This document shows, piece after piece, positions 1-64,000 of a stretch of 64,000 nt of DNA; the stretch's first letter is position 1; each line of letters starts with the position of its first letter. This stretch comes from Gordonia spumicola (GTDB lineage: Bacteria; Actinomycetota; Actinomycetes; Mycobacteriales; Mycobacteriaceae). The stretch spans positions 558,001 through 622,000 of the forward strand of contig NZ_BJOV01000003.1 of NCBI RefSeq assembly GCF_009932475.1. Direction: 5' to 3'. The position numbers and the translations under genes were made by a program. The notes under the pieces were generated by a model. That model saw only the letters and a program-made list of their open reading frames with translations. It ran no database searches and was not told where the DNA came from.

Positions 1-471
1 AGAGTGGCGTCGCGTTCGGCGTCGAGCAGCATCACGACCTGCTCGATCACGGCCCGTTCGATCTTTCCGCCGACGAACGGGATCGACACGTCGACGCTGC
101 CCGCGTACCGTGCGACGGCCGGTTCCCCGGTGATCGCGATGTCGCCGGAGATCTTGGCCGGCGCGCCCGACACCGACGCGTCCATGCGGCCGGTGACGGT
201 GCCGTCACTCTTGGTGAAGACGCAGGTGCGGGGGATCTCGAGGTCGCCGGGGCGGACCGCGGTGACGGCCTTCGGCAGGTTCTCGGCCGCGATCCCCTGC
301 TTGGTGACGACGGTGACGACGTCGCCGTCACGGCTGAACGACTCGAGGACGCCGTGCTCGGCGTTGGTCGCGTGGAGCAGCGCCCGCCAGTACTGCTCGT
401 CGCTGAGCAGTGCCCACAGTTCCGCGACAGAGAACGGGTACGACACCGAATGCTCGAAGTTGCTCGCCATG
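1..471 (-). CDS. DUF2505 family protein (3' end outside window)
   Basis: The first 157 codons are present, starting at an ATG at 471, and the frame runs off the left edge of the window. The translation begins MASNFEHSVSYPFSVAELW and looks like the START/SRPBCC-type fold of DUF2505: a strand and helix at the N-terminus, then alternating hydrophobic strands. There is no signal peptide. It is divergent from murB with only 23 bp between the start codons. The M. tuberculosis neighbour of murB (Rv0481c) is, as I recall, the same kind of protein, which fits the conserved backbone of this window. The function of the family is not established. Confidence 0.75.
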
Positions 472-494
472 GGTGAGAGGTTACCGTTACCGGC

Positions 495-1559
495 ATGACC
501 CACGCACAGTCGCTGTCCGCGTACACCACCCTGCGTCTGGGCGGCCCCGCCCGGGCCGTCGTCGAGTGTGCGGACACGCTGTCGCTGGTGGAGACGGTGA
601 CGCGCCTCGACCACGCGGGCGAGCCCGTCCTGCTGATCGGCGGCGGGTCGAATCTGGTGATCGGCGACGACGGGTTCGGCGGGACCGCGGTGATCGTCCG
701 CAGCACCGGCATCGAGTTCGGCTCGGACGACGACGGTCCGTTCGTCACGGCGGCCGCGGGCACCGACTGGGACGAGCTCGTCGCCGCGACCGTCGACGCG
801 GGCTTCGGCGGCCTCGAATGCCTGTCCGGCATCCCCGGAGCCGCGGGCACGACGCCGGTGCAGAACGTCGGCGCGTACGGCGTCGAGGTCGGCGACCTGC
901 TGCGCGGCGTCGAACTGCTCGACCGCACGACGGGCGGGCGCGAGTGGGTCGCCCCGTCCGATCTCGGCCTCGGCTACCGGACGTCGAAGCTGAAAGGCGC
1001 CGACACGCACGTCGTCCTGACCGTCTCGTTCCGGCTGAACGCCGACGCCGTGTCGGAGCCGATCGCCTACCGCGAACTGGCGCAGCGCCTCGGGGTGGAC
1101 GAGGGCGCGACGGCCTCGGCGCGGCTGGTCCGAGAGGTGGTCCTTGGACTGCGCGTGGGCAAGGGCATGGTGCTCGACGCCGAGGACCACGACACGTGGA
1201 GCGCGGGCTCGTTCTTCACCAACCCGGTGATCGGCGACGACCGGATCGACCGGGTGATCGCGGCGATCACCGACCGGGTCGGCGACGACGTGCGGATTCC
1301 CCGCTTCCCCGCCGACGGCGGAACCAAGCTGTCGGCCGGCTGGCTGATCGAGCGGGCGGGATTCACCCGCGGCTACCCCGACGAGCAGGCTCCCGCCCGA
1401 CTCTCGACCAAGCACACCCTGGCATTGACCAACCGCGGGGACGCGACGACCGACGACCTCGTGACCCTCGCGGCCGACGTGCGGGACGGGGTGCGCGACG
1501 CGTTCGGCGTCGAGCTGCACCCCGAACCCGTGTTCGTCAGCTGTTCACTGCCTCGCTGA
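495..1559 (+). CDS. murB: UDP-N-acetylenolpyruvoylglucosamine reductase
   Basis: The 354-residue protein reduces UDP-GlcNAc-enolpyruvate to UDP-MurNAc with NADPH in cytoplasmic peptidoglycan precursor synthesis. The FAD-binding segment LIGGGSNLVIGDDGF lies near residues 46-60. The second FAD motif, GIPGAAGTTPVQNVGAYG, follows near 113-130. The proton-donor serine lies in GSFFTNPV near residue 238, and the C-terminal SAGWLIERAGF block is present. The ATG start places the FAD domain at the usual distance. Its 3' end overlaps the convergent hydrolase gene by 23 bp. Confidence 0.96.
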   Translation: MTHAQSLSAYTTLRLGGPARAVVECADTLSLVETVTRLDHAGEPVLLIGGGSNLVIGDDGFGGTAVIVRSTGIEFGSDDDGPFVTAAAGTDWDELVAATVDAGFGGLECLSGIPGAAGTTPVQNVGAYGVEVGDLLRGVELLDRTTGGREWVAPSDLGLGYRTSKLKGADTHVVLTVSFRLNADAVSEPIAYRELAQRLGVDEGATASARLVREVVLGLRVGKGMVLDAEDHDTWSAGSFFTNPVIGDDRIDRVIAAITDRVGDDVRIPRFPADGGTKLSAGWLIERAGFTRGYPDEQAPARLSTKHTLALTNRGDATTDDLVTLAADVRDGVRDAFGVELHPEPVFVSCSLPR

Positions 1560-2613
1560 CGTCGCCGAGAACCGTGTCGAGCAGCCGGTTGTACGCCGCG
1601 GCCCGCTCGATGGGAACCATGTGCCCGGCGCCCGGGTACTCGGTGTACGAGTGCAGGACACCGTTTCCGCGCAGCACCGCCGCGATCTCGCCGGCATGGT
1701 CGGTGCCGGTCAGCCGGTCCTTCGTCCCGACGACGACGGCCGTCGGGACGCTGATCCGCTCGAGCCCGGCGACCACGTCGAGCGTGTACATCGCCGAACC
1801 CCACGCGCCGCGCGCCTTCGGCGAACACGCCGCGATCTGCTCGTGGCTGAAGGCGACGTGCGCCTGCCGGGCCACCGGGCCGAGCGCGACGTAGTGCGAG
1901 ATCTTCTCCGACAGCCCGGTGGCGGGCAGCGGAACGGGCGACGACACGAACGCCTTCTCCACCAGCGGTTCCGCCGGACGCAGGGCCGCCGGGAGTTCGG
2001 GGACCAACTGCTGGCGCTGGACGACGTCCTCCGCCGCGGTCGAGGTGAGGACGATCGCCGAGATCTTCTCCTCCATGCCCGCACTGAACTGCGCGGCCCA
2101 CGACATGATCGTCATGCCGCCCATCGAGTGGCCGATGAGGACGGCACGTTTGCCGTCCGGCACCATCTCCTCGAGGACCGCCTGCAGGTCCTGGCCGAGG
2201 AGATCCATCGTCGGGCGGATCGCACCCATCTCCGACAGCCCGTGCCCACGCTGGTCGTACGCGATGACGGCGCGACCGCTGTCCGCGAAATGGTTGAACT
2301 GCGGATTCCAGAACGACGTGTTGCACGTCCAGCCGTGGATGAGGACGATCACCTCGTCTGCGGCATCGACGTCGCCCATCGTCGCGACGTGCAACAACGC
2401 GCCGTCGGGAGTGCCGACGACCGACGACCGCGGGGCCTTCGCCGGCACCCGGACGAGCGGGTCGGGACCGTCCTGCACGGGTGCGGGGTACTTGAGCGCC
2501 TCGCGGAGGATGAGCCCGCCGATCAGCCCGAGTTCGGCCGCCACAGCGCCCGCGGCGAGTCCGCCTCCGACGATCGCGGCCTTGCCGAGTCGTCCCCAAT
2601 TCACGTGAACCAT
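1537..2613 (-). CDS. Membrane-anchored alpha/beta hydrolase
   Basis: The 358-residue protein has an N-terminal hydrophobic segment (about 11-38) that likely anchors it. An alpha/beta-hydrolase fold follows: oxyanion-hole HGW near 93, nucleophile elbow GHSMGG at about 161-166, an acidic residue in VVGTKDRLT and a histidine in GAGHMVP. These form a complete Ser-Asp-His triad. The substrate cannot be told from sequence; lipid ester or epoxide-type substrates are possible. It is the last gene of a leftward operon with XRE, DUF2516 and MerR genes. GAAAGGA lies 5 nt upstream of the ATG, and the MerR stop is 24 bp away. Confidence 0.85.
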   Translation of the reverse strand: MVHVNWGRLGKAAIVGGGLAAGAVAAELGLIGGLILREALKYPAPVQDGPDPLVRVPAKAPRSSVVGTPDGALLHVATMGDVDAADEVIVLIHGWTCNTSFWNPQFNHFADSGRAVIAYDQRGHGLSEMGAIRPTMDLLGQDLQAVLEEMVPDGKRAVLIGHSMGGMTIMSWAAQFSAGMEEKISAIVLTSTAAEDVVQRQQLVPELPAALRPAEPLVEKAFVSSPVPLPATGLSEKISHYVALGPVARQAHVAFSHEQIAACSPKARGAWGSAMYTLDVVAGLERISVPTAVVVGTKDRLTGTDHAGEIAAVLRGNGVLHSYTEYPGAGHMVPIERAAAYNRLLDTVLGDVSEAVNS

Positions 2614-2637
2614 CAGTGATCCTTTCTCCGCGCCGCG

Positions 2638-3384
2638 TCAGTCGCCCGACGACGCCGCGGAGCCTTTCGACTTGTCGAAGATCGAGCTCGCCTCGCCGAC
2701 GGCGCGGGAGATCTCGTCGTCGAGCGCCTTGGAGAAGGCTGACTCGACGATCTCGTGCGCCATCGGACGCACGGTCTGAACCAGTTCGGCGATCTGCGTG
2801 AACGTCTTGTCACCGAGGTTCGGCAGGTTCTCGTCGAAGTACTTGTCGGTGATCAGCGAGACGAAGCTGTGCGCGACGTCGGACAGGTCCTGCTCGACGC
2901 GGACCCACATGTCGAGGAGGACGTCGATGTCGATGCCCGCCTTGACCAGGGCCTCGGCGCTGCCGAGCACCTCGGGGTTGCGGACCGCGTAGTGCGCTCC
3001 GTCCTTGGTGAGGAGGCCGAGCTTCTGGCTGATGCCGATCGCGCGGTCGGACGCGCCGAGCGACTTGCGCAGTTCGGTGATCGTGATGGTCGCGGCGCGT
3101 TTGATGCTCATGAACCGGCTCGCCTTGGGCGAGTCGCGGAGCACGTGCTCCACCTTCATCCCGTAGTGGGCGGCGTGCAGGAGTTCGCTGATCGTCGCGA
3201 ACGTGTACCCGCGCTCGAGCATGCGGGAGATCAGGTTCAGGCGCACCAGGTGCTCGTCGGAGTACCAGCCGGTGCGTCCGCGGATCGCGGGCGCGGGCAG
3301 GAGTCCGCGGTCCTGGTAGACGCGGATGTTGCGGACGCTGACGCCCGACACCTGGGCGAGGTCGTTGATGCGGTACTCGGTCAT
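2638..3384 (-). CDS. MerR family transcriptional regulator
   Basis: The 248-residue protein has an N-terminal winged-helix MerR DNA-binding domain (about 3-75) with INDLAQVSGVSVRNIRVYQDRG and the family arginine-rich wing. A long C-terminal region of about 150 residues has no cysteine cluster, so metal sensing is not indicated. The C-terminus is helical and may bind a hydrophobic ligand or mediate dimerisation. It lies between the DUF2516 gene (19-bp gap) and the hydrolase gene (24-bp gap) in one leftward operon, so it may act on this locus or on lipid-related genes. The target is unknown. Confidence 0.88.
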   Translation of the reverse strand: MTEYRINDLAQVSGVSVRNIRVYQDRGLLPAPAIRGRTGWYSDEHLVRLNLISRMLERGYTFATISELLHAAHYGMKVEHVLRDSPKASRFMSIKRAATITITELRKSLGASDRAIGISQKLGLLTKDGAHYAVRNPEVLGSAEALVKAGIDIDVLLDMWVRVEQDLSDVAHSFVSLITDKYFDENLPNLGDKTFTQIAELVQTVRPMAHEIVESAFSKALDDEISRAVGEASSIFDKSKGSAASSGD

Positions 3385-3403
3385 GCGCGGTCCCGTACGG
3401 GTG

Positions 3404-3736
3404 TCATCCGAGCTTCCGGAACCAGTTGCGGTTCAGGATCTCGTCCACGCGGACACGGACGTCGACGATGTACACCATCGTCGCGATGACCGCGATGAGG
3501 AACAGGGCGATCAGCGACATGCTCATGCCGCCGAGGACGAACAGCAGGATCAGGGCGTTCGCTCCGGCCAGCAGCGCCACCCAGAACGTCTTCGACTGCG
3601 CGTCCACGGCGGAGAAGGCGTCCGGCCGCGTGGACGCCGCGTGCACCAATGCGATGAGCGCCGACAGCTCGGCGATCACACCGATTGCCAGCAGCAGATA
3701 CAGCTGGGCGTACTGGACGACCTCTTGAACACTCAC
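3404..3736 (-). CDS. DUF2516 family small membrane protein
   Basis: This 110-residue protein has three predicted transmembrane segments, at about 8-30, 50-70 and 72-92, and a short basic C-terminus (RNWFRKLG). It matches the DUF2516 pattern seen in mycolata, where a homologue (Rv0476 in M. tuberculosis, from memory) sits beside hbhA and an XRE regulator. Here it follows the XRE gene by 9 bp and is almost certainly co-transcribed with it. No function is known. Confidence 0.85.
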   Translation of the reverse strand: MSVQEVVQYAQLYLLLAIGVIAELSALIALVHAASTRPDAFSAVDAQSKTFWVALLAGANALILLFVLGGMSMSLIALFLIAVIATMVYIVDVRVRVDEILNRNWFRKLG

Positions 3737-3745
3737 CAGGCCACC

Positions 3746-4207
3746 TTACCCACGAGCGTTGTCAACGTCGGCGTTCGCATCGTCGACGCCCTCCTCCGCC
3801 TTGGCGTTCTCCCGCCGGAACGAGTCGTAGATCTCCAACAGCATCTGCTTCTGGCGTTCGCTGATCGAGTCGTCGACGAGCAGGGCGTCGCGCACCGGGC
3901 TCGCCGGACGCTCCTCCAAGATCCCCGCACGGACGTACAGCACCTCGGCCGACACGCGCAGGCCCTTCGCGATCTGCGCGAGGACGTCTGCGGAGGGTTT
4001 GCGGAGTCCGCGTTCGATCTGCGACAGGTACGGATTGCTGACGCCCGCTCGCTCGGCGAGTTGTCGGAGCGACACCTGCGCGGACAATCGCTGCGTGCGG
4101 ATGAATGCTCCGATGTCCTGCGCGGCCGCGGCCACCGCTTCCGCGGTCGTCGCGTCGTCCGTCGCCTGATCGGTTGAGGAGTTCCTGCTCTGGCTGCTCA
4201 CGTTCAC
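3746..4207 (-). CDS. XRE-family HTH regulator (MLDSR/Rv0474-like)
   Basis: The 153-residue protein has a Cro/C1 helix-turn-helix at about residues 32-90, with LRQLAERAGVSNPYLSQIE as recognition region. It has a disordered N-terminus and an acidic C-terminal tail. The start is a GTG at 4207, or a second GTG two codons later. Homologues of this type precede hbhA in mycobacteria, and in Rhodococcus the MLDSR regulator controls the HbhA-like lipid-droplet protein MLDS. Here hbhA is 3.2 kb away, but both genes carry a related upstream motif, which suggests autoregulation plus control of hbhA. It is the first gene of a four-gene leftward operon. Confidence 0.87.
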   Translation of the reverse strand: MNVSSQSRNSSTDQATDDATTAEAVAAAAQDIGAFIRTQRLSAQVSLRQLAERAGVSNPYLSQIERGLRKPSADVLAQIAKGLRVSAEVLYVRAGILEERPASPVRDALLVDDSISERQKQMLLEIYDSFRRENAKAEEGVDDANADVDNARG

Positions 4208-4243
4208 TACCCGTTCTCTCTGGAACTCCAGTGTGCCGAACGA

Positions 4244-4263
4244 GTGCTAGCAAGTGCAAGCAC
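4244..4263. promoter_or_regulatory. Candidate operator upstream of the XRE gene
   Basis: The sequence GTGCTAGCAAGTGCAAGCAC has GTGCT/AGCAC inverted ends and lies 37-56 bp upstream of the GTG start. It matches 16 of 20 positions of the sequence upstream of hbhA at 8160-8179. Its role as the binding site of the XRE protein is inferred. Confidence 0.5.
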
Positions 4264-4271
4264 CGGCCGTC

Positions 4272-4334
4272 CCCTCGACTGCGCTCGGGGAGCCGGAATC
4301 GGCGCTTCCCCCGGTTCCCCGAGCGCAGTCGAGA
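4272..4334. repeat. Palindromic intergenic repeat (CTCGACTGCGCTCGG type)
   Basis: A roughly 24-bp arm at 4272-4295 is matched by its near-perfect reverse complement at 4311-4334, with a 15-bp loop. The core CTCGACTGCGCTCGGGG is typical of dispersed palindromic repeats in high-GC actinobacteria. It sits just after the DUF445 gene and upstream of the XRE gene, so it could act as a transcription terminator for the former. Confidence 0.7.
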
Positions 4335-4336
4335 GG

Positions 4337-5665
4337 TCAGCCGAACACGAGCACGGAGACCGTGTAGATCGCCAGACCGGCGAGGGAGCCGACCACGGTG
4401 CCGTTGATCCGGATGAACTGCAGGTCGCGGCCCACCTGCAGTTCGATCTTGCGGCTCGTCTCCTCGGCGTCCCACCCGCGGACCGTGTCGGTGATCACAG
4501 AGATGATCTCGGTGGAGTAGTTCTCGGCGACGTGGCGGGCGATGCGCGCGATCCACGTGTTCATCTTGTCCTGCAGCGGCTGGTCGTCGCGGATCCGGAC
4601 GCCGAGGCGGACGACGGCGTCGGCGATCGACGTCCGCAGGGTCGACGACGGGTCGTCGAGCATCTGCTCGATGACGTCCTTGCCCGCCTGCCAGGCGGTG
4701 GACGCGGCCCCGGTCACCTCGTCGCGGCCGAGCAGTTCGGCCTTGATGCCCTCGAACTTCGCGATGGTCGCCTCGTCGTGCTGCAGTTCGTACGCGAAGT
4801 CCTTGACGAACTGGTGCATGGCGCGCCGGACGTCGTGCGTCGGGTCCGCACGTACCTTGTACGTGAACTCGGTGAGCTCCTTGTAGATTTTGTCGCCGAC
4901 CAGGTTGTTCACGAAGTTGGGCACCCAGGCCGGGCCGTCCCTGTCGACCACTCTGTCGATGAGCTCCTGGCTGCCGAGCGCCCAGTCGTGCGCCCGGTCG
5001 CACAACACCTGGATGATCGGCTCCACGCGCTCCTCGTCGACGAGCTGTTCGAGGATGCGGCCGAGGGGCGGAGCCCACAGCGGTTCCGCGGCCCACCGCA
5101 GGACCGCCTGGATGAACTTCTCGACGTCCTCGTCGCGCAGCATCTCGGCGCCGATCTTGATCGCGCGCGACACCTCGTCGTTGACGCGGACCGAGTTCGC
5201 CGGGTCGGCGACCCATCCGGACACCCGTCGCGGCAGGTCGAGCGACACGGCTCGTTCGACGATCACCTCGGGCGTCATGAAGTTCTGCTCGACGAACTCG
5301 CCGAGCTGGTCGCCGATCTGGTCCTTCTTCCGCGGGATCAGCGCCGTGTGGGGAATGGGGATGCCGAGCGGCTGACGGAACAGAGCGGTGACCGCGAACC
5401 AGTCGGCGAGCGCGCCGACCATGCCCGCCTCGGACGCGGCACGCACGTATCCGACCCACGCCGCGGTGTCGGAGCCGTCGCGGTGCTCGATCCACCTCAT
5501 CACGAAGTACACGACCGCGGCCCCGACGAGCATGCCGGTCGCGACGACCTTCATCTTCCGGAGATCGCGCACACGTCGTTCGTCGCCCGCCCCGTCCAGG
5601 CCTGCAGGCGACGATTTCGGCGAAACACCCAAGGTTGTCGACACGTCACCAGTGTCCCCGAACAC
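4337..5665 (-). CDS. DUF445 family membrane protein
   Basis: The 442-residue protein matches DUF445. It has an N-terminal transmembrane segment (about 40-58), the conserved GMVGALADWFAVTALFRQPLGIPIPHTAL-type block at about 80-112, a long soluble helical middle, and a C-terminal transmembrane helix after the RINGTVVGSL segment. Both ends are probably membrane-anchored around a large domain. The function is unknown. The GTG start at 5665 leaves only 16 bp to the divergent TetR gene, so the true start may be the ATG at MKVVATGML some 37 codons in. Confidence 0.85.
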   Translation of the reverse strand: MFGDTGDVSTTLGVSPKSSPAGLDGAGDERRVRDLRKMKVVATGMLVGAAVVYFVMRWIEHRDGSDTAAWVGYVRAASEAGMVGALADWFAVTALFRQPLGIPIPHTALIPRKKDQIGDQLGEFVEQNFMTPEVIVERAVSLDLPRRVSGWVADPANSVRVNDEVSRAIKIGAEMLRDEDVEKFIQAVLRWAAEPLWAPPLGRILEQLVDEERVEPIIQVLCDRAHDWALGSQELIDRVVDRDGPAWVPNFVNNLVGDKIYKELTEFTYKVRADPTHDVRRAMHQFVKDFAYELQHDEATIAKFEGIKAELLGRDEVTGAASTAWQAGKDVIEQMLDDPSSTLRTSIADAVVRLGVRIRDDQPLQDKMNTWIARIARHVAENYSTEIISVITDTVRGWDAEETSRKIELQVGRDLQFIRINGTVVGSLAGLAIYTVSVLVFG

Positions 5666-5681
5666 CCACTAAAGTTGCCAG

Positions 5682-6461
5682 GTGATGCCTAACCTCAACC
5701 CGCTGTCGTCCGCGACGGTCGCTGTGAACGCCGCCCGGACCCTCACCCGTGAGCTGGAGCAGCGCATTCTCATGCCAGCAGTCGAGGCCGTCACATCCGA
5801 CGGCCGCAAACAGCGCTGGGAGAAGCACAAGCAGGAACGTCGCGCCGAGCTCACAGCGGGGACCGTCGCCGCCATCCGAGACCTGGGCGCGGACGCCGGA
5901 ATGGACGAGATCGCGTCGCACGTCGGCGTGTCGAAGACCGTGCTGTACCGCTACTTCGCGGACAAGAACGACCTGGCGGCGGCCGTCACCGTGACATACA
6001 TGGAGTCGACGCTGCTGCCGAAGGTCAGCGAGGCGCTGTCGGACGACCTCATCGACTACGACCTGGTCCGCGCGGTGATCGGCGCCTATGTGGAGACCGT
6101 GTCGGAGGACCCGAACCTGTACCGGTTCACGACGGGCCGCACGGCCGGCAGCAGTTCGATCGCGCACACCGAGCGGATCTTCGCGGGCGCGGTCGCGTCG
6201 ACGCTCGAGGTCCGGCTGGCCGCGCGCGGCGCCATGACGACCGGAGCCCGGACGTGGGCGACCGCCATCGTCGGGGCGATCATCCGCGCCGTCGACGACG
6301 TCCTCGCGCACGGAGACGGCTCCACCTCGCAGCTGGTGGACGAGTTGACGATGCTCGTGTGGGGCGGCCTGGTCGGCATCGTCACCCGGAACGGCGATCC
6401 GGAGGCCTTCGCGGCCGATCCCCTGCCCATGCCGCCCCTGCCCGACGAGGAGCCGACGTGA
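5682..6461 (+). CDS. TetR family transcriptional regulator
   Basis: The 259-residue protein carries a TetR helix-turn-helix at about 50-100 (MDEIASHVGVSKTVLYRYFADK). An N-terminal extension of about 45 residues and a helical C-terminal ligand domain flank it. The start is GTG at 5682 or ATG at 5685. It overlaps the downstream polyphosphate kinase gene by 4 nt (GTGA), so the two are translationally coupled. Similar regulators next to DUF445 genes occur in mycolata. The ligand and targets are unknown. Confidence 0.87.
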   Translation: MMPNLNPLSSATVAVNAARTLTRELEQRILMPAVEAVTSDGRKQRWEKHKQERRAELTAGTVAAIRDLGADAGMDEIASHVGVSKTVLYRYFADKNDLAAAVTVTYMESTLLPKVSEALSDDLIDYDLVRAVIGAYVETVSEDPNLYRFTTGRTAGSSSIAHTERIFAGAVASTLEVRLAARGAMTTGARTWATAIVGAIIRAVDDVLAHGDGSTSQLVDELTMLVWGGLVGIVTRNGDPEAFAADPLPMPPLPDEEPT

Positions 6462-7297
6462 CACTCATCCGGACCGACGAACTGCGGGCACGCGCGGCGG
6501 GTCCCATCGCCTCGTTCGATCCGGCGTCGACGCCGGGCTACCGCGGCGACAAGGCGTCGGCCGCGGACGACCTCGCCGCCGTCGGCGACGAGTTGTCGAG
6601 CCTGCAGGAGATGCTGTTCGCGAACGGCCGGTCCGGCGACGACCGGTCGGTGCTGCTGGTGCTGCAGGGCATGGACACCGCGGGCAAGGGCGGGATCGTC
6701 CGCCACGTCGGCGGACTCCTCGACCCGCAGGGCGTCTCGGTGACCGGATTCGGGAAGCCGACCGACGAGGAACTTGCTCACGACTTCCTGTGGCGGATCC
6801 GCAACGCCCTCCCGAAGCCGGGACGGATCGGCGTGTTCGACAGGTCGCACTACGAGGACGTGCTCGCCGTCCGAGTGCACTCCCTCGCCCCGGAGAGCGT
6901 GTGGCGGCCCCGATTCGAGCAGATCAACAACTTCGAGGCCGAGCTCGCCGACTCCGGCGTGACGATCGTGAAGTGCCTGCTCACGGTGTCGAAGGCCGAG
7001 CAGCGATCCCGTCTCGCCGAGCGGCTCGACCGCCCGGACAAGTACTGGAAGTACAACCCGGGCGACATCGACGCACGAGCGTTCTGGGACGACTACCTCG
7101 TCGCCTACCAGGACGTTCTCGACCTGACGGACACCGACGTCGCCCCGTGGCATCTGATTCCGGCCGACCGCAAGTGGTTCGCCCGACTGTCGGTGGCCCG
7201 GCTGCTCCTCGAAGCGCTCCGCTCGCTCGACCTGTCGTGGCCGCCCGCCGATTTCGACGTCGCCGCCGAGCGCGCCCGCCTCGCCGCCTTGGAGTGA
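6458..7297 (+). CDS. PPK2-family polyphosphate:nucleotide phosphotransferase
   Basis: The 279-residue protein transfers phosphate between polyphosphate and nucleotides. The Walker A motif GMDTAGKGG is at 71-79, the Walker B region VFDRSHYEDVL at about 126-136, and lid-region residues RLDRPDKYWKYNPGD follow. It resembles the shorter PPK2-like nucleotide phosphotransferase subfamily rather than the Pseudomonas PPK2 type also present at 51772-52737. The GTG start at 6458 was chosen because it gives the family length and a 4-nt overlap with the TetR stop. A strong hairpin follows the stop. Confidence 0.9.
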   Translation: MTLIRTDELRARAAGPIASFDPASTPGYRGDKASAADDLAAVGDELSSLQEMLFANGRSGDDRSVLLVLQGMDTAGKGGIVRHVGGLLDPQGVSVTGFGKPTDEELAHDFLWRIRNALPKPGRIGVFDRSHYEDVLAVRVHSLAPESVWRPRFEQINNFEAELADSGVTIVKCLLTVSKAEQRSRLAERLDRPDKYWKYNPGDIDARAFWDDYLVAYQDVLDLTDTDVAPWHLIPADRKWFARLSVARLLLEALRSLDLSWPPADFDVAAERARLAALE

Positions 7298-7305
7298 TCG
7301 ACGAC

Positions 7306-7350
7306 GCGAAAGACCCCGCCACCGGCAGAGAGGGTGGCGGGGTCTTTCGC
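7306..7350. terminator. Bidirectional terminator
   Basis: An 18-bp stem (GCGAAAGACCCCGCCACC and its complement) with a loop of about 9 nt lies between the convergent ppk2 and hbhA genes and carries A/T-rich ends in both directions. Confidence 0.85.
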
Positions 7351-7357
7351 TAGAACC

Positions 7358-8110
7358 TTACTTGGCTGCGGGAGCCTTCTTGGCCGGAGCGGCCTTCTTG
7401 GCCGGTGCGGCGGGCTTGCGAGCGGCGGCGGCCTTCTTGGCCGGCGACGTCGCGGCGGTGCGGGCCTTGGCCTCGACGGTGCCTGCGGCGCCCGCGACCT
7501 TGTTGGCTGCGGCGTTGGTCTCGGACTTGACCTTGGCCGCGGCCTGCTCGACCTTCACGGCCGCGCCTTCGACCTTGGCCGACGCCTCGGAGAGGTCCAC
7601 GGCGGCGTCTTCGACCTTGTCGGCGGCGAGGCCGACGAGTCCGGCCGCACGCTCGCCGACCGCGCGGGTCTGCGACGACACGGCGCCCAGAGCGTCTTCG
7701 GTGAGGTCGACGGCGTCGTTGTAGGCCTTCTCGACGCGGGTCAGGTTCTCCTGGACCACGGCGTTCTCGCGGAGGCGTGCGACGGTGGTCTCGCCGCGCT
7801 CAGCGAGGGTGTTGTAGAAGTTGGTGGCGCGCTCGACGTAGGGGTCGGCGACCTTGCGCAGCTCGTCGGCGTTCAGCTTGCCGCGGAGCTCGTCGATCGT
7901 GGGCAGCTCGGCGGGGAGCTCCTCGATGCGGGTGCGGGTGGCCTCGATGCGGGTACGGGCGCTCTCGATGCGGGTCTGGGTCGCTTCGCGGCGGGCTTCT
8001 GCGCGAGTACGCAGGTCGGCGAGGGCGTCCTTGACTTCCTGGACGGCAGCGTCGCCGGCGCCGACGACGGCGAAGACCGGGGTGGGGATGGTGCGTTCGG
8101 CGGTGCTCAT
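7358..8110 (-). CDS. hbhA: Heparin-binding haemagglutinin / lipid-droplet protein (HbhA/MLDS)
   Basis: The 250-residue protein starts MSTAERTIPTPVFAVVGAGD, as HbhA does. A long heptad-rich helical region spans about 25-190. The Lys/Ala/Pro-rich tail (about 205-250, PAKKAAPAKKAPAAK repeats) is the heparin-binding part in M. tuberculosis HbhA. Rhodococcus homologues (MLDS) coat lipid droplets and bind DNA. The tail is lysine-rich and lacks a signal peptide, as in the family. A reading frame extends further upstream, but the ATG at 8110 matches family starts and places the operator-like motif outside the gene. Confidence 0.93.
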   Translation of the reverse strand: MSTAERTIPTPVFAVVGAGDAAVQEVKDALADLRTRAEARREATQTRIESARTRIEATRTRIEELPAELPTIDELRGKLNADELRKVADPYVERATNFYNTLAERGETTVARLRENAVVQENLTRVEKAYNDAVDLTEDALGAVSSQTRAVGERAAGLVGLAADKVEDAAVDLSEASAKVEGAAVKVEQAAAKVKSETNAAANKVAGAAGTVEAKARTAATSPAKKAAAARKPAAPAKKAAPAKKAPAAK

Positions 8111-8159
8111 GAGAACTCCTAGTTCACGTGGTTTTCTGACACTCCGAGTATCGCGCACC

Positions 8160-8190
8160 TTGCTAACTAGAGCAAGCACTATGCTAGCGA
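8160..8190. promoter_or_regulatory. Candidate XRE-protein operator upstream of hbhA
   Basis: TTGCT-N6-AGCAA at 8160-8175 is followed by GCAC and then by ATGCTAGCG. The first 20 bp match 16 of 20 positions of the site upstream of the XRE gene. The site lies 50-80 bp upstream of the hbhA start. The rest of the gap from 8111 to 8335 shows no gene. Confidence 0.5.
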
Positions 8191-8335
8191 ACGTGGTCAG
8201 GATCACGACCCGTGAATACCTCGAAAAGCAGCGGTATTAGACCACCTGACCTGCACTCATCACGTCCCCGACGACGGCGCGACCGCGGACTGCCGAATTC
8301 GGCCCAGCGCTAGCAGAATGCCTCCAAGCGCCGTC

Positions 8336-9223
8336 TCAGGACGCGACAGCGGCCCGATCGGCATAGTCGTGGAAGCCCTGGCCCGACTTCTTGCCGAGCC
8401 TGCCCTCGTCGACCATCCGGACCAGGAGCGGCGGCGGCGCGTACAGGGGTTCGTCGAACTCCTCGACCATCCGGTCCGCGATCGCCTTGACCGTGTCGAG
8501 GCCGACGAGATCCGCGATCTTGAGTGGACCCATCGGATGCGAGAAGCCGAGGACCATCGCCTTGTCGACGTCGTCGACGGTCGCGAAGCCGCTCTCGACC
8601 ATCCGCATCGCGGTCAGGAGGTACGGCACGAGAAGGGCGTTGACCACGAAGCCCGAACGGTCGGCCGACCTGATCACCTGCTTGCCGAGGACGTCGTGGG
8701 CGAAGGTCTCGGCGCGCGCCGCGGCGCCGTCGCCGGTGTTCGTCGTGGTGACGAGTTCGACGAGCGGGATCGTCGGCACCGGATGGAAGAAGTGGAGGCC
8801 GAGCACCCGGCTCGGGTCACGGGTCGCCGCAGCGAGTGCGGCGATCGGGATGGACGACGTGCTGGAGGCGATCACCGCGTCCGGCGCGGTGACGATGTCG
8901 TCGAGCCTCGCGAACACGGCGGCCTTGGCGGCCTCGTCCTCGGGGACGGCCTCGACGACGAGCTGGCGGTCGGCGAAGTCCGCGAGGTCGGATGTGAAAC
9001 GCAAGCGCCACGACGCCTGCTCGCGTTCGCGTTCGGTGAGCACGCCGACGGAGACGCCGCGGTCGAGTGCGGCGAGGATGCGAATGCGTCCCTTGGCGAC
9101 GAGATCGCGCGACGGGGCATAGACGAGCACGTCGACTCCGGCGCGAGCGCAGATCTCGGCGACACCCGAACCCATCCGACCCGCGCCGACGACGCCGACT
9201 CGGGTGACCTTCTCGGTTGTCAC
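8336..9223 (-). CDS. fadB2: 3-hydroxybutyryl-CoA dehydrogenase
   Basis: The 295-residue NAD-dependent enzyme oxidises 3-hydroxyacyl-CoA. The Rossmann motif GAGRMGSGVAEICARAG is near residues 13-29. The SSTSSIPI segment follows near 119-126, and the catalytic His lies in GLHFFHPVP near 141-149. The C-terminal 3HCDH domain contains the GPLKIADLVGLD motif. The length fits stand-alone FadB2-type enzymes. It lies directly downstream of isocitrate lyase in the same direction, as in mycobacteria, linking beta-oxidation to the glyoxylate shunt. Confidence 0.93.
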   Translation of the reverse strand: MTTEKVTRVGVVGAGRMGSGVAEICARAGVDVLVYAPSRDLVAKGRIRILAALDRGVSVGVLTEREREQASWRLRFTSDLADFADRQLVVEAVPEDEAAKAAVFARLDDIVTAPDAVIASSTSSIPIAALAAATRDPSRVLGLHFFHPVPTIPLVELVTTTNTGDGAAARAETFAHDVLGKQVIRSADRSGFVVNALLVPYLLTAMRMVESGFATVDDVDKAMVLGFSHPMGPLKIADLVGLDTVKAIADRMVEEFDEPLYAPPPLLVRMVDEGRLGKKSGQGFHDYADRAAVAS

Positions 9224-9263
9224 TGTCGCAACTCCTGTCCGGAACGAATGGGGGCGGGTAGCA

Positions 9264-9313
9264 GACGATCCCGGATCGGGCGAGGCTCGCGCCCCACCCG
9301 ATCCGGGATCGTC
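9264..9313. terminator. Terminator after isocitrate lyase
   Basis: Seventeen-bp perfect arms (GACGATCCCGGATCGGG and its complement) are separated by 16 nt between aceA and fadB2. The structure would end or attenuate aceA transcription before fadB2. Confidence 0.75.
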
Positions 9314-9350
9314 ATGGCGTTGACCGTCTCACGGGGAGACGAGGGAGGTC

Positions 9351-10643
9351 CTAGTGGAACTGGCCCTCTTCGGTCGAGCCCTTGAGAGCTGCGGTCGAGG
9401 TGTTGGGATCGACGGTCGTGGCGATCTTGTCGAAGTAGCCCGCGCCGACCTCACGCTGGTGCTTGGTGGCGGTGTAGCCGCGCTCCTCGGCAGCGAACTC
9501 GCGCTCCTGCAGGTCGACGTATGCCGACATCTGGTTGCGGGCGTAGCCGTGAGCCAGGTCGAACATCGAGTAGTTGAGGGCGTGGAAGCCGGCCAGCGTG
9601 ATGAACTGGAAGGTGAAGCCCATCGCGCCGAGCTCGTTCTGGAACTTGGCGATGGTGTCGTCGTCCAGGTGCTGCTTCCAGTTGAAGGAAGGCGAGCAGT
9701 TGTACGAGAGGAGCTGGTCCGGGAACTCGGCCTTGACGGCCTCGGCGAACTGCTTGGCGAGTGCCAGGTCGGGCTTGCCGGTCTCCATCCAGATCATGTC
9801 CGCGTACGGCGCGTAGGCCTTGGCGCGGGCGATGCAGGGCTCGATGCCGTTCTTGATGCCGTAGAAGCCTTCGGCGGTGCGGGTGCCGTCGAGGAACGGA
9901 CGGTCGCGCTCGTCGACGTCCGAGGTCAGCAGCGTGGCGGCCTCAGCGTCGGTGCGGGCGATGACGACGGTGGGGGTGTTCGCGACGTCGGCGGCGAGGC
10001 GAGCCGAGGTCAGCGTGCGGATGTGCTGCTGGGTGGGGATGAGCACCTTGCCGCCGAGGTGGCCGCACTTCTTCTCCGAGGCGAGCTGGTCTTCCCAGTG
10101 GGTGCCCGCGGCGCCGGCCGAGATCATGGCCTTCTGCAGCTCGTAGACGTTGAGGGCGCCGCCGAAGCCGGCTTCGCCGTCGGCGACGATCGGGACGACC
10201 CAGTTGTCGACGGAGTTGTCACCCTCGACAGCGGCGATCTCGTCGGCGCGCAGCATCGCGTTGTTGATGCGACGGACGACGGCCGGAACCGAGTTGGCCG
10301 GGTACAGCGACTGGTCGGGGTAGGTGTGGCCCGCGAGGTTCGCGTCGCCTGCGACCTGCCAGCCCGACAGGTAGATGGCCTTGAGGCCCGCGCGGACCTG
10401 CTGGACGGCCATGTTGCCGGTCAGGGCACCGAGGGCGTTGATGTAGCTGCCGTCACCCTTGGTGACGCCTTCCCACAGGATCTCGGCACCGCGGCGGGCG
10501 AGGGTGTTCTCCTCGACGACCGAACCCTGCAGCTGCACGACCTGCTCTGCGGTGTAGTCACGGGTGATGCCTTCCCAGCGCGGGTTGGTGTCCCAATCCT
10601 GCTGGATCTCGGCGGCGGTACGCGGCTTTCCGACGTTGCTCAT
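9351..10643 (-). CDS. aceA: Isocitrate lyase
   Basis: The 430-residue enzyme cleaves isocitrate into glyoxylate and succinate for growth on acetate and fatty acids. The catalytic signature KKCGHLGG lies near residue 190. [10 protein letters not shown] is near 310-320, and the N-terminus [17 protein letters not shown] is typical of actinobacterial Icl1. The gene has a long upstream region with RamB-like motifs. With fadB2, ramB and hbhA nearby, the locus is geared to lipid carbon use. Confidence 0.97.
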
Positions 10644-10782
10644 AGCCTTCGCTTTCGTTAGAACTGCTGGATTCGCAGTGTCTGCTTGGATCTCGGCGCT
10701 CCCCGGTTGCGAACCGGCTTACACCTGGAGGCGATGCCTGACGCCAGGTTGCCACAGATCAAACGTCCTGGTCCAGCCCTTG

Positions 10783-10833
10783 TTACTGCAAAGTTAGGGC
10801 ATTCGCTTTCGCAATTTTGCAAATGTTGCGAAG
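10783..10833. promoter_or_regulatory. RamB-like binding sites upstream of isocitrate lyase
   Basis: Read on the gene's strand, 10783-10796 is TAACTTTGCAGTAA, close to the corynebacterial RamB consensus (A/G)AACTTTGCAAA. A second cluster follows: TTCGCAA at 10808-10814, a central TTTTGCAAAT, and TTGCGAA at 10826-10832, forming an inverted arrangement. These lie 140-190 bp upstream of the aceA start. The rest of the 10644-11010 gap contains no convincing gene. Confidence 0.55.
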
Positions 10834-11010
10834 ATCGTCGAATGCCAGACCGAAGGCTCCTCGCAAAAAAGTACGCGCGTACTGGGAAAACGTCAGACGC
10901 GATGCGGCCGACCGCATCGGACCGGCCGCGCCTACACACCCCCGATCGACAGCACAATAATTCATGCGTGTGAGGGACATCACCGTCCGGTGCGCGGCGC
11001 CGACCGTCGT

Positions 11011-11754
11011 CTACTCGGCGCAGGCGCGGTCGACGGCGTCTCGGACGAGGTCGGCGAATGCGGCCTCGGTGATCGGCGGCTGCGTCGACGGCGCGCCCGG
11101 CATCACCTCGGCCTCCGTCCCGGAGACGCCCAGCTGGATGGTGATCACCTGGCCGCCCGGACGCTCCACCAGGACGTTGGCGAGCAGCGCCGTCCGCGAC
11201 CGCGGATTCGCGCCCGCGGGACGTTTCACCGAATCGGTCCGCACCAGGTACGCCTGGACCACGTGGTCGGCCCTCAGCGCGGGCAGTTCGACGGACGTGT
11301 TGGTGATCGGAACGCCCGCGAGCGATCCCGTCGACGGCGTCGCGGTGACGACTGCGCACGGTCCGCTGGTGTCGCGCCGATCGGCGTCCACGTCGCGACG
11401 GACGCTGCTGAGGAGTTCGCTGAACACGCCGGTGTCCGACTGCGCGACCACCAGGACCGTGTTGTCCTCGGTGAGCTGTGGATTGAACTTCGCGTCGGCC
11501 GTCGGCTTGCAGTCGGCGGGGGCGAACGCGACGGTGGCCGCGGAGTCGAGAGTCGCGCGGTTGGCGGCGATGAGGTCGGCGACCGACTGGGGCACCACGG
11601 TGAACCCGGCGGGCACTGCGTCGCCCGGCAGCAGCCGCGACGCGAGGTCCGAGCCGGGGTCGGACGGCCCCGATCCACACGAGGTCAGGAGCATCGCCGC
11701 GACAGCGACGCCCGCGGCGGTGATGATGGTCGTACCCGGCAGTCGTGAACGCAC
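11011..11754 (-). CDS. Putative lipoprotein of unknown function
   Basis: The 247-residue protein starts at a GTG at 11754, with a basic N-terminus, a hydrophobic stretch and the lipobox LLTSC (Cys26), so it is exported and lipid-anchored. The mature part contains two internal cysteines (ADC and GPC regions) and a C-terminal FADLVRDAVDRACAE, so disulfides are likely. It resembles small actinobacterial periplasmic sensor-like or DUF5642-type lipoproteins, but I cannot assign a family firmly. It is divergent from ramB with a 60-bp gap. Confidence 0.8.
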   Translation of the reverse strand: MRSRLPGTTIITAAGVAVAAMLLTSCGSGPSDPGSDLASRLLPGDAVPAGFTVVPQSVADLIAANRATLDSAATVAFAPADCKPTADAKFNPQLTEDNTVLVVAQSDTGVFSELLSSVRRDVDADRRDTSGPCAVVTATPSTGSLAGVPITNTSVELPALRADHVVQAYLVRTDSVKRPAGANPRSRTALLANVLVERPGGQVITIQLGVSGTEAEVMPGAPSTQPPITEAAFADLVRDAVDRACAE

Positions 11755-11814
11755 GCGGTCACGGTACCCCGGACCATCGACTGTCGACGGGCGACGGAGA
11801 GGACTCGGCTTTCG

Positions 11815-13239
11815 ATGAGCGGCACCAAGATGTACGTCGGCGCTCGGCTCCGGCGACTCCGCGGCGAGCGTGGACTGTCGCAGTCGACGATGGCGACGAC
11901 CCTGGGGATCTCGGCGTCGTACCTGAATCAGATCGAGCACGACACCCGGCCGCTGACGGCTCCCGTGCTCGCGAAGATCACCGAGATCTTCGGCATCGAC
12001 ATCGGCTTCTTCGACCCGCAGGACGACGTCCGGCTCGTCGCCGAGCTGCGAGAGGCCCTGCTCGACGAGGACCTCGACTTCGATCCGGCGGCGAGCGACG
12101 CGAACGAGGTGTCGGCGATGGTCGGCTCTCACCGCGCGATCGCGGAGGCTCTCGTCGGCATGCACAGCAGGTATCGGGTGGTGTCCGAGCAGTTGGCGGC
12201 GGCCACCGCCGGCCGCGGCGAGACGAGCGGACGCGGTGCGATCAGTGCGCCGCACGAGGAGGTCCGGAACTTCTTCTACCAGCGGCGCAACTACATCCAC
12301 GAGTTGGACGAGGCCGCCGAGGGGCTCACCTCGCGGATGCGCATGCACTCGGCCGACGTCCGCGCGGGCCTCACCTCACGCATCGAGGAGGTCCACGGGA
12401 TCCGAATCGCCCGGCGCGTCGACCTCGGCGACAACGTGCTGCACCGGTTCGACAAGGAGAGGCGGCTCATCGAGTTCTCCGCGGCGCTCTCCCCCGGTCA
12501 GCGCGCGTTCAAGGTCGCGGCCGAACTCGCCTACCTGGAGTTCGGGGATCTGATCACCTCGCTCGTCGCCGAGGGCGGCTTCTCCACGGACGACGCGACG
12601 GCCCTCGCCCGGCAGGGGCTCGCGAGCTACTTCGCGGCGGCCGCGGTGCTGCCGTACGCCCAGTTCCACGGCGCCGCGGAGGACTACCGGTACGACATCG
12701 AGCGGCTCTCGGCGTTCTACGCGGTCTCGTACGAGACCGTCTGCCACCGACTGTCGACGCTGCAACGTCCGAACCTCCGTGGGGTGCCGTGGACGTTCGT
12801 GCGCGTCGACCGCGCGGGCAACATGTCCAAGCGGCAGTCGGCGACGGGTTTCAACTTCTCGTCCAGCGGCGGGACGTGTCCGCTGTGGAACGTGTACGAG
12901 TCGTTCACCTCGCCCGGCAAGATCCTCACGCAGATCACCGAGATGCCCGACGGACGCGAGTACTTCTGGGTGTCGCGGACGGTGGAACGCCGCGCGGCCC
13001 GCTACGGCCAGCCGGGCAAGACGTTCGCTATCGGCATGGGTTGCGAACTCCGCCACGCGAACCGCGTCGTCTACTCGGACGGAGTCGGGATCGGGTCGGA
13101 CGCCAGCGCCACCCCGATCGGCGCGGGCTGCCGCGTCTGCGATCGACGGAACTGTCCCCAACGGGCGTTCCCGCCGCTCGGCTCCACCCTCGACATCGAC
13201 GAACACCGCAGCACCGTCTCGCCATACACGACGACATGA
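11815..13239 (+). CDS. ramB: RamB-type XRE/short-chain fatty acyl regulator
   Basis: The 474-residue protein has an N-terminal XRE helix-turn-helix (about 6-65, LSQSTMATTLGISASYLNQIE). An IrrE-like/DUF955 region (about 180-290) and a C-terminal DUF2083 domain with a cysteine-containing end (CRVCDRRNCPQR) follow. This is the architecture of RamB of Corynebacterium and M. tuberculosis Rv0465c. RamB represses or adjusts acetate and glyoxylate-shunt genes such as aceA. The nearby aceA promoter carries matching motifs. Confidence 0.92.
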   Translation: MSGTKMYVGARLRRLRGERGLSQSTMATTLGISASYLNQIEHDTRPLTAPVLAKITEIFGIDIGFFDPQDDVRLVAELREALLDEDLDFDPAASDANEVSAMVGSHRAIAEALVGMHSRYRVVSEQLAAATAGRGETSGRGAISAPHEEVRNFFYQRRNYIHELDEAAEGLTSRMRMHSADVRAGLTSRIEEVHGIRIARRVDLGDNVLHRFDKERRLIEFSAALSPGQRAFKVAAELAYLEFGDLITSLVAEGGFSTDDATALARQGLASYFAAAAVLPYAQFHGAAEDYRYDIERLSAFYAVSYETVCHRLSTLQRPNLRGVPWTFVRVDRAGNMSKRQSATGFNFSSSGGTCPLWNVYESFTSPGKILTQITEMPDGREYFWVSRTVERRAARYGQPGKTFAIGMGCELRHANRVVYSDGVGIGSDASATPIGAGCRVCDRRNCPQRAFPPLGSTLDIDEHRSTVSPYTTT

Positions 13240-13299
13240 CGTCGCGTTCGGCGGGGGGATGACCGTTTTCGGGCGGCCCGTCGGGCACGATCGGAAGGT

Positions 13300-14238
13300 G
13301 TGAGCAGAAGTGTCCGGTGGAAATCCCTCGTCGCGGTCCTCGCGATGTCAGTCGTCGCGCCGTTCCTGACCGTGCCCGGAACCGCCGACGCCGCGACGGC
13401 TCGGGTGGTCTCCGTGCACCGGGTGGACGGACAGCTCGCCCTGGTGCGCGTGTACTCCCCCGCACTTCGGACGGTGATCACCAACCAGGTGCTCCTCCCG
13501 CCCAACGGTGCGCCGACTCCCGTGTTCTATCTCTTGAACGGCAAGTCCGGCGGCGTCGACGGAGACAGTTGGCTCCGCAAGACGCGGTATCGGACGTTCT
13601 TCGCGGGCAAGCGGGTCACCGTGGTGTCGCCCGTCGGCGGTGGATACACCTGGTATTCGACGCGGGGTTGGCAACGGTACCTGCAGCATGATCTCCCCGC
13701 CGCGATCGACGCGAGGTTCCCGACCACCGGGCGGGCGGCGATCGCGGGTCTCTCGCACAGCGCGTCGGCCGCGCTCGACATCGCCGGACGTGACCGCCGG
13801 TTCGTCGCCGCGGCCTCGTACAGCGGATGCCCGGCGATCACGTCGCCGACGGGAACGGCCGCCGTCGTCGCGACCATGGCGAGCGGCGGACAGAACGCGT
13901 TCGCGGTCTTCGGCCCCGCGGGCGGCCCCGGCTGGGTGGACCACGATCCGGCGCGCAACCCGCGTCGGCTCTCCGGGAAGGCCGTCTACCTCGGCGCGGG
14001 CAGTGGCGTGCCGGGCCGGTTCGACGGTCCGGTCCTGGGCTACCCCGGACTGCTCGTCGGTCCGACGCAGGTGGAGTCCATCGTCCGCGGCTGCACCGAC
14101 GTCATGCGCGCGTCCCTCGCGCGCGCCGGGGTGCGGCACACGGTCCGCGTCTTCTCCACCGGGGCGCACACGTGGGGTCTGTTCTACCGCGAGCTCAAGG
14201 ACAGCTGGCGCGTGATCGCCCCCGCGCTGCATCGCTGA
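13300..14238 (+). CDS. Secreted mycolyltransferase-like esterase (Ag85 family fold)
   Basis: The 312-residue protein starts at GTG 13300 with a signal peptide (about 1-32, ending near TADAATA). The mature part is an esterase/antigen-85-type hydrolase. It has the nucleophile elbow GLSHSAS near residues 150-156, where antigen 85 has GLSMAAS, a DHDPARNP acidic region, and GAHTWGLF carrying the probable catalytic His near 290. It probably transfers or hydrolyses mycolates on trehalose or arabinogalactan in the cell envelope. It is shorter than antigen 85 and may be an esterase only. Confidence 0.82.
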   Translation: MSRSVRWKSLVAVLAMSVVAPFLTVPGTADAATARVVSVHRVDGQLALVRVYSPALRTVITNQVLLPPNGAPTPVFYLLNGKSGGVDGDSWLRKTRYRTFFAGKRVTVVSPVGGGYTWYSTRGWQRYLQHDLPAAIDARFPTTGRAAIAGLSHSASAALDIAGRDRRFVAAASYSGCPAITSPTGTAAVVATMASGGQNAFAVFGPAGGPGWVDHDPARNPRRLSGKAVYLGAGSGVPGRFDGPVLGYPGLLVGPTQVESIVRGCTDVMRASLARAGVRHTVRVFSTGAHTWGLFYRELKDSWRVIAPALHR

Positions 14239-14259
14239 GCCGTCGACTACCGTGTGGTC

Positions 14260-14799
14260 ATGACCACACCTCGCGTGAGTCCCGGCGGCTTCGGCGACCT
14301 CGGACCGATCAACTGGCTCGTCGTCCGGGCGATGTCGCTCGCGACCGGCACCGAGAACGCACACATCTTCGCGACCCTCGGCCGCAGCAAGGGCCTGTTC
14401 CGCGGCTGGCTACACTTCTCCTCGCGCATGATGCCGTTCGGCGAACTGTCCCGCAGGGAGACGGAGATGATCATCATCCGCGTCGCTCACCTGCGCGGAT
14501 GCGACTACGAGCTCGATCATCACCGTCGTCTCGGTGCGAAGGCAGGCCTCGACGCGGACGCGATCGACCGCGTCATCGAGGGCCCCGACGCACTGTGGGG
14601 CGACCGCGAACGCACGCTGCTGCTGGCCGCGGGCGAGCTCGTCGCCGACCGGGACCTGTCGGATCAGACGTGGGACGCCCTGCGCCGTCATCTCACCGAG
14701 CGACAGGCGATCGCCTTCACGCTGCTCGTCGGGCAGTACGACTCCCTCGCCACCACGATCGGCGTGCTGCGGGTGCAGCGGGACGGGTTCGCACGGTGA
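14260..14799 (+). CDS. Carboxymuconolactone decarboxylase (AhpD-like) family protein
   Basis: The roughly 179-residue protein contains the CMD/AhpD-type motif RGCDYELDHHRRLG (Cys near 81). It has only the first position of the AhpD CxxC pair, so thiol peroxidase activity is doubtful. The ATG at 14260 is preferred over a GTG two codons upstream. A similar gene next to ramB in M. tuberculosis (Rv0464c) supports conserved context. Its stop overlaps the methyltransferase GTG by 4 nt. Confidence 0.85.
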   Translation: MTTPRVSPGGFGDLGPINWLVVRAMSLATGTENAHIFATLGRSKGLFRGWLHFSSRMMPFGELSRRETEMIIIRVAHLRGCDYELDHHRRLGAKAGLDADAIDRVIEGPDALWGDRERTLLLAAGELVADRDLSDQTWDALRRHLTERQAIAFTLLVGQYDSLATTIGVLRVQRDGFAR

Positions 14800-15440
14800 G
14801 CTCCATCGCCCAGCGGATGATGGGCAATCCCGTCTTCTCCCAGGTGTACGAACGCGCATGGCGGCCGCTGTTCACTCGAGGCTTCAGCCTCGGCGCGTCC
14901 GACACCGCCGACTACGACCGAGCCCTGCGCGCCTACCTGGCACGGCCGGGCGAGCGGACGGTCCTGGACATCGCGTGCGGACCGGGCAACTACAGCGCGG
15001 ACGCCTCGCGCGGCCTGACCGGCGACGGCCGGTACATCGGCATCGACTTCTCGGCGTCGATGCTGGCGCAGGCAGTCCGGGACAACAGCGCCGACCGGGT
15101 CGCCTTCCTCCGCGGGGACGCCCATCGTCTCCCGTTCGCCGACGGCACGTTCGACACCGTTCTCTGCCTCGCGGCCCTGTACCTGATCCCGGACCCGTTG
15201 CCGGTGCTCGACGAGATGGCCCGGGTGTGCGCACCCGGCGGCGAGGCGATCGTGTTCACGACGTCGCGGACGTCGATCGCCGCGCTGCCCGGCGCGGACG
15301 CCCTGACCGCCCTGTCCGGCCTGCGGATCTTCGGCGTCCGAGAGATCACCGAGCGGTTCGCGGCGCTCGGCATGGAGCACGTGGAGCAGACCGTGACCGG
15401 CGTCGGACAGTTCGTGCACGCACGCAGACCGGCCGAGTGA
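14796..15440 (+). CDS. SAM-dependent class I methyltransferase
   Basis: The 214-residue protein has a Methyltransf_11 fold. SAM motif I VLDIACGPGNYS is at about 57-68, the acidic ribose contact YIGIDFS at about 79-85, and motif post-II RLPFADGTFDTVLCLAALYLIPDP lies near 109-132. The start is the GTG overlapping the upstream stop (GTGA). It is followed by the cupin gene with 1 bp between stop and start. The substrate is unknown; homologues are often annotated as ubiquinone/menaquinone-type methyltransferases. Confidence 0.85.
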   Translation: MSSIAQRMMGNPVFSQVYERAWRPLFTRGFSLGASDTADYDRALRAYLARPGERTVLDIACGPGNYSADASRGLTGDGRYIGIDFSASMLAQAVRDNSADRVAFLRGDAHRLPFADGTFDTVLCLAALYLIPDPLPVLDEMARVCAPGGEAIVFTTSRTSIAALPGADALTALSGLRIFGVREITERFAALGMEHVEQTVTGVGQFVHARRPAE

Positions 15441-15441
15441 C

Positions 15442-15771
15442 ATGCACGCCTATCTGACAGACCTCGACGCGCCCAACGACACGACGGGCGACCGTCCGAC
15501 GCTGCGACGACTGCATCTGAGCGACACCGAGACCGTCATCCGCATCGCGTTCCGCGCGGGTCAGCAGATGCGCGAGCACACCGCGGCACATCCGATCCTC
15601 GTGCTCGGCCAGACCGGCGAGATCGACTTCACCGTCGAGAACCAGACGCATCGACTGCGTCCGGGCACCGCCGTCACCGTCGACCGGATGGTTCCGCACG
15701 CGCTGACGGCGGTCACGGACGGGACTGTCACACTTGTCATGATCCACGGGAGCCGAGCACAGGGAGAGTGA
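15442..15771 (+). CDS. Small cupin-domain protein
   Basis: This 109-residue single-domain cupin (beta-barrel about 35-105) has the first metal motif partly conserved (QQMREHTAAHPILVLGQTGE) and a second-motif histidine in MVPHALTAV. It may bind a metal or small ligand. It starts 1 bp after the methyltransferase stop, and its own stop overlaps the next start by 4 nt, so the group is translated together. Such cupins beside HTH genes often serve as sensors or small-molecule dioxygenases. The role is not known. Confidence 0.8.
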   Translation: MHAYLTDLDAPNDTTGDRPTLRRLHLSDTETVIRIAFRAGQQMREHTAAHPILVLGQTGEIDFTVENQTHRLRPGTAVTVDRMVPHALTAVTDGTVTLVMIHGSRAQGE

Positions 15772-16451
15772 CGATGACGGACGCGACCGGTCGCCCGCGC
15801 GACCGAGTACGGGAACTCCTCGCGACGTCCGACACCGAACTCGACGCGCACGAGGTCGGCAGAGCGCTCGACATCCACGCGACGACGGCCCGCTTCCACC
15901 TGAACAACCTGGTCACCGAGGGCGCCGCGATCACCGTTCAGCTGCCGCCCGAGGGGGTCGGCCGTCCACGGCTGGCCTACACGATCGCGCCGCCGCCCGC
16001 CGCCGACGAACTCGACCGGCTGCTGCTGATGCAGCTCGGTCCGACGCCGGAGGCCCGGGAGGCCGCGGCGGCGACGGCGGGGCGTCAGTGGGCCCGACTG
16101 CATGCGGCGCCCGCCCCCCAGGCCGCACTCCCCGACCCGGTCATCGCCGTCGAGACGACCCTCACCCGCCTCGGATTCCGCATCACCGACGTGCTGTCGG
16201 AGTTCGGGCGGCATCGGATCACGCTGTGCTCATGCCCGCTGAAGCACCTCGCCTCGCGCGCGCCCGAGGTGGCCCGCGGGGCGGTCCGCGGGGCCGTCGA
16301 CGAGGCCCTCGCCGCGGGCGCCCTCGACGATGCGTACGACGCCGTCGTGCATCCCGATCCGGACGGCGACTGCACCCTGATACTGGTCCTGTCCGGTGCG
16401 GAGCAGCTCACGCTCGACGAGATGCTCGCGACCGTCACGCCACCGGACTGA
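15768..16451 (+). CDS. HTH transcriptional regulator (ArsR/SufR-like)
   Basis: The 227-residue protein has an N-terminal winged helix (about 8-65, DAHEVGRALDIHATTARFHL), like the MarR/ArsR-type domains of SufR-like regulators. The C-terminal domain contains a CSCPLKH segment near 152-158 and a later cysteine near 203, which could bind a metal or Fe-S cluster. Fewer cysteines are present than in classical SufR. The start is a GTG overlapping the cupin stop, or the ATG two codons on. It probably regulates the CMD-methyltransferase-cupin group. Confidence 0.8.
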   Translation: MTMTDATGRPRDRVRELLATSDTELDAHEVGRALDIHATTARFHLNNLVTEGAAITVQLPPEGVGRPRLAYTIAPPPAADELDRLLLMQLGPTPEAREAAAATAGRQWARLHAAPAPQAALPDPVIAVETTLTRLGFRITDVLSEFGRHRITLCSCPLKHLASRAPEVARGAVRGAVDEALAAGALDDAYDAVVHPDPDGDCTLILVLSGAEQLTLDEMLATVTPPD

Positions 16452-16466
16452 ACCCGTCGTGCTCGG

Positions 16467-17342
16467 TCAGAAGTCGCGGTAGTCGCGCACCGGCATCCGC
16501 GCGCCGCGTCGCTCCGGCGCGGTGCCCGCCACCTCGCACAGCCTGATCACGCGGTACCGCTGACCCCGGTAGGGCTCGAGCAGTTCGAGCATCCGGGCGT
16601 CGTCGATCCTCTCGCCGATCAGCGTCGTCCCCACGATCGACGGCGTGTGATAGTCCCCGACCGGCACCGCGTCGGGGTCGCCGAGTGCCCTGATCCGCGT
16701 GTGCGCGGCCGTCCACGGACCGATCCCGCGCAGCGTCGTCAACGCGTCGGCCTGGCGTTCGACGTCGACCCTCGCCGCGGCGCGGATGGTCCGCATCCGC
16801 ACGGGTTCCGCTCCGCTGCGATGCCAGTCCGCTTCGGTGATGTCGCGCCACGTCTCCCGTGGCGGCGGGACGCGCATGTCCGGCGGCACGGGCCCCGGCG
16901 CGGGTTCGCCGTAGCGTCGCAGCAGGTACCGCCACGCTCGGTGGGCCTCGCTGCCCACCACCTTCTGTTCCAGCACATTCGCGACGAGCGCCTCCCACAC
17001 CCGACCGCTGGCGCCGATCCGCAGGCCGGGCCGCGCCGAGACGAGGCGTCGCACCACCGGGTCGACCGCCGTCAGCTCCTCCGGCCGGTCGAGCGCTCCG
17101 ACCATCGCGGGCGCCGAGTCGAGGAGCCACGCCGCGCCCGGTCCCCAGGCCCTGACCACCACCTCATCGCCCCCGACGCGCACGGCGACCGTCCCCGCGC
17201 CGTCGGGCGTGTGAACGGCCCGCCAGACCGACCCGTCCGGCGCACGACGGTAGGCGGGGTCGGCTCCGCCCCTGCGGTGGACGCCGAGGATCGCACCGAG
17301 CGCCACCGGACCAGCGGTTTTCCAGGAGCGTTCGGCGGCCAT
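16467..17342 (-). CDS. DNA-3-methyladenine glycosylase family protein (AlkA-like)
   Basis: The 291-residue protein has the helix-hairpin-helix GPD signature LTTLRGIGPWTAAHTRIRAL near residues 200-220. The catalytic aspartate lies in PVGDYHTP near 228-232. This matches the AlkA/3-methyladenine glycosylase II group, which excises alkylated bases. The start ATG at 17342 (MAAERSWKTAG) was chosen; a 14-codon extension is possible. It is convergent with the HTH gene. The N-terminal domain is an AlkA-like beta region. Confidence 0.87.
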   Translation of the reverse strand: MAAERSWKTAGPVALGAILGVHRRGGADPAYRRAPDGSVWRAVHTPDGAGTVAVRVGGDEVVVRAWGPGAAWLLDSAPAMVGALDRPEELTAVDPVVRRLVSARPGLRIGASGRVWEALVANVLEQKVVGSEAHRAWRYLLRRYGEPAPGPVPPDMRVPPPRETWRDITEADWHRSGAEPVRMRTIRAAARVDVERQADALTTLRGIGPWTAAHTRIRALGDPDAVPVGDYHTPSIVGTTLIGERIDDARMLELLEPYRGQRYRVIRLCEVAGTAPERRGARMPVRDYRDF

Positions 17343-17406
17343 GGGTCCATTCTGCCGCCCCGGCGAAATTGTGACTTGACACACGCATCGCTCGGCGACA
17401 CAATTC

Positions 17407-17430
17407 TTAACTGAGCCGCCAGTCAGTTAT
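17407..17430. promoter_or_regulatory. TetR-type operator A upstream of the acyl-CoA synthetase operon
   Basis: Read in reverse, the core is TGACTGGCGGCTCAGTTAA. It lies 35-58 bp upstream of the first gene of the operon and matches 21 of 24 positions of the amine-oxidase site at 24678-24701. It is a likely binding site for the TetR protein encoded at 22309-22908. Confidence 0.65.
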
Positions 17431-17464
17431 CTGGCTCTCCCCGAACCAGTGAGGTGCATCACCC

Positions 17465-19507
17465 ATGAACAGCCCAGTCCAGACCTCCCTCCCCACCGGA
17501 CTGTCCGTGTTCAGCACTCCCCGCTCGGTCGCCGTGGTCGGCGCGTCGTCGAACCGCACCAAGTGGGGCTACTGGCTGGCGGCCGGAGCCATCGCGGGCG
17601 CCGGCCGGCGTGACGTCCACCTGGTCAACGCGCGCGGCGGAGACATCCTCGGCCACGCGTGCGTCACCTCCCTCGCCGAGCTCGACGAGGCCCCCGAACT
17701 CGTCGCCCTGTGCGTCCCCGGACCGATGGTCGGCGCCGTCGTCGACGAGGCCCTCGCCATGGGAACCCGCGGTTTCCTCGGCATCACCGCGGGCATCGAG
17801 GACGAGCCGCTGATCGCGGAGCGCATCCGCGCTGCCGGGGCCCGCCTCGTCGGAGCGAACAGCCTCGGCATCTACGACGCCGCAGGCGAGCTCGACCTGA
17901 GCTGGGGCAACTTCACGCCGGGTCCGATGGCGATCATCTCCCAGTCCGGTCAGCTCGGCAGCGAACTCGCCCGCTTCGGCCAGCACAACGGCATCGGCGT
18001 CTCCCGGTTCGTGTCGATCGGCAACCAGACCGACGTGACCGCGGCCGAACTCCTCGCCGATCTCGTCGACCACGAGGCCACCCGCGTCGTCGTCGTCTAC
18101 CTGGAGTCGTTCGCGGGCGGAGCCGAACTCTTCGACGCCGTCGCCGCACTGCGCGCCGCGGGCAAACCCGTCATCCTGCTGACCGTCGGCGCGAGCGCCG
18201 CGGGCAGCCGCCTCGCCCGGTCGCACACCGGTTCGCTCACCGCTCCCGTCGACATCGTCGACGCGGCGTGCCGCGCCGCCGGAGTGCTGCGCGCCCAGTC
18301 GCCCGGCGAGGTGATCGACGTGGCCCGCAGCGTGATCGCGGGCGCGGCGCCCGCCGGTCGTCGCACGGTGATCGTCGGCGACAGCGGCGGTCAGTGCGGC
18401 ATCGCCGCCGACCAAGCGGCCGCCCACGGACTGTCGGTCCCCGCCCTCGGCTCCGACGCCGACGCCGCGCTGACCGCGCTCCTGCCCGCGGGCGCGGCGA
18501 CGTCCAACCCGGTGGACCTCGCCGGAGCTGGCGAGGCCGACCTCGCCAACTACGTCAACGCCGTCGCGCTGGCGCTTGCCGACCCTGACGTCGACTCCGC
18601 CGTCCTGACCGGCTACTTCGGCTGCTACGGCGCCGACAACCCGGCGCTGATGGACGACGAACTGGCCCTCGCCCAGCGTCTCGCCGATGCCGCCCGCGCG
18701 GCAGGCAAGCCCCTGTACGTCCATTCGATGGAGGCGACCGGCCCCGTCGCCGACGCGCTCTGGGCCGCGGGCGTCCCTACCTTCGGCACCGTCGAACCGC
18801 TGCTGCGCGCCCTCTCCGGGACGGCCGTGTACTCGCTCCCAGCGCGTGACGTCACGATCGGGTCCGTCGTCGGCGACGCCCCGACCGACGGGTACTGGAA
18901 CGCCCGCGCGCTCCTGCTCGACCGGGGAGTGGCGTTCCCCGCGGCCGCCGTCGTGACCAGTGTCGACGAGGCCGTCGCCGCCGCGGCCGAGCTCACCGCG
19001 CCACTGGTCCTCAAGGCCGCGTGGCTCGAGCACAAGAGCGAGGTCGGCGGCGTGAAGGTCGGACTGTCCGGCGAGGACGTCGCGGCCGTCTTCGCCGACA
19101 TGCACGGACGGCTCGGCGACGGCGACTACGTCCTCGAGGAGATGGACACCCGCCCGGACGGCGTCGAAGTCCTCATCGGCTGCCAGCGCCATCCGGACCT
19201 CGGCGTCACGGTGACCGTCGGGACCGGCGGCGTCGCGACCGAGGTGTACGCCGACGTCGTGCTCGAATCGGCTCCGGTCGACGCCGCGACCGCCGCCGAC
19301 ATGATCTCGCGGCTCAAGGCGCACAAGCTCCTCGCCGGTTGGCGGGGCAAGCCGGCGACCGACGTCGCCGCCCTCGCCGACGTCGTCGCCGCAGTGTCCC
19401 GGCTGGCCGCCTCCGACTCCCGGATCTCCGAGATCGAACTGAACCCGGTCCGCGTGGCCCCCGGCGGCGTCGTCGCCCTCGACGCGCTCATCGTCGCCGA
19501 CCGCTGA
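17465..19507 (+). CDS. Acyl/acetate-CoA ligase (ADP-forming), fused alpha-beta subunits
   Basis: The 680-residue enzyme makes acyl-CoA from a carboxylic acid, CoA and ATP with release of ADP. A CoA-binding Rossmann domain comes first (VAVVGASSN near 22-30). The succinyl-CoA-ligase flavodoxin-like domains follow, with the phospho-His region ARSHTGSL near 251-258. The ATP-grasp domain fills the C-terminus (about 470-680, VLKAAWLEHKSEVGGVKVGL and ELNPVRV). Length and order match single-chain NDP-forming acetyl-CoA synthetases. It is the first gene of an operon with aldehyde dehydrogenase and acyl-CoA dehydrogenase, so its acid substrate probably comes from the aldehyde dehydrogenase. Confidence 0.92.
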   Translation: MNSPVQTSLPTGLSVFSTPRSVAVVGASSNRTKWGYWLAAGAIAGAGRRDVHLVNARGGDILGHACVTSLAELDEAPELVALCVPGPMVGAVVDEALAMGTRGFLGITAGIEDEPLIAERIRAAGARLVGANSLGIYDAAGELDLSWGNFTPGPMAIISQSGQLGSELARFGQHNGIGVSRFVSIGNQTDVTAAELLADLVDHEATRVVVVYLESFAGGAELFDAVAALRAAGKPVILLTVGASAAGSRLARSHTGSLTAPVDIVDAACRAAGVLRAQSPGEVIDVARSVIAGAAPAGRRTVIVGDSGGQCGIAADQAAAHGLSVPALGSDADAALTALLPAGAATSNPVDLAGAGEADLANYVNAVALALADPDVDSAVLTGYFGCYGADNPALMDDELALAQRLADAARAAGKPLYVHSMEATGPVADALWAAGVPTFGTVEPLLRALSGTAVYSLPARDVTIGSVVGDAPTDGYWNARALLLDRGVAFPAAAVVTSVDEAVAAAAELTAPLVLKAAWLEHKSEVGGVKVGLSGEDVAAVFADMHGRLGDGDYVLEEMDTRPDGVEVLIGCQRHPDLGVTVTVGTGGVATEVYADVVLESAPVDAATAADMISRLKAHKLLAGWRGKPATDVAALADVVAAVSRLAASDSRISEIELNPVRVAPGGVVALDALIVADR

Positions 19508-19540
19508 CCCGAACCCCACCCGACCAGGAAGGACCAGCAC

Positions 19541-20977
19541 ATGACCGCACCAACGACCGTCGCCCTGTGGCAGCGCGACGCGGCGCTCATCGACGGCGCG
19601 TGGCGCACCGCCGCCACGACAGTCGACGTCCACGACCCGGCGACCGAAGCGAGCATCGGCACGTCCGCATCGTGCGGCGTCGCCGACGTCGACGCCGCCG
19701 TGTCCGCCGCCCGCACCGCGCTCCCGGCGTGGAGCACCGCATCGCCGGAGGCACGCGCCGACGTCCTCGACGCCCTGGTCGCCGAGCTGCGCAACCGGCG
19801 CGACGACCTCGTCGCCGCGACCGTCGCCGAGGTCGGGGCCCCGCTCGGCGTTGCCCGCGAGGCCCACATCGACCTCGGCATCGAGATCATGGCCGATTTC
19901 GCCGAGATGGCCCGCACCTTCGAATGGCAGACGACGATCGGCAACTCGCGGATCCTGCGTCGCGCCGCGGGCGTCGTCGCCGCGATCACGCCGTGGAACT
20001 ACCCCTTCTACCAGCTCGTCGCCAAGGCCGGAGCCGCCCTCGCCGCGGGCTGCCCGATCGTCGTCAAGCCCGCGGAGCTGACTCCGCTGTCGACCTACCT
20101 GTTCGCCGACGCGGCCATCGCTGCGGGCGTACCCGCGGGCGTGTTCTCGCTGGTCCCCGGCGCGGGACGCGTCGTCGGCTCCGCCCTCGCCGAACACTCG
20201 GGCGTCGACGTCGTCTCCTTCACCGGTTCCACCGGTGTCGGCAAGACGATCGCCGTCGCGGCCGCGCAGAACATCAAACGCGCGTGCCTCGAACTCGGCG
20301 GCAAGTCGGCCAGCGTGATCCTCGACGACGCCGACCTGGACGAGGCGGTCCGGACGAGCGTCGCCGCGGGCCTGTTGAACTCCGGGCAGACGTGCAGCGC
20401 CTGGTCCCGGCTGCTGGTCCCCCGCGGCCGGTACGAGGACGCCCTGACGATCGCCGCGGACGCCGTCGCGGCCATGCGCGTCGGCGACCCCACCGACGAG
20501 GCCACCGACCTCGGACCCGTCATCTCCGCCGCCCAGCGCGCGTCGATCGTCTCCGCGATCGACGGCGCCCTCGCCCGAGGCGCACGCCTCGTGTGCGGCG
20601 GCCCCGATCCCCTGCCGGAGTTCCCGGGAGGACACTTCGTCGCACCCACCGTCCTCGCCGACCTGCAGGCCGACGACCCGGCGGTACGCGACGAGATCTT
20701 CGGTCCGGTCATCGTCGTGCTCCCGCACGACGGCGACGACCACGCCGTGCAACTCGCCAACGACAGCGAGTACGGCCTCGCCGGGGCCGTCTGGTCCGGC
20801 GACACCGACCGCGCGATCGCCGTGGCGTCGCGCATCGACACCGGCCAGGTGGACGTGAACGGCGCGCCGTTCAATCCGCGTGCGCCGTTCGGCGGCTGGA
20901 AGGCCTCCGGACTCGGCCGAGAACTCGGACCCGTCGGACTCGAAGAGTTCACCGAGATCACCAGCATCCAGTTGTAG
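19541..20977 (+). CDS. NAD(P)-dependent aldehyde dehydrogenase
   Basis: The 478-residue aldehyde dehydrogenase carries ITPWNYPF near 147-154, the nucleotide-loop FTGSTGVGK near 227-235, catalytic Glu in ELGGKS near 250-255, and catalytic Cys in GQTCSAW near 282-288. The ATG follows an AGGAAGGA ribosome-binding site. In the operon it would oxidise an aldehyde made by the amine oxidase (24718) or the 2-oxoacid decarboxylase (26170) to the acid used by the upstream CoA ligase. The specific aldehyde is unknown. Confidence 0.94.
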   Translation: MTAPTTVALWQRDAALIDGAWRTAATTVDVHDPATEASIGTSASCGVADVDAAVSAARTALPAWSTASPEARADVLDALVAELRNRRDDLVAATVAEVGAPLGVAREAHIDLGIEIMADFAEMARTFEWQTTIGNSRILRRAAGVVAAITPWNYPFYQLVAKAGAALAAGCPIVVKPAELTPLSTYLFADAAIAAGVPAGVFSLVPGAGRVVGSALAEHSGVDVVSFTGSTGVGKTIAVAAAQNIKRACLELGGKSASVILDDADLDEAVRTSVAAGLLNSGQTCSAWSRLLVPRGRYEDALTIAADAVAAMRVGDPTDEATDLGPVISAAQRASIVSAIDGALARGARLVCGGPDPLPEFPGGHFVAPTVLADLQADDPAVRDEIFGPVIVVLPHDGDDHAVQLANDSEYGLAGAVWSGDTDRAIAVASRIDTGQVDVNGAPFNPRAPFGGWKASGLGRELGPVGLEEFTEITSIQL

Positions 20978-21011
20978 CCCCTCCCCCCGAGCACCTCCAG
21001 AAAGGCATCCC

Positions 21012-22172
21012 ATGAGCACCGTGAACATCCCCGCATTCCCGTTGACCGACGAGCAGAAGCAGATCATCGAGCTCTGCCACGACTTCGCCGAGAAGGAGAT
21101 CCGCCCGCGCGGCCGCGAGGTCGACGAGGCCGACACCGTGACCCCGGTCGACATCTTCCGCAAGGCCGCACAGGTCGGCATCGCCGACTTCATGATCCCC
21201 ACCGAGTACGGCGGCGGCGGCATGACCGACGTCTTCACCCAGTGCCTCGTGCAAGAGGAGCTGTGCTGGGGCGATCCCGGCATCGGCAACCTCGTCTGCT
21301 CGAACGGCTTCTTCTCCGACCCGCTGATGGTCCTCGGCACCGAGGAGCAGAAGCGCAAGTGGCTGCCGCCGACCACCGGCCCCGACGCGATCATGACCTC
21401 GCTCGCCACCACCGAGCCCGGTTCGGGTTCGGATGCGGCGTCGATCATCACCACCGCGACCAAGGTCGACGGCGGCTACACGATCAACGGCCAGAAGGCA
21501 TGGATCTCCAACGCGGGCGCGGCCGAGCAGTACGTCGTCTTCGCCAAGACCGACAAGACCAAGCGGTCGGCCGGCGTCACCGCCTTCATGTTCAAGAAGG
21601 ACACCCCCGGCGTCTCGTTCGGCGAGCCGATGAAGAAGATGGGTCAGCGCGCCATCGTCTGCCGCGAGGTGTTCTTCGACGACATGTTCGTGCCCGACGA
21701 GGACCGTCTCGGCGAGGAGGGCCAGGGCTTCTACGGCCTGATGGGCACGTTCGACATCTCGCGAGTGGTGCTCGGCGCCGCCGCCGTCGGCGCCGCCCGC
21801 GCCGCGTACGAGTACGCCCTGAACTACGCCCGCGAGCGCAAGCAGTTCGGCGTCCCGATCATCGAGCACCAGGCCGTCGCATTCCGCCTGGCCGAGATGG
21901 CCACCCGCATCGAGTCGGCCCGCCTGCTGGTCCACCACGCGGCCCGCGTCATCGACAGCGGCCAGCGCGCCACCGGCCTCGCCGCCATGTGCAAGCTGCA
22001 GGCGTCCGAGACCGCCATGTTCGTCACCCACGCGGCCGTCCAGACGCTCGGCGGCTGGGGCTACTCCCGCGAGTTCCCCGTCGAGCAGTGGATGCGCGAC
22101 GTGAAGCTCGAGGAGATCGAAGAGGGCACCTCGGACATCATGAAGCTCGTCATCTCGCGCAACCTGGACTGA
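21012..22172 (+). CDS. Acyl-CoA dehydrogenase
   Basis: This 386-residue FAD enzyme makes 2,3-enoyl-CoA. It has the ATTEPGSGSDAASI and GQKAWISNAG FAD/CoA-binding motifs and the C-terminal helical domain with RKQFGVPIIEHQAVAFRLAEM. The catalytic Glu is in LEEIEEGTSDI near residue 370. The ATG at 21012 gives the usual family length; a longer frame upstream overlaps the aldehyde dehydrogenase and is not needed. It is the third gene of the operon. The preferred chain length or branching cannot be inferred. Confidence 0.94.
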   Translation: MSTVNIPAFPLTDEQKQIIELCHDFAEKEIRPRGREVDEADTVTPVDIFRKAAQVGIADFMIPTEYGGGGMTDVFTQCLVQEELCWGDPGIGNLVCSNGFFSDPLMVLGTEEQKRKWLPPTTGPDAIMTSLATTEPGSGSDAASIITTATKVDGGYTINGQKAWISNAGAAEQYVVFAKTDKTKRSAGVTAFMFKKDTPGVSFGEPMKKMGQRAIVCREVFFDDMFVPDEDRLGEEGQGFYGLMGTFDISRVVLGAAAVGAARAAYEYALNYARERKQFGVPIIEHQAVAFRLAEMATRIESARLLVHHAARVIDSGQRATGLAAMCKLQASETAMFVTHAAVQTLGGWGYSREFPVEQWMRDVKLEEIEEGTSDIMKLVISRNLD

Positions 22173-22187
22173 CAGTCCCACACCATG

Positions 22188-22219
22188 ACCGCGGTGTCGC
22201 CTTCGGGCGGCACCGCGGT
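22188..22219 (+). terminator. Terminator after the acyl-CoA dehydrogenase operon
   Basis: A 14-bp stem (ACCGCGGTGTCGCC pairing with GGCGGCACCGCGGT) with a TTCG tetraloop region lies 15 bp after the stop. Confidence 0.75.
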
Positions 22220-22308
22220 TCTTCGCTGCCGCCGTCACGTTCGACGAGGACAGTCCAGACGCCGGTCGTTTAGTGTCGAGGGGCGTCCGTACTACAAGGG
22301 AGTCCACA

Positions 22309-22908
22309 GTGCCACGACCGAGCGTGGAAGCCGAGCGCCGCGAGCAGATCCTGTCCGCGGCGTGCGAGGTGATCGCCGAACGCGGGATGCAGTCGTTGCG
22401 ACTGTCCGACGTCGCTGCGCGGGCCGGAGTCTCGTCTGGCACCGTCCACTACTACTTCGACACGAAGCGCGACGTGATCAATGCGGCCTTCGAACTAAAC
22501 TATGAGCGGTCCATCGAAGGACGTCGTGCGATGCTCGCGGGCGACGAGACCGATTCCCTCGCGACGCTGCGGGCCCTCGCACACAGCAATCTGCCCGTCA
22601 CCGAGGCGTCGATCCGAGCCTGGCGGGTGTGGGCCGAACTGTGGGCCGAGGGCATGCGCGACGAGACGTTGCAGGACATCAACTCGCGCTTGTACGGCCA
22701 GTGGCGCGAACTCGTCCACGACCTCGTCGTCCACGGCCAGGAACGCGGCCAGATCGTCGACGGCGACGCCGCCGTCTTCGCCGACGTCCTCGTCTCCATG
22801 ATCGACGGCATGAGCATCCAGAACCTCATGCACTCCCCCGAGATGCCCGTCGACCGGATGATCTCCCGTATCGACTCCTACCTGGACGCCATCGCGGTCC
22901 GCACGTGA
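22309..22908 (+). CDS. TetR family regulator of the amine-catabolism genes
   Basis: The 199-residue protein has a TetR helix-turn-helix at about 10-56 (RLSDVAARAGVSSGTVHYYFDTK) and a TetR_C-type ligand domain. The GTG start at 22309 is preceded by AAGGGAG, the best ribosome-binding site. It sits between the two groups of genes that share the TGACTGGCG...CAGTTAA operator, and there is no copy of that operator before its own start. Its stop codon lies inside the following terminator stem. It is probably the repressor that senses the amine, aldehyde or acyl-CoA. Confidence 0.88.
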   Translation: MPRPSVEAERREQILSAACEVIAERGMQSLRLSDVAARAGVSSGTVHYYFDTKRDVINAAFELNYERSIEGRRAMLAGDETDSLATLRALAHSNLPVTEASIRAWRVWAELWAEGMRDETLQDINSRLYGQWRELVHDLVVHGQERGQIVDGDAAVFADVLVSMIDGMSIQNLMHSPEMPVDRMISRIDSYLDAIAVRT

Positions 22909-22941
22909 AACCACCGCGTCACCGACGCGGTGGTTTCACGT
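22903..22941. terminator. Bidirectional terminator
   Basis: A perfect 18-bp stem (ACGTGAAACCACCGCGTC and its complement) with a 3-nt loop separates the convergent TetR and NCS1 transporter genes. The TetR stop codon is inside the stem. Confidence 0.85.
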
Positions 22942-22948
22942 CTGAGGC

Positions 22949-24427
22949 TCAGACGGCCGACTGCAGATCTCGCGACCTTCCCTCGTACAAGCCGAGACCG
23001 GACGGCATCACGACAAGTCGAGTCAGCACATAGTGGGCGAAGCCCGCCACGAGGAACGACGGCACCGACGCCGTCGTGTACTTGAAGATCCCCGCGGGCT
23101 CGTAGGTGATCGGGTTCAGAAGCAGGCAATACACGACGACCCCGAGCCCGACCGACACGAACGCGCAGATGTTGACTCCTCGCCAGTAGCCGTAGCCCGA
23201 GTGCGCTCCGTCGGTGTATAGCTGGCGCACGTCGAGCACGCGGCGGCGCAGTATGAAGTAGTCGACGATCTGCACACCGCACAGGGGTGCGAGGAAGAGC
23301 GCTCCCCACGAAAGGAACTGGCTGTAGTTGTCGTACACGGCTTGCGGAAAGAACACGAGGACCACCGCGGGGCCGAGGATGACGGTGATCAGCGCAGGCC
23401 AGGAGACACCACGAAGGAGGCGACCGCCGCCGCCGCGCAGCGCGACCATCGAGGCGTATCCCTGCGACAGGATCGCGGTGATGTTGGCGAGCGCGACGAC
23501 GAACAGCGCCAACACGCCGAACGTGCTGCCGATGAGCGGGATCATCCACTCGGTCGGGTCGTCGAGCTTGAGGGTCAGCGCCGCGAACACACCGACGACC
23601 GCGGCGATCACCGACGCACCGAAGATGCCGAGGAAGTTCGGCCAGAACGCCGACCGCGACGTGCGGGTCAGTCGGGCGAGGTTGCCCATGTTGGGCCACC
23701 ATGCGAATCCGCCCGCGATGTTGATCTCGATGGCGAGCATGAAGCTGACGTGCGAGTCGTCGGCGGGCTCCAGCGGCGCGAGCGAGGCGATGTGGTCCCA
23801 GGTGTCGCGGCGCAGCACCATCACGAGGATCGCGATGATGATGAGGATGAGCAGCGGGGCGATGACCTGGCAGACCCGTTCCACCGAGACCGGACCGCGC
23901 GACAGGATGAGCCACGAGACGACGACCGCGCCCACCGCGATGATCGACAGGGCCGTGGTCGAGTTCGACAGCTGCCACCCGAACATGTGGCTCAGCGCGT
24001 TCACCATGCCGTGACCGAGCATGATGGCGAGCACCGCCGACCAAGCCGCCGCGAGCAACGTCGACATGAACACCATGACCACTCTCGCCCCGCCGTTGCC
24101 GAAGACGCTTCGGAGCCCGATGAACTGTTCCACGCCGTACTTCGCCGAGGGCAGACACGGCGCGAGGGCCACGAAGAACACCGCGACGCCGTATCCGATC
24201 GCGATCGTCGCGATCGCCTGCTTGGCGCCGACGTAGTAGGCGACCGCCGATCCCTGGAGGAACGCCCAGGTCGCGACCGCCAGTCCGATGTTCACGACCG
24301 AGTAGTCCCAGAATCCCCAGATCCGTTCGCGACGGGTGAGAGGGAGTTCGTTCAACGTCGCGTCGTCGACCGTGGACGGGGCCTCGGCGACGATGGTCTC
24401 GCCGGTGACGGCCTTTCGGGAGCGCAT
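22949..24427 (-). CDS. NCS1-family cytosine/purine-permease-like transporter
   Basis: The 492-residue membrane protein has about 12 transmembrane segments and matches NCS1 transporters. It has an N-terminal NELPLTRRERIWGFWDYSVVNIGLAVATW block, an AGGFAWWPNMGNLARLTR motif near the centre, and a C-terminal YFILRRR. The family imports nucleobases, hydantoins, vitamins or similar small N-compounds with Na+ or H+. Here it is divergent from a flavin amine oxidase and shares its operator, so an amine substrate is likely. The ATG at 24427 overlaps the upstream small gene's stop (TGATG); a slightly earlier GTG is less likely. Confidence 0.88.
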   Translation of the reverse strand: MRSRKAVTGETIVAEAPSTVDDATLNELPLTRRERIWGFWDYSVVNIGLAVATWAFLQGSAVAYYVGAKQAIATIAIGYGVAVFFVALAPCLPSAKYGVEQFIGLRSVFGNGGARVVMVFMSTLLAAAWSAVLAIMLGHGMVNALSHMFGWQLSNSTTALSIIAVGAVVVSWLILSRGPVSVERVCQVIAPLLILIIIAILVMVLRRDTWDHIASLAPLEPADDSHVSFMLAIEINIAGGFAWWPNMGNLARLTRTSRSAFWPNFLGIFGASVIAAVVGVFAALTLKLDDPTEWMIPLIGSTFGVLALFVVALANITAILSQGYASMVALRGGGGRLLRGVSWPALITVILGPAVVLVFFPQAVYDNYSQFLSWGALFLAPLCGVQIVDYFILRRRVLDVRQLYTDGAHSGYGYWRGVNICAFVSVGLGVVVYCLLLNPITYEPAGIFKYTTASVPSFLVAGFAHYVLTRLVVMPSGLGLYEGRSRDLQSAV

Positions 24428-24591
24428 CACAGGCACCACCAGAGGAGCAGTGCGGATCCGACGACGAGTCCCACGACGGCGAGGACGATGTCCCGCGCAG
24501 GCAGATCGGCCAGGATCATCCCGTTGTCGTCTGGGGATTCCAGGAGTTGGAGGCGTCGTTCCAACTCCGTGTCGAACGCGTCGGTTGCCAT
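24427..24591 (-). CDS. 54-residue single-span membrane protein, coupled to the NCS1 transporter
   Basis: The small gene begins MATDAFDTELERRLQLLES, with an acidic/amphipathic N-terminal half. One transmembrane helix (about 34-53, IVLAVVGLVVGSALLLWW) ends two residues before the stop. AAAGGT lies just before the ATG. Its stop overlaps the transporter's ATG (TGATG), which strongly indicates translational coupling. It is downstream of operator C. By analogy with small partner subunits of other secondary transporters it may assist the NCS1 permease. I know of no named family for it. Confidence 0.75.
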   Translation of the reverse strand: MATDAFDTELERRLQLLESPDDNGMILADLPARDIVLAVVGLVVGSALLLWWCL

Positions 24592-24598
24592 GTGTGAC

Positions 24599-24622
24599 CT
24601 TTCTGACTGACGAACCAGTTAA
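24599..24622. promoter_or_regulatory. TetR-type operator C (NCS1 side)
   Basis: The core TGACTGACGAACCAGTTAA ends 8-31 bp from the start codon of the small membrane protein, so repressor binding would block its transcript. It matches operators A and B in the TGACTG-CG-N3-CAGTTAA pattern. Confidence 0.6.
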
Positions 24623-24677
24623 GTGAGAATGTGTGGTCCCTCACATGCTTGTCAAGACTGAGTCCAGATCACTTCTC

Positions 24678-24701
24678 ATAATTGACTGGCGAATCAGTTA
24701 A
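24678..24701. promoter_or_regulatory. TetR-type operator B (amine oxidase side)
   Basis: The core TGACTGGCGAATCAGTTAA lies 17-40 bp upstream of the chosen amine oxidase ATG. It matches 21 of 24 positions of operator A at 17407. The divergent 24592-24717 region thus holds two copies, one per transcript. Confidence 0.65.
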
Positions 24702-24717
24702 TGTCACGATGGGATCC

Positions 24718-26103
24718 ATGTCACATTCCGAGAACGTCTCCGAGACGTCACCCGACCGAGTCGACGTGGTCGTCGTCGGCGCAGGCTACGCAGGACTGTC
24801 CGCTGCCCTCGCACTCGTCGACGCCGGCGTGAACGCGGTGGTACTCGAAGGCGCCGACCGCGTCGGCGGCCGCACGCTCTCCGAGGTCCGCCCGACCGGC
24901 GTGACCGTCGATCACGGCGGACAGTGGGTGGGCCCCACCCAGACTCGGCTGCTCGGCCTCGCCGAGCGATTCGGCGTCCCGACCTTCCCCACGTACTGGG
25001 CAGGCGACCATCTGGAGATCTGGGCCGACAGCAGCATCAATCGATATCGCGGGACAGGACCCGACGAGGGCGACGGTCTCCACGAGTACGAGGCCCACAT
25101 CGAGGTGCTCGACGCGCTCGCCGCCACCATCGACCTGCACGATCCCAGCGGGTCGCCCGACGCCGCCGCATTGGACGACGAGACGGTCGCCTCCTACCTG
25201 GTCCGCACGGTCCCCTCCGAGGGTGCGCGACGCCGATTCGCGCTGGCGGTCGAAGGCGTCTGGGCATGCGAACCCGCCCACTTGTCGATGCTGCACTTCC
25301 TCTTCTACATCGCCGCCGCGGGAAGCTTCGACGAGCTCATGGAGACCGACGGCTGCGCCCAGGACTCCCGTTTCGTCGGCGGCGCACAGGCACCCGCACT
25401 CGCCGTGGCAGCCCACCTCGGGGACCGTGTCCGACTCGGGTGGCGCGCCGACCGAGTCGTCGTGACCGACGACGGTGTGCTCGTCGAGACTCCCGTCGGA
25501 ACCGTCCGCGCCGACCGTGCGATCCTCACGCTTCCGCCGCAGGCCGCGGGCGCCGTCCGGTTCGATCCCCCGCTTCCCCCGGCGAAAGCCCGATTCGTCG
25601 ACCGCAGCGTGATGGGAGACGTCGCCAAGGTGCACGTCACCTACTCGACCCCGTTCTGGCGAGGCGAGGGACTCAGCGGCCAGGCGACCGTGTACGACGA
25701 GCGTGAGACGGGCGTCGTCTTCGACAACTCCCCCGACGACGCGAGCCGGGGCGTCCTGGTGGCATTCGTCTACGGCCGCCGCGTGGATCCGTGGGCCCGG
25801 CTCGAAGCCGATGAGCGCCGCGCCGCGATCATGACGACACTCGTCGACCTCTTCGGCGAACGCGCGGCCGATCCCGTCGACTACGTGGAGAAGATCTGGT
25901 CGACCGATCCCTGGATCCGCGGTGCCTATGCGGCCAACCCCACGCCCGGGGCCTGGTCGGCATACGGAGAGCAGGGCTGGCGCATCCCCACCGGCCGCCT
26001 CCATTGGGCCGGCTCGGAGACGTCGAGCGTCTGGAACGGCTACATCGACGGCGCCATCGCGTCCGGCCGACGCGCCGCACAGGAGATTCTCGACCTGCGC
26101 TGA
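24718..26103 (+). CDS. Flavin-dependent amine oxidase (putrescine/monoamine oxidase type)
   Basis: The 461-residue enzyme oxidises an amine to an aldehyde with release of ammonia and H2O2. The FAD-binding motif VVVVGAGYAGLSAAL is at about 17-31. GGRTLSEVRPTG is near 50-61, GGQWVGPTQ near 66-74, and the C-terminal FAD region WAGSETSSVWNGYIDGAIASG near 430-450. No cysteine for covalent FAD is evident near the C-terminus. The ATG at 24718, preceded by GGGA, was chosen; an ATG three codons earlier is possible, and anything further upstream would run into operator B. Substrate could be putrescine, a monoamine or another short amine. It is expected to act with the divergent NCS1 importer. Confidence 0.9.
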   Translation: MSHSENVSETSPDRVDVVVVGAGYAGLSAALALVDAGVNAVVLEGADRVGGRTLSEVRPTGVTVDHGGQWVGPTQTRLLGLAERFGVPTFPTYWAGDHLEIWADSSINRYRGTGPDEGDGLHEYEAHIEVLDALAATIDLHDPSGSPDAAALDDETVASYLVRTVPSEGARRRFALAVEGVWACEPAHLSMLHFLFYIAAAGSFDELMETDGCAQDSRFVGGAQAPALAVAAHLGDRVRLGWRADRVVVTDDGVLVETPVGTVRADRAILTLPPQAAGAVRFDPPLPPAKARFVDRSVMGDVAKVHVTYSTPFWRGEGLSGQATVYDERETGVVFDNSPDDASRGVLVAFVYGRRVDPWARLEADERRAAIMTTLVDLFGERAADPVDYVEKIWSTDPWIRGAYAANPTPGAWSAYGEQGWRIPTGRLHWAGSETSSVWNGYIDGAIASGRRAAQEILDLR

Positions 26104-26120
26104 CCGGCGCCGCACGAGCA

Positions 26121-26156
26121 CAAGGCCCGGAACCTCGACGGAGGTTCCGGGCCTTG
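26121..26156. terminator. Bidirectional terminator
   Basis: A perfect 16-bp stem (CAAGGCCCGGAACCTC and its complement) with a GACG loop lies between the convergent amine oxidase and decarboxylase genes. Confidence 0.85.
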
Positions 26157-26169
26157 GACGTAGCCGAGA

Positions 26170-27768
26170 TCAGACGGCGGGTTCGCGCACGTAGATCAGA
26201 GTCGGACGATCGGCGGCAAACGCCTCCCGAACGGCCGGGCCGACCTCCGCGTACGACGCGGCGTCGACGCCGTGGCAGCCCAGTGCCCGAGCGACACCGG
26301 CGAAGTCCGGTGTCGGAAGGTCCACCGCGATCGGCGTCTCGTCCCGGTCGACCATCTCGTTGCGGATCTCGCCGTAGCCGCCGTTGTCGACGACGACGAC
26401 GGGCAGTGCGATGCCGGCCTGCGCCGCGGTCGCGAGCTCCGGGAGCGAGAACATCACACCTCCGTCACCGATGACCGCGACCACCTGGCGGCCGGGCGAC
26501 GACACCATCGCGCCGATGCCTGCGGGCAGCGAGTACCCGAGGGTGCCGAGTCCGGACGGGTACATGAACGACCGCGGTGCGTAGCGCGGGAGGTTGCCCA
26601 TCAGGCCGTAGTAGCACGACATCGTCTGGTCGGCGACGATCACGGCGTCGTCGTCGAGGACCTCGGCGAGCGATTCGGCGAGTCCGACGTACGCCGCACC
26701 GATGGTGCGTGCATCTTCGGTGAGCTTGGGACGCCACGCGGCCGCGCGATCGGCGCCGCTGTCGGCCCGACCGGTCACCGGGGCGAGCCGCTCGGTGAGG
26801 TCGGCGAGGACGGCCGCGGCGTCGCCGACCACTGCAACCTCGGGGATCGCGTTGGTCGCGACCGCGAGCGGATCGATGTCGATGCGCACCAGGCGGGTCG
26901 CCGGCATCGGGCCCCACCACCAGTCGGCGGGCGCGAGTTCCGTGCCGACGGCGACGACGACGTCGCAGTCGCGGACCAGATCGAGGGTCACCTCGAGCGG
27001 CACGCCCGCGCCCAGCGCCAGCGGGTGGTCCTCGCGGACGACGGCTTTGCCGTTGGCGGTCGTGACGACCGGTGCGTCGAACTTCTCGGCGAACGCCAAC
27101 ACCTCCGCGGTGGCGCGGCTCGCGCCGCCGCCCGCGACGATCAACGGGCGCTGCGCGGACGCGATCACCTCGGCGGCAGCGGCGACGACCGACTCCGCCG
27201 GGACGATCGACGGCACGGTGACCGGAGCCTCGGCGACGACCTGCGCCTGCGCTTCGAGCAGGTCGAGCGGGATCTCCAGGTACGCCGGACGCGGGCGTCC
27301 GGTGGTCATCGCGGCGAAGCACTGCGCGACGGCGTGCGGGATCTCCGCGACACTGGTCACTCGCTGTGCATGGGCGACGACTGCCGACATCGCATCGATC
27401 TGGCTGCGCACCTCGTGCAGCAGACCGTTGTATCCGCTCGGATGATCCGACGGCATGCCGGGCGCGATGAACAGGACCGGAACCGAGTCCGAGTACGCCT
27501 GCGCCGCCGACGCCGCGGCATTGAGGATCGCCGGACCGGTCGTCGTCACGACGACGCCGGGACGGCCGGACAGCCGCGCGTAGCCGTCGGCCGCGTAGCC
27601 CGCACCCTGCTCGTGGCGGGGAGTGACGTGGCTGATCGACGACGCCTCGAGCGCGGCGTAGATCGCGAGATTGTGCGTGCCGGGGATGCCGAAGACGGTG
27701 TCGACGCCGTGAGCGACCAGCGCGTCGACGACGGCGCCGCCTCCCGAGCGGAGAACACTAGCTGACAT
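26170..27768 (-). CDS. Thiamine-diphosphate-dependent 2-oxoacid decarboxylase (AruI/IlvB family)
   Basis: The 532-residue ThDP enzyme has the catalytic glutamate in TPRHEQGAGYAADGYARLSG (Glu near 53). The ThDP-Mg motif begins GDGGVMFSLPEL near 437 and ends with DNGGYGEIRNEM near 463. The middle domain is CoA/FAD-like. Sequence near the glutamate resembles 2-ketoarginine decarboxylase AruI and related acetolactate-synthase-like enzymes. It starts 44 bp after the dehydrogenase stop, in one operon, so the substrate is probably the 2-oxoacid made there. The ATG at 27768 is preferred over a 37-codon extension. Confidence 0.87.
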   Translation of the reverse strand: MSASVLRSGGGAVVDALVAHGVDTVFGIPGTHNLAIYAALEASSISHVTPRHEQGAGYAADGYARLSGRPGVVVTTTGPAILNAAASAAQAYSDSVPVLFIAPGMPSDHPSGYNGLLHEVRSQIDAMSAVVAHAQRVTSVAEIPHAVAQCFAAMTTGRPRPAYLEIPLDLLEAQAQVVAEAPVTVPSIVPAESVVAAAAEVIASAQRPLIVAGGGASRATAEVLAFAEKFDAPVVTTANGKAVVREDHPLALGAGVPLEVTLDLVRDCDVVVAVGTELAPADWWWGPMPATRLVRIDIDPLAVATNAIPEVAVVGDAAAVLADLTERLAPVTGRADSGADRAAAWRPKLTEDARTIGAAYVGLAESLAEVLDDDAVIVADQTMSCYYGLMGNLPRYAPRSFMYPSGLGTLGYSLPAGIGAMVSSPGRQVVAVIGDGGVMFSLPELATAAQAGIALPVVVVDNGGYGEIRNEMVDRDETPIAVDLPTPDFAGVARALGCHGVDAASYAEVGPAVREAFAADRPTLIYVREPAV

Positions 27769-27811
27769 GGATATCTGAACTCTCTGTTGAAGTCGAGACG
27801 GCGAAGCCGAC

Positions 27812-29035
27812 TCAGTAGATCGGGAACTCGTCGGAGATCGCGGCCAGCTTGCGCGATGCCATCTCGAACGCGGCGGCACGCAGGGAGACGCCCTCGGCCT
27901 CTGCGATGTCGAACATCTCGTCGCTCAGGGCGGTGATGCGGCTGTTGATCTTGGCGAACGACTGCTCGGGAGTGCCGTCGACGTCACCGAAGAAGACCCA
28001 CCACCACCAGGCGTTGGTCGCCGAGTTGGCGACGAAGTCGGGCGAGACCTCGATACCGCGTGCGGCGAGCAGCTCCTCGGCCTCCGGGGTGACCGGCATA
28101 TTGGCCGCTTCGACCACCAGGCGAGCGCGAACCTGATCCTGGTTGCCGTCGTTGATGCAGTACGAGATGGCGGCGGGCACGAGCACGTCGGCCTCGAGCG
28201 AGAGCCAGTCCGACGAGTCCAGGCAGCGGTCGCCGTCGCGGAGCTTAGTGCGGTCGACGTTGCCCTTGGCGCTGCGCGTGAGGAGCAGTTCTTCGACGTC
28301 GAGGCCGGCCTCGTTGTAGACGACGCCTTCGACGTCGACGATGCCGACGACGCGGACGCCGACCTCGGCGAGGTAGCGAGCCGTCGCGCCGCCCATCGAG
28401 CCGAAACCCTGGATCACGGCGGTGGTGTCGGCCGGCGCCATCTCGCGACGGGCCATCGCCGCGAGGGCGGCCTTGGCGACACCGTAGCCGCCGACCAGCT
28501 CGTCGAGGCTCACGCCGTCGACAACACTGTTGAACGCGGTGGACATCCGGCCCCGGGCGGCGTCCGGGTCGTCGACGACCCGCTCGGCCGCCTGGATGGA
28601 GCTGCGGAGTCCGACCTCGGGAAGCAGACGGTCGATGGTGGTCTGCTGGACGCCGAAGTCTTCACCCATGGTCCACCGGGTGTCGATGATCGGCGCGGTG
28701 GCCTGCAGGAACCGGCGGAGGACACCGTCGGCCTCGGGGCTGTACGGATCGAAGTCGATTCCGCCCTTGGCGCCGCCGAGCGGAACGTAGCGTGCGCCGG
28801 GCTCGTAGTGGACGCCCTCCTTGAGCGTCATGCCGCGGGCCAGGCCGCGGACCTCGTCGAGGGTGCAGCCGGCGCGCATGCGCAGACCGCCGGAGGAGAC
28901 ACCGCGGACCAGTCGATCGATGACGACGTAGCCGGTGGCGTCGCTCTCGGTGTCGTGCCAGACGATCTCGAAGAAGGCGTTGTCGTCGCGAGCGCCCGCG
29001 GAGGCGTCGATCGCGTTGGGGAGTGTCAGGGACAT
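27812..29035 (-). CDS. Glu/Leu/Phe/Val-type amino-acid dehydrogenase
   Basis: The 407-residue NAD(P)-dependent enzyme oxidatively deaminates an amino acid. The substrate-binding lysines lie in GMTLKEGVHYEPGARYVP and the LGGAKGGIDFDP motif, near residues 68-95. The Rossmann motif VIQGFGSMGGATARYLAEVG is near 210-230. It could be a glutamate dehydrogenase, but the coupling to a 2-oxoacid decarboxylase suggests another amino acid. The ATG follows AGGAGCG. Operator D is 55-75 bp upstream. Confidence 0.88.
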   Translation of the reverse strand: MSLTLPNAIDASAGARDDNAFFEIVWHDTESDATGYVVIDRLVRGVSSGGLRMRAGCTLDEVRGLARGMTLKEGVHYEPGARYVPLGGAKGGIDFDPYSPEADGVLRRFLQATAPIIDTRWTMGEDFGVQQTTIDRLLPEVGLRSSIQAAERVVDDPDAARGRMSTAFNSVVDGVSLDELVGGYGVAKAALAAMARREMAPADTTAVIQGFGSMGGATARYLAEVGVRVVGIVDVEGVVYNEAGLDVEELLLTRSAKGNVDRTKLRDGDRCLDSSDWLSLEADVLVPAAISYCINDGNQDQVRARLVVEAANMPVTPEAEELLAARGIEVSPDFVANSATNAWWWWVFFGDVDGTPEQSFAKINSRITALSDEMFDIAEAEGVSLRAAAFEMASRKLAAISDEFPIY

Positions 29036-29089
29036 GGTTCGCTCCTGCGGTAGTGGTGCGTCGATCGGGGTGCGACGCGGAACAATGCT

Positions 29090-29110
29090 TGACTGAGTAC
29101 TTAGTCAGTA
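29090..29110. promoter_or_regulatory. TetR-type operator D upstream of the dehydrogenase
   Basis: TGACTGAGTACTTAGTCAGT is an almost perfect palindrome (TGACTNAGTACTNAGTCA). It lies between the TetR 3' end and the dehydrogenase start. An 18-bp copy with one central difference lies at 29847. Confidence 0.7.
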
Positions 29111-29157
29111 TGGCACCGATCACACGGGAGGGCAACCCTCGAGGGCGATCACATCGA

Positions 29158-29751
29158 TCAGATCCCGAGTTCGCGCTCCAGCGCCAGCTGCGTCCAGTCC
29201 CGGATCTGCTCCATCGAGACGACGTCGTCGAACACCACGTGCTGGACCGCGAGACCGTCGAGCATCGATGTGAGGCGCCAGGTGGCCGCCACCGGATCGG
29301 GGCAGGTGAACACGCCCTGCGCGACGCCGTCGTCGATGATGCCGATGAGCACCTCGCGCCAGCCCTCGTCGAGGTCGTGGACCACTCCGCGCAGCGTGGG
29401 GTCGCGCAGGCTCGCCGACCACGCCTGCACCCACAGTCGCCAGCCGAACTCCGAGCCGGACGGACCGTACTCGATGAGCATCGTCCACAGCCGTTCGGTG
29501 ACGTCCGACGACGAGGCGGCCAGCGCGGCGTCGCGGTGCTCGATGTCGCGGTCGGACGCGTATCGCAGAGCCTCGACGATCAGCGTCTCGAGGTTGTCGA
29601 AGTGATAGAAGACCAGGCCGACACTGACCCCGACACGCTTGGCGACGTCCGCACCGCGCACGCGGTCGATGCCGCCCTCTTTGATCATGTCGAGGGTCGC
29701 CCTGAGAATCCCCTCACGCCGATCGGCGGAGTCCTTCGTCACCCGAGTCAC
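29158..29751 (-). CDS. TetR family regulator of the amino-acid catabolism genes
   Basis: The 197-residue protein has a helix-turn-helix at about 12-56 (GADVAKRVGVSVGLVFYHFDNL) and a TetR_C ligand domain. The GTG start at 29751 gives the usual length; the frame extends 56 codons upstream into the promoter region and was trimmed. It lies between two copies of the TGACTGAGTAC-N-TAGTCA palindrome, so it probably represses the divergent permease/oxidase genes and the dehydrogenase/decarboxylase operon. Confidence 0.87.
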   Translation of the reverse strand: MTRVTKDSADRREGILRATLDMIKEGGIDRVRGADVAKRVGVSVGLVFYHFDNLETLIVEALRYASDRDIEHRDAALAASSSDVTERLWTMLIEYGPSGSEFGWRLWVQAWSASLRDPTLRGVVHDLDEGWREVLIGIIDDGVAQGVFTCPDPVAATWRLTSMLDGLAVQHVVFDDVVSMEQIRDWTQLALERELGI

Positions 29752-29846
29752 CAGGGCAATGCTACGGGTCCGATATGCGTCGTAGCCACCTGTGATCCGT
29801 GCGGGGCCTTGACAACACTGTGATGGCCGTCGCATTCTGATTGCGC

Positions 29847-29864
29847 TGACTGAGTACATAGTCA
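29847..29864. promoter_or_regulatory. TetR-type operator E upstream of the permease
   Basis: TGACTGAGTACATAGTCA is the second copy of the palindrome at 29090. It lies 72-89 bp upstream of the permease start, in the divergent TetR-permease region. Confidence 0.7.
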
Positions 29865-29935
29865 GCAGATCGTGGACAGTCCGACGCGCAGGGGGTTGCG
29901 ACCGGGCGTCCGCGCACACACTTCAGGAGCACACC

Positions 29936-31408
29936 GTGTCAGTAGCCCCGACCACCGGTTCCGAGGAACCGGTGACCTCCCAGACAAGCGGAACGGAAAC
30001 GCCGTTCTACACTCCCGAGGGGCCAGCCCTCAAACGCGTCATGAAGAGCCGCCACCTGTTCATGATCACCCTCGCGGGTGTCATCGGCACCGGCCTGTTC
30101 CTGGGCACCGGACAGGTGATCGGCTCCGCGGGCCCCGGCGGAACCATCGTGGCCTACCTCGTCGGCGGCGTCCTGCTGTACCTGACGATGGTCTGCCTCG
30201 GCGAGATGTCGGTCGTCATGCCCGTCAGCGGCTCGTTCCAGGCGCACGCCACCAAGTACATCGGGCCGGCGACCGGATTCACCATCGGCTGGGTCTACTG
30301 GATCAGCTGGGCGTCGTTCATCGGCCTCGAATTCACCGCTGCCGGCATCACCATGAAGTTCTGGTTCCCCGACACCCCGACATGGGTGTGGTCGGCGATC
30401 TTCATCGCCGTCCTCTTCCTCGTGAACTGCTTCACCGCCCGCTCGTTCGCCGAGACCGAGTACGCGCTCGCCGCGGTCAAGGTCCTCGCCGTCGGCGTGT
30501 TCATCGTGCTCGGCGTCCTCGCCATCACCGGCGTCATCAAGATGGACGGCATCGAGGCTCCCGGCCTCTCGAACTTCACCTCGAACGGCGGCTTCTTCCC
30601 CGTCGGCTTCGGCGCCGTCTTCGCCGCCATGATGACGGTCGTCTACACGTTCATGGGCTCCGAGGTGATGGGCGTCGTGGCAGGCGAGACGGAGAATCCC
30701 CGCAAGGCCGTCCCGAAGGCCGTCCGCACCATCGTGTTCCGCCTCGTATTCCTGTACCTGGGCTCCATCCTCATCCTGATCGCGCTGATCCCGTGGGAGC
30801 AGCTCGGCCTCGACGAGAGCCCGTTCGTCACCGTCTTCAAGGCGATCGGCATCCCCTACGCCGCGGGCATCATGAACTTCGTCATCCTGGTCGCCATCCT
30901 GTCGGTCGGCAACACCGGCCTGTACATGTGCACCCGCATCCTGTGGTCGCTCGCGCAGGAGAAGGCCGCTCCCCGCGTCTTCGGTGTCACCACCAAGCGA
31001 GGCATTCCGATCTGGGGCCTGCTGTTCACCCTCGTCTTCGGCCTGCTGTCCCTGATGACCGAGTTCGTCGCCGCGGACACCGTCTTCGTCTTCCTGATCT
31101 CGGTCAGCGGCGTCGGCGGAGCCCTCTGCTGGATGACGATCGCGCTGTCCCAGTACCGCTTCCGTCGGCAGTACGTCAGGGGCGGCGGCAAGGTGAAAGA
31201 CCTGCCCTACGCGGCGCCGATGTTCCCGCTGACCCCGATACTCGTGATCCTCATGAACTGCGTCGTGTTCGTCTCGATGGCCTTCGACGACACTCAGCGA
31301 TTGTCGCTGATCCTCGGCCTCGGCTGCGTGCCGGTGTTCTACGCGATCTACCAGTGGGGCATCAAGCCGCGGATCGCCGCCGTCGCGACGCCGGATCCCG
31401 CCGCATGA
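29936..31408 (+). CDS. Amino-acid permease (APC superfamily, AAT family)
   Basis: The 490-residue transporter has 12 predicted membrane spans. The N-terminal family motif is MKSRHLFMITLAGVIGTGLFLGTG (about 36-59, split by the first span). The GEMSVVMPVSGSFQAHATKYIGPATGF loop and the SEVMGVVAGETENPRKAVPKAV motif are both typical of bacterial amino-acid permeases (GABA, lysine, aromatic or proline type). The start is a GTG. It overlaps the next gene's ATG by 4 nt (ATGA). The gene is under operator E. Confidence 0.93.
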   Translation: MSVAPTTGSEEPVTSQTSGTETPFYTPEGPALKRVMKSRHLFMITLAGVIGTGLFLGTGQVIGSAGPGGTIVAYLVGGVLLYLTMVCLGEMSVVMPVSGSFQAHATKYIGPATGFTIGWVYWISWASFIGLEFTAAGITMKFWFPDTPTWVWSAIFIAVLFLVNCFTARSFAETEYALAAVKVLAVGVFIVLGVLAITGVIKMDGIEAPGLSNFTSNGGFFPVGFGAVFAAMMTVVYTFMGSEVMGVVAGETENPRKAVPKAVRTIVFRLVFLYLGSILILIALIPWEQLGLDESPFVTVFKAIGIPYAAGIMNFVILVAILSVGNTGLYMCTRILWSLAQEKAAPRVFGVTTKRGIPIWGLLFTLVFGLLSLMTEFVAADTVFVFLISVSGVGGALCWMTIALSQYRFRRQYVRGGGKVKDLPYAAPMFPLTPILVILMNCVVFVSMAFDDTQRLSLILGLGCVPVFYAIYQWGIKPRIAAVATPDPAA

Positions 31409-32643
31409 CCGCCCCCGCATCCGTCGCCGTCGTCGGCGCCGGGATGGTGGGCCTGTCCACGGCGTGGTTCCTGCAGGAACGCGGCGTCGCCGTGACCGTC
31501 GTCGACGCCGTCGGCCCCGCGGCAGGCGCCTCCTGGGGCAACGCAGGCTGGATCACCCCGACCCTGTCGACGCCGCTCACCGACCCGTCGATGCTCACCT
31601 ACGGTCTGCGCAGCCTATTGAGCCCGACGTCACCGCTGTACATTCCGCCGCGCCCCGATCCGAAGCTCTTCGGATTCCTGGCACGGATGGCCCGCAACAG
31701 CACCACGCCCCGATGGAAGGCCGGTGTCCGCGCCCTCGTCGACATCAACCTCCAGGCGTTGGACGCCTTCGACGCACTCGCCGACGGCGGCGTCGACGGA
31801 CCGATCCAGGAGGCCGACGACTTCCTGTTCGCCTACACCGACCCGACGGGCCCGCAGGGCATGGTCGACGAGGGGCGGAAGATCACCGCGCTCGGGCAGC
31901 GGGTGGACGTGGAGCCGATCTCCGTCGGCGACGCGCACCTGATGGCTCCGATGCTGTCCGAGAAGATCCGCGGCGCACTCCTCCTGCGCGGCCAGCGGTT
32001 CCTCGATCCGCCGCGCTTCGTCGCCGCACTCGCCGAGTCGGTGGTCGACCGCGGAGCCGCCCTCCGGACCGCGCACGTCCACGAGGTCGTCGACCGGGGC
32101 AACCGCGTCCGGCTGATCGGCGACGACATCGACGACGCCTTCGACGCGGTCGTCGTCGCCGCGGGCGTCGAACTCGGGCGGCTCACCCACCGCTACGGTG
32201 TACGGACGCGCATCCGACCTGGCCGCGGCTACAGTTTCGCCGTCGACGTCGCCGACATGCCGCCCGGCCCGGTGTACTTCCCCGGCTCGTCCGTGGTGTG
32301 CACGCCGCTCGGCGACCGGATGCGCATCGCCGGGATGATGGAGTTCGGACGTCACGGCGACCCCGTCGACCAACGCCGCATCGCCGCCATCGTCGAATCC
32401 GTCCGACCGCTGCTGCGCGGCGTCGACCTCGACGACCGGCACGACGAATGGGTCGGTTCGCGCCCGTGCACGCAGGACGGACTCCCGGTCGTCGGACCGA
32501 CGACGTCGCCGCGCGTGTTCGTCGCGGGCGGGCATGCGATGGAGGGCATGACGCTCGGCCCCGCCACCGGACGACTCCTCGCGGAGACGATCTGCACCGG
32601 AGCCGCCCCGTCGGCCCTCGCGGGGTTCGACCCGCTCCGCTGA
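31405..32643 (+). CDS. FAD-dependent amino-acid dehydrogenase/oxidase (DadA-like)
   Basis: The 412-residue flavoprotein has the N-terminal Rossmann motif VAVVGAGMVGLSTAWFLQERG. GASWGNAGWITP follows near 43-54, and a C-terminal GGHAMEGMTLGPATGRLLAE ends the FAD domain. This is the DAO/D-amino-acid dehydrogenase family, which converts D- (or small) amino acids to 2-oxoacids. The ATG overlaps the permease stop. It probably oxidises what the permease imports; the resulting 2-oxoacid could go to the ThDP decarboxylase. Confidence 0.9.
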   Translation: MTAPASVAVVGAGMVGLSTAWFLQERGVAVTVVDAVGPAAGASWGNAGWITPTLSTPLTDPSMLTYGLRSLLSPTSPLYIPPRPDPKLFGFLARMARNSTTPRWKAGVRALVDINLQALDAFDALADGGVDGPIQEADDFLFAYTDPTGPQGMVDEGRKITALGQRVDVEPISVGDAHLMAPMLSEKIRGALLLRGQRFLDPPRFVAALAESVVDRGAALRTAHVHEVVDRGNRVRLIGDDIDDAFDAVVVAAGVELGRLTHRYGVRTRIRPGRGYSFAVDVADMPPGPVYFPGSSVVCTPLGDRMRIAGMMEFGRHGDPVDQRRIAAIVESVRPLLRGVDLDDRHDEWVGSRPCTQDGLPVVGPTTSPRVFVAGGHAMEGMTLGPATGRLLAETICTGAAPSALAGFDPLR

Positions 32644-32648
32644 GCACT

Positions 32649-32678
32649 CCCGGCTCCGCCCGCGCGGGCGGAGCCGGG
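32649..32678 (+). terminator. Terminator after the DadA-like gene
   Basis: A 30-bp near-perfect palindrome (CCCGGCTCCGCCCG arm) begins 5 bp after the stop codon. Confidence 0.75.
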
Positions 32679-32789
32679 GCGTGTCATCGAGTAGTCGGAC
32701 GCCCCGATACAGGTAGTCGGGGCGCTTGTGGAAGTTCCTTCGAAAGCCGGTGATGGAAGCCAACACCGTCACAGCGAGGGAGTCCGGCC

Positions 32790-35700
32790 ATGCACCACAC
32801 CGCACGCAATCGGGCACGACTGATCGGCGCCGCGGCAGGCGTATCACTGCTGTTCAGCCCCGCCGGGAACGCTCAGGCCGACGAGCCGGTCGACTCGTCG
32901 ACGAGTTCGGTGTCCGACACCGAGGCGCAGACCCGGCCCACCGAGCCGGAGGACGCGCCCGCGTCGGACGAGACGGCCGCGGCGCCCGCACCGACTGCCG
33001 ACGCGAGCACCGCCGCGCCGCAGACCTCCGATACCGCGCCGCCCGCGTCCGAGGCCCCCGCGACGCAGGACCCCGTGGTCCCGGAGTCGCCTCCCGACGA
33101 TCCGGCGCCCCAGACCTCCGTCGTCGACACCCCGACCGCGACGACGACGATCACCACCTCGCCTGCACCCGCGGTTCCGTCGACCGACGACGACACGGCA
33201 GACACCGCACCACCGCAGGACGCCCGGCCCGCCTCGCCCGCCGCGTTCGCACCGACGACGATCGGTGCGCAACAGGCCGATTCGCCGGAACCGGCCCCGC
33301 TCGCGGTCATGGCGCCCGCCACCGCGCCGCTGACGGCGCCGGAACCCAGCCTGTTCGGCATGCTGGCACTGTTCGGGGCGCCTCTCGCCGCGGGCTCCAC
33401 CAGCCCCGCCGCGCCCGCCCCCTGGATACTCGGCTGGTGGAGTCGACGATTCCAGCAGAAGCTGCTCAACAGCACGCCCACCACCGCCACACCCACCGTC
33501 AGTGACGGCGGCGACACCGACGACCGGACCTACGCCGTCGCGGTTCCCGCGTCGGACGCCGACGGCGACGCCCTCACGTACACGGTCACTTCGGCACCGA
33601 GGCACGGGACTGTGACCGCGGTCCCCGGCGGCTACCGCTACGTCGCCGACCCCGGTTTCAGCGGAGTCGACACCTTCCAGGTCCGGGTGTCCGACGCGTC
33701 CGCCGAACCTCACCTTCACGGCCTCGACAGTCTGTTCTCCCTTTTCACGGGCGTGTCAGCGCACGAGACGTACCGGACCGTGTCGGTCGTCGTCGACGCA
33801 TCCGCTCCGACCAACCAGGCGCCGACCGTCACCGGCGACAACGGCACACCCGCCCCCGACGGAACGGTCAGCGGAACGATCACCGCCTCCGATCCCGACG
33901 GCGACCCGCTCACCTACACGGTCAACGGCGTCGGCTACACCCGCGGAACAACGCTCACCACCGACACCGGCGACTTCGTCTGGGACGCCGCCACGAACGG
34001 CTACACCTTCACACCGTCCGCCGCCGCCAGACATCGCGCCGCCGCCGACGACGCGGACGCCGACGACACCGCCGAGACCTTCGTGATCGTCGCCTCTGAC
34101 GGGCGCGGCGGCACATCGACTACGACGCTCACCACCGTCATCACCGGCGACAACACGGCCCCTGTCATCGCCGGACCGACGACCGGCGCGGTGGACCGTG
34201 CAACCGGCACGACGGTCGGAACGGTCACCGCATCCGACGGCGACGCCGACCCCCTGCGGTACGCGGTCACCACGGCCCCGTCCCACGGCTCGGTCGAGAT
34301 GCGTCCGGACGGGTCGTTCGTCTACACGCCGGACGGTACCGACCGGTCGCCTGCGCCGACGGACTCGTTCACCGTCACCGTCGACGACGGCCACGGCGGA
34401 ACGGTCGCCGTACCGGTCTCGATCGCCGCGTTCCCCCGCTACTTCCTCGACGTCGATCCGCAGAACCTGTTCTGGGACCCGTCCGATGCGGACACGGCCG
34501 CCGGGGCCGTACCCGGATCACCGGTCGGCGTCGTCGAGTACTCGGTGGACGGTTCCGGCGCCGTCGTCGTTCACAACACGGGCACGACGCCGATCTCGGT
34601 GCTGCAGTACAACACGAACGGCGGCACGCAGAACATCGCCGAGTACGTCGCCATCGCACCCGGCTCCTCCCACACGTTCGGTGTGTCGGCGACCGGATCC
34701 GCGCTGGACCAGTTGGTGGTCCAGACGCCCCGCGACGATCAGGGGCGACCCGTCGTCGCCGGGAGCATCGTCCGGCGATCGGACGGCAGCTTCTTCCAGA
34801 ACACCGTGCCGCGCGTCAACGCGGCGCCGACGTTGACTGCGAGCGACCAGGTCGACGCCGCGTCGTCGACGACGGGCCGTCTCACCGTCGACGACGCGGA
34901 CGACGATCCGCTGACCTACACGGTCGACGGCATGACGTACCGCCGCGGCGAGACCGTGTACACGGTCAAGGGAGCGTTCACCTGGAACAGCACCGACGAC
35001 GGCTACACGTTCACTCCGTCCGCGGCCGCGCGCCATGCGGCGTCGGCGCCCGGAGCGACCGCCGACGACAAGTCCACGACCATCACCATCGCGGTGGACG
35101 ACGGATTCGGCGGACTGGCCTCCACCACCGTCACCGCTCCGATCACCGCGGACAACTCCGTGCCGCTGGTCACCGAGTCGAACAGGGTCGACTCCCCCTC
35201 GTCGAGTACGGGCGTGTTGACCGCGTCCGACCCCGACGGAGATCCGATCACGTACACCGTCAACGGCGTCGCGTACTCCCGCGGCCAGACCGTCACCACG
35301 CCCAAGGGCTCGTTCGTCTGGAGGCAGGACGGCACGTACACCTACACGCCGACATACCAGGCGCGTCACCGTGCGGCCGCCGACGGCGCATCGTCCACCG
35401 ACAAGACGGACGTCGTCGTCATCCGAGCCGCGGACGGTCACGGAGGAACGGCCGCGACGGACGTCTCGTTCGCGATCGTCGGGGCCAACTCGCCCGCCCA
35501 GCTCGACACGACGACCCCGGTCGGCGCGGTTGTCGCGGCGGGCACCTCCACGGGCAGCTTGGCCCCGCGGGCGAGCGACGTGGACCACGACCCCTTGACC
35601 TTCTCGGCACCGTCGTCGACGACGACGGGCGGCGGAAGCGTCACCGTCGCCCCCGACGGGACGTTCGTCTACACCGCCCCGATCGGCGGGTCGCCGACGG

Positions 35701-38021
35701 CCACCGACAGTTTCACGGTCCATGTGTCCGACGGCCACGGCCCGGCGACGGTCGCCGTCGTGACGGTCCCCGCCCGCAACACCGCTCCACAGTTCACGGC
35801 GGGGAACCGGAACGACGGCGCCACCACGAACACCGGCACGATGACCGTCGCCGACGCCGACGGGCATCCGCTGACCTACACCGTGAACGGCCAGGCCTAC
35901 ACGCGCGGGAGCACCGTGTCGACTCCCCAGGGAACCTTCGTGTGGCGGGCCGACGGAACCTACACGTTCACCCCGTCGACGGCCGCCCGGCACGCCGCAT
36001 CGGCGACGGACGCCGGCCCCGATCAGGTGAACGCCGTCGTCACGCTGGTCGCATCCGATGGGATCGACTCGACCACGTCGACGCTGGTGTTGCCGCTCGT
36101 CGGCACCAACAGCGCACCGGTCCTGACCGTCCCTCCCGCACCGGCGCCCGCGGGCGGCAGCGCGGTCGTCAGCGGCGGCTTCACGGCGTCCGACGCGCAG
36201 AACGATCCGCTCCGCTTCCGGGTCACCGACGCCGCCCCGACCGGCACGCCGGGGACGTACACGACCGCGGCGGGCGGAACCGTCGTTCTCGACCCGACCG
36301 CCCGCACCTACACGTACACGCCGACCGCCGCGATGCGGCTGGCCGCGTCCGACATCAACGCCCCGGCGAGTACTCGCACCGACACGTTCACCATCGAGGT
36401 CGACGACGGTCACGGCGGCGTCGTCACCAGGCTGGTCACCGTCACCGTCGACCCGGTCACCGCGGCAGGCTACGCGGTCGGTCCGGTCGTCCTCGGGCCG
36501 GACGGAACCCGCTACCTGACGGCATACGACTCGTCCGGCAGCACCACCAACGTCACCGTCGTCTCCCCCGATGGGACGATCGGCCGGGCCCAGATTCCGG
36601 GGAGCCCGTCGGGAGGAGTCCAGCTCGATCCCTCCGGCGACGCGTATCTCACCGTCGCCGACCAGGGCTCGTACTCCGTCTACCGGCTCGGCGACGACGG
36701 ACGGTGGACCTCGCTCAACGGCACCGGAACGCCCGGCACCACCGCCCGGCCCCTGACGTTCCGCCACGGACCGGCGGGGACCACCGTCTACGCGGTCACC
36801 CAGTCGGCGACCACGTCCTACCTGTCGGTGATCTCGCCGACCGGGACGACGGTGACCGGGCCGATCCTCGGAGCCACTCGCGGCTACGACGTCGCCGCCG
36901 ACGGGACCGTCGCGCTGACCACCATCGAGTCGACGGCGAACGGGGACGTGTACCGAACCTCCTACATCTCCCCCACCGGCCAGGTCACCACGCATGTCCT
37001 CGGCGGCGGCCCGGTGACCGACTTCAACAAGCTCACGGTGGGTCCGACGGGGATCCCGTACTACGTGGCGACGTCCGGGTCGACGACGACGGTGCACACG
37101 ATCACGCCCAGCGGACCACACAGCTACTCGGCGACTGGCGATGCCACGTCCAGGCCGACATTCGGCGCTGACGGCACCGCCTATCTCCCGATCCGCAACT
37201 TCGACAACAGCACCACGGTGATCATCATGACGCCGAACGGATCGACGACCCGCACCGTCACCGGCAACGCCGTCGACGGGGTCGTCTTCGCGGGCGAGAC
37301 CCCGTACCTCGTCACACAGACCATCAGCGGAGGATGCCTGATCACCGACCTGCGTCCCGGCGGCGGGTCGAGTACATGCACCGTGACCGGGACACCGACG
37401 TCCGGCACCGCGGTCGGCGCGGACGGCACCGTGTACGTGCGCTCGTACGTCTCCTCGCCGACCAGCGGCTGGACCTGGTACGCGACGCCCGTCGTGCCGG
37501 GCGGTTCCCCGAGGCCCTCGGTGGTCACGTCTCTGGGCGCACTGCCGACGATGCTTCCGAACGGATCCGCAGCGTATGTCGGGCTCACCGGCGACCAGAC
37601 GTCCGGGTACACGACCCCGGTGACGATCGTCCGACCGGACGGCACATCGACCGATCTCTCGTTCGACGGCCGGTACTACAACAAGACGGTCGGAGATACC
37701 GGCATCCTGTACTTGACGCCGCTGACGGCCGGTCCACCGATCGTGATGATCGACGGAACCACTCCCAGATCGATCCCGATACCTGCCGGAACCCTCTATC
37801 AGGTCGTCGAGAGGCCGGGTGGCGGCGCGTACGCCTACGGCAGCACCGGGTCGTCGACGACCTTCGTGATGTACATCGACCCGGACGGAACCACGCGCAC
37901 GATCACGATCCCCGGATCACCCGTCAATCAAGGGATCACCATCGCCCCGGACGGCTCGGCGACGATCACGACCATCGCGTACCTCCCGAACGGGTCGGTC
38001 ACACGAGTCACCGACCTGTAG
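32790..38021 (+). CDS. Large secreted repeat protein with Ig-like/cadherin-like modules and a C-terminal beta-propeller-like region
   Basis: The 1743-residue protein begins with a signal-like segment (about 1-31, MHHTARNRARLIGAAAGVSLLF then NAQADE). A Pro/Ala/Thr-rich region runs to about 230. Seven or so modules follow (about 240-1223), several with the pattern TASDPDGDPLTYTVNG, YTFTPSAAARHAASA and VNxAPT linkers. A different insert lies at about 548-680 (PRYFLDVDPQNLFWDPSDAD). Residues 1224-1743 contain repeated PDGT/GPTG strands like a beta-propeller. There is no LPXTG. It is probably a surface adhesin or biofilm protein; this is inferred. Confidence 0.82.
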   Translation: MHHTARNRARLIGAAAGVSLLFSPAGNAQADEPVDSSTSSVSDTEAQTRPTEPEDAPASDETAAAPAPTADASTAAPQTSDTAPPASEAPATQDPVVPESPPDDPAPQTSVVDTPTATTTITTSPAPAVPSTDDDTADTAPPQDARPASPAAFAPTTIGAQQADSPEPAPLAVMAPATAPLTAPEPSLFGMLALFGAPLAAGSTSPAAPAPWILGWWSRRFQQKLLNSTPTTATPTVSDGGDTDDRTYAVAVPASDADGDALTYTVTSAPRHGTVTAVPGGYRYVADPGFSGVDTFQVRVSDASAEPHLHGLDSLFSLFTGVSAHETYRTVSVVVDASAPTNQAPTVTGDNGTPAPDGTVSGTITASDPDGDPLTYTVNGVGYTRGTTLTTDTGDFVWDAATNGYTFTPSAAARHRAAADDADADDTAETFVIVASDGRGGTSTTTLTTVITGDNTAPVIAGPTTGAVDRATGTTVGTVTASDGDADPLRYAVTTAPSHGSVEMRPDGSFVYTPDGTDRSPAPTDSFTVTVDDGHGGTVAVPVSIAAFPRYFLDVDPQNLFWDPSDADTAAGAVPGSPVGVVEYSVDGSGAVVVHNTGTTPISVLQYNTNGGTQNIAEYVAIAPGSSHTFGVSATGSALDQLVVQTPRDDQGRPVVAGSIVRRSDGSFFQNTVPRVNAAPTLTASDQVDAASSTTGRLTVDDADDDPLTYTVDGMTYRRGETVYTVKGAFTWNSTDDGYTFTPSAAARHAASAPGATADDKSTTITIAVDDGFGGLASTTVTAPITADNSVPLVTESNRVDSPSSSTGVLTASDPDGDPITYTVNGVAYSRGQTVTTPKGSFVWRQDGTYTYTPTYQARHRAAADGASSTDKTDVVVIRAADGHGGTAATDVSFAIVGANSPAQLDTTTPVGAVVAAGTSTGSLAPRASDVDHDPLTFSAPSSTTTGGGSVTVAPDGTFVYTAPIGGSPTATDSFTVHVSDGHGPATVAVVTVPARNTAPQFTAGNRNDGATTNTGTMTVADADGHPLTYTVNGQAYTRGSTVSTPQGTFVWRADGTYTFTPSTAARHAASATDAGPDQVNAVVTLVASDGIDSTTSTLVLPLVGTNSAPVLTVPPAPAPAGGSAVVSGGFTASDAQNDPLRFRVTDAAPTGTPGTYTTAAGGTVVLDPTARTYTYTPTAAMRLAASDINAPASTRTDTFTIEVDDGHGGVVTRLVTVTVDPVTAAGYAVGPVVLGPDGTRYLTAYDSSGSTTNVTVVSPDGTIGRAQIPGSPSGGVQLDPSGDAYLTVADQGSYSVYRLGDDGRWTSLNGTGTPGTTARPLTFRHGPAGTTVYAVTQSATTSYLSVISPTGTTVTGPILGATRGYDVAADGTVALTTIESTANGDVYRTSYISPTGQVTTHVLGGGPVTDFNKLTVGPTGIPYYVATSGSTTTVHTITPSGPHSYSATGDATSRPTFGADGTAYLPIRNFDNSTTVIIMTPNGSTTRTVTGNAVDGVVFAGETPYLVTQTISGGCLITDLRPGGGSSTCTVTGTPTSGTAVGADGTVYVRSYVSSPTSGWTWYATPVVPGGSPRPSVVTSLGALPTMLPNGSAAYVGLTGDQTSGYTTPVTIVRPDGTSTDLSFDGRYYNKTVGDTGILYLTPLTAGPPIVMIDGTTPRSIPIPAGTLYQVVERPGGGAYAYGSTGSSTTFVMYIDPDGTTRTITIPGSPVNQGITIAPDGSATITTIAYLPNGSVTRVTDL

Positions 38022-38037
38022 TCGTCCCGGAGACGAG

Positions 38038-38084
38038 AAAAGTGTTGAGTTGAGGTCCGTGACGGGCCTCAACTCAACACTTTC
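38038..38084. terminator. Bidirectional terminator
   Basis: An 18-bp stem (AAAGTGTTGAGTTGAGG and complement) with an 11-nt loop and T-rich end separates the convergent surface protein and lpd genes. Confidence 0.85.
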
Positions 38085-38099
38085 GCGTCGGGGTTCCTC

Positions 38100-39485
38100 T
38101 TACAGGTTGATCATGTGGCCGATCGCGCCGTGGAAGGTCTCCTGCAGGGCCTCACTCATCGTCGGATGCGTGTGGACGTTGCGGGCGAGTTCCTTGGCGG
38201 TCAGGTCCCACTTCTGCGCCAGGGTCAGTTCGGGCAGCATCTCGGAGACGTTGTCGCCGACCAGGTGACCGCCGATCAGTTCGTCGTTGGTCCCGTCAGT
38301 GATCAGCTTGACGAAGCCGGCCGGTGCGGCGAGTCCCTGCGCCTTGCCGTTGGCGCTGAACGGGAACTTGGTGACCTTGACGTCGTACCCTTCGGCCTTG
38401 GCCTGCTCCTCGGTGAGTCCGAACGATGCGACCTGCGGCTGGCAGAACGTGGCGCGCGGCATCATCCGGTAGTCGCCGAGCGTCATGGTCTCGGCTCCGG
38501 CCATCGTCTCGGCGGCGACGACGCCCTGAGCCTCGGCAACGTGCGCGAGCTGCAGCTTCGCGGTCACATCGCCGATCGCGTAGATGCCGTCGACGTTGGT
38601 GCGCATGTGATCGTCGATCGCGATGGCGCCGCGGTCGGTGAGTGCGACACCGGTGTTCTCCAGACCGAAGCCCTCGACGCGCGGCGCGAAGCCGACGGAC
38701 ATGAGGACCTTGTCGACGGTCAGGCTGCCGTCGTTGCCCTTGGCGTCCTTGTACGTGACGACGACCTGGCTGCCCTGATCGTCCACGGTCTGGACGCCGG
38801 TGCCGGTCATGATCTTGACGCCGAGCTTCTTGTAGGCCTTCGTCATCTCCTTGGAGACGTCGGCGTCTTCGTTCGGGAGGATGCGCGGCATGAACTCGAC
38901 GATGGTGACGTCGACGCCGTAGTTGGCGAGGACGTATCCGAACTCCATGCCGATCGCGCCCGCGCCGACGATGACGATCGACTTCGGGAGGTCGCGCGTG
39001 AGGATCTGCGTCTCGTAGGTGACGACGTTCTCGCTCAGCTCGACTCCGGGCAGGAGACGGACGGTGGAGCCGGTGTCGATGATGACGTTGTCGAACGTGA
39101 TCTCGCGGTCGCCGACCTTGATGGTCTTGGCGTCGGAGAAGACGCCGTAGCCGTCGATCTCGGTGATGCCGTTCTTCTTCATGAGGAAGTGGACGCCCTT
39201 GACGATGCCGTCGGACACCTGGCGAGAGCGGTCGAAAGCGGCGCCGAAGTCGAACGACACCTCCCCGCTGATGCCGAAGGTCTTGGCCTCGTGATTGAAG
39301 ACGTGGGCGAGTTCGGCGTTGCGGAGCAGCGCCTTGGAGGGGATGCAGCCGACGTTCAGACAGACACCGCCCCACCACTTCTCTTCGATGACGGCGGTCT
39401 TCATGCCCAGCTGGGCGGACCGGATCGCGGCCACGTACCCACCGGGTCCGGCTCCCAGGACAACTGTTTGAAAATGTTCAGCCAC
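38100..39485 (-). CDS. lpdC: Dihydrolipoamide dehydrogenase
   Basis: This 461-residue FAD enzyme reoxidises dihydrolipoamide in pyruvate and 2-oxoglutarate dehydrogenase complexes. The FAD motif [20 protein letters not shown] comes first. The redox-active disulfide is in [16 protein letters not shown] near 41-56. NAD-binding [17 protein letters not shown] is near 180-196, and catalytic [12 protein letters not shown] is at the C-terminus. It is closely similar to M. tuberculosis LpdC (from memory). The GTG at 39485 ([11 protein letters not shown]) gives the family start. Confidence 0.97.
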
Positions 39486-39537
39486 GACGTCCACCCTAAC
39501 GCTCATCGGCCTGCGGTGTCGGTGCTCGGTCCAGGAA

Positions 39538-39558
39538 GTTTCAATCAATGATTGAAAC
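39538..39558. promoter_or_regulatory. Palindromic operator in the lpd/TetR divergent region
   Basis: GTTTCAATCA-A-TGATTGAAAC is a perfect palindrome with a 1-nt centre, followed by another half-site TTTGAAAC at 39562-39569. It is 30-50 bp upstream of the TetR ATG and 53 bp upstream of lpd. It is a likely autoregulatory site for the TetR protein. Confidence 0.7.
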
Positions 39559-39587
39559 AATGTTTGAAACGTGATGTACTGCACGTC

Positions 39588-40163
39588 ATGGCGACAGACG
39601 TGACCCGCACCCGTCTTCTCGACGCCGCGGAGAGAATCCTCGTCGACACCCCGTACGAGCAGCTCAGAGTCCGCGCCGTCTGCACCGAAGCCGGCGTCAA
39701 CCCGGCCGCTGTCCACTACCATTTCGGCTCGCGTGAGGGATTGGTCACCACGCTGCTCCAAGACCGCCTCGGACCCGTCTGGGCGGAGCCGCTCGACGAC
39801 ATCAGCGACCGCGACACGTCCGTCCGGGAGATCGTCGACGCCATCCTCGAGCCGATCGGCCGCCTCGCCTCCGAACCAGAACTGGCCCAGCACCTCCGCC
39901 TGCTGGGACGGTTCGTGATGACGCACGGTGAACTCGACTGGACCGGGACGTGGTTCCGCACGCAGGCGTGGGTGGCGCTGCTCACCCGTGCGATCGACGT
40001 CGACGAGGCCACCGCGCGACGACGGTGGCGCTTCACGTTCACCGTGCTGATGACCGAACTGTCGGCCCCGTCGACGCCGAGCCCCGCGACCATCGCGGCA
40101 CTCGCCGACTTCCTCACCGCGGGCCTGACCGGCCCGAGTCCCTCCCGGAAGGATCCACGATGA
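39588..40163 (+). CDS. TetR family regulator paired with an Old Yellow Enzyme
   Basis: The 191-residue protein starts at ATG 39588 ([18 protein letters not shown]). Its helix-turn-helix at about 26-48 includes [21 protein letters not shown]. The frame also allows a TTG 12 codons earlier, but that lies in the operator. Its stop overlaps the oxidoreductase ATG by 4 nt, so it likely controls that gene. Confidence 0.88.
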
Positions 40164-41401
40164 CCAGCCATCTCTCGACGGTCGACCCGTTCGCTCCCGC
40201 ACCGCTCGGCCCGATCACCCCTCGCAACCGGCTGATCAAGTGCGCGACGTTCGAGGGCCGCACCCCCGACGCGCTCGTCACCGACGAACTGATCGAGTTC
40301 CACCGCGAGACCGCGGCGGGCGGCGTCGGGATCAGCACCGTCGCCTACTGCGCGGTCGCACCGGAGGGGCGGACCGACCGTCATCAGATCCTGATGGTCC
40401 CGGAGGCCGCGGAGGGTCTGCGGCGTCTCACCGACGCCATCCACTCCGAGGGAGCGCTCGCCGCCGCCCAACTCGGGCACGCCGGGCCGGTCGCCAACTC
40501 GATCTCCAACCGCGCGAAGGCCCTCGGCCCCGGCCGGATCCCGGCTCCGATGGGCATGTCGGCGACAGCCAAAGTCGATGCCGACGACATCAAACGCGTC
40601 ACCCGGAACTTCGCCGACGCGGCACGACTGGCCGTCGACTGCGGTTTCGACGCCCTCGAAGTGCACTGCGGGCACAACTACCTGATCAGCTCCTTCCTGT
40701 CGCCGCTGCTGAATCATCGGCGCGACGGTTACGGCGGATCGGTCGAGAACCGCGCCCGCCTGGCCCGCGAAGTCCTCGAAGCGGTCCGCGGCGCGGTCGG
40801 CGACGAAGCGGCGGTCTGGGCCAAGCTCAACATGTTCGACGGCGTCGGCAAGCCGGGACGTGGACGTGGCGGCAAGCCGTGGAGCGGATTCAACGTCGAC
40901 CAGGCCTGTGAGACGGCGCAGTTGTTCGAGGCGGACGGGTTCATCGACGCCATCGAGCCGACGGCGGGCAGCTCGCTGCTCAACCCGATGTACCTGTTCC
41001 ACGGGAAACCTCCGCTGGCCGAGTTCGCCGATGCGATGAAGGGCCCCATCCGCACCGGGATGAAGGCCGTCGGCCCGCTGTTCCTCAAGCACTATCCGTA
41101 TCGGGACGCCTACCTGCTCCCGCTGGCCGCGGAGCTCCGCGCGTCGGTCTCACTGCCGCTGATCCTGCTCGGCGGCATCACCGATCGGGCGTCGATGCAG
41201 ACCGCGCTCGACGCGGGTTTCGACTTCGTGGCGATGGGCCGGGCCCTGCTCCGCGAACCCGATCTGCCGCTGCGGATCAAGGACGATCCGACGACGACGT
41301 CCCGCTGCGTCCACTGCAACCTCTGCATGCCGACGATCTATTCGCAGACACGGTGTCCGATTCGTGAGGGAGAAGTTCCGGATACCTTCTCACCTGCATG
41401 A
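40160..41401 (+). CDS. NADH:flavin oxidoreductase (Old Yellow Enzyme family)
   Basis: The 413-residue protein has an FMN-binding TIM barrel. The active-site His-Asn pair corresponds to the [25 protein letters not shown] region near 172-196. [13 protein letters not shown] and [14 protein letters not shown] bind FMN near 340-365. A C-terminal cluster [17 protein letters not shown] resembles the Fe-S ligands of the 2,4-dienoyl-CoA reductase class, but the later FAD/NAD domain is absent. The physiological substrate is an electrophilic enone or enoate, not known. It is co-transcribed with the upstream TetR gene. Confidence 0.88.
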
Positions 41402-41448
41402 ACGGCGCTCTCAGGGGCCGTGAACGCCGCCTTCGCGTTTCCCATCGA

Positions 41449-41484
41449 CGAATGGACATGCTAGGTGTGGATGTAGTCCATTCG
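41449..41484. promoter_or_regulatory. Short inverted repeat upstream of the MFS gene
   Basis: CGAATGGAC (41449-41457) is repeated inverted as GTCCATTCG (41476-41484), 135-170 bp before the MFS start. It may be an operator or leader hairpin. The rest of 41402-41618 contains no gene I can support. Confidence 0.35.
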
Positions 41485-41618
41485 GGGGAATGATCCCCTC
41501 GTCGTCAACCGTCCGCGAGGACCGTCAGGAAGTGGTAACCGCCGCTCTGCGCGAAGCGAGCGACCCGTCCACCTGACCCGGAGACATCGACTCCTCGAGC
41601 ACGAATCGACGAACAGAA

Positions 41619-42971
41619 ATGACTGACTCGCCGTCCACCCAGGACTTCCAGGCTCCGCCGACCGCACTCGTCCGCAAGGCGATCGCCGCATCCGCGATCG
41701 GCAACGCGACCGAGTGGTACGACTACGGCGTCTACGCCGCGACGACCACCTACCTGACGCAGGCGTTCTTCCCCGGCGCGTGGGGCACGACAGGCACCAT
41801 GCTCGGCTTCGCGGTGTCGTTCCTCCTACGACCGCTCGGCGGCTTCGTGTGGGGCCCGATCGGCGACAAGCTGGGTCGCAAACACGTGCTCGCCCTCACG
41901 ATCCTGTTGATCTCGCTCGCGACGGCCCTCATCGGCCTGCTCCCGACCCACGCGTCGATCGGCGTCTGGGCTCCCGTGCTCCTGATCCTGCTGCGCGTGG
42001 TCCAGGGATTCTCGACCGGCGGCGAATACGGCGGCGCGGCGACGTTCATGGCCGAGTACGCCCCCGACCGCAAGCGCGGTCGCCTCGGCAGCTTCCTGGA
42101 GTTCGGCACGATGGCCGGACTGTCCGCGGGCACCGCGTTCGTGCTGCTGCTGACGTCGATCCTCGACGCCGACCAGATGGCCTCGTGGGGCTGGCGCATC
42201 CCGTTCCTCGTCGCCCTCCCCCTCGGTCTCGCGGGCCTCTACCTGCGGTCGCAGTTGGACGATCCGCCCGTCTTCGCCGAGGTCGAGAGCAAGCGCGGCC
42301 ACGAACCGTCCGGCCTGGAACTCCTCAAGACCGCGGCCGTCGACTACTGGCGGCCCGCGCTGATCATGTTCGGCATGGTGATCGCGTTGAACGTGTCGAA
42401 CTACACGCTCCTGGCCTACCAGCCCGACTACCTGAAGAACACCATCGGCCTGTCCGAGTCGGCAGGCTCATGGGTGATCCTCATCGGCCAGATCCTGATG
42501 ATGCTGATGATCCCGGTCTTCGGCCGCTGGTCCGATTCGACGGGCCGCAAACCGATGTGGCGAGCCTCGTTGATCGGGCTGTTCGTCTTCGCATTGCCGA
42601 TGTACTGGCTCATGGGTCAGGGCTTCGCGTGGGCGATCGTCGGCTTCGCCGTCCTCGGCCTGCTGTACATCCCCCAGTTGGCGACGATCTCGGCGACCTT
42701 CCCCGCCATGTTCCCGACGCACGTGCGGTACGCGGGCTTCGCCATCTCGTACAACGTGTCGACGGCCGCGTTCGGCGGCACCGCTCCGCTGGTGAACGAC
42801 TGGGTGGTCGGCGACACCGGCTGGCACTTGTTCCCGGCCGCCTACATGATGGGCGCCTGCCTCATCGGCATGGTCGCCCTCCACTTCCTCAAGGAGACGG
42901 CGGGCGCGTCGCTGCGCGGCACCGACATCCCCAGCGCCGAGCCCGAAGACGCCGAACCGGCGCTGCGCTGA
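41619..42971 (+). CDS. MFS transporter, metabolite:H+ symporter (ProP-like)
   Basis: The 450-residue MFS protein has 12 membrane spans. The ProP/ShiA-type N-terminus is SAIGNATEWYDYGVYA near 26-42. The motif GPIGDKLGRKHVL follows near 79-91, and STGGEYGGAATFMAEYAPDRKRG covers about 130-152. The family imports betaine, proline, ectoine, citrate or similar solutes with protons. The substrate here is not known; osmolyte uptake is the usual role of close ProP relatives. It is followed 24 bp later by a prolyl oligopeptidase gene. Confidence 0.9.
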   Translation: MTDSPSTQDFQAPPTALVRKAIAASAIGNATEWYDYGVYAATTTYLTQAFFPGAWGTTGTMLGFAVSFLLRPLGGFVWGPIGDKLGRKHVLALTILLISLATALIGLLPTHASIGVWAPVLLILLRVVQGFSTGGEYGGAATFMAEYAPDRKRGRLGSFLEFGTMAGLSAGTAFVLLLTSILDADQMASWGWRIPFLVALPLGLAGLYLRSQLDDPPVFAEVESKRGHEPSGLELLKTAAVDYWRPALIMFGMVIALNVSNYTLLAYQPDYLKNTIGLSESAGSWVILIGQILMMLMIPVFGRWSDSTGRKPMWRASLIGLFVFALPMYWLMGQGFAWAIVGFAVLGLLYIPQLATISATFPAMFPTHVRYAGFAISYNVSTAAFGGTAPLVNDWVVGDTGWHLFPAAYMMGACLIGMVALHFLKETAGASLRGTDIPSAEPEDAEPALR

Positions 42972-42995
42972 CGAGGGTGCGTAGCCTGGGGAACC

Positions 42996-45032
42996 GTGAC
43001 CGACGAGAACACGATCGACGATCCCCACCTGTGGCTGGAAGACGTCACCGGAGACGAAGCCCTCGACTGGGTGCGAGCGCACAACCAGCCGACTGTCGAC
43101 GAATTGACGTCATCGGACAGGTTCGCCGAGATGGAGGCGGACACGTTGGAGATCCTGTCGTCGGACGACCGGATCCCGTACGTGCGCCGACGCGGCGAGT
43201 TCCTCTACAACTTCTGGGTCGACACGACCAACCCGTACGGGCTGTGGCGTCGGACGACGCTGGAGTCGTACCGGTCGGACGACACCGTGTGGGACGTGCT
43301 GATCGACGTCGACGCTCTCCGCGAGGCCGAAGGTGAGAACTGGGTGTGGGGCGGGGCCGCGATGCTGCGGCCCGACTACGACCGCGCACTGATCTCCCTG
43401 TCGCGGGGCGGAGCGGACGCATCGGTGGTCCGCGAATTCGACGTCCCGTCGCGGACATGGGTCGACGACGGCTTCGCGCTGCCCGAGAACAAGTCGAGCG
43501 TCGGGTGGATCGACAGGGACACCGTCTACGTCGGCACCGACTTCGGCGAGCAGCCCGACGGGGCCGGTTCGTGGACGTCGTCCGGCTACCCTCGCGTGGT
43601 GAAGCGCTGGTCGCGCGGCACCGACCTCACCGACGCGGTGACGGTGTTCACCGGCGAGGTCGACGACGTCGCGGTCGGCGCGGTGTTCGACTCGACACCC
43701 GGGTTCGAGCGGCACTTCGCGTACCGATCGACAGACTTCTACAACGCCGACCAGTTCGAGATCCGCGACGGCGAGCTGATCAAGGTCGACATCCCGTCGG
43801 ACGCCGACTTCTCGCTGCGGCACGACGTGATGCTGGTGTCCCCGAAGTCGGCGTGGACCGTCGACGGTGTCGAACGCGCAGCGGGATCATTGTTGGCGTT
43901 CGACTACAACGCCTTCCTGGCGGGCGACCGCACGCACACGGTGCTGTTCGAGCCGGATGCGCACACCAGCCTGGAGACCTACGCGGTCACGCAGTCGCGC
44001 CTGATCCTGGTCACGCTGCACGACGTCGCGACGCGGTTGCAGGCCGTCGAGTTCGACACGTGGACGCCGACCGAGCTCGCGGGTGTCCCGGAGTTCGCGA
44101 CGATCGGCGTCCTCGACACCGACGCCGACCACAGCGACGAGATCTGGTTGTCGTCGAGTTCGTTCACGCAGGCCCCGACTCTGTTGTACGGCGACGCCCG
44201 GACCGGCGTGGAGCCGATCAAGTCGTCGCCGGAGCGGTTCGACGCATCGGGCGTGAGCACACGTCAGTACTTCGCGACGTCCGACGACGGCACCGAGGTC
44301 CCGTACTTCGTGATCAAACGGGACGACGTGGAGCAGGGCCCGACACTGCTGTACGGCTACGGCGGCTTCGAGAACTCACTGACGCCCGGATACCTCGCGG
44401 TCGCGGCGCGCAGTTGGATCACGCGCGGCGGCATCTACGTGTACGCGAACATCCGCGGCGGCGGCGAGTACGGACCCCAGTGGCACACGCAGGCCGTGAA
44501 GGCCGGGCGGCATCTCGTGTACGAGGACTTCTCGTCAATCGCACGCGACCTCGTCGACCGCGGTCTGACCACGCCCGCGCAGCTCGCGGCGCAGGGCGGA
44601 TCGAACGGCGGCCTTCTGATGGGCGTGATGGCGACGAGTTACCCGGAACTGTTCGGCGCGCTGGTGTGCCAGGTGCCGTTGATCGACATGAAGCGGTATC
44701 ACCTGCTGTTGGCGGGCGCGTCATGGATGGCCGAGTACGGCGACCCCGACGATCCGGCCGAGTGGGAGTTCATCTCGGAGTACTCGCCGTACCAGCGGGT
44801 GAGCTCTGACCCCGCCTACCCGCAACTGCTGGTGACGACGTCCACTCGCGACGACCGCGTCCACCCCGGGCATGCCCGCAAGTTCACGGCGGCCCTCGAA
44901 GCCGCGGGACAACCGGTGCGCTACTACGAGAACATCGAGGGCGGGCACGGCGGAGCCGCCGACAACAAGCAGGCCGCGTTCAAGAGCGCCCTCGCGTACG
45001 AGTTCCTCTGGCGGACCGTGGGTCGTTCGTAG
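42996..45032 (+). CDS. Prolyl oligopeptidase family serine peptidase (S9)
   Basis: The 678-residue protein has an N-terminal seven-bladed propeller domain (DPHLWLEDVTGDEALDW at the start). The catalytic hydrolase domain follows at about 420-678. The nucleophile lies in GGSNGGLLMGV near 534-544, the Asp in TRDDRVHPGHA near 621-629, and the His in EGGHGGAADN near 648-657. It hydrolyses short peptides, usually after proline. There is no signal peptide, so it is cytoplasmic. The start is a GTG at 42996. Confidence 0.92.
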   Translation: MTDENTIDDPHLWLEDVTGDEALDWVRAHNQPTVDELTSSDRFAEMEADTLEILSSDDRIPYVRRRGEFLYNFWVDTTNPYGLWRRTTLESYRSDDTVWDVLIDVDALREAEGENWVWGGAAMLRPDYDRALISLSRGGADASVVREFDVPSRTWVDDGFALPENKSSVGWIDRDTVYVGTDFGEQPDGAGSWTSSGYPRVVKRWSRGTDLTDAVTVFTGEVDDVAVGAVFDSTPGFERHFAYRSTDFYNADQFEIRDGELIKVDIPSDADFSLRHDVMLVSPKSAWTVDGVERAAGSLLAFDYNAFLAGDRTHTVLFEPDAHTSLETYAVTQSRLILVTLHDVATRLQAVEFDTWTPTELAGVPEFATIGVLDTDADHSDEIWLSSSSFTQAPTLLYGDARTGVEPIKSSPERFDASGVSTRQYFATSDDGTEVPYFVIKRDDVEQGPTLLYGYGGFENSLTPGYLAVAARSWITRGGIYVYANIRGGGEYGPQWHTQAVKAGRHLVYEDFSSIARDLVDRGLTTPAQLAAQGGSNGGLLMGVMATSYPELFGALVCQVPLIDMKRYHLLLAGASWMAEYGDPDDPAEWEFISEYSPYQRVSSDPAYPQLLVTTSTRDDRVHPGHARKFTAALEAAGQPVRYYENIEGGHGGAADNKQAAFKSALAYEFLWRTVGRS

Positions 45033-45073
45033 AAGCGCCCCGCCTACGGCTCGATGTGAGTGCATGACGGCAT

Positions 45074-45099
45074 CCCCGCCTGACCTGTCTCAGGCGGGG
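45074..45099. terminator. Hairpin between peptidase and HNH genes
   Basis: CCCCGCCTGA pairs with TCAGGCGGGG around a 6-nt loop. The stem overlaps the stop codon of the convergent HNH gene. Confidence 0.6.
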
Positions 45100-46610
45100 T
45101 ACCGCACCACATCCGTCCCCGGCGGGACCGGCGGACCCGGTGGTGGGGCCGGCATCCGGCAGGACAGCCACTTCTCGACCGCCGACCCGGACTCGGTGAC
45201 CCGATCGCCGAACGTGGGGAGGATCTTCTCCGGCTGCAGGGCGTGATTGACCTTCCACGGCTCATTCGAGCCGGTGGGCCGCCACCCGACCCGGCCCGTG
45301 AAGGGACCAGACTGCAGGATGATGGTCTCCCATCCGCCGGGCTTGGTATCCACGCTGCGGTTGTGCGAGCCGCACGCACCACCCAAGTGGTCGATGTCCG
45401 TCGGACCACCGTCCTGCCAATCGGGCATGTGATGCGCCTGGGTCCGCGACCACGGCACCGTGCAGCCCGGCGCCGTGCAGCCACGATCACGACCGAACAG
45501 GGCCAGACGCTGCGCCCGGGAAGCCAGGCGCTTACCGCGCCCGAGGTACAGGATCTGCGCGGACGCGGTGGCGAACACTTCCAGCCACGGGGTGGCGTCT
45601 CCGGCGATCTCCACGAGATCCTTGACCGGCAGACGAGTCCCGGTGGCGGTAGTGGCGACTCCGGTACGAGCTTCGAGATCGTCCAGCGACGCGGTCACCA
45701 CCAACTGCGACGACAGGGAGGTGCCCTCACCGAGACCGCCATTGGCGATCAGGAACGTCCACATCGACTCCAGCGCATCGTGATTGCGCTGCGACTGCGA
45801 ACGGGAGTCCCGCTCAGCCGCCGCAGACAGCGCCTCGGGATCGACGTTCGCCGATGATCCGGACGGGGACTGCTCGTCGTCGGGATTGTTCATCCCCGGC
45901 ACCGCCCATGACACGAGCAGCGCTTCGAGTTTCGCGCGTGCCGCCGGAGTCAGTTTGGCGCTGATCGCCGACATGAGCCGCCGATCCTGCGGAGCCAGAG
46001 TCACACCACGGGTGCGGGCCCGGTCGGTGTCGTCGGTCAGCTCACCGTCGGGGTCGAGGTGGGCGAGAATCCGCTTGCCCGCGGTGCGGGTCTGTTCGGG
46101 AGTCAACGTCCGTGCCACCTCGGCGAGTTCGGCTTCGGCGCGGGCCTTCACATCGGCCGGAATAGCAGCTGGGATCGCGTCGATGACGTCGACGATCTCC
46201 GCGACGTGATCGAGCGAGAGGTCGCCGTCGGCCACGGCGTCTGCGGTGGCCGGGAGGGTCGGGTCGAGTTGCTCGCCGGAGAAGGCGACCAACGAACTCA
46301 GGCTCAACGCCGCATCGGTGCGCCGTTTACGGGCCCGCGCCGACAACCGCAACTGACCTTCCAAGTACTTGCCCGGCATCTGCGACCCTGCCAGACGGTA
46401 CGCACCCCGCTGGGAGACCTCGGCGAACAGCCGCTCATCCACCCCGACACCGCGACGGTTGGACCGCTCATTGACCTCGGAGGCCGCGAGCAGTTCCCGA
46501 TCGGACAACCCGGCGAGCGACGCCGAGGCGAGCTTCCGCGTGACCTCGTCCCGCAGTCGAGCGAGCTCGAGCGGATTGTCGGGGAGTTCGATGCTCGTCA
46601 TGGTGTCCAC
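45090..46610 (-). CDS. DUF222 / HNH endonuclease (13E12 repeat family)
   Basis: The 506-residue protein has the DUF222 domain (about 20-330) and a C-terminal HNH nuclease motif RDRGCTAPGCTVPWSRTQAHHMPDWQDGGPTDI-type, near 388-420, with the zinc cysteines and HH pair intact. This family is multi-copy in mycolata genomes and is often tied to prophage-like or repetitive insertion loci. Its function is uncertain, possibly site-specific nicking for its own spread. The upstream 46611-46700 DNA is notably AT-rich compared with its surroundings. Confidence 0.88.
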   Translation of the reverse strand: MDTMTSIELPDNPLELARLRDEVTRKLASASLAGLSDRELLAASEVNERSNRRGVGVDERLFAEVSQRGAYRLAGSQMPGKYLEGQLRLSARARKRRTDAALSLSSLVAFSGEQLDPTLPATADAVADGDLSLDHVAEIVDVIDAIPAAIPADVKARAEAELAEVARTLTPEQTRTAGKRILAHLDPDGELTDDTDRARTRGVTLAPQDRRLMSAISAKLTPAARAKLEALLVSWAVPGMNNPDDEQSPSGSSANVDPEALSAAAERDSRSQSQRNHDALESMWTFLIANGGLGEGTSLSSQLVVTASLDDLEARTGVATTATGTRLPVKDLVEIAGDATPWLEVFATASAQILYLGRGKRLASRAQRLALFGRDRGCTAPGCTVPWSRTQAHHMPDWQDGGPTDIDHLGGACGSHNRSVDTKPGGWETIILQSGPFTGRVGWRPTGSNEPWKVNHALQPEKILPTFGDRVTESGSAVEKWLSCRMPAPPPGPPVPPGTDVVRYPA

Positions 46611-46754
46611 CTCCTCCGAAGGGTGCCCTCTTCTTTCGTTGTCTCCACCCTACACCCATATGTCACAAATCACAATAGATTGATTCATACGTTCTAATCG
46701 AGACATGACGGTGGACTTGCGGACTCGCTCACCGGGCAGTTACGTTTCTTGACG

Positions 46755-46870
46755 TCAACCAGCTTCGGCGTGGGGAAGCCGGTGCGAACCCGGCGCGGTA
46801 CCCGCCACTGTGTGCGCCCCCGGGGCCACAGCCAGACCTCCGCGGCGAGCTGACCCTTCTCACCGGGGCG
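46755..46870 (+). ncRNA. Cobalamin (B12) riboswitch
   Basis: The region contains the conserved core pieces in order: GGGGAAGCCGGTGCGAACCC, then CCCGCCACTGTG, then GCCAGACCTCCGC, which is the B12-box part. The segments pair as expected for the cobalamin aptamer, followed by a G-rich stretch (CACCGGGGCGG) near the ribosome-binding site. It lies just before the btuF-like gene, so B12 binding should shut down uptake. Boundaries are approximate. Confidence 0.9.
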
Positions 46871-46896
46871 GTGTGTCCCCGAGAGAGGTGCATGCC

Positions 46897-48090
46897 GTGC
46901 GCCCGCATTTCCGCAAGGCCGCGCTCGCGTGCCTGCTCGTGGTCCCCCTGACCGTCGCCGGATGCTCCGGATCGTCGTCGAACGATGCGGGAGCCGACCG
47001 TGACTGCATCACCGACTTCGACGCGAACACCGACTACTTCCCCGACAAGTCGACGATCACCGACGCGTCCGGACTCGCCATCGAGTACCACAAGTCGTAT
47101 CAGGTGGTCACCGTCAAGGAGCCGTCACCCGGCGCGAAGCCCGCATCGTATGTGCTGGTCAGGTGCGGCGCGCCCGCCCCGACGCTCGACGCCGCGCTCG
47201 CCGACGCACCCCAGGTGCAGGTTCCGGTCCGATCCCTGTACTCCGGGTCGACCACGCACCTGCCCGCCCTCGTGGCGCTCGGGGCCACCGACACGGTGAC
47301 GGGCGTCAGCTCCGCGGACTACGTCTCGACGCCGGAGATCCGCGCGCGGATCGACGCGGGCAAGGTGGTCCAGTACGCCGACGCGGGCGTCCCCAACGTC
47401 GAGAAGGTGATCGCCGGACAGCCGGACGTCCTCGTCTCCGACGGCAACGAGGACCCGTCGTACGCCAAGATCCGCCAGGCGGGGGTCCCGGTCCTCGCCG
47501 ACGCCGACTGGCTCGAGGCCACTCCCCTCGGCCGCGCGGAGTGGATCAAGTTCTTCGCCGCGCTCACCGGGACCGAGAAGAAGGCCGCGGAGGTGTTCTC
47601 CGAGATCAAGCGGCAGTACGACGACGTCGCCGCGAAGACAGCCGCCGCACCGAAGACGAACGTGCTCGTCGGCGGCATCGAGAACGGCGCCTGGACGATG
47701 CCCGCGGGCGGCAACTACTTCGGCCGCCTGGTCCGGGACGCGGGCGGCGACTACCCGTGGGCGTCCGACCCGTCGACCGGCTCCCTGCGCCTGTCGATCG
47801 AGTCGGTGATCGACAGGTCCCGGACCGCCGACGCGTGGCTGCTGTCGGATATGACCGTCGCGAGCCTTGCCGACCTCTACAAGCAGGACGAGCGGTACCG
47901 GGTGTTCGCCCAGCCCGCCAAGCGCGCGTGGAACGCCACGAAGGCCATGAGCGCCACCGGCGGCAACGACTACTGGGAGCGCGGTGTCCTGCGTCCCGAC
48001 CTCGTCCTCGCCGACCTGGCCGCAATCCTGCATCCCGACCTGTTCCCGGGTCACGACTCCGTGTTCTATCTGCAGCTGCCGCCGCAGTGA
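46897..48090 (+). CDS. btuF: Cobalamin ABC transporter substrate-binding lipoprotein
   Basis: The 397-residue protein has a signal peptide and lipobox LTVAGC (Cys23). The mature part is a periplasmic-binding fold (SLYSGSTTHLPALVALGATDTVTGVSS, then a helical linker, then a second lobe with VSDGNEDPSYAKIRQAGVPVL-type segments), as in vitamin B12 and Fe-siderophore binders. The GTG at 46897 has GAGAGAGG 8 nt upstream and was preferred over the GTG at 46888. It follows the cobalamin riboswitch, supporting B12 or a corrinoid as ligand. Confidence 0.85.
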   Translation: MRPHFRKAALACLLVVPLTVAGCSGSSSNDAGADRDCITDFDANTDYFPDKSTITDASGLAIEYHKSYQVVTVKEPSPGAKPASYVLVRCGAPAPTLDAALADAPQVQVPVRSLYSGSTTHLPALVALGATDTVTGVSSADYVSTPEIRARIDAGKVVQYADAGVPNVEKVIAGQPDVLVSDGNEDPSYAKIRQAGVPVLADADWLEATPLGRAEWIKFFAALTGTEKKAAEVFSEIKRQYDDVAAKTAAAPKTNVLVGGIENGAWTMPAGGNYFGRLVRDAGGDYPWASDPSTGSLRLSIESVIDRSRTADAWLLSDMTVASLADLYKQDERYRVFAQPAKRAWNATKAMSATGGNDYWERGVLRPDLVLADLAAILHPDLFPGHDSVFYLQLPPQ

Positions 48091-49127
48091 CCACCCGGTC
48101 CCGCGGCTGGGCGTGGCCTGCGCTGATCGTCGTCGCCGTCGTGTCGGCCCTGGTGACGGCGTCGATCGGCGCCGTCGTACTCCCGGTGTCGGACGTGGTG
48201 CACGTCCTGACCGGCGGTCACGCGGCCGACCCCGGCCACGACGCGATCCTGCGTCTGGTGCGGTTGCCGCGCATCGCGACGTCGGCGATCGCCGGGGCCG
48301 CGCTCGGCGTCGCGGGCCTCCAGATGCAGACCCTGTTCCGCAACGCGCTCGCCGACCCGTACATCCTCGGGGCGAACTCGGGCGCGAGCCTCGGGGTGGC
48401 GGTCGTCGCGCTCGCGGGCGGGGCGGGCGGTCCGGCGTTCGTCGGCGTCGTCGCCGGGTGGGGCCGACTCGGCATCGTCCTGGCCGCGGCGGCCGGCGCC
48501 GCCGCGGTCCTCGGCATCATCCTGTTGATGGCGGTGTGGGTCCGCAACGCGGTGACGCTGCTGCTGATCGGCGTGATGCTCGGATCGGTGACCGGAGCTC
48601 TGGTGGCCGTCCTCATCGTCTACGCCGACCCGACGTCGGTGCAGAAGTACATGATCTGGGGTCTCGGGACGTTCTCGTCCACGTCGTGGAGCGACATCCG
48701 CCTGGCGGCACCGGTCGTCGCGGTGACGATCCTCATCGTGTTCTTCACCGTCAGACCGCTGAACGCGCTGCTGCTCGGCGAGGGGTACGCGCGGTCGATG
48801 GGCGTCGACCTGCGCATCGCGCGGACTGTCACCCTGCTGACCGCCGCGCTGCTCACGGGCGTGGTCACCGCGTTCTGCGGACCCGTCGGCTTCCTCGGGC
48901 TGGTGATCCCCCACGTGGTCCGCGGGCTGCTGCGCACCTCGAACCACCGCGTACTGATCCCCGGCTGCGCACTGGCCGGAGCCGTCCTCGCCGTGTGGTG
49001 CGGCGCCCTCGCCGACCTGCCTGGCGAGAACATGTCCCTCCCGCTCAACGCCGTCACGGCGATCGTCGGGGCGCCGATCGTGATCGCCGTCCTGCTGCGC
49101 GGCCGCAACCGAGGAGGCGTCGTATGA
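48087..49127 (+). CDS. btuC: Cobalamin ABC transporter permease (FecCD type)
   Basis: The 346-residue permease has about 9-10 membrane spans and FecCD motifs: RLPRIATSAIAGAALGVAGLQMQ near 50-72, NALADPYILGANSGASLGV near 76-94, and FLGLVIPHVVRGLL near 270-283. The GTG overlaps the btuF stop (GTGA), and its own stop overlaps the ATPase ATG. It forms the membrane channel with the upstream binding protein. Confidence 0.9.
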   Translation: MTTRSRGWAWPALIVVAVVSALVTASIGAVVLPVSDVVHVLTGGHAADPGHDAILRLVRLPRIATSAIAGAALGVAGLQMQTLFRNALADPYILGANSGASLGVAVVALAGGAGGPAFVGVVAGWGRLGIVLAAAAGAAAVLGIILLMAVWVRNAVTLLLIGVMLGSVTGALVAVLIVYADPTSVQKYMIWGLGTFSSTSWSDIRLAAPVVAVTILIVFFTVRPLNALLLGEGYARSMGVDLRIARTVTLLTAALLTGVVTAFCGPVGFLGLVIPHVVRGLLRTSNHRVLIPGCALAGAVLAVWCGALADLPGENMSLPLNAVTAIVGAPIVIAVLLRGRNRGGVV

Positions 49128-49909
49128 CCGGCCTCGAACTGCACCGACTCACCGTCGGCTATCGGGGACGACGCGGCCGGACCGTCGCGTCCGACCTGTC
49201 CGCGGTGGCCGAGACCGGCCGTCTCACATCGCTGATCGGACCCAACGGCGCGGGCAAGTCGACGCTGCTGCGGACGGTCTGCGGACTGCAGCCGCCGTTG
49301 TCCGGGACGGCCACGCTCGCCGACGGCACCGACGTCTCGTCCATGAAGGCCGCGGAGCTGGCCCGACGCGTCGCCGTCGTCACCACCGACACCGTGGAAC
49401 CGGGTCGCCTCACCGCGCGCGAGGTGGCCGCACTGGGCCGGACCCCGTACCTCTCACCGACGGGCCGGCTGTCGGACGTCGACCGCCGACGCACCGACGA
49501 CGCCCTCGCCGCGGTCCGCGCCAAGCATCTCGCCGACCGCCAGTTCCACGACCTGTCCGACGGCGAGCGTCAGCGCGTCCTCGCCGCCCGCGCCCTCGCG
49601 CAGGAGCCGGAGCTGCTGGTGCTCGACGAACCGACGTCTCACCTGGACGCCCCGTCGCGCGTCGAGTTCCTCGACCTGCTCGCCACGCTTGCCCGCGAAC
49701 AGGGCATCGCCGTGCTGATGAGCTCGCACGAGCTCGAACTCGTCATGCGTCTGTCCGACGAGGTGTGGCTGCTGCGCACGGACGGGACCATGATCACCGG
49801 GACCCCGGGCGAACTCGCCGACGACGGCTCCGTGTCGGCCGCCTTCGACCGCGGCCGACTCCGCTTCGACGCCGACCGTCTCGCCTTCGTCATCGACACG
49901 CGCTCCTGA
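49124..49909 (+). CDS. btuD: Cobalamin ABC transporter ATPase
   Basis: The 261-residue ABC ATPase has Walker A GPNGAGKST at 39-47, a variant signature LSDGERQRV near 143-151, and Walker B LLVLDEP near 165, followed by SSHELE. GAGGAGG precedes the ATG, which overlaps the permease stop. It powers the importer encoded by the two preceding genes. Confidence 0.92.
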   Translation: MTGLELHRLTVGYRGRRGRTVASDLSAVAETGRLTSLIGPNGAGKSTLLRTVCGLQPPLSGTATLADGTDVSSMKAAELARRVAVVTTDTVEPGRLTAREVAALGRTPYLSPTGRLSDVDRRRTDDALAAVRAKHLADRQFHDLSDGERQRVLAARALAQEPELLVLDEPTSHLDAPSRVEFLDLLATLAREQGIAVLMSSHELELVMRLSDEVWLLRTDGTMITGTPGELADDGSVSAAFDRGRLRFDADRLAFVIDTRS

Positions 49910-49922
49910 CCAGGCTCGCAAC

Positions 49923-50287
49923 GTTGTATGAGTATTCGCACCGGATTGACGGTTCGGGACCCTAGTGTCCTGAACCGCTAGTCCGTTGCATAAGTACTCG
50001 CACCCCCAACGGTGGTTGAGCCGGGACGGAGCGATAGCGGAGGGCCGCGTCGAAACCCGGTGACATTCGCTGGAACTGCAGTCCGGCTACTGTCGAATCG
50101 TCACCATGAAACGTGGCGTGACCAGTGATTTCAGGCGACCTCACCAGGTTTCGACGCGGCCCTCCGCTATCGCTCCGTCCCGGCTCAACCACCATGAATG
50201 TACGACTATTTACTGAACGGATGAACCGGCTCGACCACAATTGGGATGCGAATACTTACACAAAGGAATAGCGGTTCGGGACCCTAG
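49923..50287. repeat. Set of short repeats around a 47-bp inverted repeat
   Basis: In the 374-bp gap after btuD, two 20-bp direct copies (GTTGTATGAGTATTCGCACC at 49923 and GTTGCATAAGTACTCGCACC at 49985) and one inverted copy (50245-50264) are present, with 16-17 of 20 positions matching. The 15-mer GGTTCGGGACCCTAG occurs exactly at 49951-49965 and 50273-50287; the second copy overlaps the stop codon of the rhomboid-like gene. The first 15-mer also forms a hairpin with GTCCTGAACC at 49967-49976, possibly a terminator for btuD. Confidence 0.7.
50011..50193. repeat. 47-bp perfect inverted repeat (MITE- or REP-like element)
   Basis: Arms at 50011-50057 and 50147-50193 are exact reverse complements and begin GGTGGTTGAGCCGGGACGG. 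The 89-bp spacer contains a further imperfect hairpin (GGTGAC...GTCACC). A divergent relative is at 58424-58587. No gene is inside. Confidence 0.85.
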
Positions 50288-50925
50288 CGACGGAACCAGT
50301 GCAGGGGTGAGCGGAGTCTGGGCCTGCCACGGGTGATCGGGTACAGCGCGAGACCGATGACGGTGGCCGCGAAGTGCCCGGCGTCGGTGAAGTCGGGTGC
50401 GCCGACCACGAGGGGCGTGACGACCGTCGCGAGCACGACCGCCGCGTAGATCCACCGCCACCACGAGGTGAGCCGATACGCGAGGACCCCGACGACCGCC
50501 GCCATGAAGTAGCTGACGCCGACGTCGACAGCGTCACGCAGACTGGGGTCGGCGCGACCATGCCCGATGGCGAGGTCGAGCAGGCCCTGGCTGGCGAGGG
50601 TCGCGAGGACGTGACCCGCGAGCCCGACGATCACGAACCGCCCGGTTCCGAGCCACCGTTCGGCGACGGCGAGGAACACGGTGAAGCCGATCAGGTACGG
50701 GAGCCAGTAGGCCCCGTCCAACCAGAAGAGGCTGCCGACCATCGCCCGCATCGGATGCTCCGACAGGTTCTCGAGGTTGGTCGAGCGCCTGCCGAGGATC
50801 CGGTCGACGACTCCGGGCGCCAGTGTGTGCTGGGCGATGGTGGTGACCAGCAGGACGAACAGCCAGGCGTAGGTCACGGGCGCGCTGCGGATCCACGATG
50901 CGATCCTCACGACGCCCGCACGCAT
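50284..50925 (-). CDS. Rhomboid-like membrane protein
   Basis: The 213-residue protein has about six membrane spans. It carries DVGVSYFMAAVVG, where rhomboids have the GxSG serine, near residue 137, and DAGHFAATVIGLALYP with the histidine near 183. The glycine after the serine is replaced by tyrosine. It fits the actinobacterial rhomboid-like group, and protease activity is uncertain. It starts 1 bp after the stop of the upstream membrane-protein gene, so they form an operon. Confidence 0.75.
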   Translation of the reverse strand: MRAGVVRIASWIRSAPVTYAWLFVLLVTTIAQHTLAPGVVDRILGRRSTNLENLSEHPMRAMVGSLFWLDGAYWLPYLIGFTVFLAVAERWLGTGRFVIVGLAGHVLATLASQGLLDLAIGHGRADPSLRDAVDVGVSYFMAAVVGVLAYRLTSWWRWIYAAVVLATVVTPLVVGAPDFTDAGHFAATVIGLALYPITRGRPRLRSPLHWFRR

Positions 50926-50926
50926 C

Positions 50927-51754
50927 TCAGTACATCCGAGTTCGACGGCCAGAGGCCACGCGCAGCACCAGGCCGGCGGCGATCACGAGGGCCCCGGAGG
51001 CTCCGACGACGAGCGCCACGTGCGCCAGGTCGGACGAGACGCCGTCCGCCACGACCTCCACGGTCCGGCGGGCCGCCTCATCCGTGTCGGCCGCCTTGTC
51101 GCCCGCGAGCGTCCGGATGTACTGGGCCACGCCGAACGCGCCGAGCGCCGCGAGCACCAGGCCCACTCCGAGCCACGCGAGCACCGTCGACCGACGATTG
51201 GCCGTCGCCACCGCGAGGAGCCCGGCGACGATCGCACCGATGAGCGCCGCCCACGACGTCGTGTCGACGAGGTCGCCCGTCGACTCGAGCGACCCGGCCG
51301 TCAGCCGGTGCTGATCGATGCCGACGTAGATCGGGCGGTCGATCGTGACCGGCGTCGGCAGCGGAGCCGTCGCCAACACCCGGTTCACCATCGGCGTCAC
51401 GTTGATGTCCATCACATGGACGTCGGTGTCGGCTCCGGGCGCGGTGAACAGCCAGTCGTGCTGCTGGCGGGCGATCTCCTCGAAGTCGGTGACGAAGCCG
51501 TCGCTGCGCACGTAACTCTGCGCCAGCGGCGTCACCGCCGAACCGGCGAGCGGGACGCTAGTCTGATCGGCGACCGCCGCGGCGACCTTGGCCGCGAAAT
51601 AGTCCTGGACCTCGGTGTTTCGTGCCGCATCCGCGGCCGACTTCGCGAAACCGTCCGTCGACACCACCCGCTGCGACACCCACATGCCGGGGACCGCAAC
51701 GATCATGCAGACGATCGCGACGACGGTGAACAGGCCCGAGACAACACTTCGCAC
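50927..51754 (-). CDS. Membrane protein with an extracytoplasmic domain
   Basis: The 275-residue protein has an N-terminal transmembrane segment (about 5-25). An external domain (about 28-170) follows, then three C-terminal transmembrane segments (about 185-205, 212-232 and 250-268). GTG at 51754 is the first plausible start after the PPK2 gene. I do not recognise a named family; similar unnamed integral membrane proteins occur in Gordonia and Rhodococcus. It is 17 bp downstream of ppk2 and upstream of the rhomboid-like gene. Confidence 0.75.
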   Translation of the reverse strand: MRSVVSGLFTVVAIVCMIVAVPGMWVSQRVVSTDGFAKSAADAARNTEVQDYFAAKVAAAVADQTSVPLAGSAVTPLAQSYVRSDGFVTDFEEIARQQHDWLFTAPGADTDVHVMDINVTPMVNRVLATAPLPTPVTIDRPIYVGIDQHRLTAGSLESTGDLVDTTSWAALIGAIVAGLLAVATANRRSTVLAWLGVGLVLAALGAFGVAQYIRTLAGDKAADTDEAARRTVEVVADGVSSDLAHVALVVGASGALVIAAGLVLRVASGRRTRMY

Positions 51755-51771
51755 TCGTTCGAGGCTACCGG

Positions 51772-52737
51772 CTACTCGCCGACGAGATCGCGCGCACGAC
51801 CCACGATGAGCGGATCGGGTGTACCGACGATGGACGCGTCCTTGCCGTCGTAGTCGTGCAGACTCAGCACGTACCGCATCGCGTTGATGCGGGCCCGCTT
51901 CTTGTCGTTGCTCTTCACGACCGTCCACGGCGCGTGATCGGTGTCCGTGTCGGCGAACATGCGCTCCTTGGCGTCGGTGTACGACTCCCACCGGTCGAGC
52001 GACGCGAGGTCCATCGGCGACAGCTTCCACTGGCGGACCGGGTCGATCTGCCGGATCGCGAATCGGGTGCGCTGTTCGAGCGGCGTCACCGAGAACCAGA
52101 ACTTGGTGAGGTGCACGCCGTCGTCGACCAGCATCTTCTCGAACGCCGGAGCCTGGTGCATGAACTGGTCGTACTGCGCGGGCGTGCAGAAGCTCATGAC
52201 GCGTTCCACGCCTGCGCGGTTGTACCAGGAGCGGTCGAAGAAGACCATCTCACCGGCGGCGGGCAGGTGCTGGACGTACCGCTGGAAGTACCACTCGGTC
52301 GACTCGCGTTCGGACGGCTTCTCCAGTGCGACGACCCTCGCCCCGCGGGGATTGAGGTGCTCGTTGAATCGTTTGATGGTGCCGCCCTTGCCCGCAGCGT
52401 CGCGCCCCTCGAACAGGAACAGGTGACGCTGGCCGGTCTGCTTGGACCACTTCTGCAGTTTCAGCAGCTCGATCTGCAGGCGACGCTTGGTGACCTCGTA
52501 CTCGCGGCGGCTCATCCGCTCCTGGTACGGGTAGTCCTCGCGCCACGTGTCGACGACGTTCCGCTCGGGCAGCGTCAGCAGGATCGGGTCGTCGTCATCA
52601 TCGTCGACGACCGTGAAGTTCCCGGTGTCGCGCAGGTCGACGAGCTGCTGCAATGCTGCGCGCCCGGACACGACGCTCAGGTCCGGACCGATGTTCTGCT
52701 GTTCGACATTCTCCACCGGCACAGGGTAGCGCCCCAT
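51772..52737 (-). CDS. ppk2: Polyphosphate kinase 2 (Pseudomonas PPK2 type)
   Basis: The 321-residue enzyme makes or uses nucleoside triphosphates with polyphosphate. Walker A is FEGRDAAGKGGTI (about 109-121) and the PPK2 signature VFFDRSWYNRAGVE is near 165-178. The lid FAIRQIDPVRQWKLSPMDL and DHAPWTVV follow. It is the class-I type of about 300 residues with an N-terminal Asp-rich stretch (FTVVDDDDDD). It is distinct from the shorter paralogue at 6458. Confidence 0.93.
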   Translation of the reverse strand: MGRYPVPVENVEQQNIGPDLSVVSGRAALQQLVDLRDTGNFTVVDDDDDDPILLTLPERNVVDTWREDYPYQERMSRREYEVTKRRLQIELLKLQKWSKQTGQRHLFLFEGRDAAGKGGTIKRFNEHLNPRGARVVALEKPSERESTEWYFQRYVQHLPAAGEMVFFDRSWYNRAGVERVMSFCTPAQYDQFMHQAPAFEKMLVDDGVHLTKFWFSVTPLEQRTRFAIRQIDPVRQWKLSPMDLASLDRWESYTDAKERMFADTDTDHAPWTVVKSNDKKRARINAMRYVLSLHDYDGKDASIVGTPDPLIVGRARDLVGE

Positions 52738-52801
52738 CGCCCGACCCGCTGGTCGAGCCGGGCGCGCGTCGGGCCGGACGGGACCAAGGTCCCCCGCGTC
52801 G

Positions 52802-53326
52802 TCAGTGGATGTCGATCGACCCCGACTTCACGCAGAACGCGCCGGTGGTGCTGTCGTACGCCGCGCCGAAGCCGCCCGCACAGTACGTTCCGCCGGGGCC
52901 CGCGTACGCCTGGCCGCCCCAGCCGCCGATGGCGATCGACGTCCCGTCGTGGCGCGCCATGGCGACCGACTCGGCTTTGGGGCCCGTCGTGATCGAGTAG
53001 GCGTTGCCGCCGTAGATGCCGCTCGAGAGGGCCTGCGAGCCGGGCTGCAGGTTCTTGCTCGTGGCGCTGCCGCCGGTGGTGGCGACGGCCGTGGCGATCC
53101 CGCTGCCGCTGGTGTCCTCGGCGCTGGCCCGCGATCCGGGGCCCGCATTGGCGATGCAGTGGCTCTCACCTCGCGCGTGCTCGGTGCGCGCGTTGTCGAC
53201 GGCTCCACAGGTTGTCGATGCGTGCGCGTCACCGCCTCCGAACAGTGCCATCGCCCCGAACGCCGCACCGCACGCCACCGCGCCGAACAACACCCGAATA
53301 CCTTTATGACCAGTGGAAATACGCAC
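52802..53326 (-). CDS. Small secreted protein (DUF6764-like)
   Basis: The 174-residue protein has a signal peptide (about 1-37, ending near GDAHAS). The mature part is Gly/Ser/Thr-rich with four cysteines (TTCG, SHCI, TYCAG, AFCVK), probably forming two disulfides. The C-terminal IGGWGGQAYAGPGGTYCAGGFGAAYD pattern resembles small DUF6764-type actinobacterial exported proteins. The function is unknown. There is a 64-bp gap to ppk2. Confidence 0.7.
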   Translation of the reverse strand: MRISTGHKGIRVLFGAVACGAAFGAMALFGGGDAHASTTCGAVDNARTEHARGESHCIANAGPGSRASAEDTSGSGIATAVATTGGSATSKNLQPGSQALSSGIYGGNAYSITTGPKAESVAMARHDGTSIAIGGWGGQAYAGPGGTYCAGGFGAAYDSTTGAFCVKSGSIDIH

Positions 53327-53441
53327 GCCTCGCCCTCTCTGTCGACCGTCGCGGACGACGTTACTCCCGTCACATCATGCACCGCCATGTGCCATGAATC
53401 GTTATCTCGCCGACACGGGCCCGAGACTATGCATGGGACGA

Positions 53442-53478
53442 GAGAGGCCGCCGAGACCGGTGGTCTCGGCGGCCTCTC
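53442..53478. terminator. Terminator after the SRPBCC gene
   Basis: A perfect 17-bp stem (GAGAGGCCGCCGAGACC and its complement) with a 3-nt loop lies 19-55 bp after the stop codon of the leftward SRPBCC gene. Confidence 0.8.
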
Positions 53479-53496
53479 GGGTCGCTCAGCGGAATG

Positions 53497-53931
53497 TCAG
53501 GCGCGCCGCTTCGCCTCGTCGGTCAGGCCCTTCTTCGCGGTGTCGACGGCCATCTTCTGGGCTCGCTTCACGATCAGGCCGGGCAGCTTGATCTTGAGCT
53601 CGACACTGAGGTCGAACTTCACGTGCGAACCCTCACCCTTGGGGGTGACGGTGTACGTGCCCTCCTGCTGGCTCAACTGCGAACTCTCGACGAGGGTCCA
53701 CGAGCAGGTGTTCTCGGTCCACGTGTAGTCCAGGACCTGATCGTCGGTCATGCCGACGGCGCTGACGGACGCCTCGACGCGTGCGGGGCTCCCGTCCTCG
53801 TGCTCGGTGATGATCTTCGCCGACTTGTGCGGACCCGACCATTCGGGCAGCGACTCGACGTCGAGGAGGATTTCCATGATCACCGACGGCGGTGCGTCGA
53901 TGTCGAATTCAGTGCTTGCGGAGACAGCCAT
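53497..53931 (-). CDS. SRPBCC/polyketide-cyclase-like protein
   Basis: The 144-residue protein has the START-like fold: MAVSASTEFDIDAPPSVIMEILLDVESLPEW at the start, then beta strands, and a long C-terminal helix ending GLTDEAKRRA. Such proteins bind hydrophobic ligands. There is no signal peptide and no catalytic motif I can identify. It sits alone between a secreted-protein gene and a TetR gene. Confidence 0.85.
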   Translation of the reverse strand: MAVSASTEFDIDAPPSVIMEILLDVESLPEWSGPHKSAKIITEHEDGSPARVEASVSAVGMTDDQVLDYTWTENTCSWTLVESSQLSQQEGTYTVTPKGEGSHVKFDLSVELKIKLPGLIVKRAQKMAVDTAKKGLTDEAKRRA

Positions 53932-53982
53932 GCGGAAGAACTTACCCCCGCACCTCGCCGCAGTCGCCAGTGTGGCAACAAA

Positions 53983-54546
53983 TCAACCCGAATCCGGCCC
54001 GCCGACCATACGTGTGAGCTGGTCGGCGACGAGATCGAGCGGGTCGACGCTCCGCTCGGCACGGCACAGGATGACCGCCCCCTCGAACGCCGCGAGCACC
54101 GTGACCGCGACCGCGTGCGCGTCGTCGGCGGTGAATCCGCGGGTCCGCAGGCTCACGGCGAGAACCTGTTCCCACCGTCGGTAGTACTGCGCCGCGATGA
54201 CCGCCGACTCCGGCGCGTCCCCGTGGGCGGCGCCCGCCGCGGCCGTCGTGCTGCCGCTCGCGAAGTCGGAGTCGGTGAGGACGCGGCGCCACATGGCGGC
54301 CAGATCCGCGACTGCGTCGGCGGGCGACTCGCGGGCGCCGTCCACGAGGACGTCGTCGACGCGGGACGCCGCGCGTTCGACCGCGGCCTCGATGAGCTCC
54401 GTCCGACCACCGGGGAAATGATGGTAGACGCTGCCACGCGGCGCGTCGGCCTCGGTGAGGACGTCGCCGATGGACGTCCCCGCCACTCCCTTGCGCGCGA
54501 TGACGTCGGCGGCAGCGGCCACCATCTTCACGCGCTGCGAGGTCAT
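53983..54546 (-). CDS. TetR family regulator (LmrA/YxaF-like)
   Basis: The 187-residue protein has a TetR helix-turn-helix (about 8-50, TSIGDVLTEADAPRGSVYHHFPGG) with the LmrA/YxaF-type recognition sequence, and a C-terminal ligand domain. Its ATG overlaps the stop of the phosphatase gene by 4 nt, so the phosphatase is translated first and the regulator follows. The ligand is unknown. Confidence 0.88.
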   Translation of the reverse strand: MTSQRVKMVAAAADVIARKGVAGTSIGDVLTEADAPRGSVYHHFPGGRTELIEAAVERAASRVDDVLVDGARESPADAVADLAAMWRRVLTDSDFASGSTTAAAGAAHGDAPESAVIAAQYYRRWEQVLAVSLRTRGFTADDAHAVAVTVLAAFEGAVILCRAERSVDPLDLVADQLTRMVGGPDSG

Positions 54547-55382
54547 GCCAGCAACGCCCCGCGGAGCATCGCCTGCACATCCGGGCCGATGCCGAGACCG
54601 TCGGCGAAGTAGGCCTCGATCGATCCGTGCCGGTCGGCGACCTCGTCGAACGATGCGGCGAGGAACGCCTCGCGGACGCCGAACACCGGCAGCAGCAGAT
54701 CGGGGTCACCGCCCGCCTCGGCGAACGTGTCGAAGATCGGCTGCAACGACGGGACTAACCGCTCGTTGGTCAGCAGATAATCGGCGAGGACGTCGTCGCG
54801 GGACACGCCGAGCAGGGTGAGCAGCGCGGCCGCCGCCCATCCCGTGCGGTCCTTGCCCGCGGTGCAGTGGAACAGCGCCGGACCGTCTCCCCCGGCGAGG
54901 CCGGTGAAGAAGTCGCGGTAGGCCGACCGTGCGCTCGGGAGGTTCACCAGGTCGCGGTAGGTGGACGTGATGGCGGCCACGGCCCGTCCACCGCCCAGCT
55001 GTTCGCCTGCCTTCGCTACCAGTTCGGGGTCGGAGAAGAACTCGGCGAGGTTGGCCGGGACCGCCATCGACGAGTCGGCCAGCACGTCGAGGCCGACGTT
55101 CGACGCTCCGTCGAACGTCGGATCGGGTGACGCCTCGCGTTCGGCCGCCGACCGGAAGTCGTAGACGGTGCGGACGCCGAGCGCCGCGAAGTCGTCGGCG
55201 TCGTCGGCGGTGAGCGGCCGGAAGTCGGCCGACCGGTACAGCAGTCCGGGCCGGACGGTCCGCCCGTCCGCGGCCGTCCACCCGCCGAGGCCACGGAGGT
55301 TCACCAGCGACGGGACCGGGCTCGGAGCGCCCGGCGCGGCAACGGATTCGGGACTGTTCGGCTGGGTGACCATGCCCGTCAT
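54543..55382 (-). CDS. ptpB: PtpB-type tyrosine/lipid phosphatase
   Basis: The 279-residue phosphatase has the P-loop HCTAGKDRTG (about 172-181). This is the PtpB signature rather than the classical CX5R of low-molecular-weight PTPs. The N-terminal LVNLRGLGGW and the YRSADFRPL motif are also typical. In M. tuberculosis, PtpB is secreted and acts on phosphotyrosine and phosphoinositides. No classical signal peptide is seen here. The ATG at 55382 is preferred; an ATG three codons later is also possible. Confidence 0.88.
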   Translation of the reverse strand: MTGMVTQPNSPESVAAPGAPSPVPSLVNLRGLGGWTAADGRTVRPGLLYRSADFRPLTADDADDFAALGVRTVYDFRSAAEREASPDPTFDGASNVGLDVLADSSMAVPANLAEFFSDPELVAKAGEQLGGGRAVAAITSTYRDLVNLPSARSAYRDFFTGLAGGDGPALFHCTAGKDRTGWAAAALLTLLGVSRDDVLADYLLTNERLVPSLQPIFDTFAEAGGDPDLLLPVFGVREAFLAASFDEVADRHGSIEAYFADGLGIGPDVQAMLRGALLA

Positions 55383-55438
55383 TATGCCGCCGCCGGAAAC
55401 CGACGGCCGAACGCTCCGGCACGGATACGCTGGCACGC

Positions 55439-56725
55439 ATGGTGACCTCCCGTTCGCTCCCCAAGGATCTGATCGCCCGCGTCGACGACCTCGTGGACGC
55501 CGACACCGTGCGCCTGGTGGACTTGTTCAAGGACATCCACCGCAATCCCGAACTCGGTTTCGAGGAGATCCGCACCGCCCGTCTCATCGAGAAGGCGCTG
55601 CAGAACCTCGGTTTCGACGTCACGAAGGGCATCGGCAAGACCGGCATCGCCGCGACCTTCCGGAACGGTCCGGGGCCGGTCGTCATGTACCGGGCCGACA
55701 TGGACGCGAACGCCGTCCGCGAGGAGACCGGCCTGGACTACGCGAGCACCGTCACCGCGTCCAGGGAAGACGGCACCCAGGTGCCGGTCGGGCACATGTG
55801 CGGGCACGACGCGCACGTCACCTGGCTCATCGGCATGGCGAACGCGCTGGTCGCGGTGCGCGACGAGTGGTCGGGGACCGTCGTCCTGATCGGGCAGCCC
55901 GCCGAGGAGCTCATCACCGGCGCGCAGGCGATGCTCGACGACGGCCTCTACAACTTCATCCCCACGCCGGACGTGCTGATCGGCCTGCACACCGCGCCCG
56001 GCCCGGTCGGCATGGTGATCAACCCGCCCGGCACACGGATGGCCGGGACCGACCAGGTGGACGTGCATTTCCACGGCGTCGGCGGGCACGGATCGATGCC
56101 GCACAAGGCGAAGGACCCCGTCCGGATGGCGGCGCAGGCCGCCCTCGACTTCACCTCGCTGGTGCCGCGGACCGTCGAGCCCAACGCCACCGCCGTCGTG
56201 TCGGTCGGATCCATCCAGGCCGGAACGGACAACAACGTGATCCCGTCCGAGGCGCTGGTGAAGGTGAACCTGCGCTGGTTCGAACCGCACGTCCGTGAGG
56301 CCTTGCTCGGCGGGATCCGCACCGCGTCGGAGTCCATCGCCCGGGCCGCGGGGATGGGCGACGACGAACTTCCCGACCTCGTCCTCAAGGGCGCGTCCCC
56401 GCCCCTGGTGAACACTCCCGACCTGGCCGAGGCGATGTCGGCGTCGCTGCGCGAGATCATCGGCGCCGAGAACGTCGTCACCGACATGCCCGCCGTGACC
56501 GGCTCGGAGGACGCGCACATGCTGCGCGGACCGCACACCGATCTGCCGTTCAACTACCTGCTGGTCGGCGTCGCCGCGCCGGAGGTCTTCCTCGACGCCC
56601 TGTCCCGCGGCGAGCTGGTCCCCTACTACCCGCACAACCCGAACTACGTCGTCGATCTCGCCGCGATCGGTTTCGGGACCAAGATCGCCGCCTACTCGGT
56701 TCTGGGTCTGCTCGACCCGCGCTGA
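55439..56725 (+). CDS. M20D family amidohydrolase/aminoacylase
   Basis: The 428-residue metal-dependent hydrolase has metal ligands in MCGHDAH near 120-126 and the catalytic Glu in QPAEE near 157-161. A dimerisation domain follows (VHFHGVGGHGSMPH near 204-218). TGSEDAHMLR near 357-366 supplies a further ligand. It removes N-acyl groups from amino acids or similar conjugates (hippurate- or IAA-conjugate-type). It is divergent from ptpB and probably stands alone. Confidence 0.9.
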   Translation: MVTSRSLPKDLIARVDDLVDADTVRLVDLFKDIHRNPELGFEEIRTARLIEKALQNLGFDVTKGIGKTGIAATFRNGPGPVVMYRADMDANAVREETGLDYASTVTASREDGTQVPVGHMCGHDAHVTWLIGMANALVAVRDEWSGTVVLIGQPAEELITGAQAMLDDGLYNFIPTPDVLIGLHTAPGPVGMVINPPGTRMAGTDQVDVHFHGVGGHGSMPHKAKDPVRMAAQAALDFTSLVPRTVEPNATAVVSVGSIQAGTDNNVIPSEALVKVNLRWFEPHVREALLGGIRTASESIARAAGMGDDELPDLVLKGASPPLVNTPDLAEAMSASLREIIGAENVVTDMPAVTGSEDAHMLRGPHTDLPFNYLLVGVAAPEVFLDALSRGELVPYYPHNPNYVVDLAAIGFGTKIAAYSVLGLLDPR

Positions 56726-56749
56726 CCGATCGCTGACTACGCTTGCGCC

Positions 56750-58408
56750 GTGGACCAGACGGGGACTTTGCGGGAGGGCGAGGAGTTCGCCGGGTATCGG
56801 ATCGTGCGGAAGCTCGGTGTCGGCGGGATGGGCGAGGTCTATCTCGCCTCGCATCCACGCCTGCCGAGGGAGGACGCGATCAAGGTGCTGGGCGCGGTCG
56901 ACGCGTCCGACGGCCAGTTCCGGGAGCGATTCCTGCGAGAGTCCGACATCGCCGCCGGAATCGACCACCCGAATGTCGTGTCGATCCACGACCGCGGGGT
57001 GGCAGGCGACCGGCCGTGGATCGCGATGTCGTACATCGACGGCACCGATGCCGCCCGACTTCTCGCATCCGCCCCCGGCGGCCTCGATCCCGCGGCTGTC
57101 GCGCACATCGCGCTCGACGTCGCCGACGCCCTCGATGCGACGAACGCGCAGGGCATCCTGCACCGCGACGTGAAACCCGGCAACATCCTGCTGACCGAAC
57201 GGCTGCACCGCGGACGGCCCCGCGTCTACCTGACCGACTTCGGGATCGCGAAGGCCGCCGGGCAGGCGCAGTCGTTGACGGCGACGAGTTCGTTCCTCGG
57301 CAGCATCTCGTACTGTGCACCCGAGCAGATCGCGGGGACCGCGGGCCCGGCGACCGACCAGTACGCGCTCGCCGCCACCCTCTTCCACCTGCTGACCGGA
57401 CGAGAGGTCTTCGTCGGAGCACACGTCGGCGAACTCCTCCACCAGCACCTGACCGTGGCTCCGCCACGCGCGTCCGGTGTCCGCCCGTCGCTGCCCACGA
57501 CCGTCGACGACGTTCTGGCTCGCGCGCTCGCGAAGGACCCGACCGACCGGTTCGCCTCGTGCAGCGACTTCGCCGACGCATTGGCTGCCGCCCTCGACGG
57601 CACACCGCCGACCGCGCAGTGGGCTCCGACAACCGTGAACCCGGTCTCGGCAGCCCACCCGCCCGCACCCGCCGCCGCTCGACAGCAGGCCCACCCCACG
57701 CCCGGCCCGATGTGGGCGCCCGGACTTCCCGGCCCTCGTGAACGTCGGGGCTTCGCGGCCGCCGCTCCGTTGCTCGCCGCCGAGACGCTGCAGGTCACCG
57801 GTCTGCACCTGGCCGCACAGGGACCGGCTCGCGGCATCCGCAAGGAGCTGGCCGACCGCTGGGACCTGAACGGGCCGGTGTCACCCGAGCAGGTCCGGAC
57901 GGCCGTCGGCGTCGGCTCGTACACCGTGCTCACCGATCCCGTCCTGGAGTGGCTGCGGTCGGCGAACGTCGTGTTCGGCGCCCACTCCCCGAGTGGCCTG
58001 CGGTCGGCGATCGCCGACCATCTCAACGATCTCACCCACGAATCGATCGTGACGGCCGTCCTCGACGTCGCATCGGAGCGGATGCTCGACTCCGCCGCCA
58101 GGCTCCCCACGACGGTCTCCGCGTGGGACTGCGCGCGCAGCATCCAGCTCGTTCGCAAGTGTGTGACGGTCGGCTATCTGCAACCGGCCGACGCGTGGCC
58201 GTTGATCGCCGAGTTCGGCGACGCCGCAGCCGTCTACCCGTCGTGGGAGGCGTTCGCATGGGGCTTCGAAGTGGGGTGCGCGGTCGAGGCAGGCCTCCAC
58301 ACGTCCGGCAAGCGCGCCGTGCGACGGTCGCTCGACCGCACCGAACCGGTGGTCCGTTCGCTGTTGGCCGATCCGACCGGCCCGTGGCGCGCCGTTCCGC
58401 TGCACTGA
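56750..58408 (+). CDS. Serine/threonine protein kinase fused to a DUF1266-like domain
   Basis: The 552-residue protein has a Pkn-type kinase domain. The P-loop is GVGGMGEVY (23-31), the lysine AIKVL near 45, the catalytic loop HRDVKPGN (138-145), and DFG at 163-165. The activation loop contains several Ser/Thr residues. A Pro-rich linker (about 285-325) leads to a C-terminal domain (about 335-545) with WDLNGPVSPEQVRTAV and AWDCARSIQLVRKCVTVGY. That fits DUF1266. There is no transmembrane helix, so unlike most Pkn kinases it is cytosolic. It starts 24 bp after the amidohydrolase. Confidence 0.88.
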   Translation: MDQTGTLREGEEFAGYRIVRKLGVGGMGEVYLASHPRLPREDAIKVLGAVDASDGQFRERFLRESDIAAGIDHPNVVSIHDRGVAGDRPWIAMSYIDGTDAARLLASAPGGLDPAAVAHIALDVADALDATNAQGILHRDVKPGNILLTERLHRGRPRVYLTDFGIAKAAGQAQSLTATSSFLGSISYCAPEQIAGTAGPATDQYALAATLFHLLTGREVFVGAHVGELLHQHLTVAPPRASGVRPSLPTTVDDVLARALAKDPTDRFASCSDFADALAAALDGTPPTAQWAPTTVNPVSAAHPPAPAAARQQAHPTPGPMWAPGLPGPRERRGFAAAAPLLAAETLQVTGLHLAAQGPARGIRKELADRWDLNGPVSPEQVRTAVGVGSYTVLTDPVLEWLRSANVVFGAHSPSGLRSAIADHLNDLTHESIVTAVLDVASERMLDSAARLPTTVSAWDCARSIQLVRKCVTVGYLQPADAWPLIAEFGDAAAVYPSWEAFAWGFEVGCAVEAGLHTSGKRAVRRSLDRTEPVVRSLLADPTGPWRAVPLH

Positions 58409-58423
58409 CGGAAGCATCAGTCT

Positions 58424-58587
58424 TGGTGGTTGAGCTGGGCCGGAGCGTTAGCGGAGGCCCTTGTCGAAACCACCGTCACCCGGGCTGGGAGTCCGACAAG
58501 ACATCTTGGTGGACAATGAGTTCCAGCCCGGGTGACGGCGGTTTCGACAGGCTGCTTCGCTAACGCTCCGCAACCGCTCAACCAGCA
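58424..58587. repeat. Imperfect inverted repeat related to the 50-kb element
   Basis: Arms at 58424-58488 and 58523-58587 share GGAGCGTTAGCG, GTCGAAACC and CCGTCACCCGGGCTGG. The ends resemble the 47-bp repeat at 50011-50193 (GGTTGAGC, CGGAGCG, GTCGAAACC). It occupies most of the 250-bp gap between the kinase genes, where I see no gene. Confidence 0.75.
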
Positions 58588-58658
58588 TGACAGCGACGTC
58601 GGTTCATTGTGAAACAGCCCGGTCTGCCCTCGGAGGACTGTCTCGGGGACGTTTTCCG

Positions 58659-59501
58659 TCACCAGGCCGCGGCGATCACCTCGCCGAACAACTCCTGCGG
58701 GTCCACGTCGAGGCCGCGGCGGGCGAACCAGTCGCACATGTTGGTGCAGTCGCGCTGAAGGAAGTCCGCGCCGTTGGGGTTCGCGATCAGGTCGACCATC
58801 TGCGGCACGTCGATGATCACCAGCCGCTCGCCCGCGGCGAGGACGTTGTACGGCGACAGGTCTCCGTGGACGAACCCGGCGGCCGACATCGCGAGCATGG
58901 CGCCGCGGAGTTGATCGAACCAGTCGACGAGCAGGTCGCGGTCGGGCCGGACCGCGGCGAGCCGAGGCGCCGGGCTGCCGTCCACCGCGACGAGTTCCAT
59001 CAGGATCTCGGTCCCGTCGATCTGCACCGGGTACGGGACCGGGACGCCCGCGTGCAGGCAGCGGACCAGCGACTCCCATTCGGCGTGCGCCCACTGTCCG
59101 GCCGCCATCTCACGACCGAAGGCCGACTTGCGGTTGACGGCCCTGGTCACGCGGGAGTCCCGCACCCGCCGTCCTTCGGTGTACCCGGCGTTCCGTCGGA
59201 ATGACCGGTGCTGGTCGTCGCGGTACCGCTTGGCGGCGAGGACGCAGCGCTCACCGGTGGCGGGCACCGCGCGTTCGAGCAGGTGGACGTCTGCTTCCTT
59301 GCCGGTCTTGAGGACGCCGAGGTCTGTCTCGAGCGCGGCCCGGTCGGTCACCAGCCAGCCCGGGACCGGCTGCGGACCGCGTTGCAGCGGTTCGACGTCC
59401 CAGTAGCGGGTGAAGCGTTGATCGTCGCCGGGGTCGTCGATCGGGCGGTAGTCGAAGGTGTAGAGATCAGCGTCGGAGGACGCCTCGTCGTACGAAGTCA
59501 T
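58659..59501 (-). CDS. RIO-type kinase
   Basis: The 280-residue protein has a RIO1-like kinase fold: DLGVLKTGKEADVHLLER (nucleotide loop region, about 56-73), the lysine in CVLAAKRYRDD, catalytic HGDLSPYNVL near 218-227, and the metal-binding IIDVPQ near 238-243. Bacterial RIO kinases are of uncertain function. The ATG at 59501 follows GGAGCATCC. It is separated from groEL by a 209-bp gap with a groEL terminator. Confidence 0.87.
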   Translation of the reverse strand: MTSYDEASSDADLYTFDYRPIDDPGDDQRFTRYWDVEPLQRGPQPVPGWLVTDRAALETDLGVLKTGKEADVHLLERAVPATGERCVLAAKRYRDDQHRSFRRNAGYTEGRRVRDSRVTRAVNRKSAFGREMAAGQWAHAEWESLVRCLHAGVPVPYPVQIDGTEILMELVAVDGSPAPRLAAVRPDRDLLVDWFDQLRGAMLAMSAAGFVHGDLSPYNVLAAGERLVIIDVPQMVDLIANPNGADFLQRDCTNMCDWFARRGLDVDPQELFGEVIAAAW

Positions 59502-59642
59502 GGATGCTCCAGAGAGGGGTGTGATGGCGGGTCGAAGTCACGCCGACGACAGTCATATGCATGTCACTTCCTCTCTGGTGCGGGTGCGGACAACCGGGAA
59601 CACTGCCAGGGCGTCCGCGCCGAGGCAATCGATTTAACGCCG

Positions 59643-59676
59643 AAGGCCGGCCACCCGTGTGGGGTGACCGGCCTCC
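59643..59676 (-). terminator. Terminator after groEL
   Basis: A stem of AGGCCGGTCACC with its near complement (one mismatch) lies 35-70 bp after the groEL stop codon. Confidence 0.7.
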
Positions 59677-59710
59677 GGTGAGTTCTGCAGTGAACCTCTG
59701 ATCTGTCAGA

Positions 59711-61366
<1,656 letters not shown>

Positions 61367-61444
61367 CTAAGTTCTCGTAGGGTCGGACTCGATGCCCGCG
61401 ACGGACGACCGGGGTGTCTTGTGAACCGATCTCACCGTTCCGAC

Positions 61445-61471
61445 CTGGCACTCGCATGCCGCGAGTGCCAG
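61445..61471. promoter_or_regulatory. CIRCE element 1 (HrcA operator)
   Basis: CTGGCACTC-N9-GAGTGCCAG is a perfect inverted repeat of the CIRCE type, with one consensus change (G for A at position 4). It is 109-135 bp upstream of groEL. Confidence 0.85.
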
Positions 61472-61479
61472 ACTCCGTT

Positions 61480-61506
61480 TTAGCACTCACCTATGGAGAG
61501 TGCAAG
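61480..61506. promoter_or_regulatory. CIRCE element 2 (HrcA operator)
   Basis: TTAGCACTC-N9-GAGTGCAAG matches the CIRCE consensus except near the end. It is the second of two tandem sites, with 8 bp between them. It is 61 bp from the start of the divergent excalibur gene. Confidence 0.87.
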
Positions 61507-61566
61507 GTATGCAGGCCCCCGATCTGGGACTACCCGCGCCCGACGGGCCCGCCTACGATTTCGCGG

Positions 61567-61839
61567 GTGATCACTCGAATCTGCACCGCGGCAGCCATCG
61601 CCCTGACGGTCGTCGCCGTCGCACCGCACACCGACGCCGATGCCGCCCCCGTCAAGCGCTACGCGAACTGCGCGGCACTCAACAAGGACTACCGCCACGG
61701 CGTCGCCCGCCCGGGCGGACGCGACGTCGTCAAGGGGAAGAGCAAGCCTGCCCGCGGATACGTCGTGAACAAGGCCGTCTACCAGAAGAACACGCACCTC
61801 GACCGCGACAAGGACGGCGTCGCCTGCGAGAAGAAATAA
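61567..61839 (+). CDS. Excalibur calcium-binding domain protein
   Basis: This 90-residue secreted protein has a signal peptide (about 1-26, MITRICTAAAIALTVVAVA) and a C-terminal excalibur motif DRDKDGVACE with the DxDxDG pattern. The region NCAALNKDYRHGVAR precedes it. The GTG at 61567 was chosen because the frame upstream runs through the CIRCE sites. Excalibur domains are Ca-binding and cell-surface; the function is unknown. Confidence 0.88.
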   Translation: MITRICTAAAIALTVVAVAPHTDADAAPVKRYANCAALNKDYRHGVARPGGRDVVKGKSKPARGYVVNKAVYQKNTHLDRDKDGVACEKK

Positions 61840-61852
61840 CACCCGAAAGGCA

Positions 61853-61918
61853 GAACCACCGCGCCACAGCACCGATGACGGCCTCTGGACCGTCGTCGAC
61901 GCTGTGGCGCGGTGGTTC
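61853..61918. terminator. Bidirectional terminator
   Basis: An 18-bp perfect stem (GAACCACCGCGCCACAGC and its complement) with a 30-nt loop containing an inner short hairpin separates the convergent excalibur and alkaline phosphatase genes. Confidence 0.8.
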
Positions 61919-61924
61919 TCCGGA

Positions 61925-63412
61925 CTACTTCTTCTGGCGGTCGAGCCCGAGCTGGTCGGTGATGTAGAAGAACGGGTCGGTCTGGTCGGACAGACCCGAG
62001 ACGTTCGCGGCGCCGGGGCCGTATGCGGCGATGCGGACCTGGCCGCCGGTGTGCTGTTCCTCGCCGGGCTCGAGCGAGGTGCCGTAGCTGACGGTGATCA
62101 TCTCGCCGTCCTTCGTCGTCAGGTTGCGAGTGAGGCCGGGCATCGGGAGTTCCGCGTCGGGCTCGGCGACCTGGCTGGAGTGCGCGTGATCGCCGGTCAC
62201 GATGACGAGCGTGTCCTTGCTCTCCTTGGCGAAGGCGAGAGCCGTGGTCACGGCGTCCGACAGCTGGACGGTCTCACCGATCTGGCCGCATGGGTCGGCG
62301 TCGTGGTTCGCCTTGTCGATCGAACCCGATTCGACCTGTAGGAAGAAGCCCTTGTCGCCCTTGAGCAGGTCGATGGCCTTGCTCGTCATGTCGCCGAGCT
62401 TCGGGACGTTCGACGTGAACTCGGGGTTCGGGGCGCACGTGACGGCCGGCTGCTTGTTGCCGTCCTTGACCGCCGTCGCCTTACCCCACACACGCGGAAG
62501 GTTGCCGTCGGCGAAGACGCCGAGGAGCGGCTTGTCCTGGTCGGCGGACTGGACGTTCTTCAGTTCGTCGGCGCCCCGGATCACCTGGTAGCCGCGTTCT
62601 TTGGCCTGGACGTCCAGGGTCTTGCCCTTGTACTCGCCCGCGGTGGCGGTCTCGGTGAAGGTCTCCCAGCCGCCGCCGAGGGTCACGTCGGGGCGGGCCG
62701 CGAGGAGCTGTTCGGTGATCGACCCCTTGCCGCCGTTCTCCAGGGCGTTCTCCGGGCACTTCTCCAGTGTCGCCTTCGGGCCGTAGCACTTGCGCTGCGA
62801 CACGTGCGCCACCTGCACGGCCGGGGTGGCGTCCTGGATCTCGGTGGTGGTGACATCGCCGGTCTTGAGGCCGTTGGCCTTCGCGATCTCAAGGATCGAC
62901 CGCTGAGCCTTGCCGTTGACGTCGACGCCGATCGCACCGTTGTACGTCTTGGTCCCCGTCGACCACGCCGACCCGGACGCCGCCGAGTCGGTGACGTAGC
63001 TGGGCTTGTGCGAGGTCTTGTTCAGCGAGTATGTCGTGTAGTCGCCGCTGAAGGGGAGCTGATCGATGCCGGGGAGCTGCCCGGCCGCGCCATACTGGTA
63101 GTCGCGCGCCAGGGTCAACTCCTGGTTGGCGGTGCCGTCGCCGATGATCAGGATGACGTTCTTCGCGCCCGAGCGCTGGATCGAGTCGGCGATCGCCGCG
63201 GTCTGATCCTCGGTGAGACGACGCGCCCCGCCGTTCTGCGTGATGTCGCCCGTCGCCGCCCGCTGGATGTCGACGCCCGCGACCTTGTCGCCGTCGTTGC
63301 CGACGGCGTCGTCCGACGAGCACGCCCCGAGGACGCCGGTCGCACCGAGGACCGCGACCGCGCCGAGCGCGCTGATCGCCCGGACCTTCTTGTTGCCGTA
63401 TTTCTGAGCCAT
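61925..63412 (-). CDS. phoA: Alkaline phosphatase (PhoA family), lipoprotein
   Basis: The 495-residue phosphatase has a signal peptide and lipobox LGAC (Cys31). The active-site region [19 protein letters not shown] (serine near 143) matches E. coli PhoA closely. Metal ligands lie in [30 protein letters not shown] and EQHTGGQV. It is exported and anchored outside the membrane to release phosphate. The ATG at 63412 was chosen; the frame runs further upstream through a candidate PHO box. Confidence 0.93.
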
Positions 63413-63429
63413 GGACGTATGGCAACAGT

Positions 63430-63462
63430 CGAATATGAACTCGCGGAACCAGTCGGCTGAAC
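63430..63462 (-). promoter_or_regulatory. Candidate PHO box
   Basis: Read on the phoA strand it consists of three 11-nt units, GTTCAGCCGAC, TGGTTCCGCGA and GTTCATATTCG, of which the first and third match the GTTCA core of PhoP direct repeats. It lies 18-50 bp upstream of the phoA start. The rest of the 63413-63625 divergent region contains no gene. Confidence 0.45.
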
Positions 63463-63625
63463 AGATGACATACAGTCCGTGATCGACGCGTCTTCGTCTG
63501 CTCTCGTTAGCCCATAGCTCGCCGAGTCCGTCGCTCCACATGGGTCGAGCGTCCTCGATGCACGGGACGGTGTACGCGGTGGCAATGCGCTCCGCGGCGG
63601 CGGATACCGACTAGCGTCAGGACGC

Positions 63626-64000
63626 ATGTCGGGCGAACTGATCACCATCGCGATCCTCGGGGTGGCGTTGGCCGCGTTGCTGGTCGCGATCGCCCTGCGG
63701 ACGAGGAAGGTAGTGGCGACACCGCACGAGCGGGCCGTCTACGACACCCTGCAGACCGCGGCGCTGGCGGCGCGGCCCCTCCGCAGCGGGCTCACCGAAC
63801 AGTCGGCAGCGGAGGCCGTCGGACCGCTGCTGGCGTTGACCTCGGCCGACGGCGTGGCCCTGTACGGGCCGGGCGCCGAACTCCTCGCCCGCGCGGGCGA
63901 CGACGACCTGTGGACCCCGCCGATCATGACGGCGACCGCAGACCTCGCCGCGACGGCCCTGCGCGACCAGCGTCCGGCCGTCGAACGCGGACCCGGCGGG
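63626..64000 (+). CDS. Sensor histidine kinase, LytS-like (3' part outside window)
   Basis: The first 125 codons are present from ATG 63626. One N-terminal transmembrane segment (about 4-21, ELITIAILGVALAALLVAI) is followed by TPHERAVYDTLQTAALAARPLRSGLTEQ. This is the start of the GAF-like region in actinobacterial LytS/His_kinase proteins. The kinase core is outside the window. It is divergent from phoA. Confidence 0.75.
   Translation, partial: MSGELITIAILGVALAALLVAIALRTRKVVATPHERAVYDTLQTAALAARPLRSGLTEQSAAEAVGPLLALTSADGVALYGPGAELLARAGDDDLWTPPIMTATADLAATALRDQRPAVERGPGG

Follow-up and report, generated by a model that had tools for sequence, protein, structure and literature searches.

A palindrome-linked gene cluster of Gordonia spumicola that may lead arginine and agmatine into acyl-CoA chemistry

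Introduction

In Pseudomonas, Sinorhizobium, and cyanobacteria, arginine is broken down by the transaminase/dehydrogenase (oxidase) pathway, in which, according to the available portions of two papers, a ureohydrolase splits 4-guanidinobutyrate into urea and GABA (PMC2242806, PMC7268258). As described in the same portions, this pathway would share with the locus treated here the course from 2-ketoarginine to 4-guanidinobutanal or 4-guanidinobutyrate and, by profile, a decarboxylase of the 5-guanidino-2-oxopentanoate family. The D-/L-arginine dehydrogenase pair DauA/DauB of P. aeruginosa, as far as the excerpted source describes it (PMC5619798), meets at 2-ketoarginine, which is also predicted for two enzymes of this locus, where a FAD D-amino acid dehydrogenase-like protein likewise lies beside an amino acid dehydrogenase. 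In the available part of its description, the gbu gamma-butyrobetaine cluster similarly combines a 4-substituted cationic butyrate with an acyl-CoA dehydrogenase, and its gene names lead us to infer a CoA thioester as substrate (PMC10989774).

The window analyzed here is a stretch of 64,000 nucleotides from Gordonia spumicola. Two adjacent gene sets in it may lead two compounds, likely arginine and agmatine, into one sequence of aldehyde, acid, acyl-CoA, and enoyl-CoA, a reading of the protein and DNA sequences whose chance is put a little below even.

Organization of the gene cluster

A previous sequence-only reading of this stretch had named a synthetase, an aldehyde dehydrogenase, an acyl-CoA dehydrogenase, a TetR protein, an NCS1 permease, and an amine oxidase, all of which are borne out by Pfam and NCBIfam profiles, as well as a small membrane-type protein, in keeping with its hydrophobic C-terminal half. 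It saw three sites and three units correctly but missed half of the system, i.e., operators 4 and 5 (Table 1) and the genes at 26170-32643, directly downstream of the amine-side genes.

Table 1. Features of the gene cluster (positions in the window; functions and operators are predictions)
Feature	Position	Strand	Predicted role	Basis or remark
Operator 1 (predicted)	palindrome 17408..17425; TGACTGRCGNNYCAGTTAA match 17407-17425	-		before acyl-CoA synthetase operon
ADP-forming acyl-CoA synthetase, 680 aa	17465..19507	+	4-guanidinobutyrate--CoA ligase	Pfam ATP-grasp_5, Succ_CoA_lig
Aldehyde dehydrogenase, 478 aa	19541..20977	+	4-guanidinobutanal dehydrogenase	profile match
Acyl-CoA dehydrogenase, 386 aa	21012..22172	+	4-guanidinobutyryl-CoA dehydrogenase	profile match
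TetR regulator 1	22273..22908, start probably 22309	+		BetI-type C-terminal domain
NCS1 permease, 496 aa	22949..24439	-	amine importer	Transp_cyt_pur, PF02133 103 bits
54-residue protein before permease	24427..24591	-	probably membrane protein	hydrophobic C-terminal half
Operator 2 (predicted)	palindrome 24604..24621; TGACTGRCGNNYCAGTTAA match 24604-24622	+		before NCS1 permease unit
Operator 3 (predicted)	palindrome 24683..24700; TGACTGRCGNNYCAGTTAA match 24683-24701	+		8 bases before likely amine oxidase start
Flavin amine oxidase	24709..26103	+	agmatine oxidase	Amino_oxidase, PF01593
Thiamine-diphosphate 2-oxo acid decarboxylase	26170..27879	-	2-ketoarginine decarboxylase	NF005712; start probably downstream of listed GTG
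GDH-like amino acid dehydrogenase, 407 aa	27812..29035	-	L-arginine dehydrogenase	family, position, residues
Operator 4 (predicted)	29090..29107	-		TGACTGAGTACTTAGTCA on plus strand; before dehydrogenase/decarboxylase operon
TetR regulator 2	29158..29919, real start probably internal	-		profile match
Operator 5 (predicted)	29847..29864	+		TGACTGAGTACATAGTCA; between TetR 2 and amino acid permease
Amino acid permease, 490 aa	29936..31408	+		PF00324 416 bits
FAD D-amino acid dehydrogenase-like protein, 412 aa	31405..32643	+	D-arginine dehydrogenase	174 bits of cut-off 383

On the amine side, the acyl-CoA synthetase contains CoA-binding, ligase, and ATP-grasp domains (Pfam). Its PDB relatives are 3-hydroxypropionate-- and 4-hydroxybutyrate--CoA ligase, followed in third place by the DMSP lyase 7cm9 (178 bits). 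All NCBIfam matches of the aldehyde dehydrogenase fall below cut-off, the best being the Rv0768 family (419.8 of 775) and the next an aminobutyraldehyde dehydrogenase (405.8 of 615). The acyl-CoA dehydrogenase best matches acryloyl-CoA reductase (340.8 of a cut-off of 640), and its relatives include short- and branched-chain acyl-CoA dehydrogenases. Its residues Glu370-Glu371 align with Tyr-Glu of MCAD; Glu371, the catalytic Glu in the EGT motif, is kept in 25 of 25 cluster members, and so is the whole Glu-Glu pair (matches over 250 bits). A Glu at place 370 occurs in none of the 20 other acyl-CoA dehydrogenase paralogues of the genome that aligned there. The names now attached to cluster enzymes, "acyl-CoA dehydrogenase family protein" and "acetate--CoA ligase family protein", go no further than the family. 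A sequence search of the PDB gave no relative of the NCS1 permease at E 0.001, and amine import by it is predicted from gene position alone. Relatives of the 54-residue protein are found in L036, L049 (85%) and L038 (47%).

The amine oxidase carries a full-length PF01593 domain (240.9 bits over residues 37-470), and an ATG at 24709 or 24718 is read from the sequence as its more likely start. It is related to monoamine oxidase 8p84 (329 bits) and putrescine oxidase (2yg3-2yg7, 258 bits); no match to plasmid sequences was found at E 1e-100. Its Val345 aligns with Glu324 of putrescine oxidase, which presumably holds the distal amine. The paralogue L035 and the 12 other oxidases of the cluster have Val there too, so that this residue does not separate the two oxidases of the genome, and the idea that L035 is the real putrescine oxidase was dropped. 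Putrescine, one of several amines listed as candidates in the earlier reading, which singled out none of them, fits poorly with this Val, and agmatine, absent from that list, suits the neighboring genes best. The Glu in the LMET motif is found in all 12 cluster oxidases besides that of the window versus 1 of 14 other oxidases, 3 of which have an acidic residue at this position.

On the amino acid side, the decarboxylase scores 492.1 against NF005712 (5-guanidino-2-oxopentanoate decarboxylase), a model of the "subfamily" type with a cut-off of 500; seven of eight relatives tested score 505-547, and that of L124 scores 492.8. In the amino acid dehydrogenase, Ser is aligned with a Lys of GDH that we take to be the glutamate-binding residue, and glutamate is therefore an unlikely substrate. 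The stretch TNAWWWW is invariant in all 33 rows with letters there, inside and outside the cluster, and none of the residues seen in the aligned pocket stretches is acidic, which counts against arginine. Homologues bear general names only (glutamate dehydrogenase, Glu/Leu/Phe/Val dehydrogenase) among the matches listed, at least 120 in number. The best NCBIfam match of the amino acid permease is an S-methylmethionine permease (481, below the cut-off of 716), and a DadA homologue adjoins this permease in all five loci that hold it.

The shared palindrome

The shared element is an 18-bp palindrome, TRACTG-N6-CAGTYA, present in five copies across the cluster as found by pattern search of the window. 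The three matching sites claimed earlier were recovered as perfect TGACTGRCGNNYCAGTTAA matches, one before each of three transcription units (0.15 expected; 0 of 100 shuffles reached three). The window contains no further match at up to three mismatches, and the whole genome (4,886,396 bases) has no exact match besides these three. Three genome places with two or three mismatches were discarded as chance level, the reversed control pattern giving 19 places at that tolerance. For the palindrome itself, five of the seven copies in the 4.9-Mb genome fall within 12.5 kb here; the two perfect copies elsewhere (C1:300926 and C3:177227) were also set aside, because reversed control patterns matched as often or more and single genome sites are thus at chance level. 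The two TetR proteins would be the repressors acting at the palindrome, each possibly holding down one gene set until an intermediate binds.

A matrix built from 15 Gordonia sites was applied to held-out loci. In all 22 other loci with synthetase and acyl-CoA dehydrogenase, several of them closely related to one another, the best score reached 17.3 or more, versus 3 of 23 other fetched loci; in 90 random sequences the 95th percentile was 13.8 and the maximum 21.1. In L111, L116, and L123, where the dehydrogenase and decarboxylase are present, no palindrome was found (best matrix scores 7.3, 9.9, and 6.7).

Conservation in other actinobacteria

In 25 genomes, the synthetase and acyl-CoA dehydrogenase are accompanied by the amine oxidase (13), by the dehydrogenase/decarboxylase pair (16), or by both (4). 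The conservation of genes and palindrome in other actinobacteria supports one operator type and the order of oxidase, aldehyde dehydrogenase, CoA ligase, and acyl-CoA dehydrogenase in the amine-to-enoyl-CoA route proposed before; a pure amine pathway is not upheld, since the amino acid entry carries the palindrome too. In L124, L146, and L043, a single gene row under such palindromes comprises the dehydrogenase, decarboxylase, synthetase, and acyl-CoA dehydrogenase, and in L051 the decarboxylase is joined to the synthetase row. As the amino acid entry both bears the palindrome and shares the gene row in L124, L146, and L043, the two entries seem to lead to the same aldehyde. An orthologue of the L124 SDR was sought in this genome and rejected, the best of 59 matches reaching merely 39%.

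Among the relatives, L148 has a dimethylargininase (374.8, above the cut-off of 340), with homologues in L147 and L149-L151 adjoining an amino-acid-type ABC importer, whose best match is glutamine, then lysine/arginine/ornithine, all below cut-off. L152 carries a PotABCD-type importer with an ATPase above the polyamine cut-off, and a homologous importer is present in L120. Most relatives of the dehydrogenase occur on their own: among 20 dehydrogenase loci in one fetched set, only L120 and L124 have the synthetase and acyl-CoA dehydrogenase nearby. In many Streptomyces, the dehydrogenase is accompanied only by a TetR2-like gene; the neighbors of this pair, a metallo-beta-lactamase-fold protein and a GDSL lipase, give no substrate hint. 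Such stand-alone relatives may point to another role of the dehydrogenase.

Proposed pathway and alternatives

L-arginine would be converted by the GDH-like dehydrogenase, and D-arginine by the DadA-like flavoprotein, to 2-ketoarginine, from which the thiamine-diphosphate decarboxylase would form 4-guanidinobutanal. Imported agmatine would yield the same aldehyde through the amine oxidase. The aldehyde dehydrogenase would then give 4-guanidinobutyrate, the ADP-forming synthetase 4-guanidinobutyryl-CoA, and the acyl-CoA dehydrogenase 4-guanidinobut-2-enoyl-CoA, which might enter beta-oxidation or lose guanidine. This CoA route would take the place of guanidinobutyrase. No arginase-family ureohydrolase (PF00491; guanidinobutyrase family) was found in this genome, nor in any of the three Gordonia genomes with the cluster (this one and two relatives); 13 of 17 genomes searched do have ureohydrolases, which makes their absence a feature of Gordonia. 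The part of the window studied (about 9-33 kb) revealed no enzyme that would act on the guanidino group. A guanidine-III riboswitch was considered as support and dropped, since it turned up not only in all 6 genomes searched first but also in 50 of 59 across the genus; four ORFs scanned around it have no NCBIfam match at E 1e-20.

Hints of a guanidino group come from the family name and scores of the decarboxylase, the dimethylargininase and importers of relatives, and the DadA homologue beside the permease, while the Glu-Glu of the acyl-CoA dehydrogenase and the Glu in LMET of the cluster amine oxidases hint at a cation. Against arginine stand the sub-cut-off score of the window decarboxylase, the importers of relatives, whose scores do not single out arginine, and the permease, nearest to the S-methylmethionine type. 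The same two entries could serve lysine/cadaverine or ornithine/putrescine, with 5-aminovaleryl-CoA or 4-aminobutyryl-CoA as thioester. The PotABCD- and amino-acid-type importers suit other cations equally well, and the aldehyde dehydrogenase resembles, below cut-off, aminobutyraldehyde dehydrogenases; yet omega-amino acids are normally transaminated, as in GABA metabolism, making a CoA ligase unnecessary, and the oxidase without Glu324 and the dimethylargininase of relatives, indicating a guanidino group, render these substrates improbable. An aliphatic pair (valine/isobutylamine or leucine/isoamylamine), with an acyl-CoA dehydrogenase of the isobutyryl- or isovaleryl-CoA type, is quite improbable in view of the charged Glu-Glu in all 25 cluster acyl-CoA dehydrogenases, the polyamine-type importer and dimethylargininase of relatives, and the decarboxylase family, even if leucine and phenylalanine dehydrogenases also lack the glutamate-binding Lys and short-/branched-chain enzymes are among the relatives of the acyl-CoA dehydrogenase.

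The permease match, the synthetase's relation to 7cm9, and acryloyl-CoA reductase as top match of the acyl-CoA dehydrogenase would agree with S-methylmethionine and 3-dimethylsulfoniopropylamine both passing through DMSP aldehyde to DMSP and DMSP-CoA. These family matches are far below cut-off, 7cm9 is not the closest structure, and neither the polyamine-type importer nor the dimethylargininase of relatives agrees with this pair, which leaves it with a slim chance. It is decidedly improbable that the two sets are independent regulons lying side by side by chance, with TetR 1 governing an amine pathway and TetR 2 an amino acid pathway unrelated to it. In favor of this, each set comes with a TetR of its own, the site centers differ (GRCGnny on the amine side versus GAGTAC on the amino acid side), and many genomes hold only one set within the stretch fetched, but L124, L146, and L043 unite both in one palindrome-bearing row and L051 has its decarboxylase in the synthetase row.

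Starting from arginine and agmatine, a broader proposal may be drawn, namely an actinobacterial breakdown by fatty-acid-like CoA chemistry, with Glu-Glu as the cation site of the acyl-CoA dehydrogenase, enoyl-CoA giving free guanidine or guanidinoacetyl-CoA, guanidinobutyrase replaced, and agmatine imported by an NCS1 protein. In this full form it is rather unlikely. No catabolic route through 4-guanidinobutyryl-CoA was recognized among the matches listed in the literature searched (for two of the queries, 15 of 431 and 12 of 15 matches). None of those 15 contains 4-guanidinobutyrate, and four papers listed elsewhere that do contain it deal, by title or abstract, with polyketides (two), antibiotic production vectors, and an alga-fungus association. 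Both arginine and agmatine commonly serve as nitrogen sources, and the CoA route, if true, would be a new branch beside the ureohydrolase routes described for 4-guanidinobutyrate in the sources cited. Substrates could then be assigned to cluster enzymes that now bear family names only, free guanidine in cells would gain a possible source open to testing, and the substrates of NCS1 permeases might extend to a new kind.

Comparison with known systems

DauB is not known to belong to the glutamate dehydrogenase family, whereas the second enzyme here does. Breakdown is the predicted fate of the 2-oxo acid here, and not, as in the available part of the DauA/DauB description, conversion to L-arginine (PMC5619798). 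Putrescine oxidase (2yg3-2yg7) and monoamine oxidase 8p84 are of the same sequence family as the window oxidase, which differs in having Val at the Glu324 site and in its genomic company. The gbu cluster, in its available gene list, encodes acyl-CoA transferases together with a transporter for betaine/carnitine/choline; an amine oxidase and a 2-oxo acid decarboxylase, both present in the window, do not appear in that list (PMC10989774). What sets this genome apart from the arginine transaminase/dehydrogenase pathway, as outlined in the portions of the sources cited (PMC2242806, PMC7268258), is that no member of the ureohydrolase family was found in it and that it has a CoA ligase and an acyl-CoA dehydrogenase.

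Putative palindromic operators and the second half of the gene set

The sequence-only reading had placed three shared operator sites before the units of the acyl-CoA synthetase, the NCS1 permease and the amine oxidase. These sites do stand there, in a number above chance, and they are the sole exact matches to their pattern in the whole genome. Each gene family named in that reading was confirmed by family scans. The gene set has a second half, which is listed below with two further palindromes.

Genes and palindromes of the second half of the cluster (window positions)
Feature	Position	Strand	Remark
Thiamine-diphosphate decarboxylase	26170-27879	minus	directly beyond the amine oxidase
Glutamate-dehydrogenase-like enzyme	27812-29035	minus	
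Palindrome TGACTGAGTACTTAGTCA	29090-29107		centre GAGTAC; before second-half unit
Second TetR gene	29158-29919	minus	
Palindrome TGACTGAGTACATAGTCA	29847-29864		centre GAGTAC; before second-half unit
Amino acid permease	29936-31408	plus	
D-amino acid dehydrogenase-like gene	31405-32643	plus	

Both GAGTAC palindromes have half-sites and an 18-base length identical to those of the three sites, and represent a second centre type, accompanied by the second TetR gene. Position suggests the pairing of each TetR protein with its site. Genome-wide there are seven matches to TRACT-N8-AGTYA, five of them within 12.5 kb here. Since a reversed control pattern likewise has seven places in the whole genome, isolated sites elsewhere are uninformative, whereas the clustering of five in 12.5 kb is informative.

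Conservation of the core and its entry modules

Loci of other genomes were fetched around relatives of the amine oxidase, the dehydrogenase and the decarboxylase and compared by tblastn, with G. malaquae entered once in the genome counts. The core, synthetase plus acyl-CoA dehydrogenase, lies within the fetched stretch in 25 genomes, accompanied by the amine oxidase in 13 and by the amino acid entry, dehydrogenase with decarboxylase, in 16 (in L154 the stretch end cuts the dehydrogenase). Both entry modules occur in 4/25, the oxidase side alone in 8/25 and the amino acid side alone in 12/25; these co-occurrence counts depend on retrieval, each locus having been found via oxidase, dehydrogenase or decarboxylase, and absence means absence within the fetched stretch. 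L051 holds the oxidase with the decarboxylase alone. The core was present in 10 of the 13 oxidase-query loci (L036-L045, not L046; L047 and L048 are short contigs), in 8/13 decarboxylase-query loci, in both plasmid loci (2/2) and in 2/20 dehydrogenase-query loci (L120, L124). It accompanies oxidase and decarboxylase closely and the dehydrogenase loosely. A full row is found in L124 (permease, D-amino acid dehydrogenase, TetR2, dehydrogenase, decarboxylase, synthetase, the extra reductase SDR, aldehyde dehydrogenase, acyl-CoA dehydrogenase) and also in L146. Other loci (L107, L108, L110, L113-L115, L117-L119, L121, L122) carry the dehydrogenase and a TetR2-like gene, but their fetched stretches lack decarboxylase, synthetase and acyl-CoA dehydrogenase; a metallo-beta-lactamase-fold protein (scanned in L113 and L116) adjoins the dehydrogenase in several of them.

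A weight matrix was derived from three Gordonia loci (15 sites) and applied to the remaining 45 fetched loci; an earlier matrix, trained on sites of these same loci, is not counted as proof. The best score was at least 17.3 in 22/22 loci with synthetase and acyl-CoA dehydrogenase, not all of which are independent (L037/L038, L044/L045 and L147-L149 are near relatives). By tblastn coordinates, each of these best sites adjoins a cluster gene, importer gene or TetR gene or lies at its start. Among the other loci, 3/23 reached 17.3 (L109, L125, L126), each with dehydrogenase and decarboxylase, yet L111, L116 and L123 hold both genes and score below it. In 90 Markov-sampled sequences the 95th percentile was 13.8 and the maximum 21.1, so that weaker palindrome sites are insecure individually. 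Two Streptomyces plasmids have further palindrome-like sites (L105 at 20133, score 20.7; L106 at 22611, score 18.8). The genes behind them code for a binding protein of the oligopeptide type, a flavoprotein and an amidohydrolase that resembles Xaa-Pro dipeptidase below cut-off; these genes may be further members of the regulon. It is mainly because the entry modules swap around one core under one palindrome that the amine is proposed to be what decarboxylation of the amino acid would yield.

Candidate substrates

Judged by family score, the decarboxylase is a probable member of NF005712 (5-guanidino-2-oxopentanoate decarboxylase). The window protein reaches 492.1 bits against a cut-off of 500, and its relatives 505-547 in seven cases and 492.8 in L124; both Streptomyces plasmid records annotate it under this name. 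The L148 cluster includes a dimethylargininase (374.8, cut-off 340), which is kept with an adjoining ABC importer in L147-L151. This importer, scanned in L147, matches the glutamine type best, then lysine/arginine/ornithine, all below cut-off. L152 has a PotABCD-like importer whose ATPase exceeds the polyamine cut-off (375.5 vs 355.6), with homologues in L120. A guanidine-III riboswitch lies at G000:C5:2099603-2099667 in the window's own genome, the scanned surrounding ORFs being without family match; it was found in 50/59 genomes of the genus and so lends the substrate reading no support.

In the cluster acyl-CoA dehydrogenases a Glu precedes the catalytic Glu in 25/25 members (scores >250 bits), where the medium-chain enzyme has Tyr; this place presumably lines the acyl pocket. 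The own genome gave 36 other matches, of which 29 were fetched and 20 were alignable at this place; Glu occurs there in 0/20, the alignment near the catalytic residue being loose in several. The cluster amine oxidases share the Glu of an LMET motif (12/12 besides the window), at a place assumed to be near the gate of MAO-B, while other oxidases compared have Glu there in 1/14, or 3/14 counting Asp.

Additional reductases

Clusters outside Gordonia carry an added reductase of varying family. The SDR of other-genus clusters is closest to 2,4-dienoyl-CoA reductase, below cut-off. L051 has a FadH-like flavoprotein (6691) plus SDR, and L042 (2530), L044 (3922) and L045 (3690) a nitronate monooxygenase/FabK-like protein. 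The FabK-like and FadH-like reductases lie inside or adjoining clusters, where others hold SDR, so enzymes of unrelated families may serve a reductive step. In a turn of beta-oxidation, the SDR might act as the 3-hydroxyacyl-CoA dehydrogenase, a role that the FadH-like and FabK-like proteins do not fit. The fetched Gordonia stretches contain no close relative of the three proteins, only 28% FadH-like matches, and the own genome no close SDR orthologue. An old yellow enzyme family FMN oxidoreductase (window 39950-41401), about 10 kb from the cluster, is distantly similar (28%) to the L051 FadH protein. Also in the window, at 11815-13239 and 9351-10643, are a regulator of the short-chain fatty acyl-CoA type (ScfRs) and, close to it, a gene of the isocitrate lyase family.

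Predicted CoA activation and known arginine routes

A guanidino acid cannot be transaminated in the manner of GABA. Arginase-family enzymes are present in 13/17 genomes holding all or parts of the system; none were found in the own genome or in two Gordonia relatives with the cluster (G037, G042). Activation with CoA is therefore sensible in these Gordonia. No description of a route through 4-guanidinobutyryl-CoA was recognised among the matches listed, the literature searched leaving out most subscription papers. Related papers (PMC2242806, PMC7268258, PMC5619798, PMC10989774, PMC9397018) treat the classic routes of arginine, the metabolism of polyamines and the gbu cluster.
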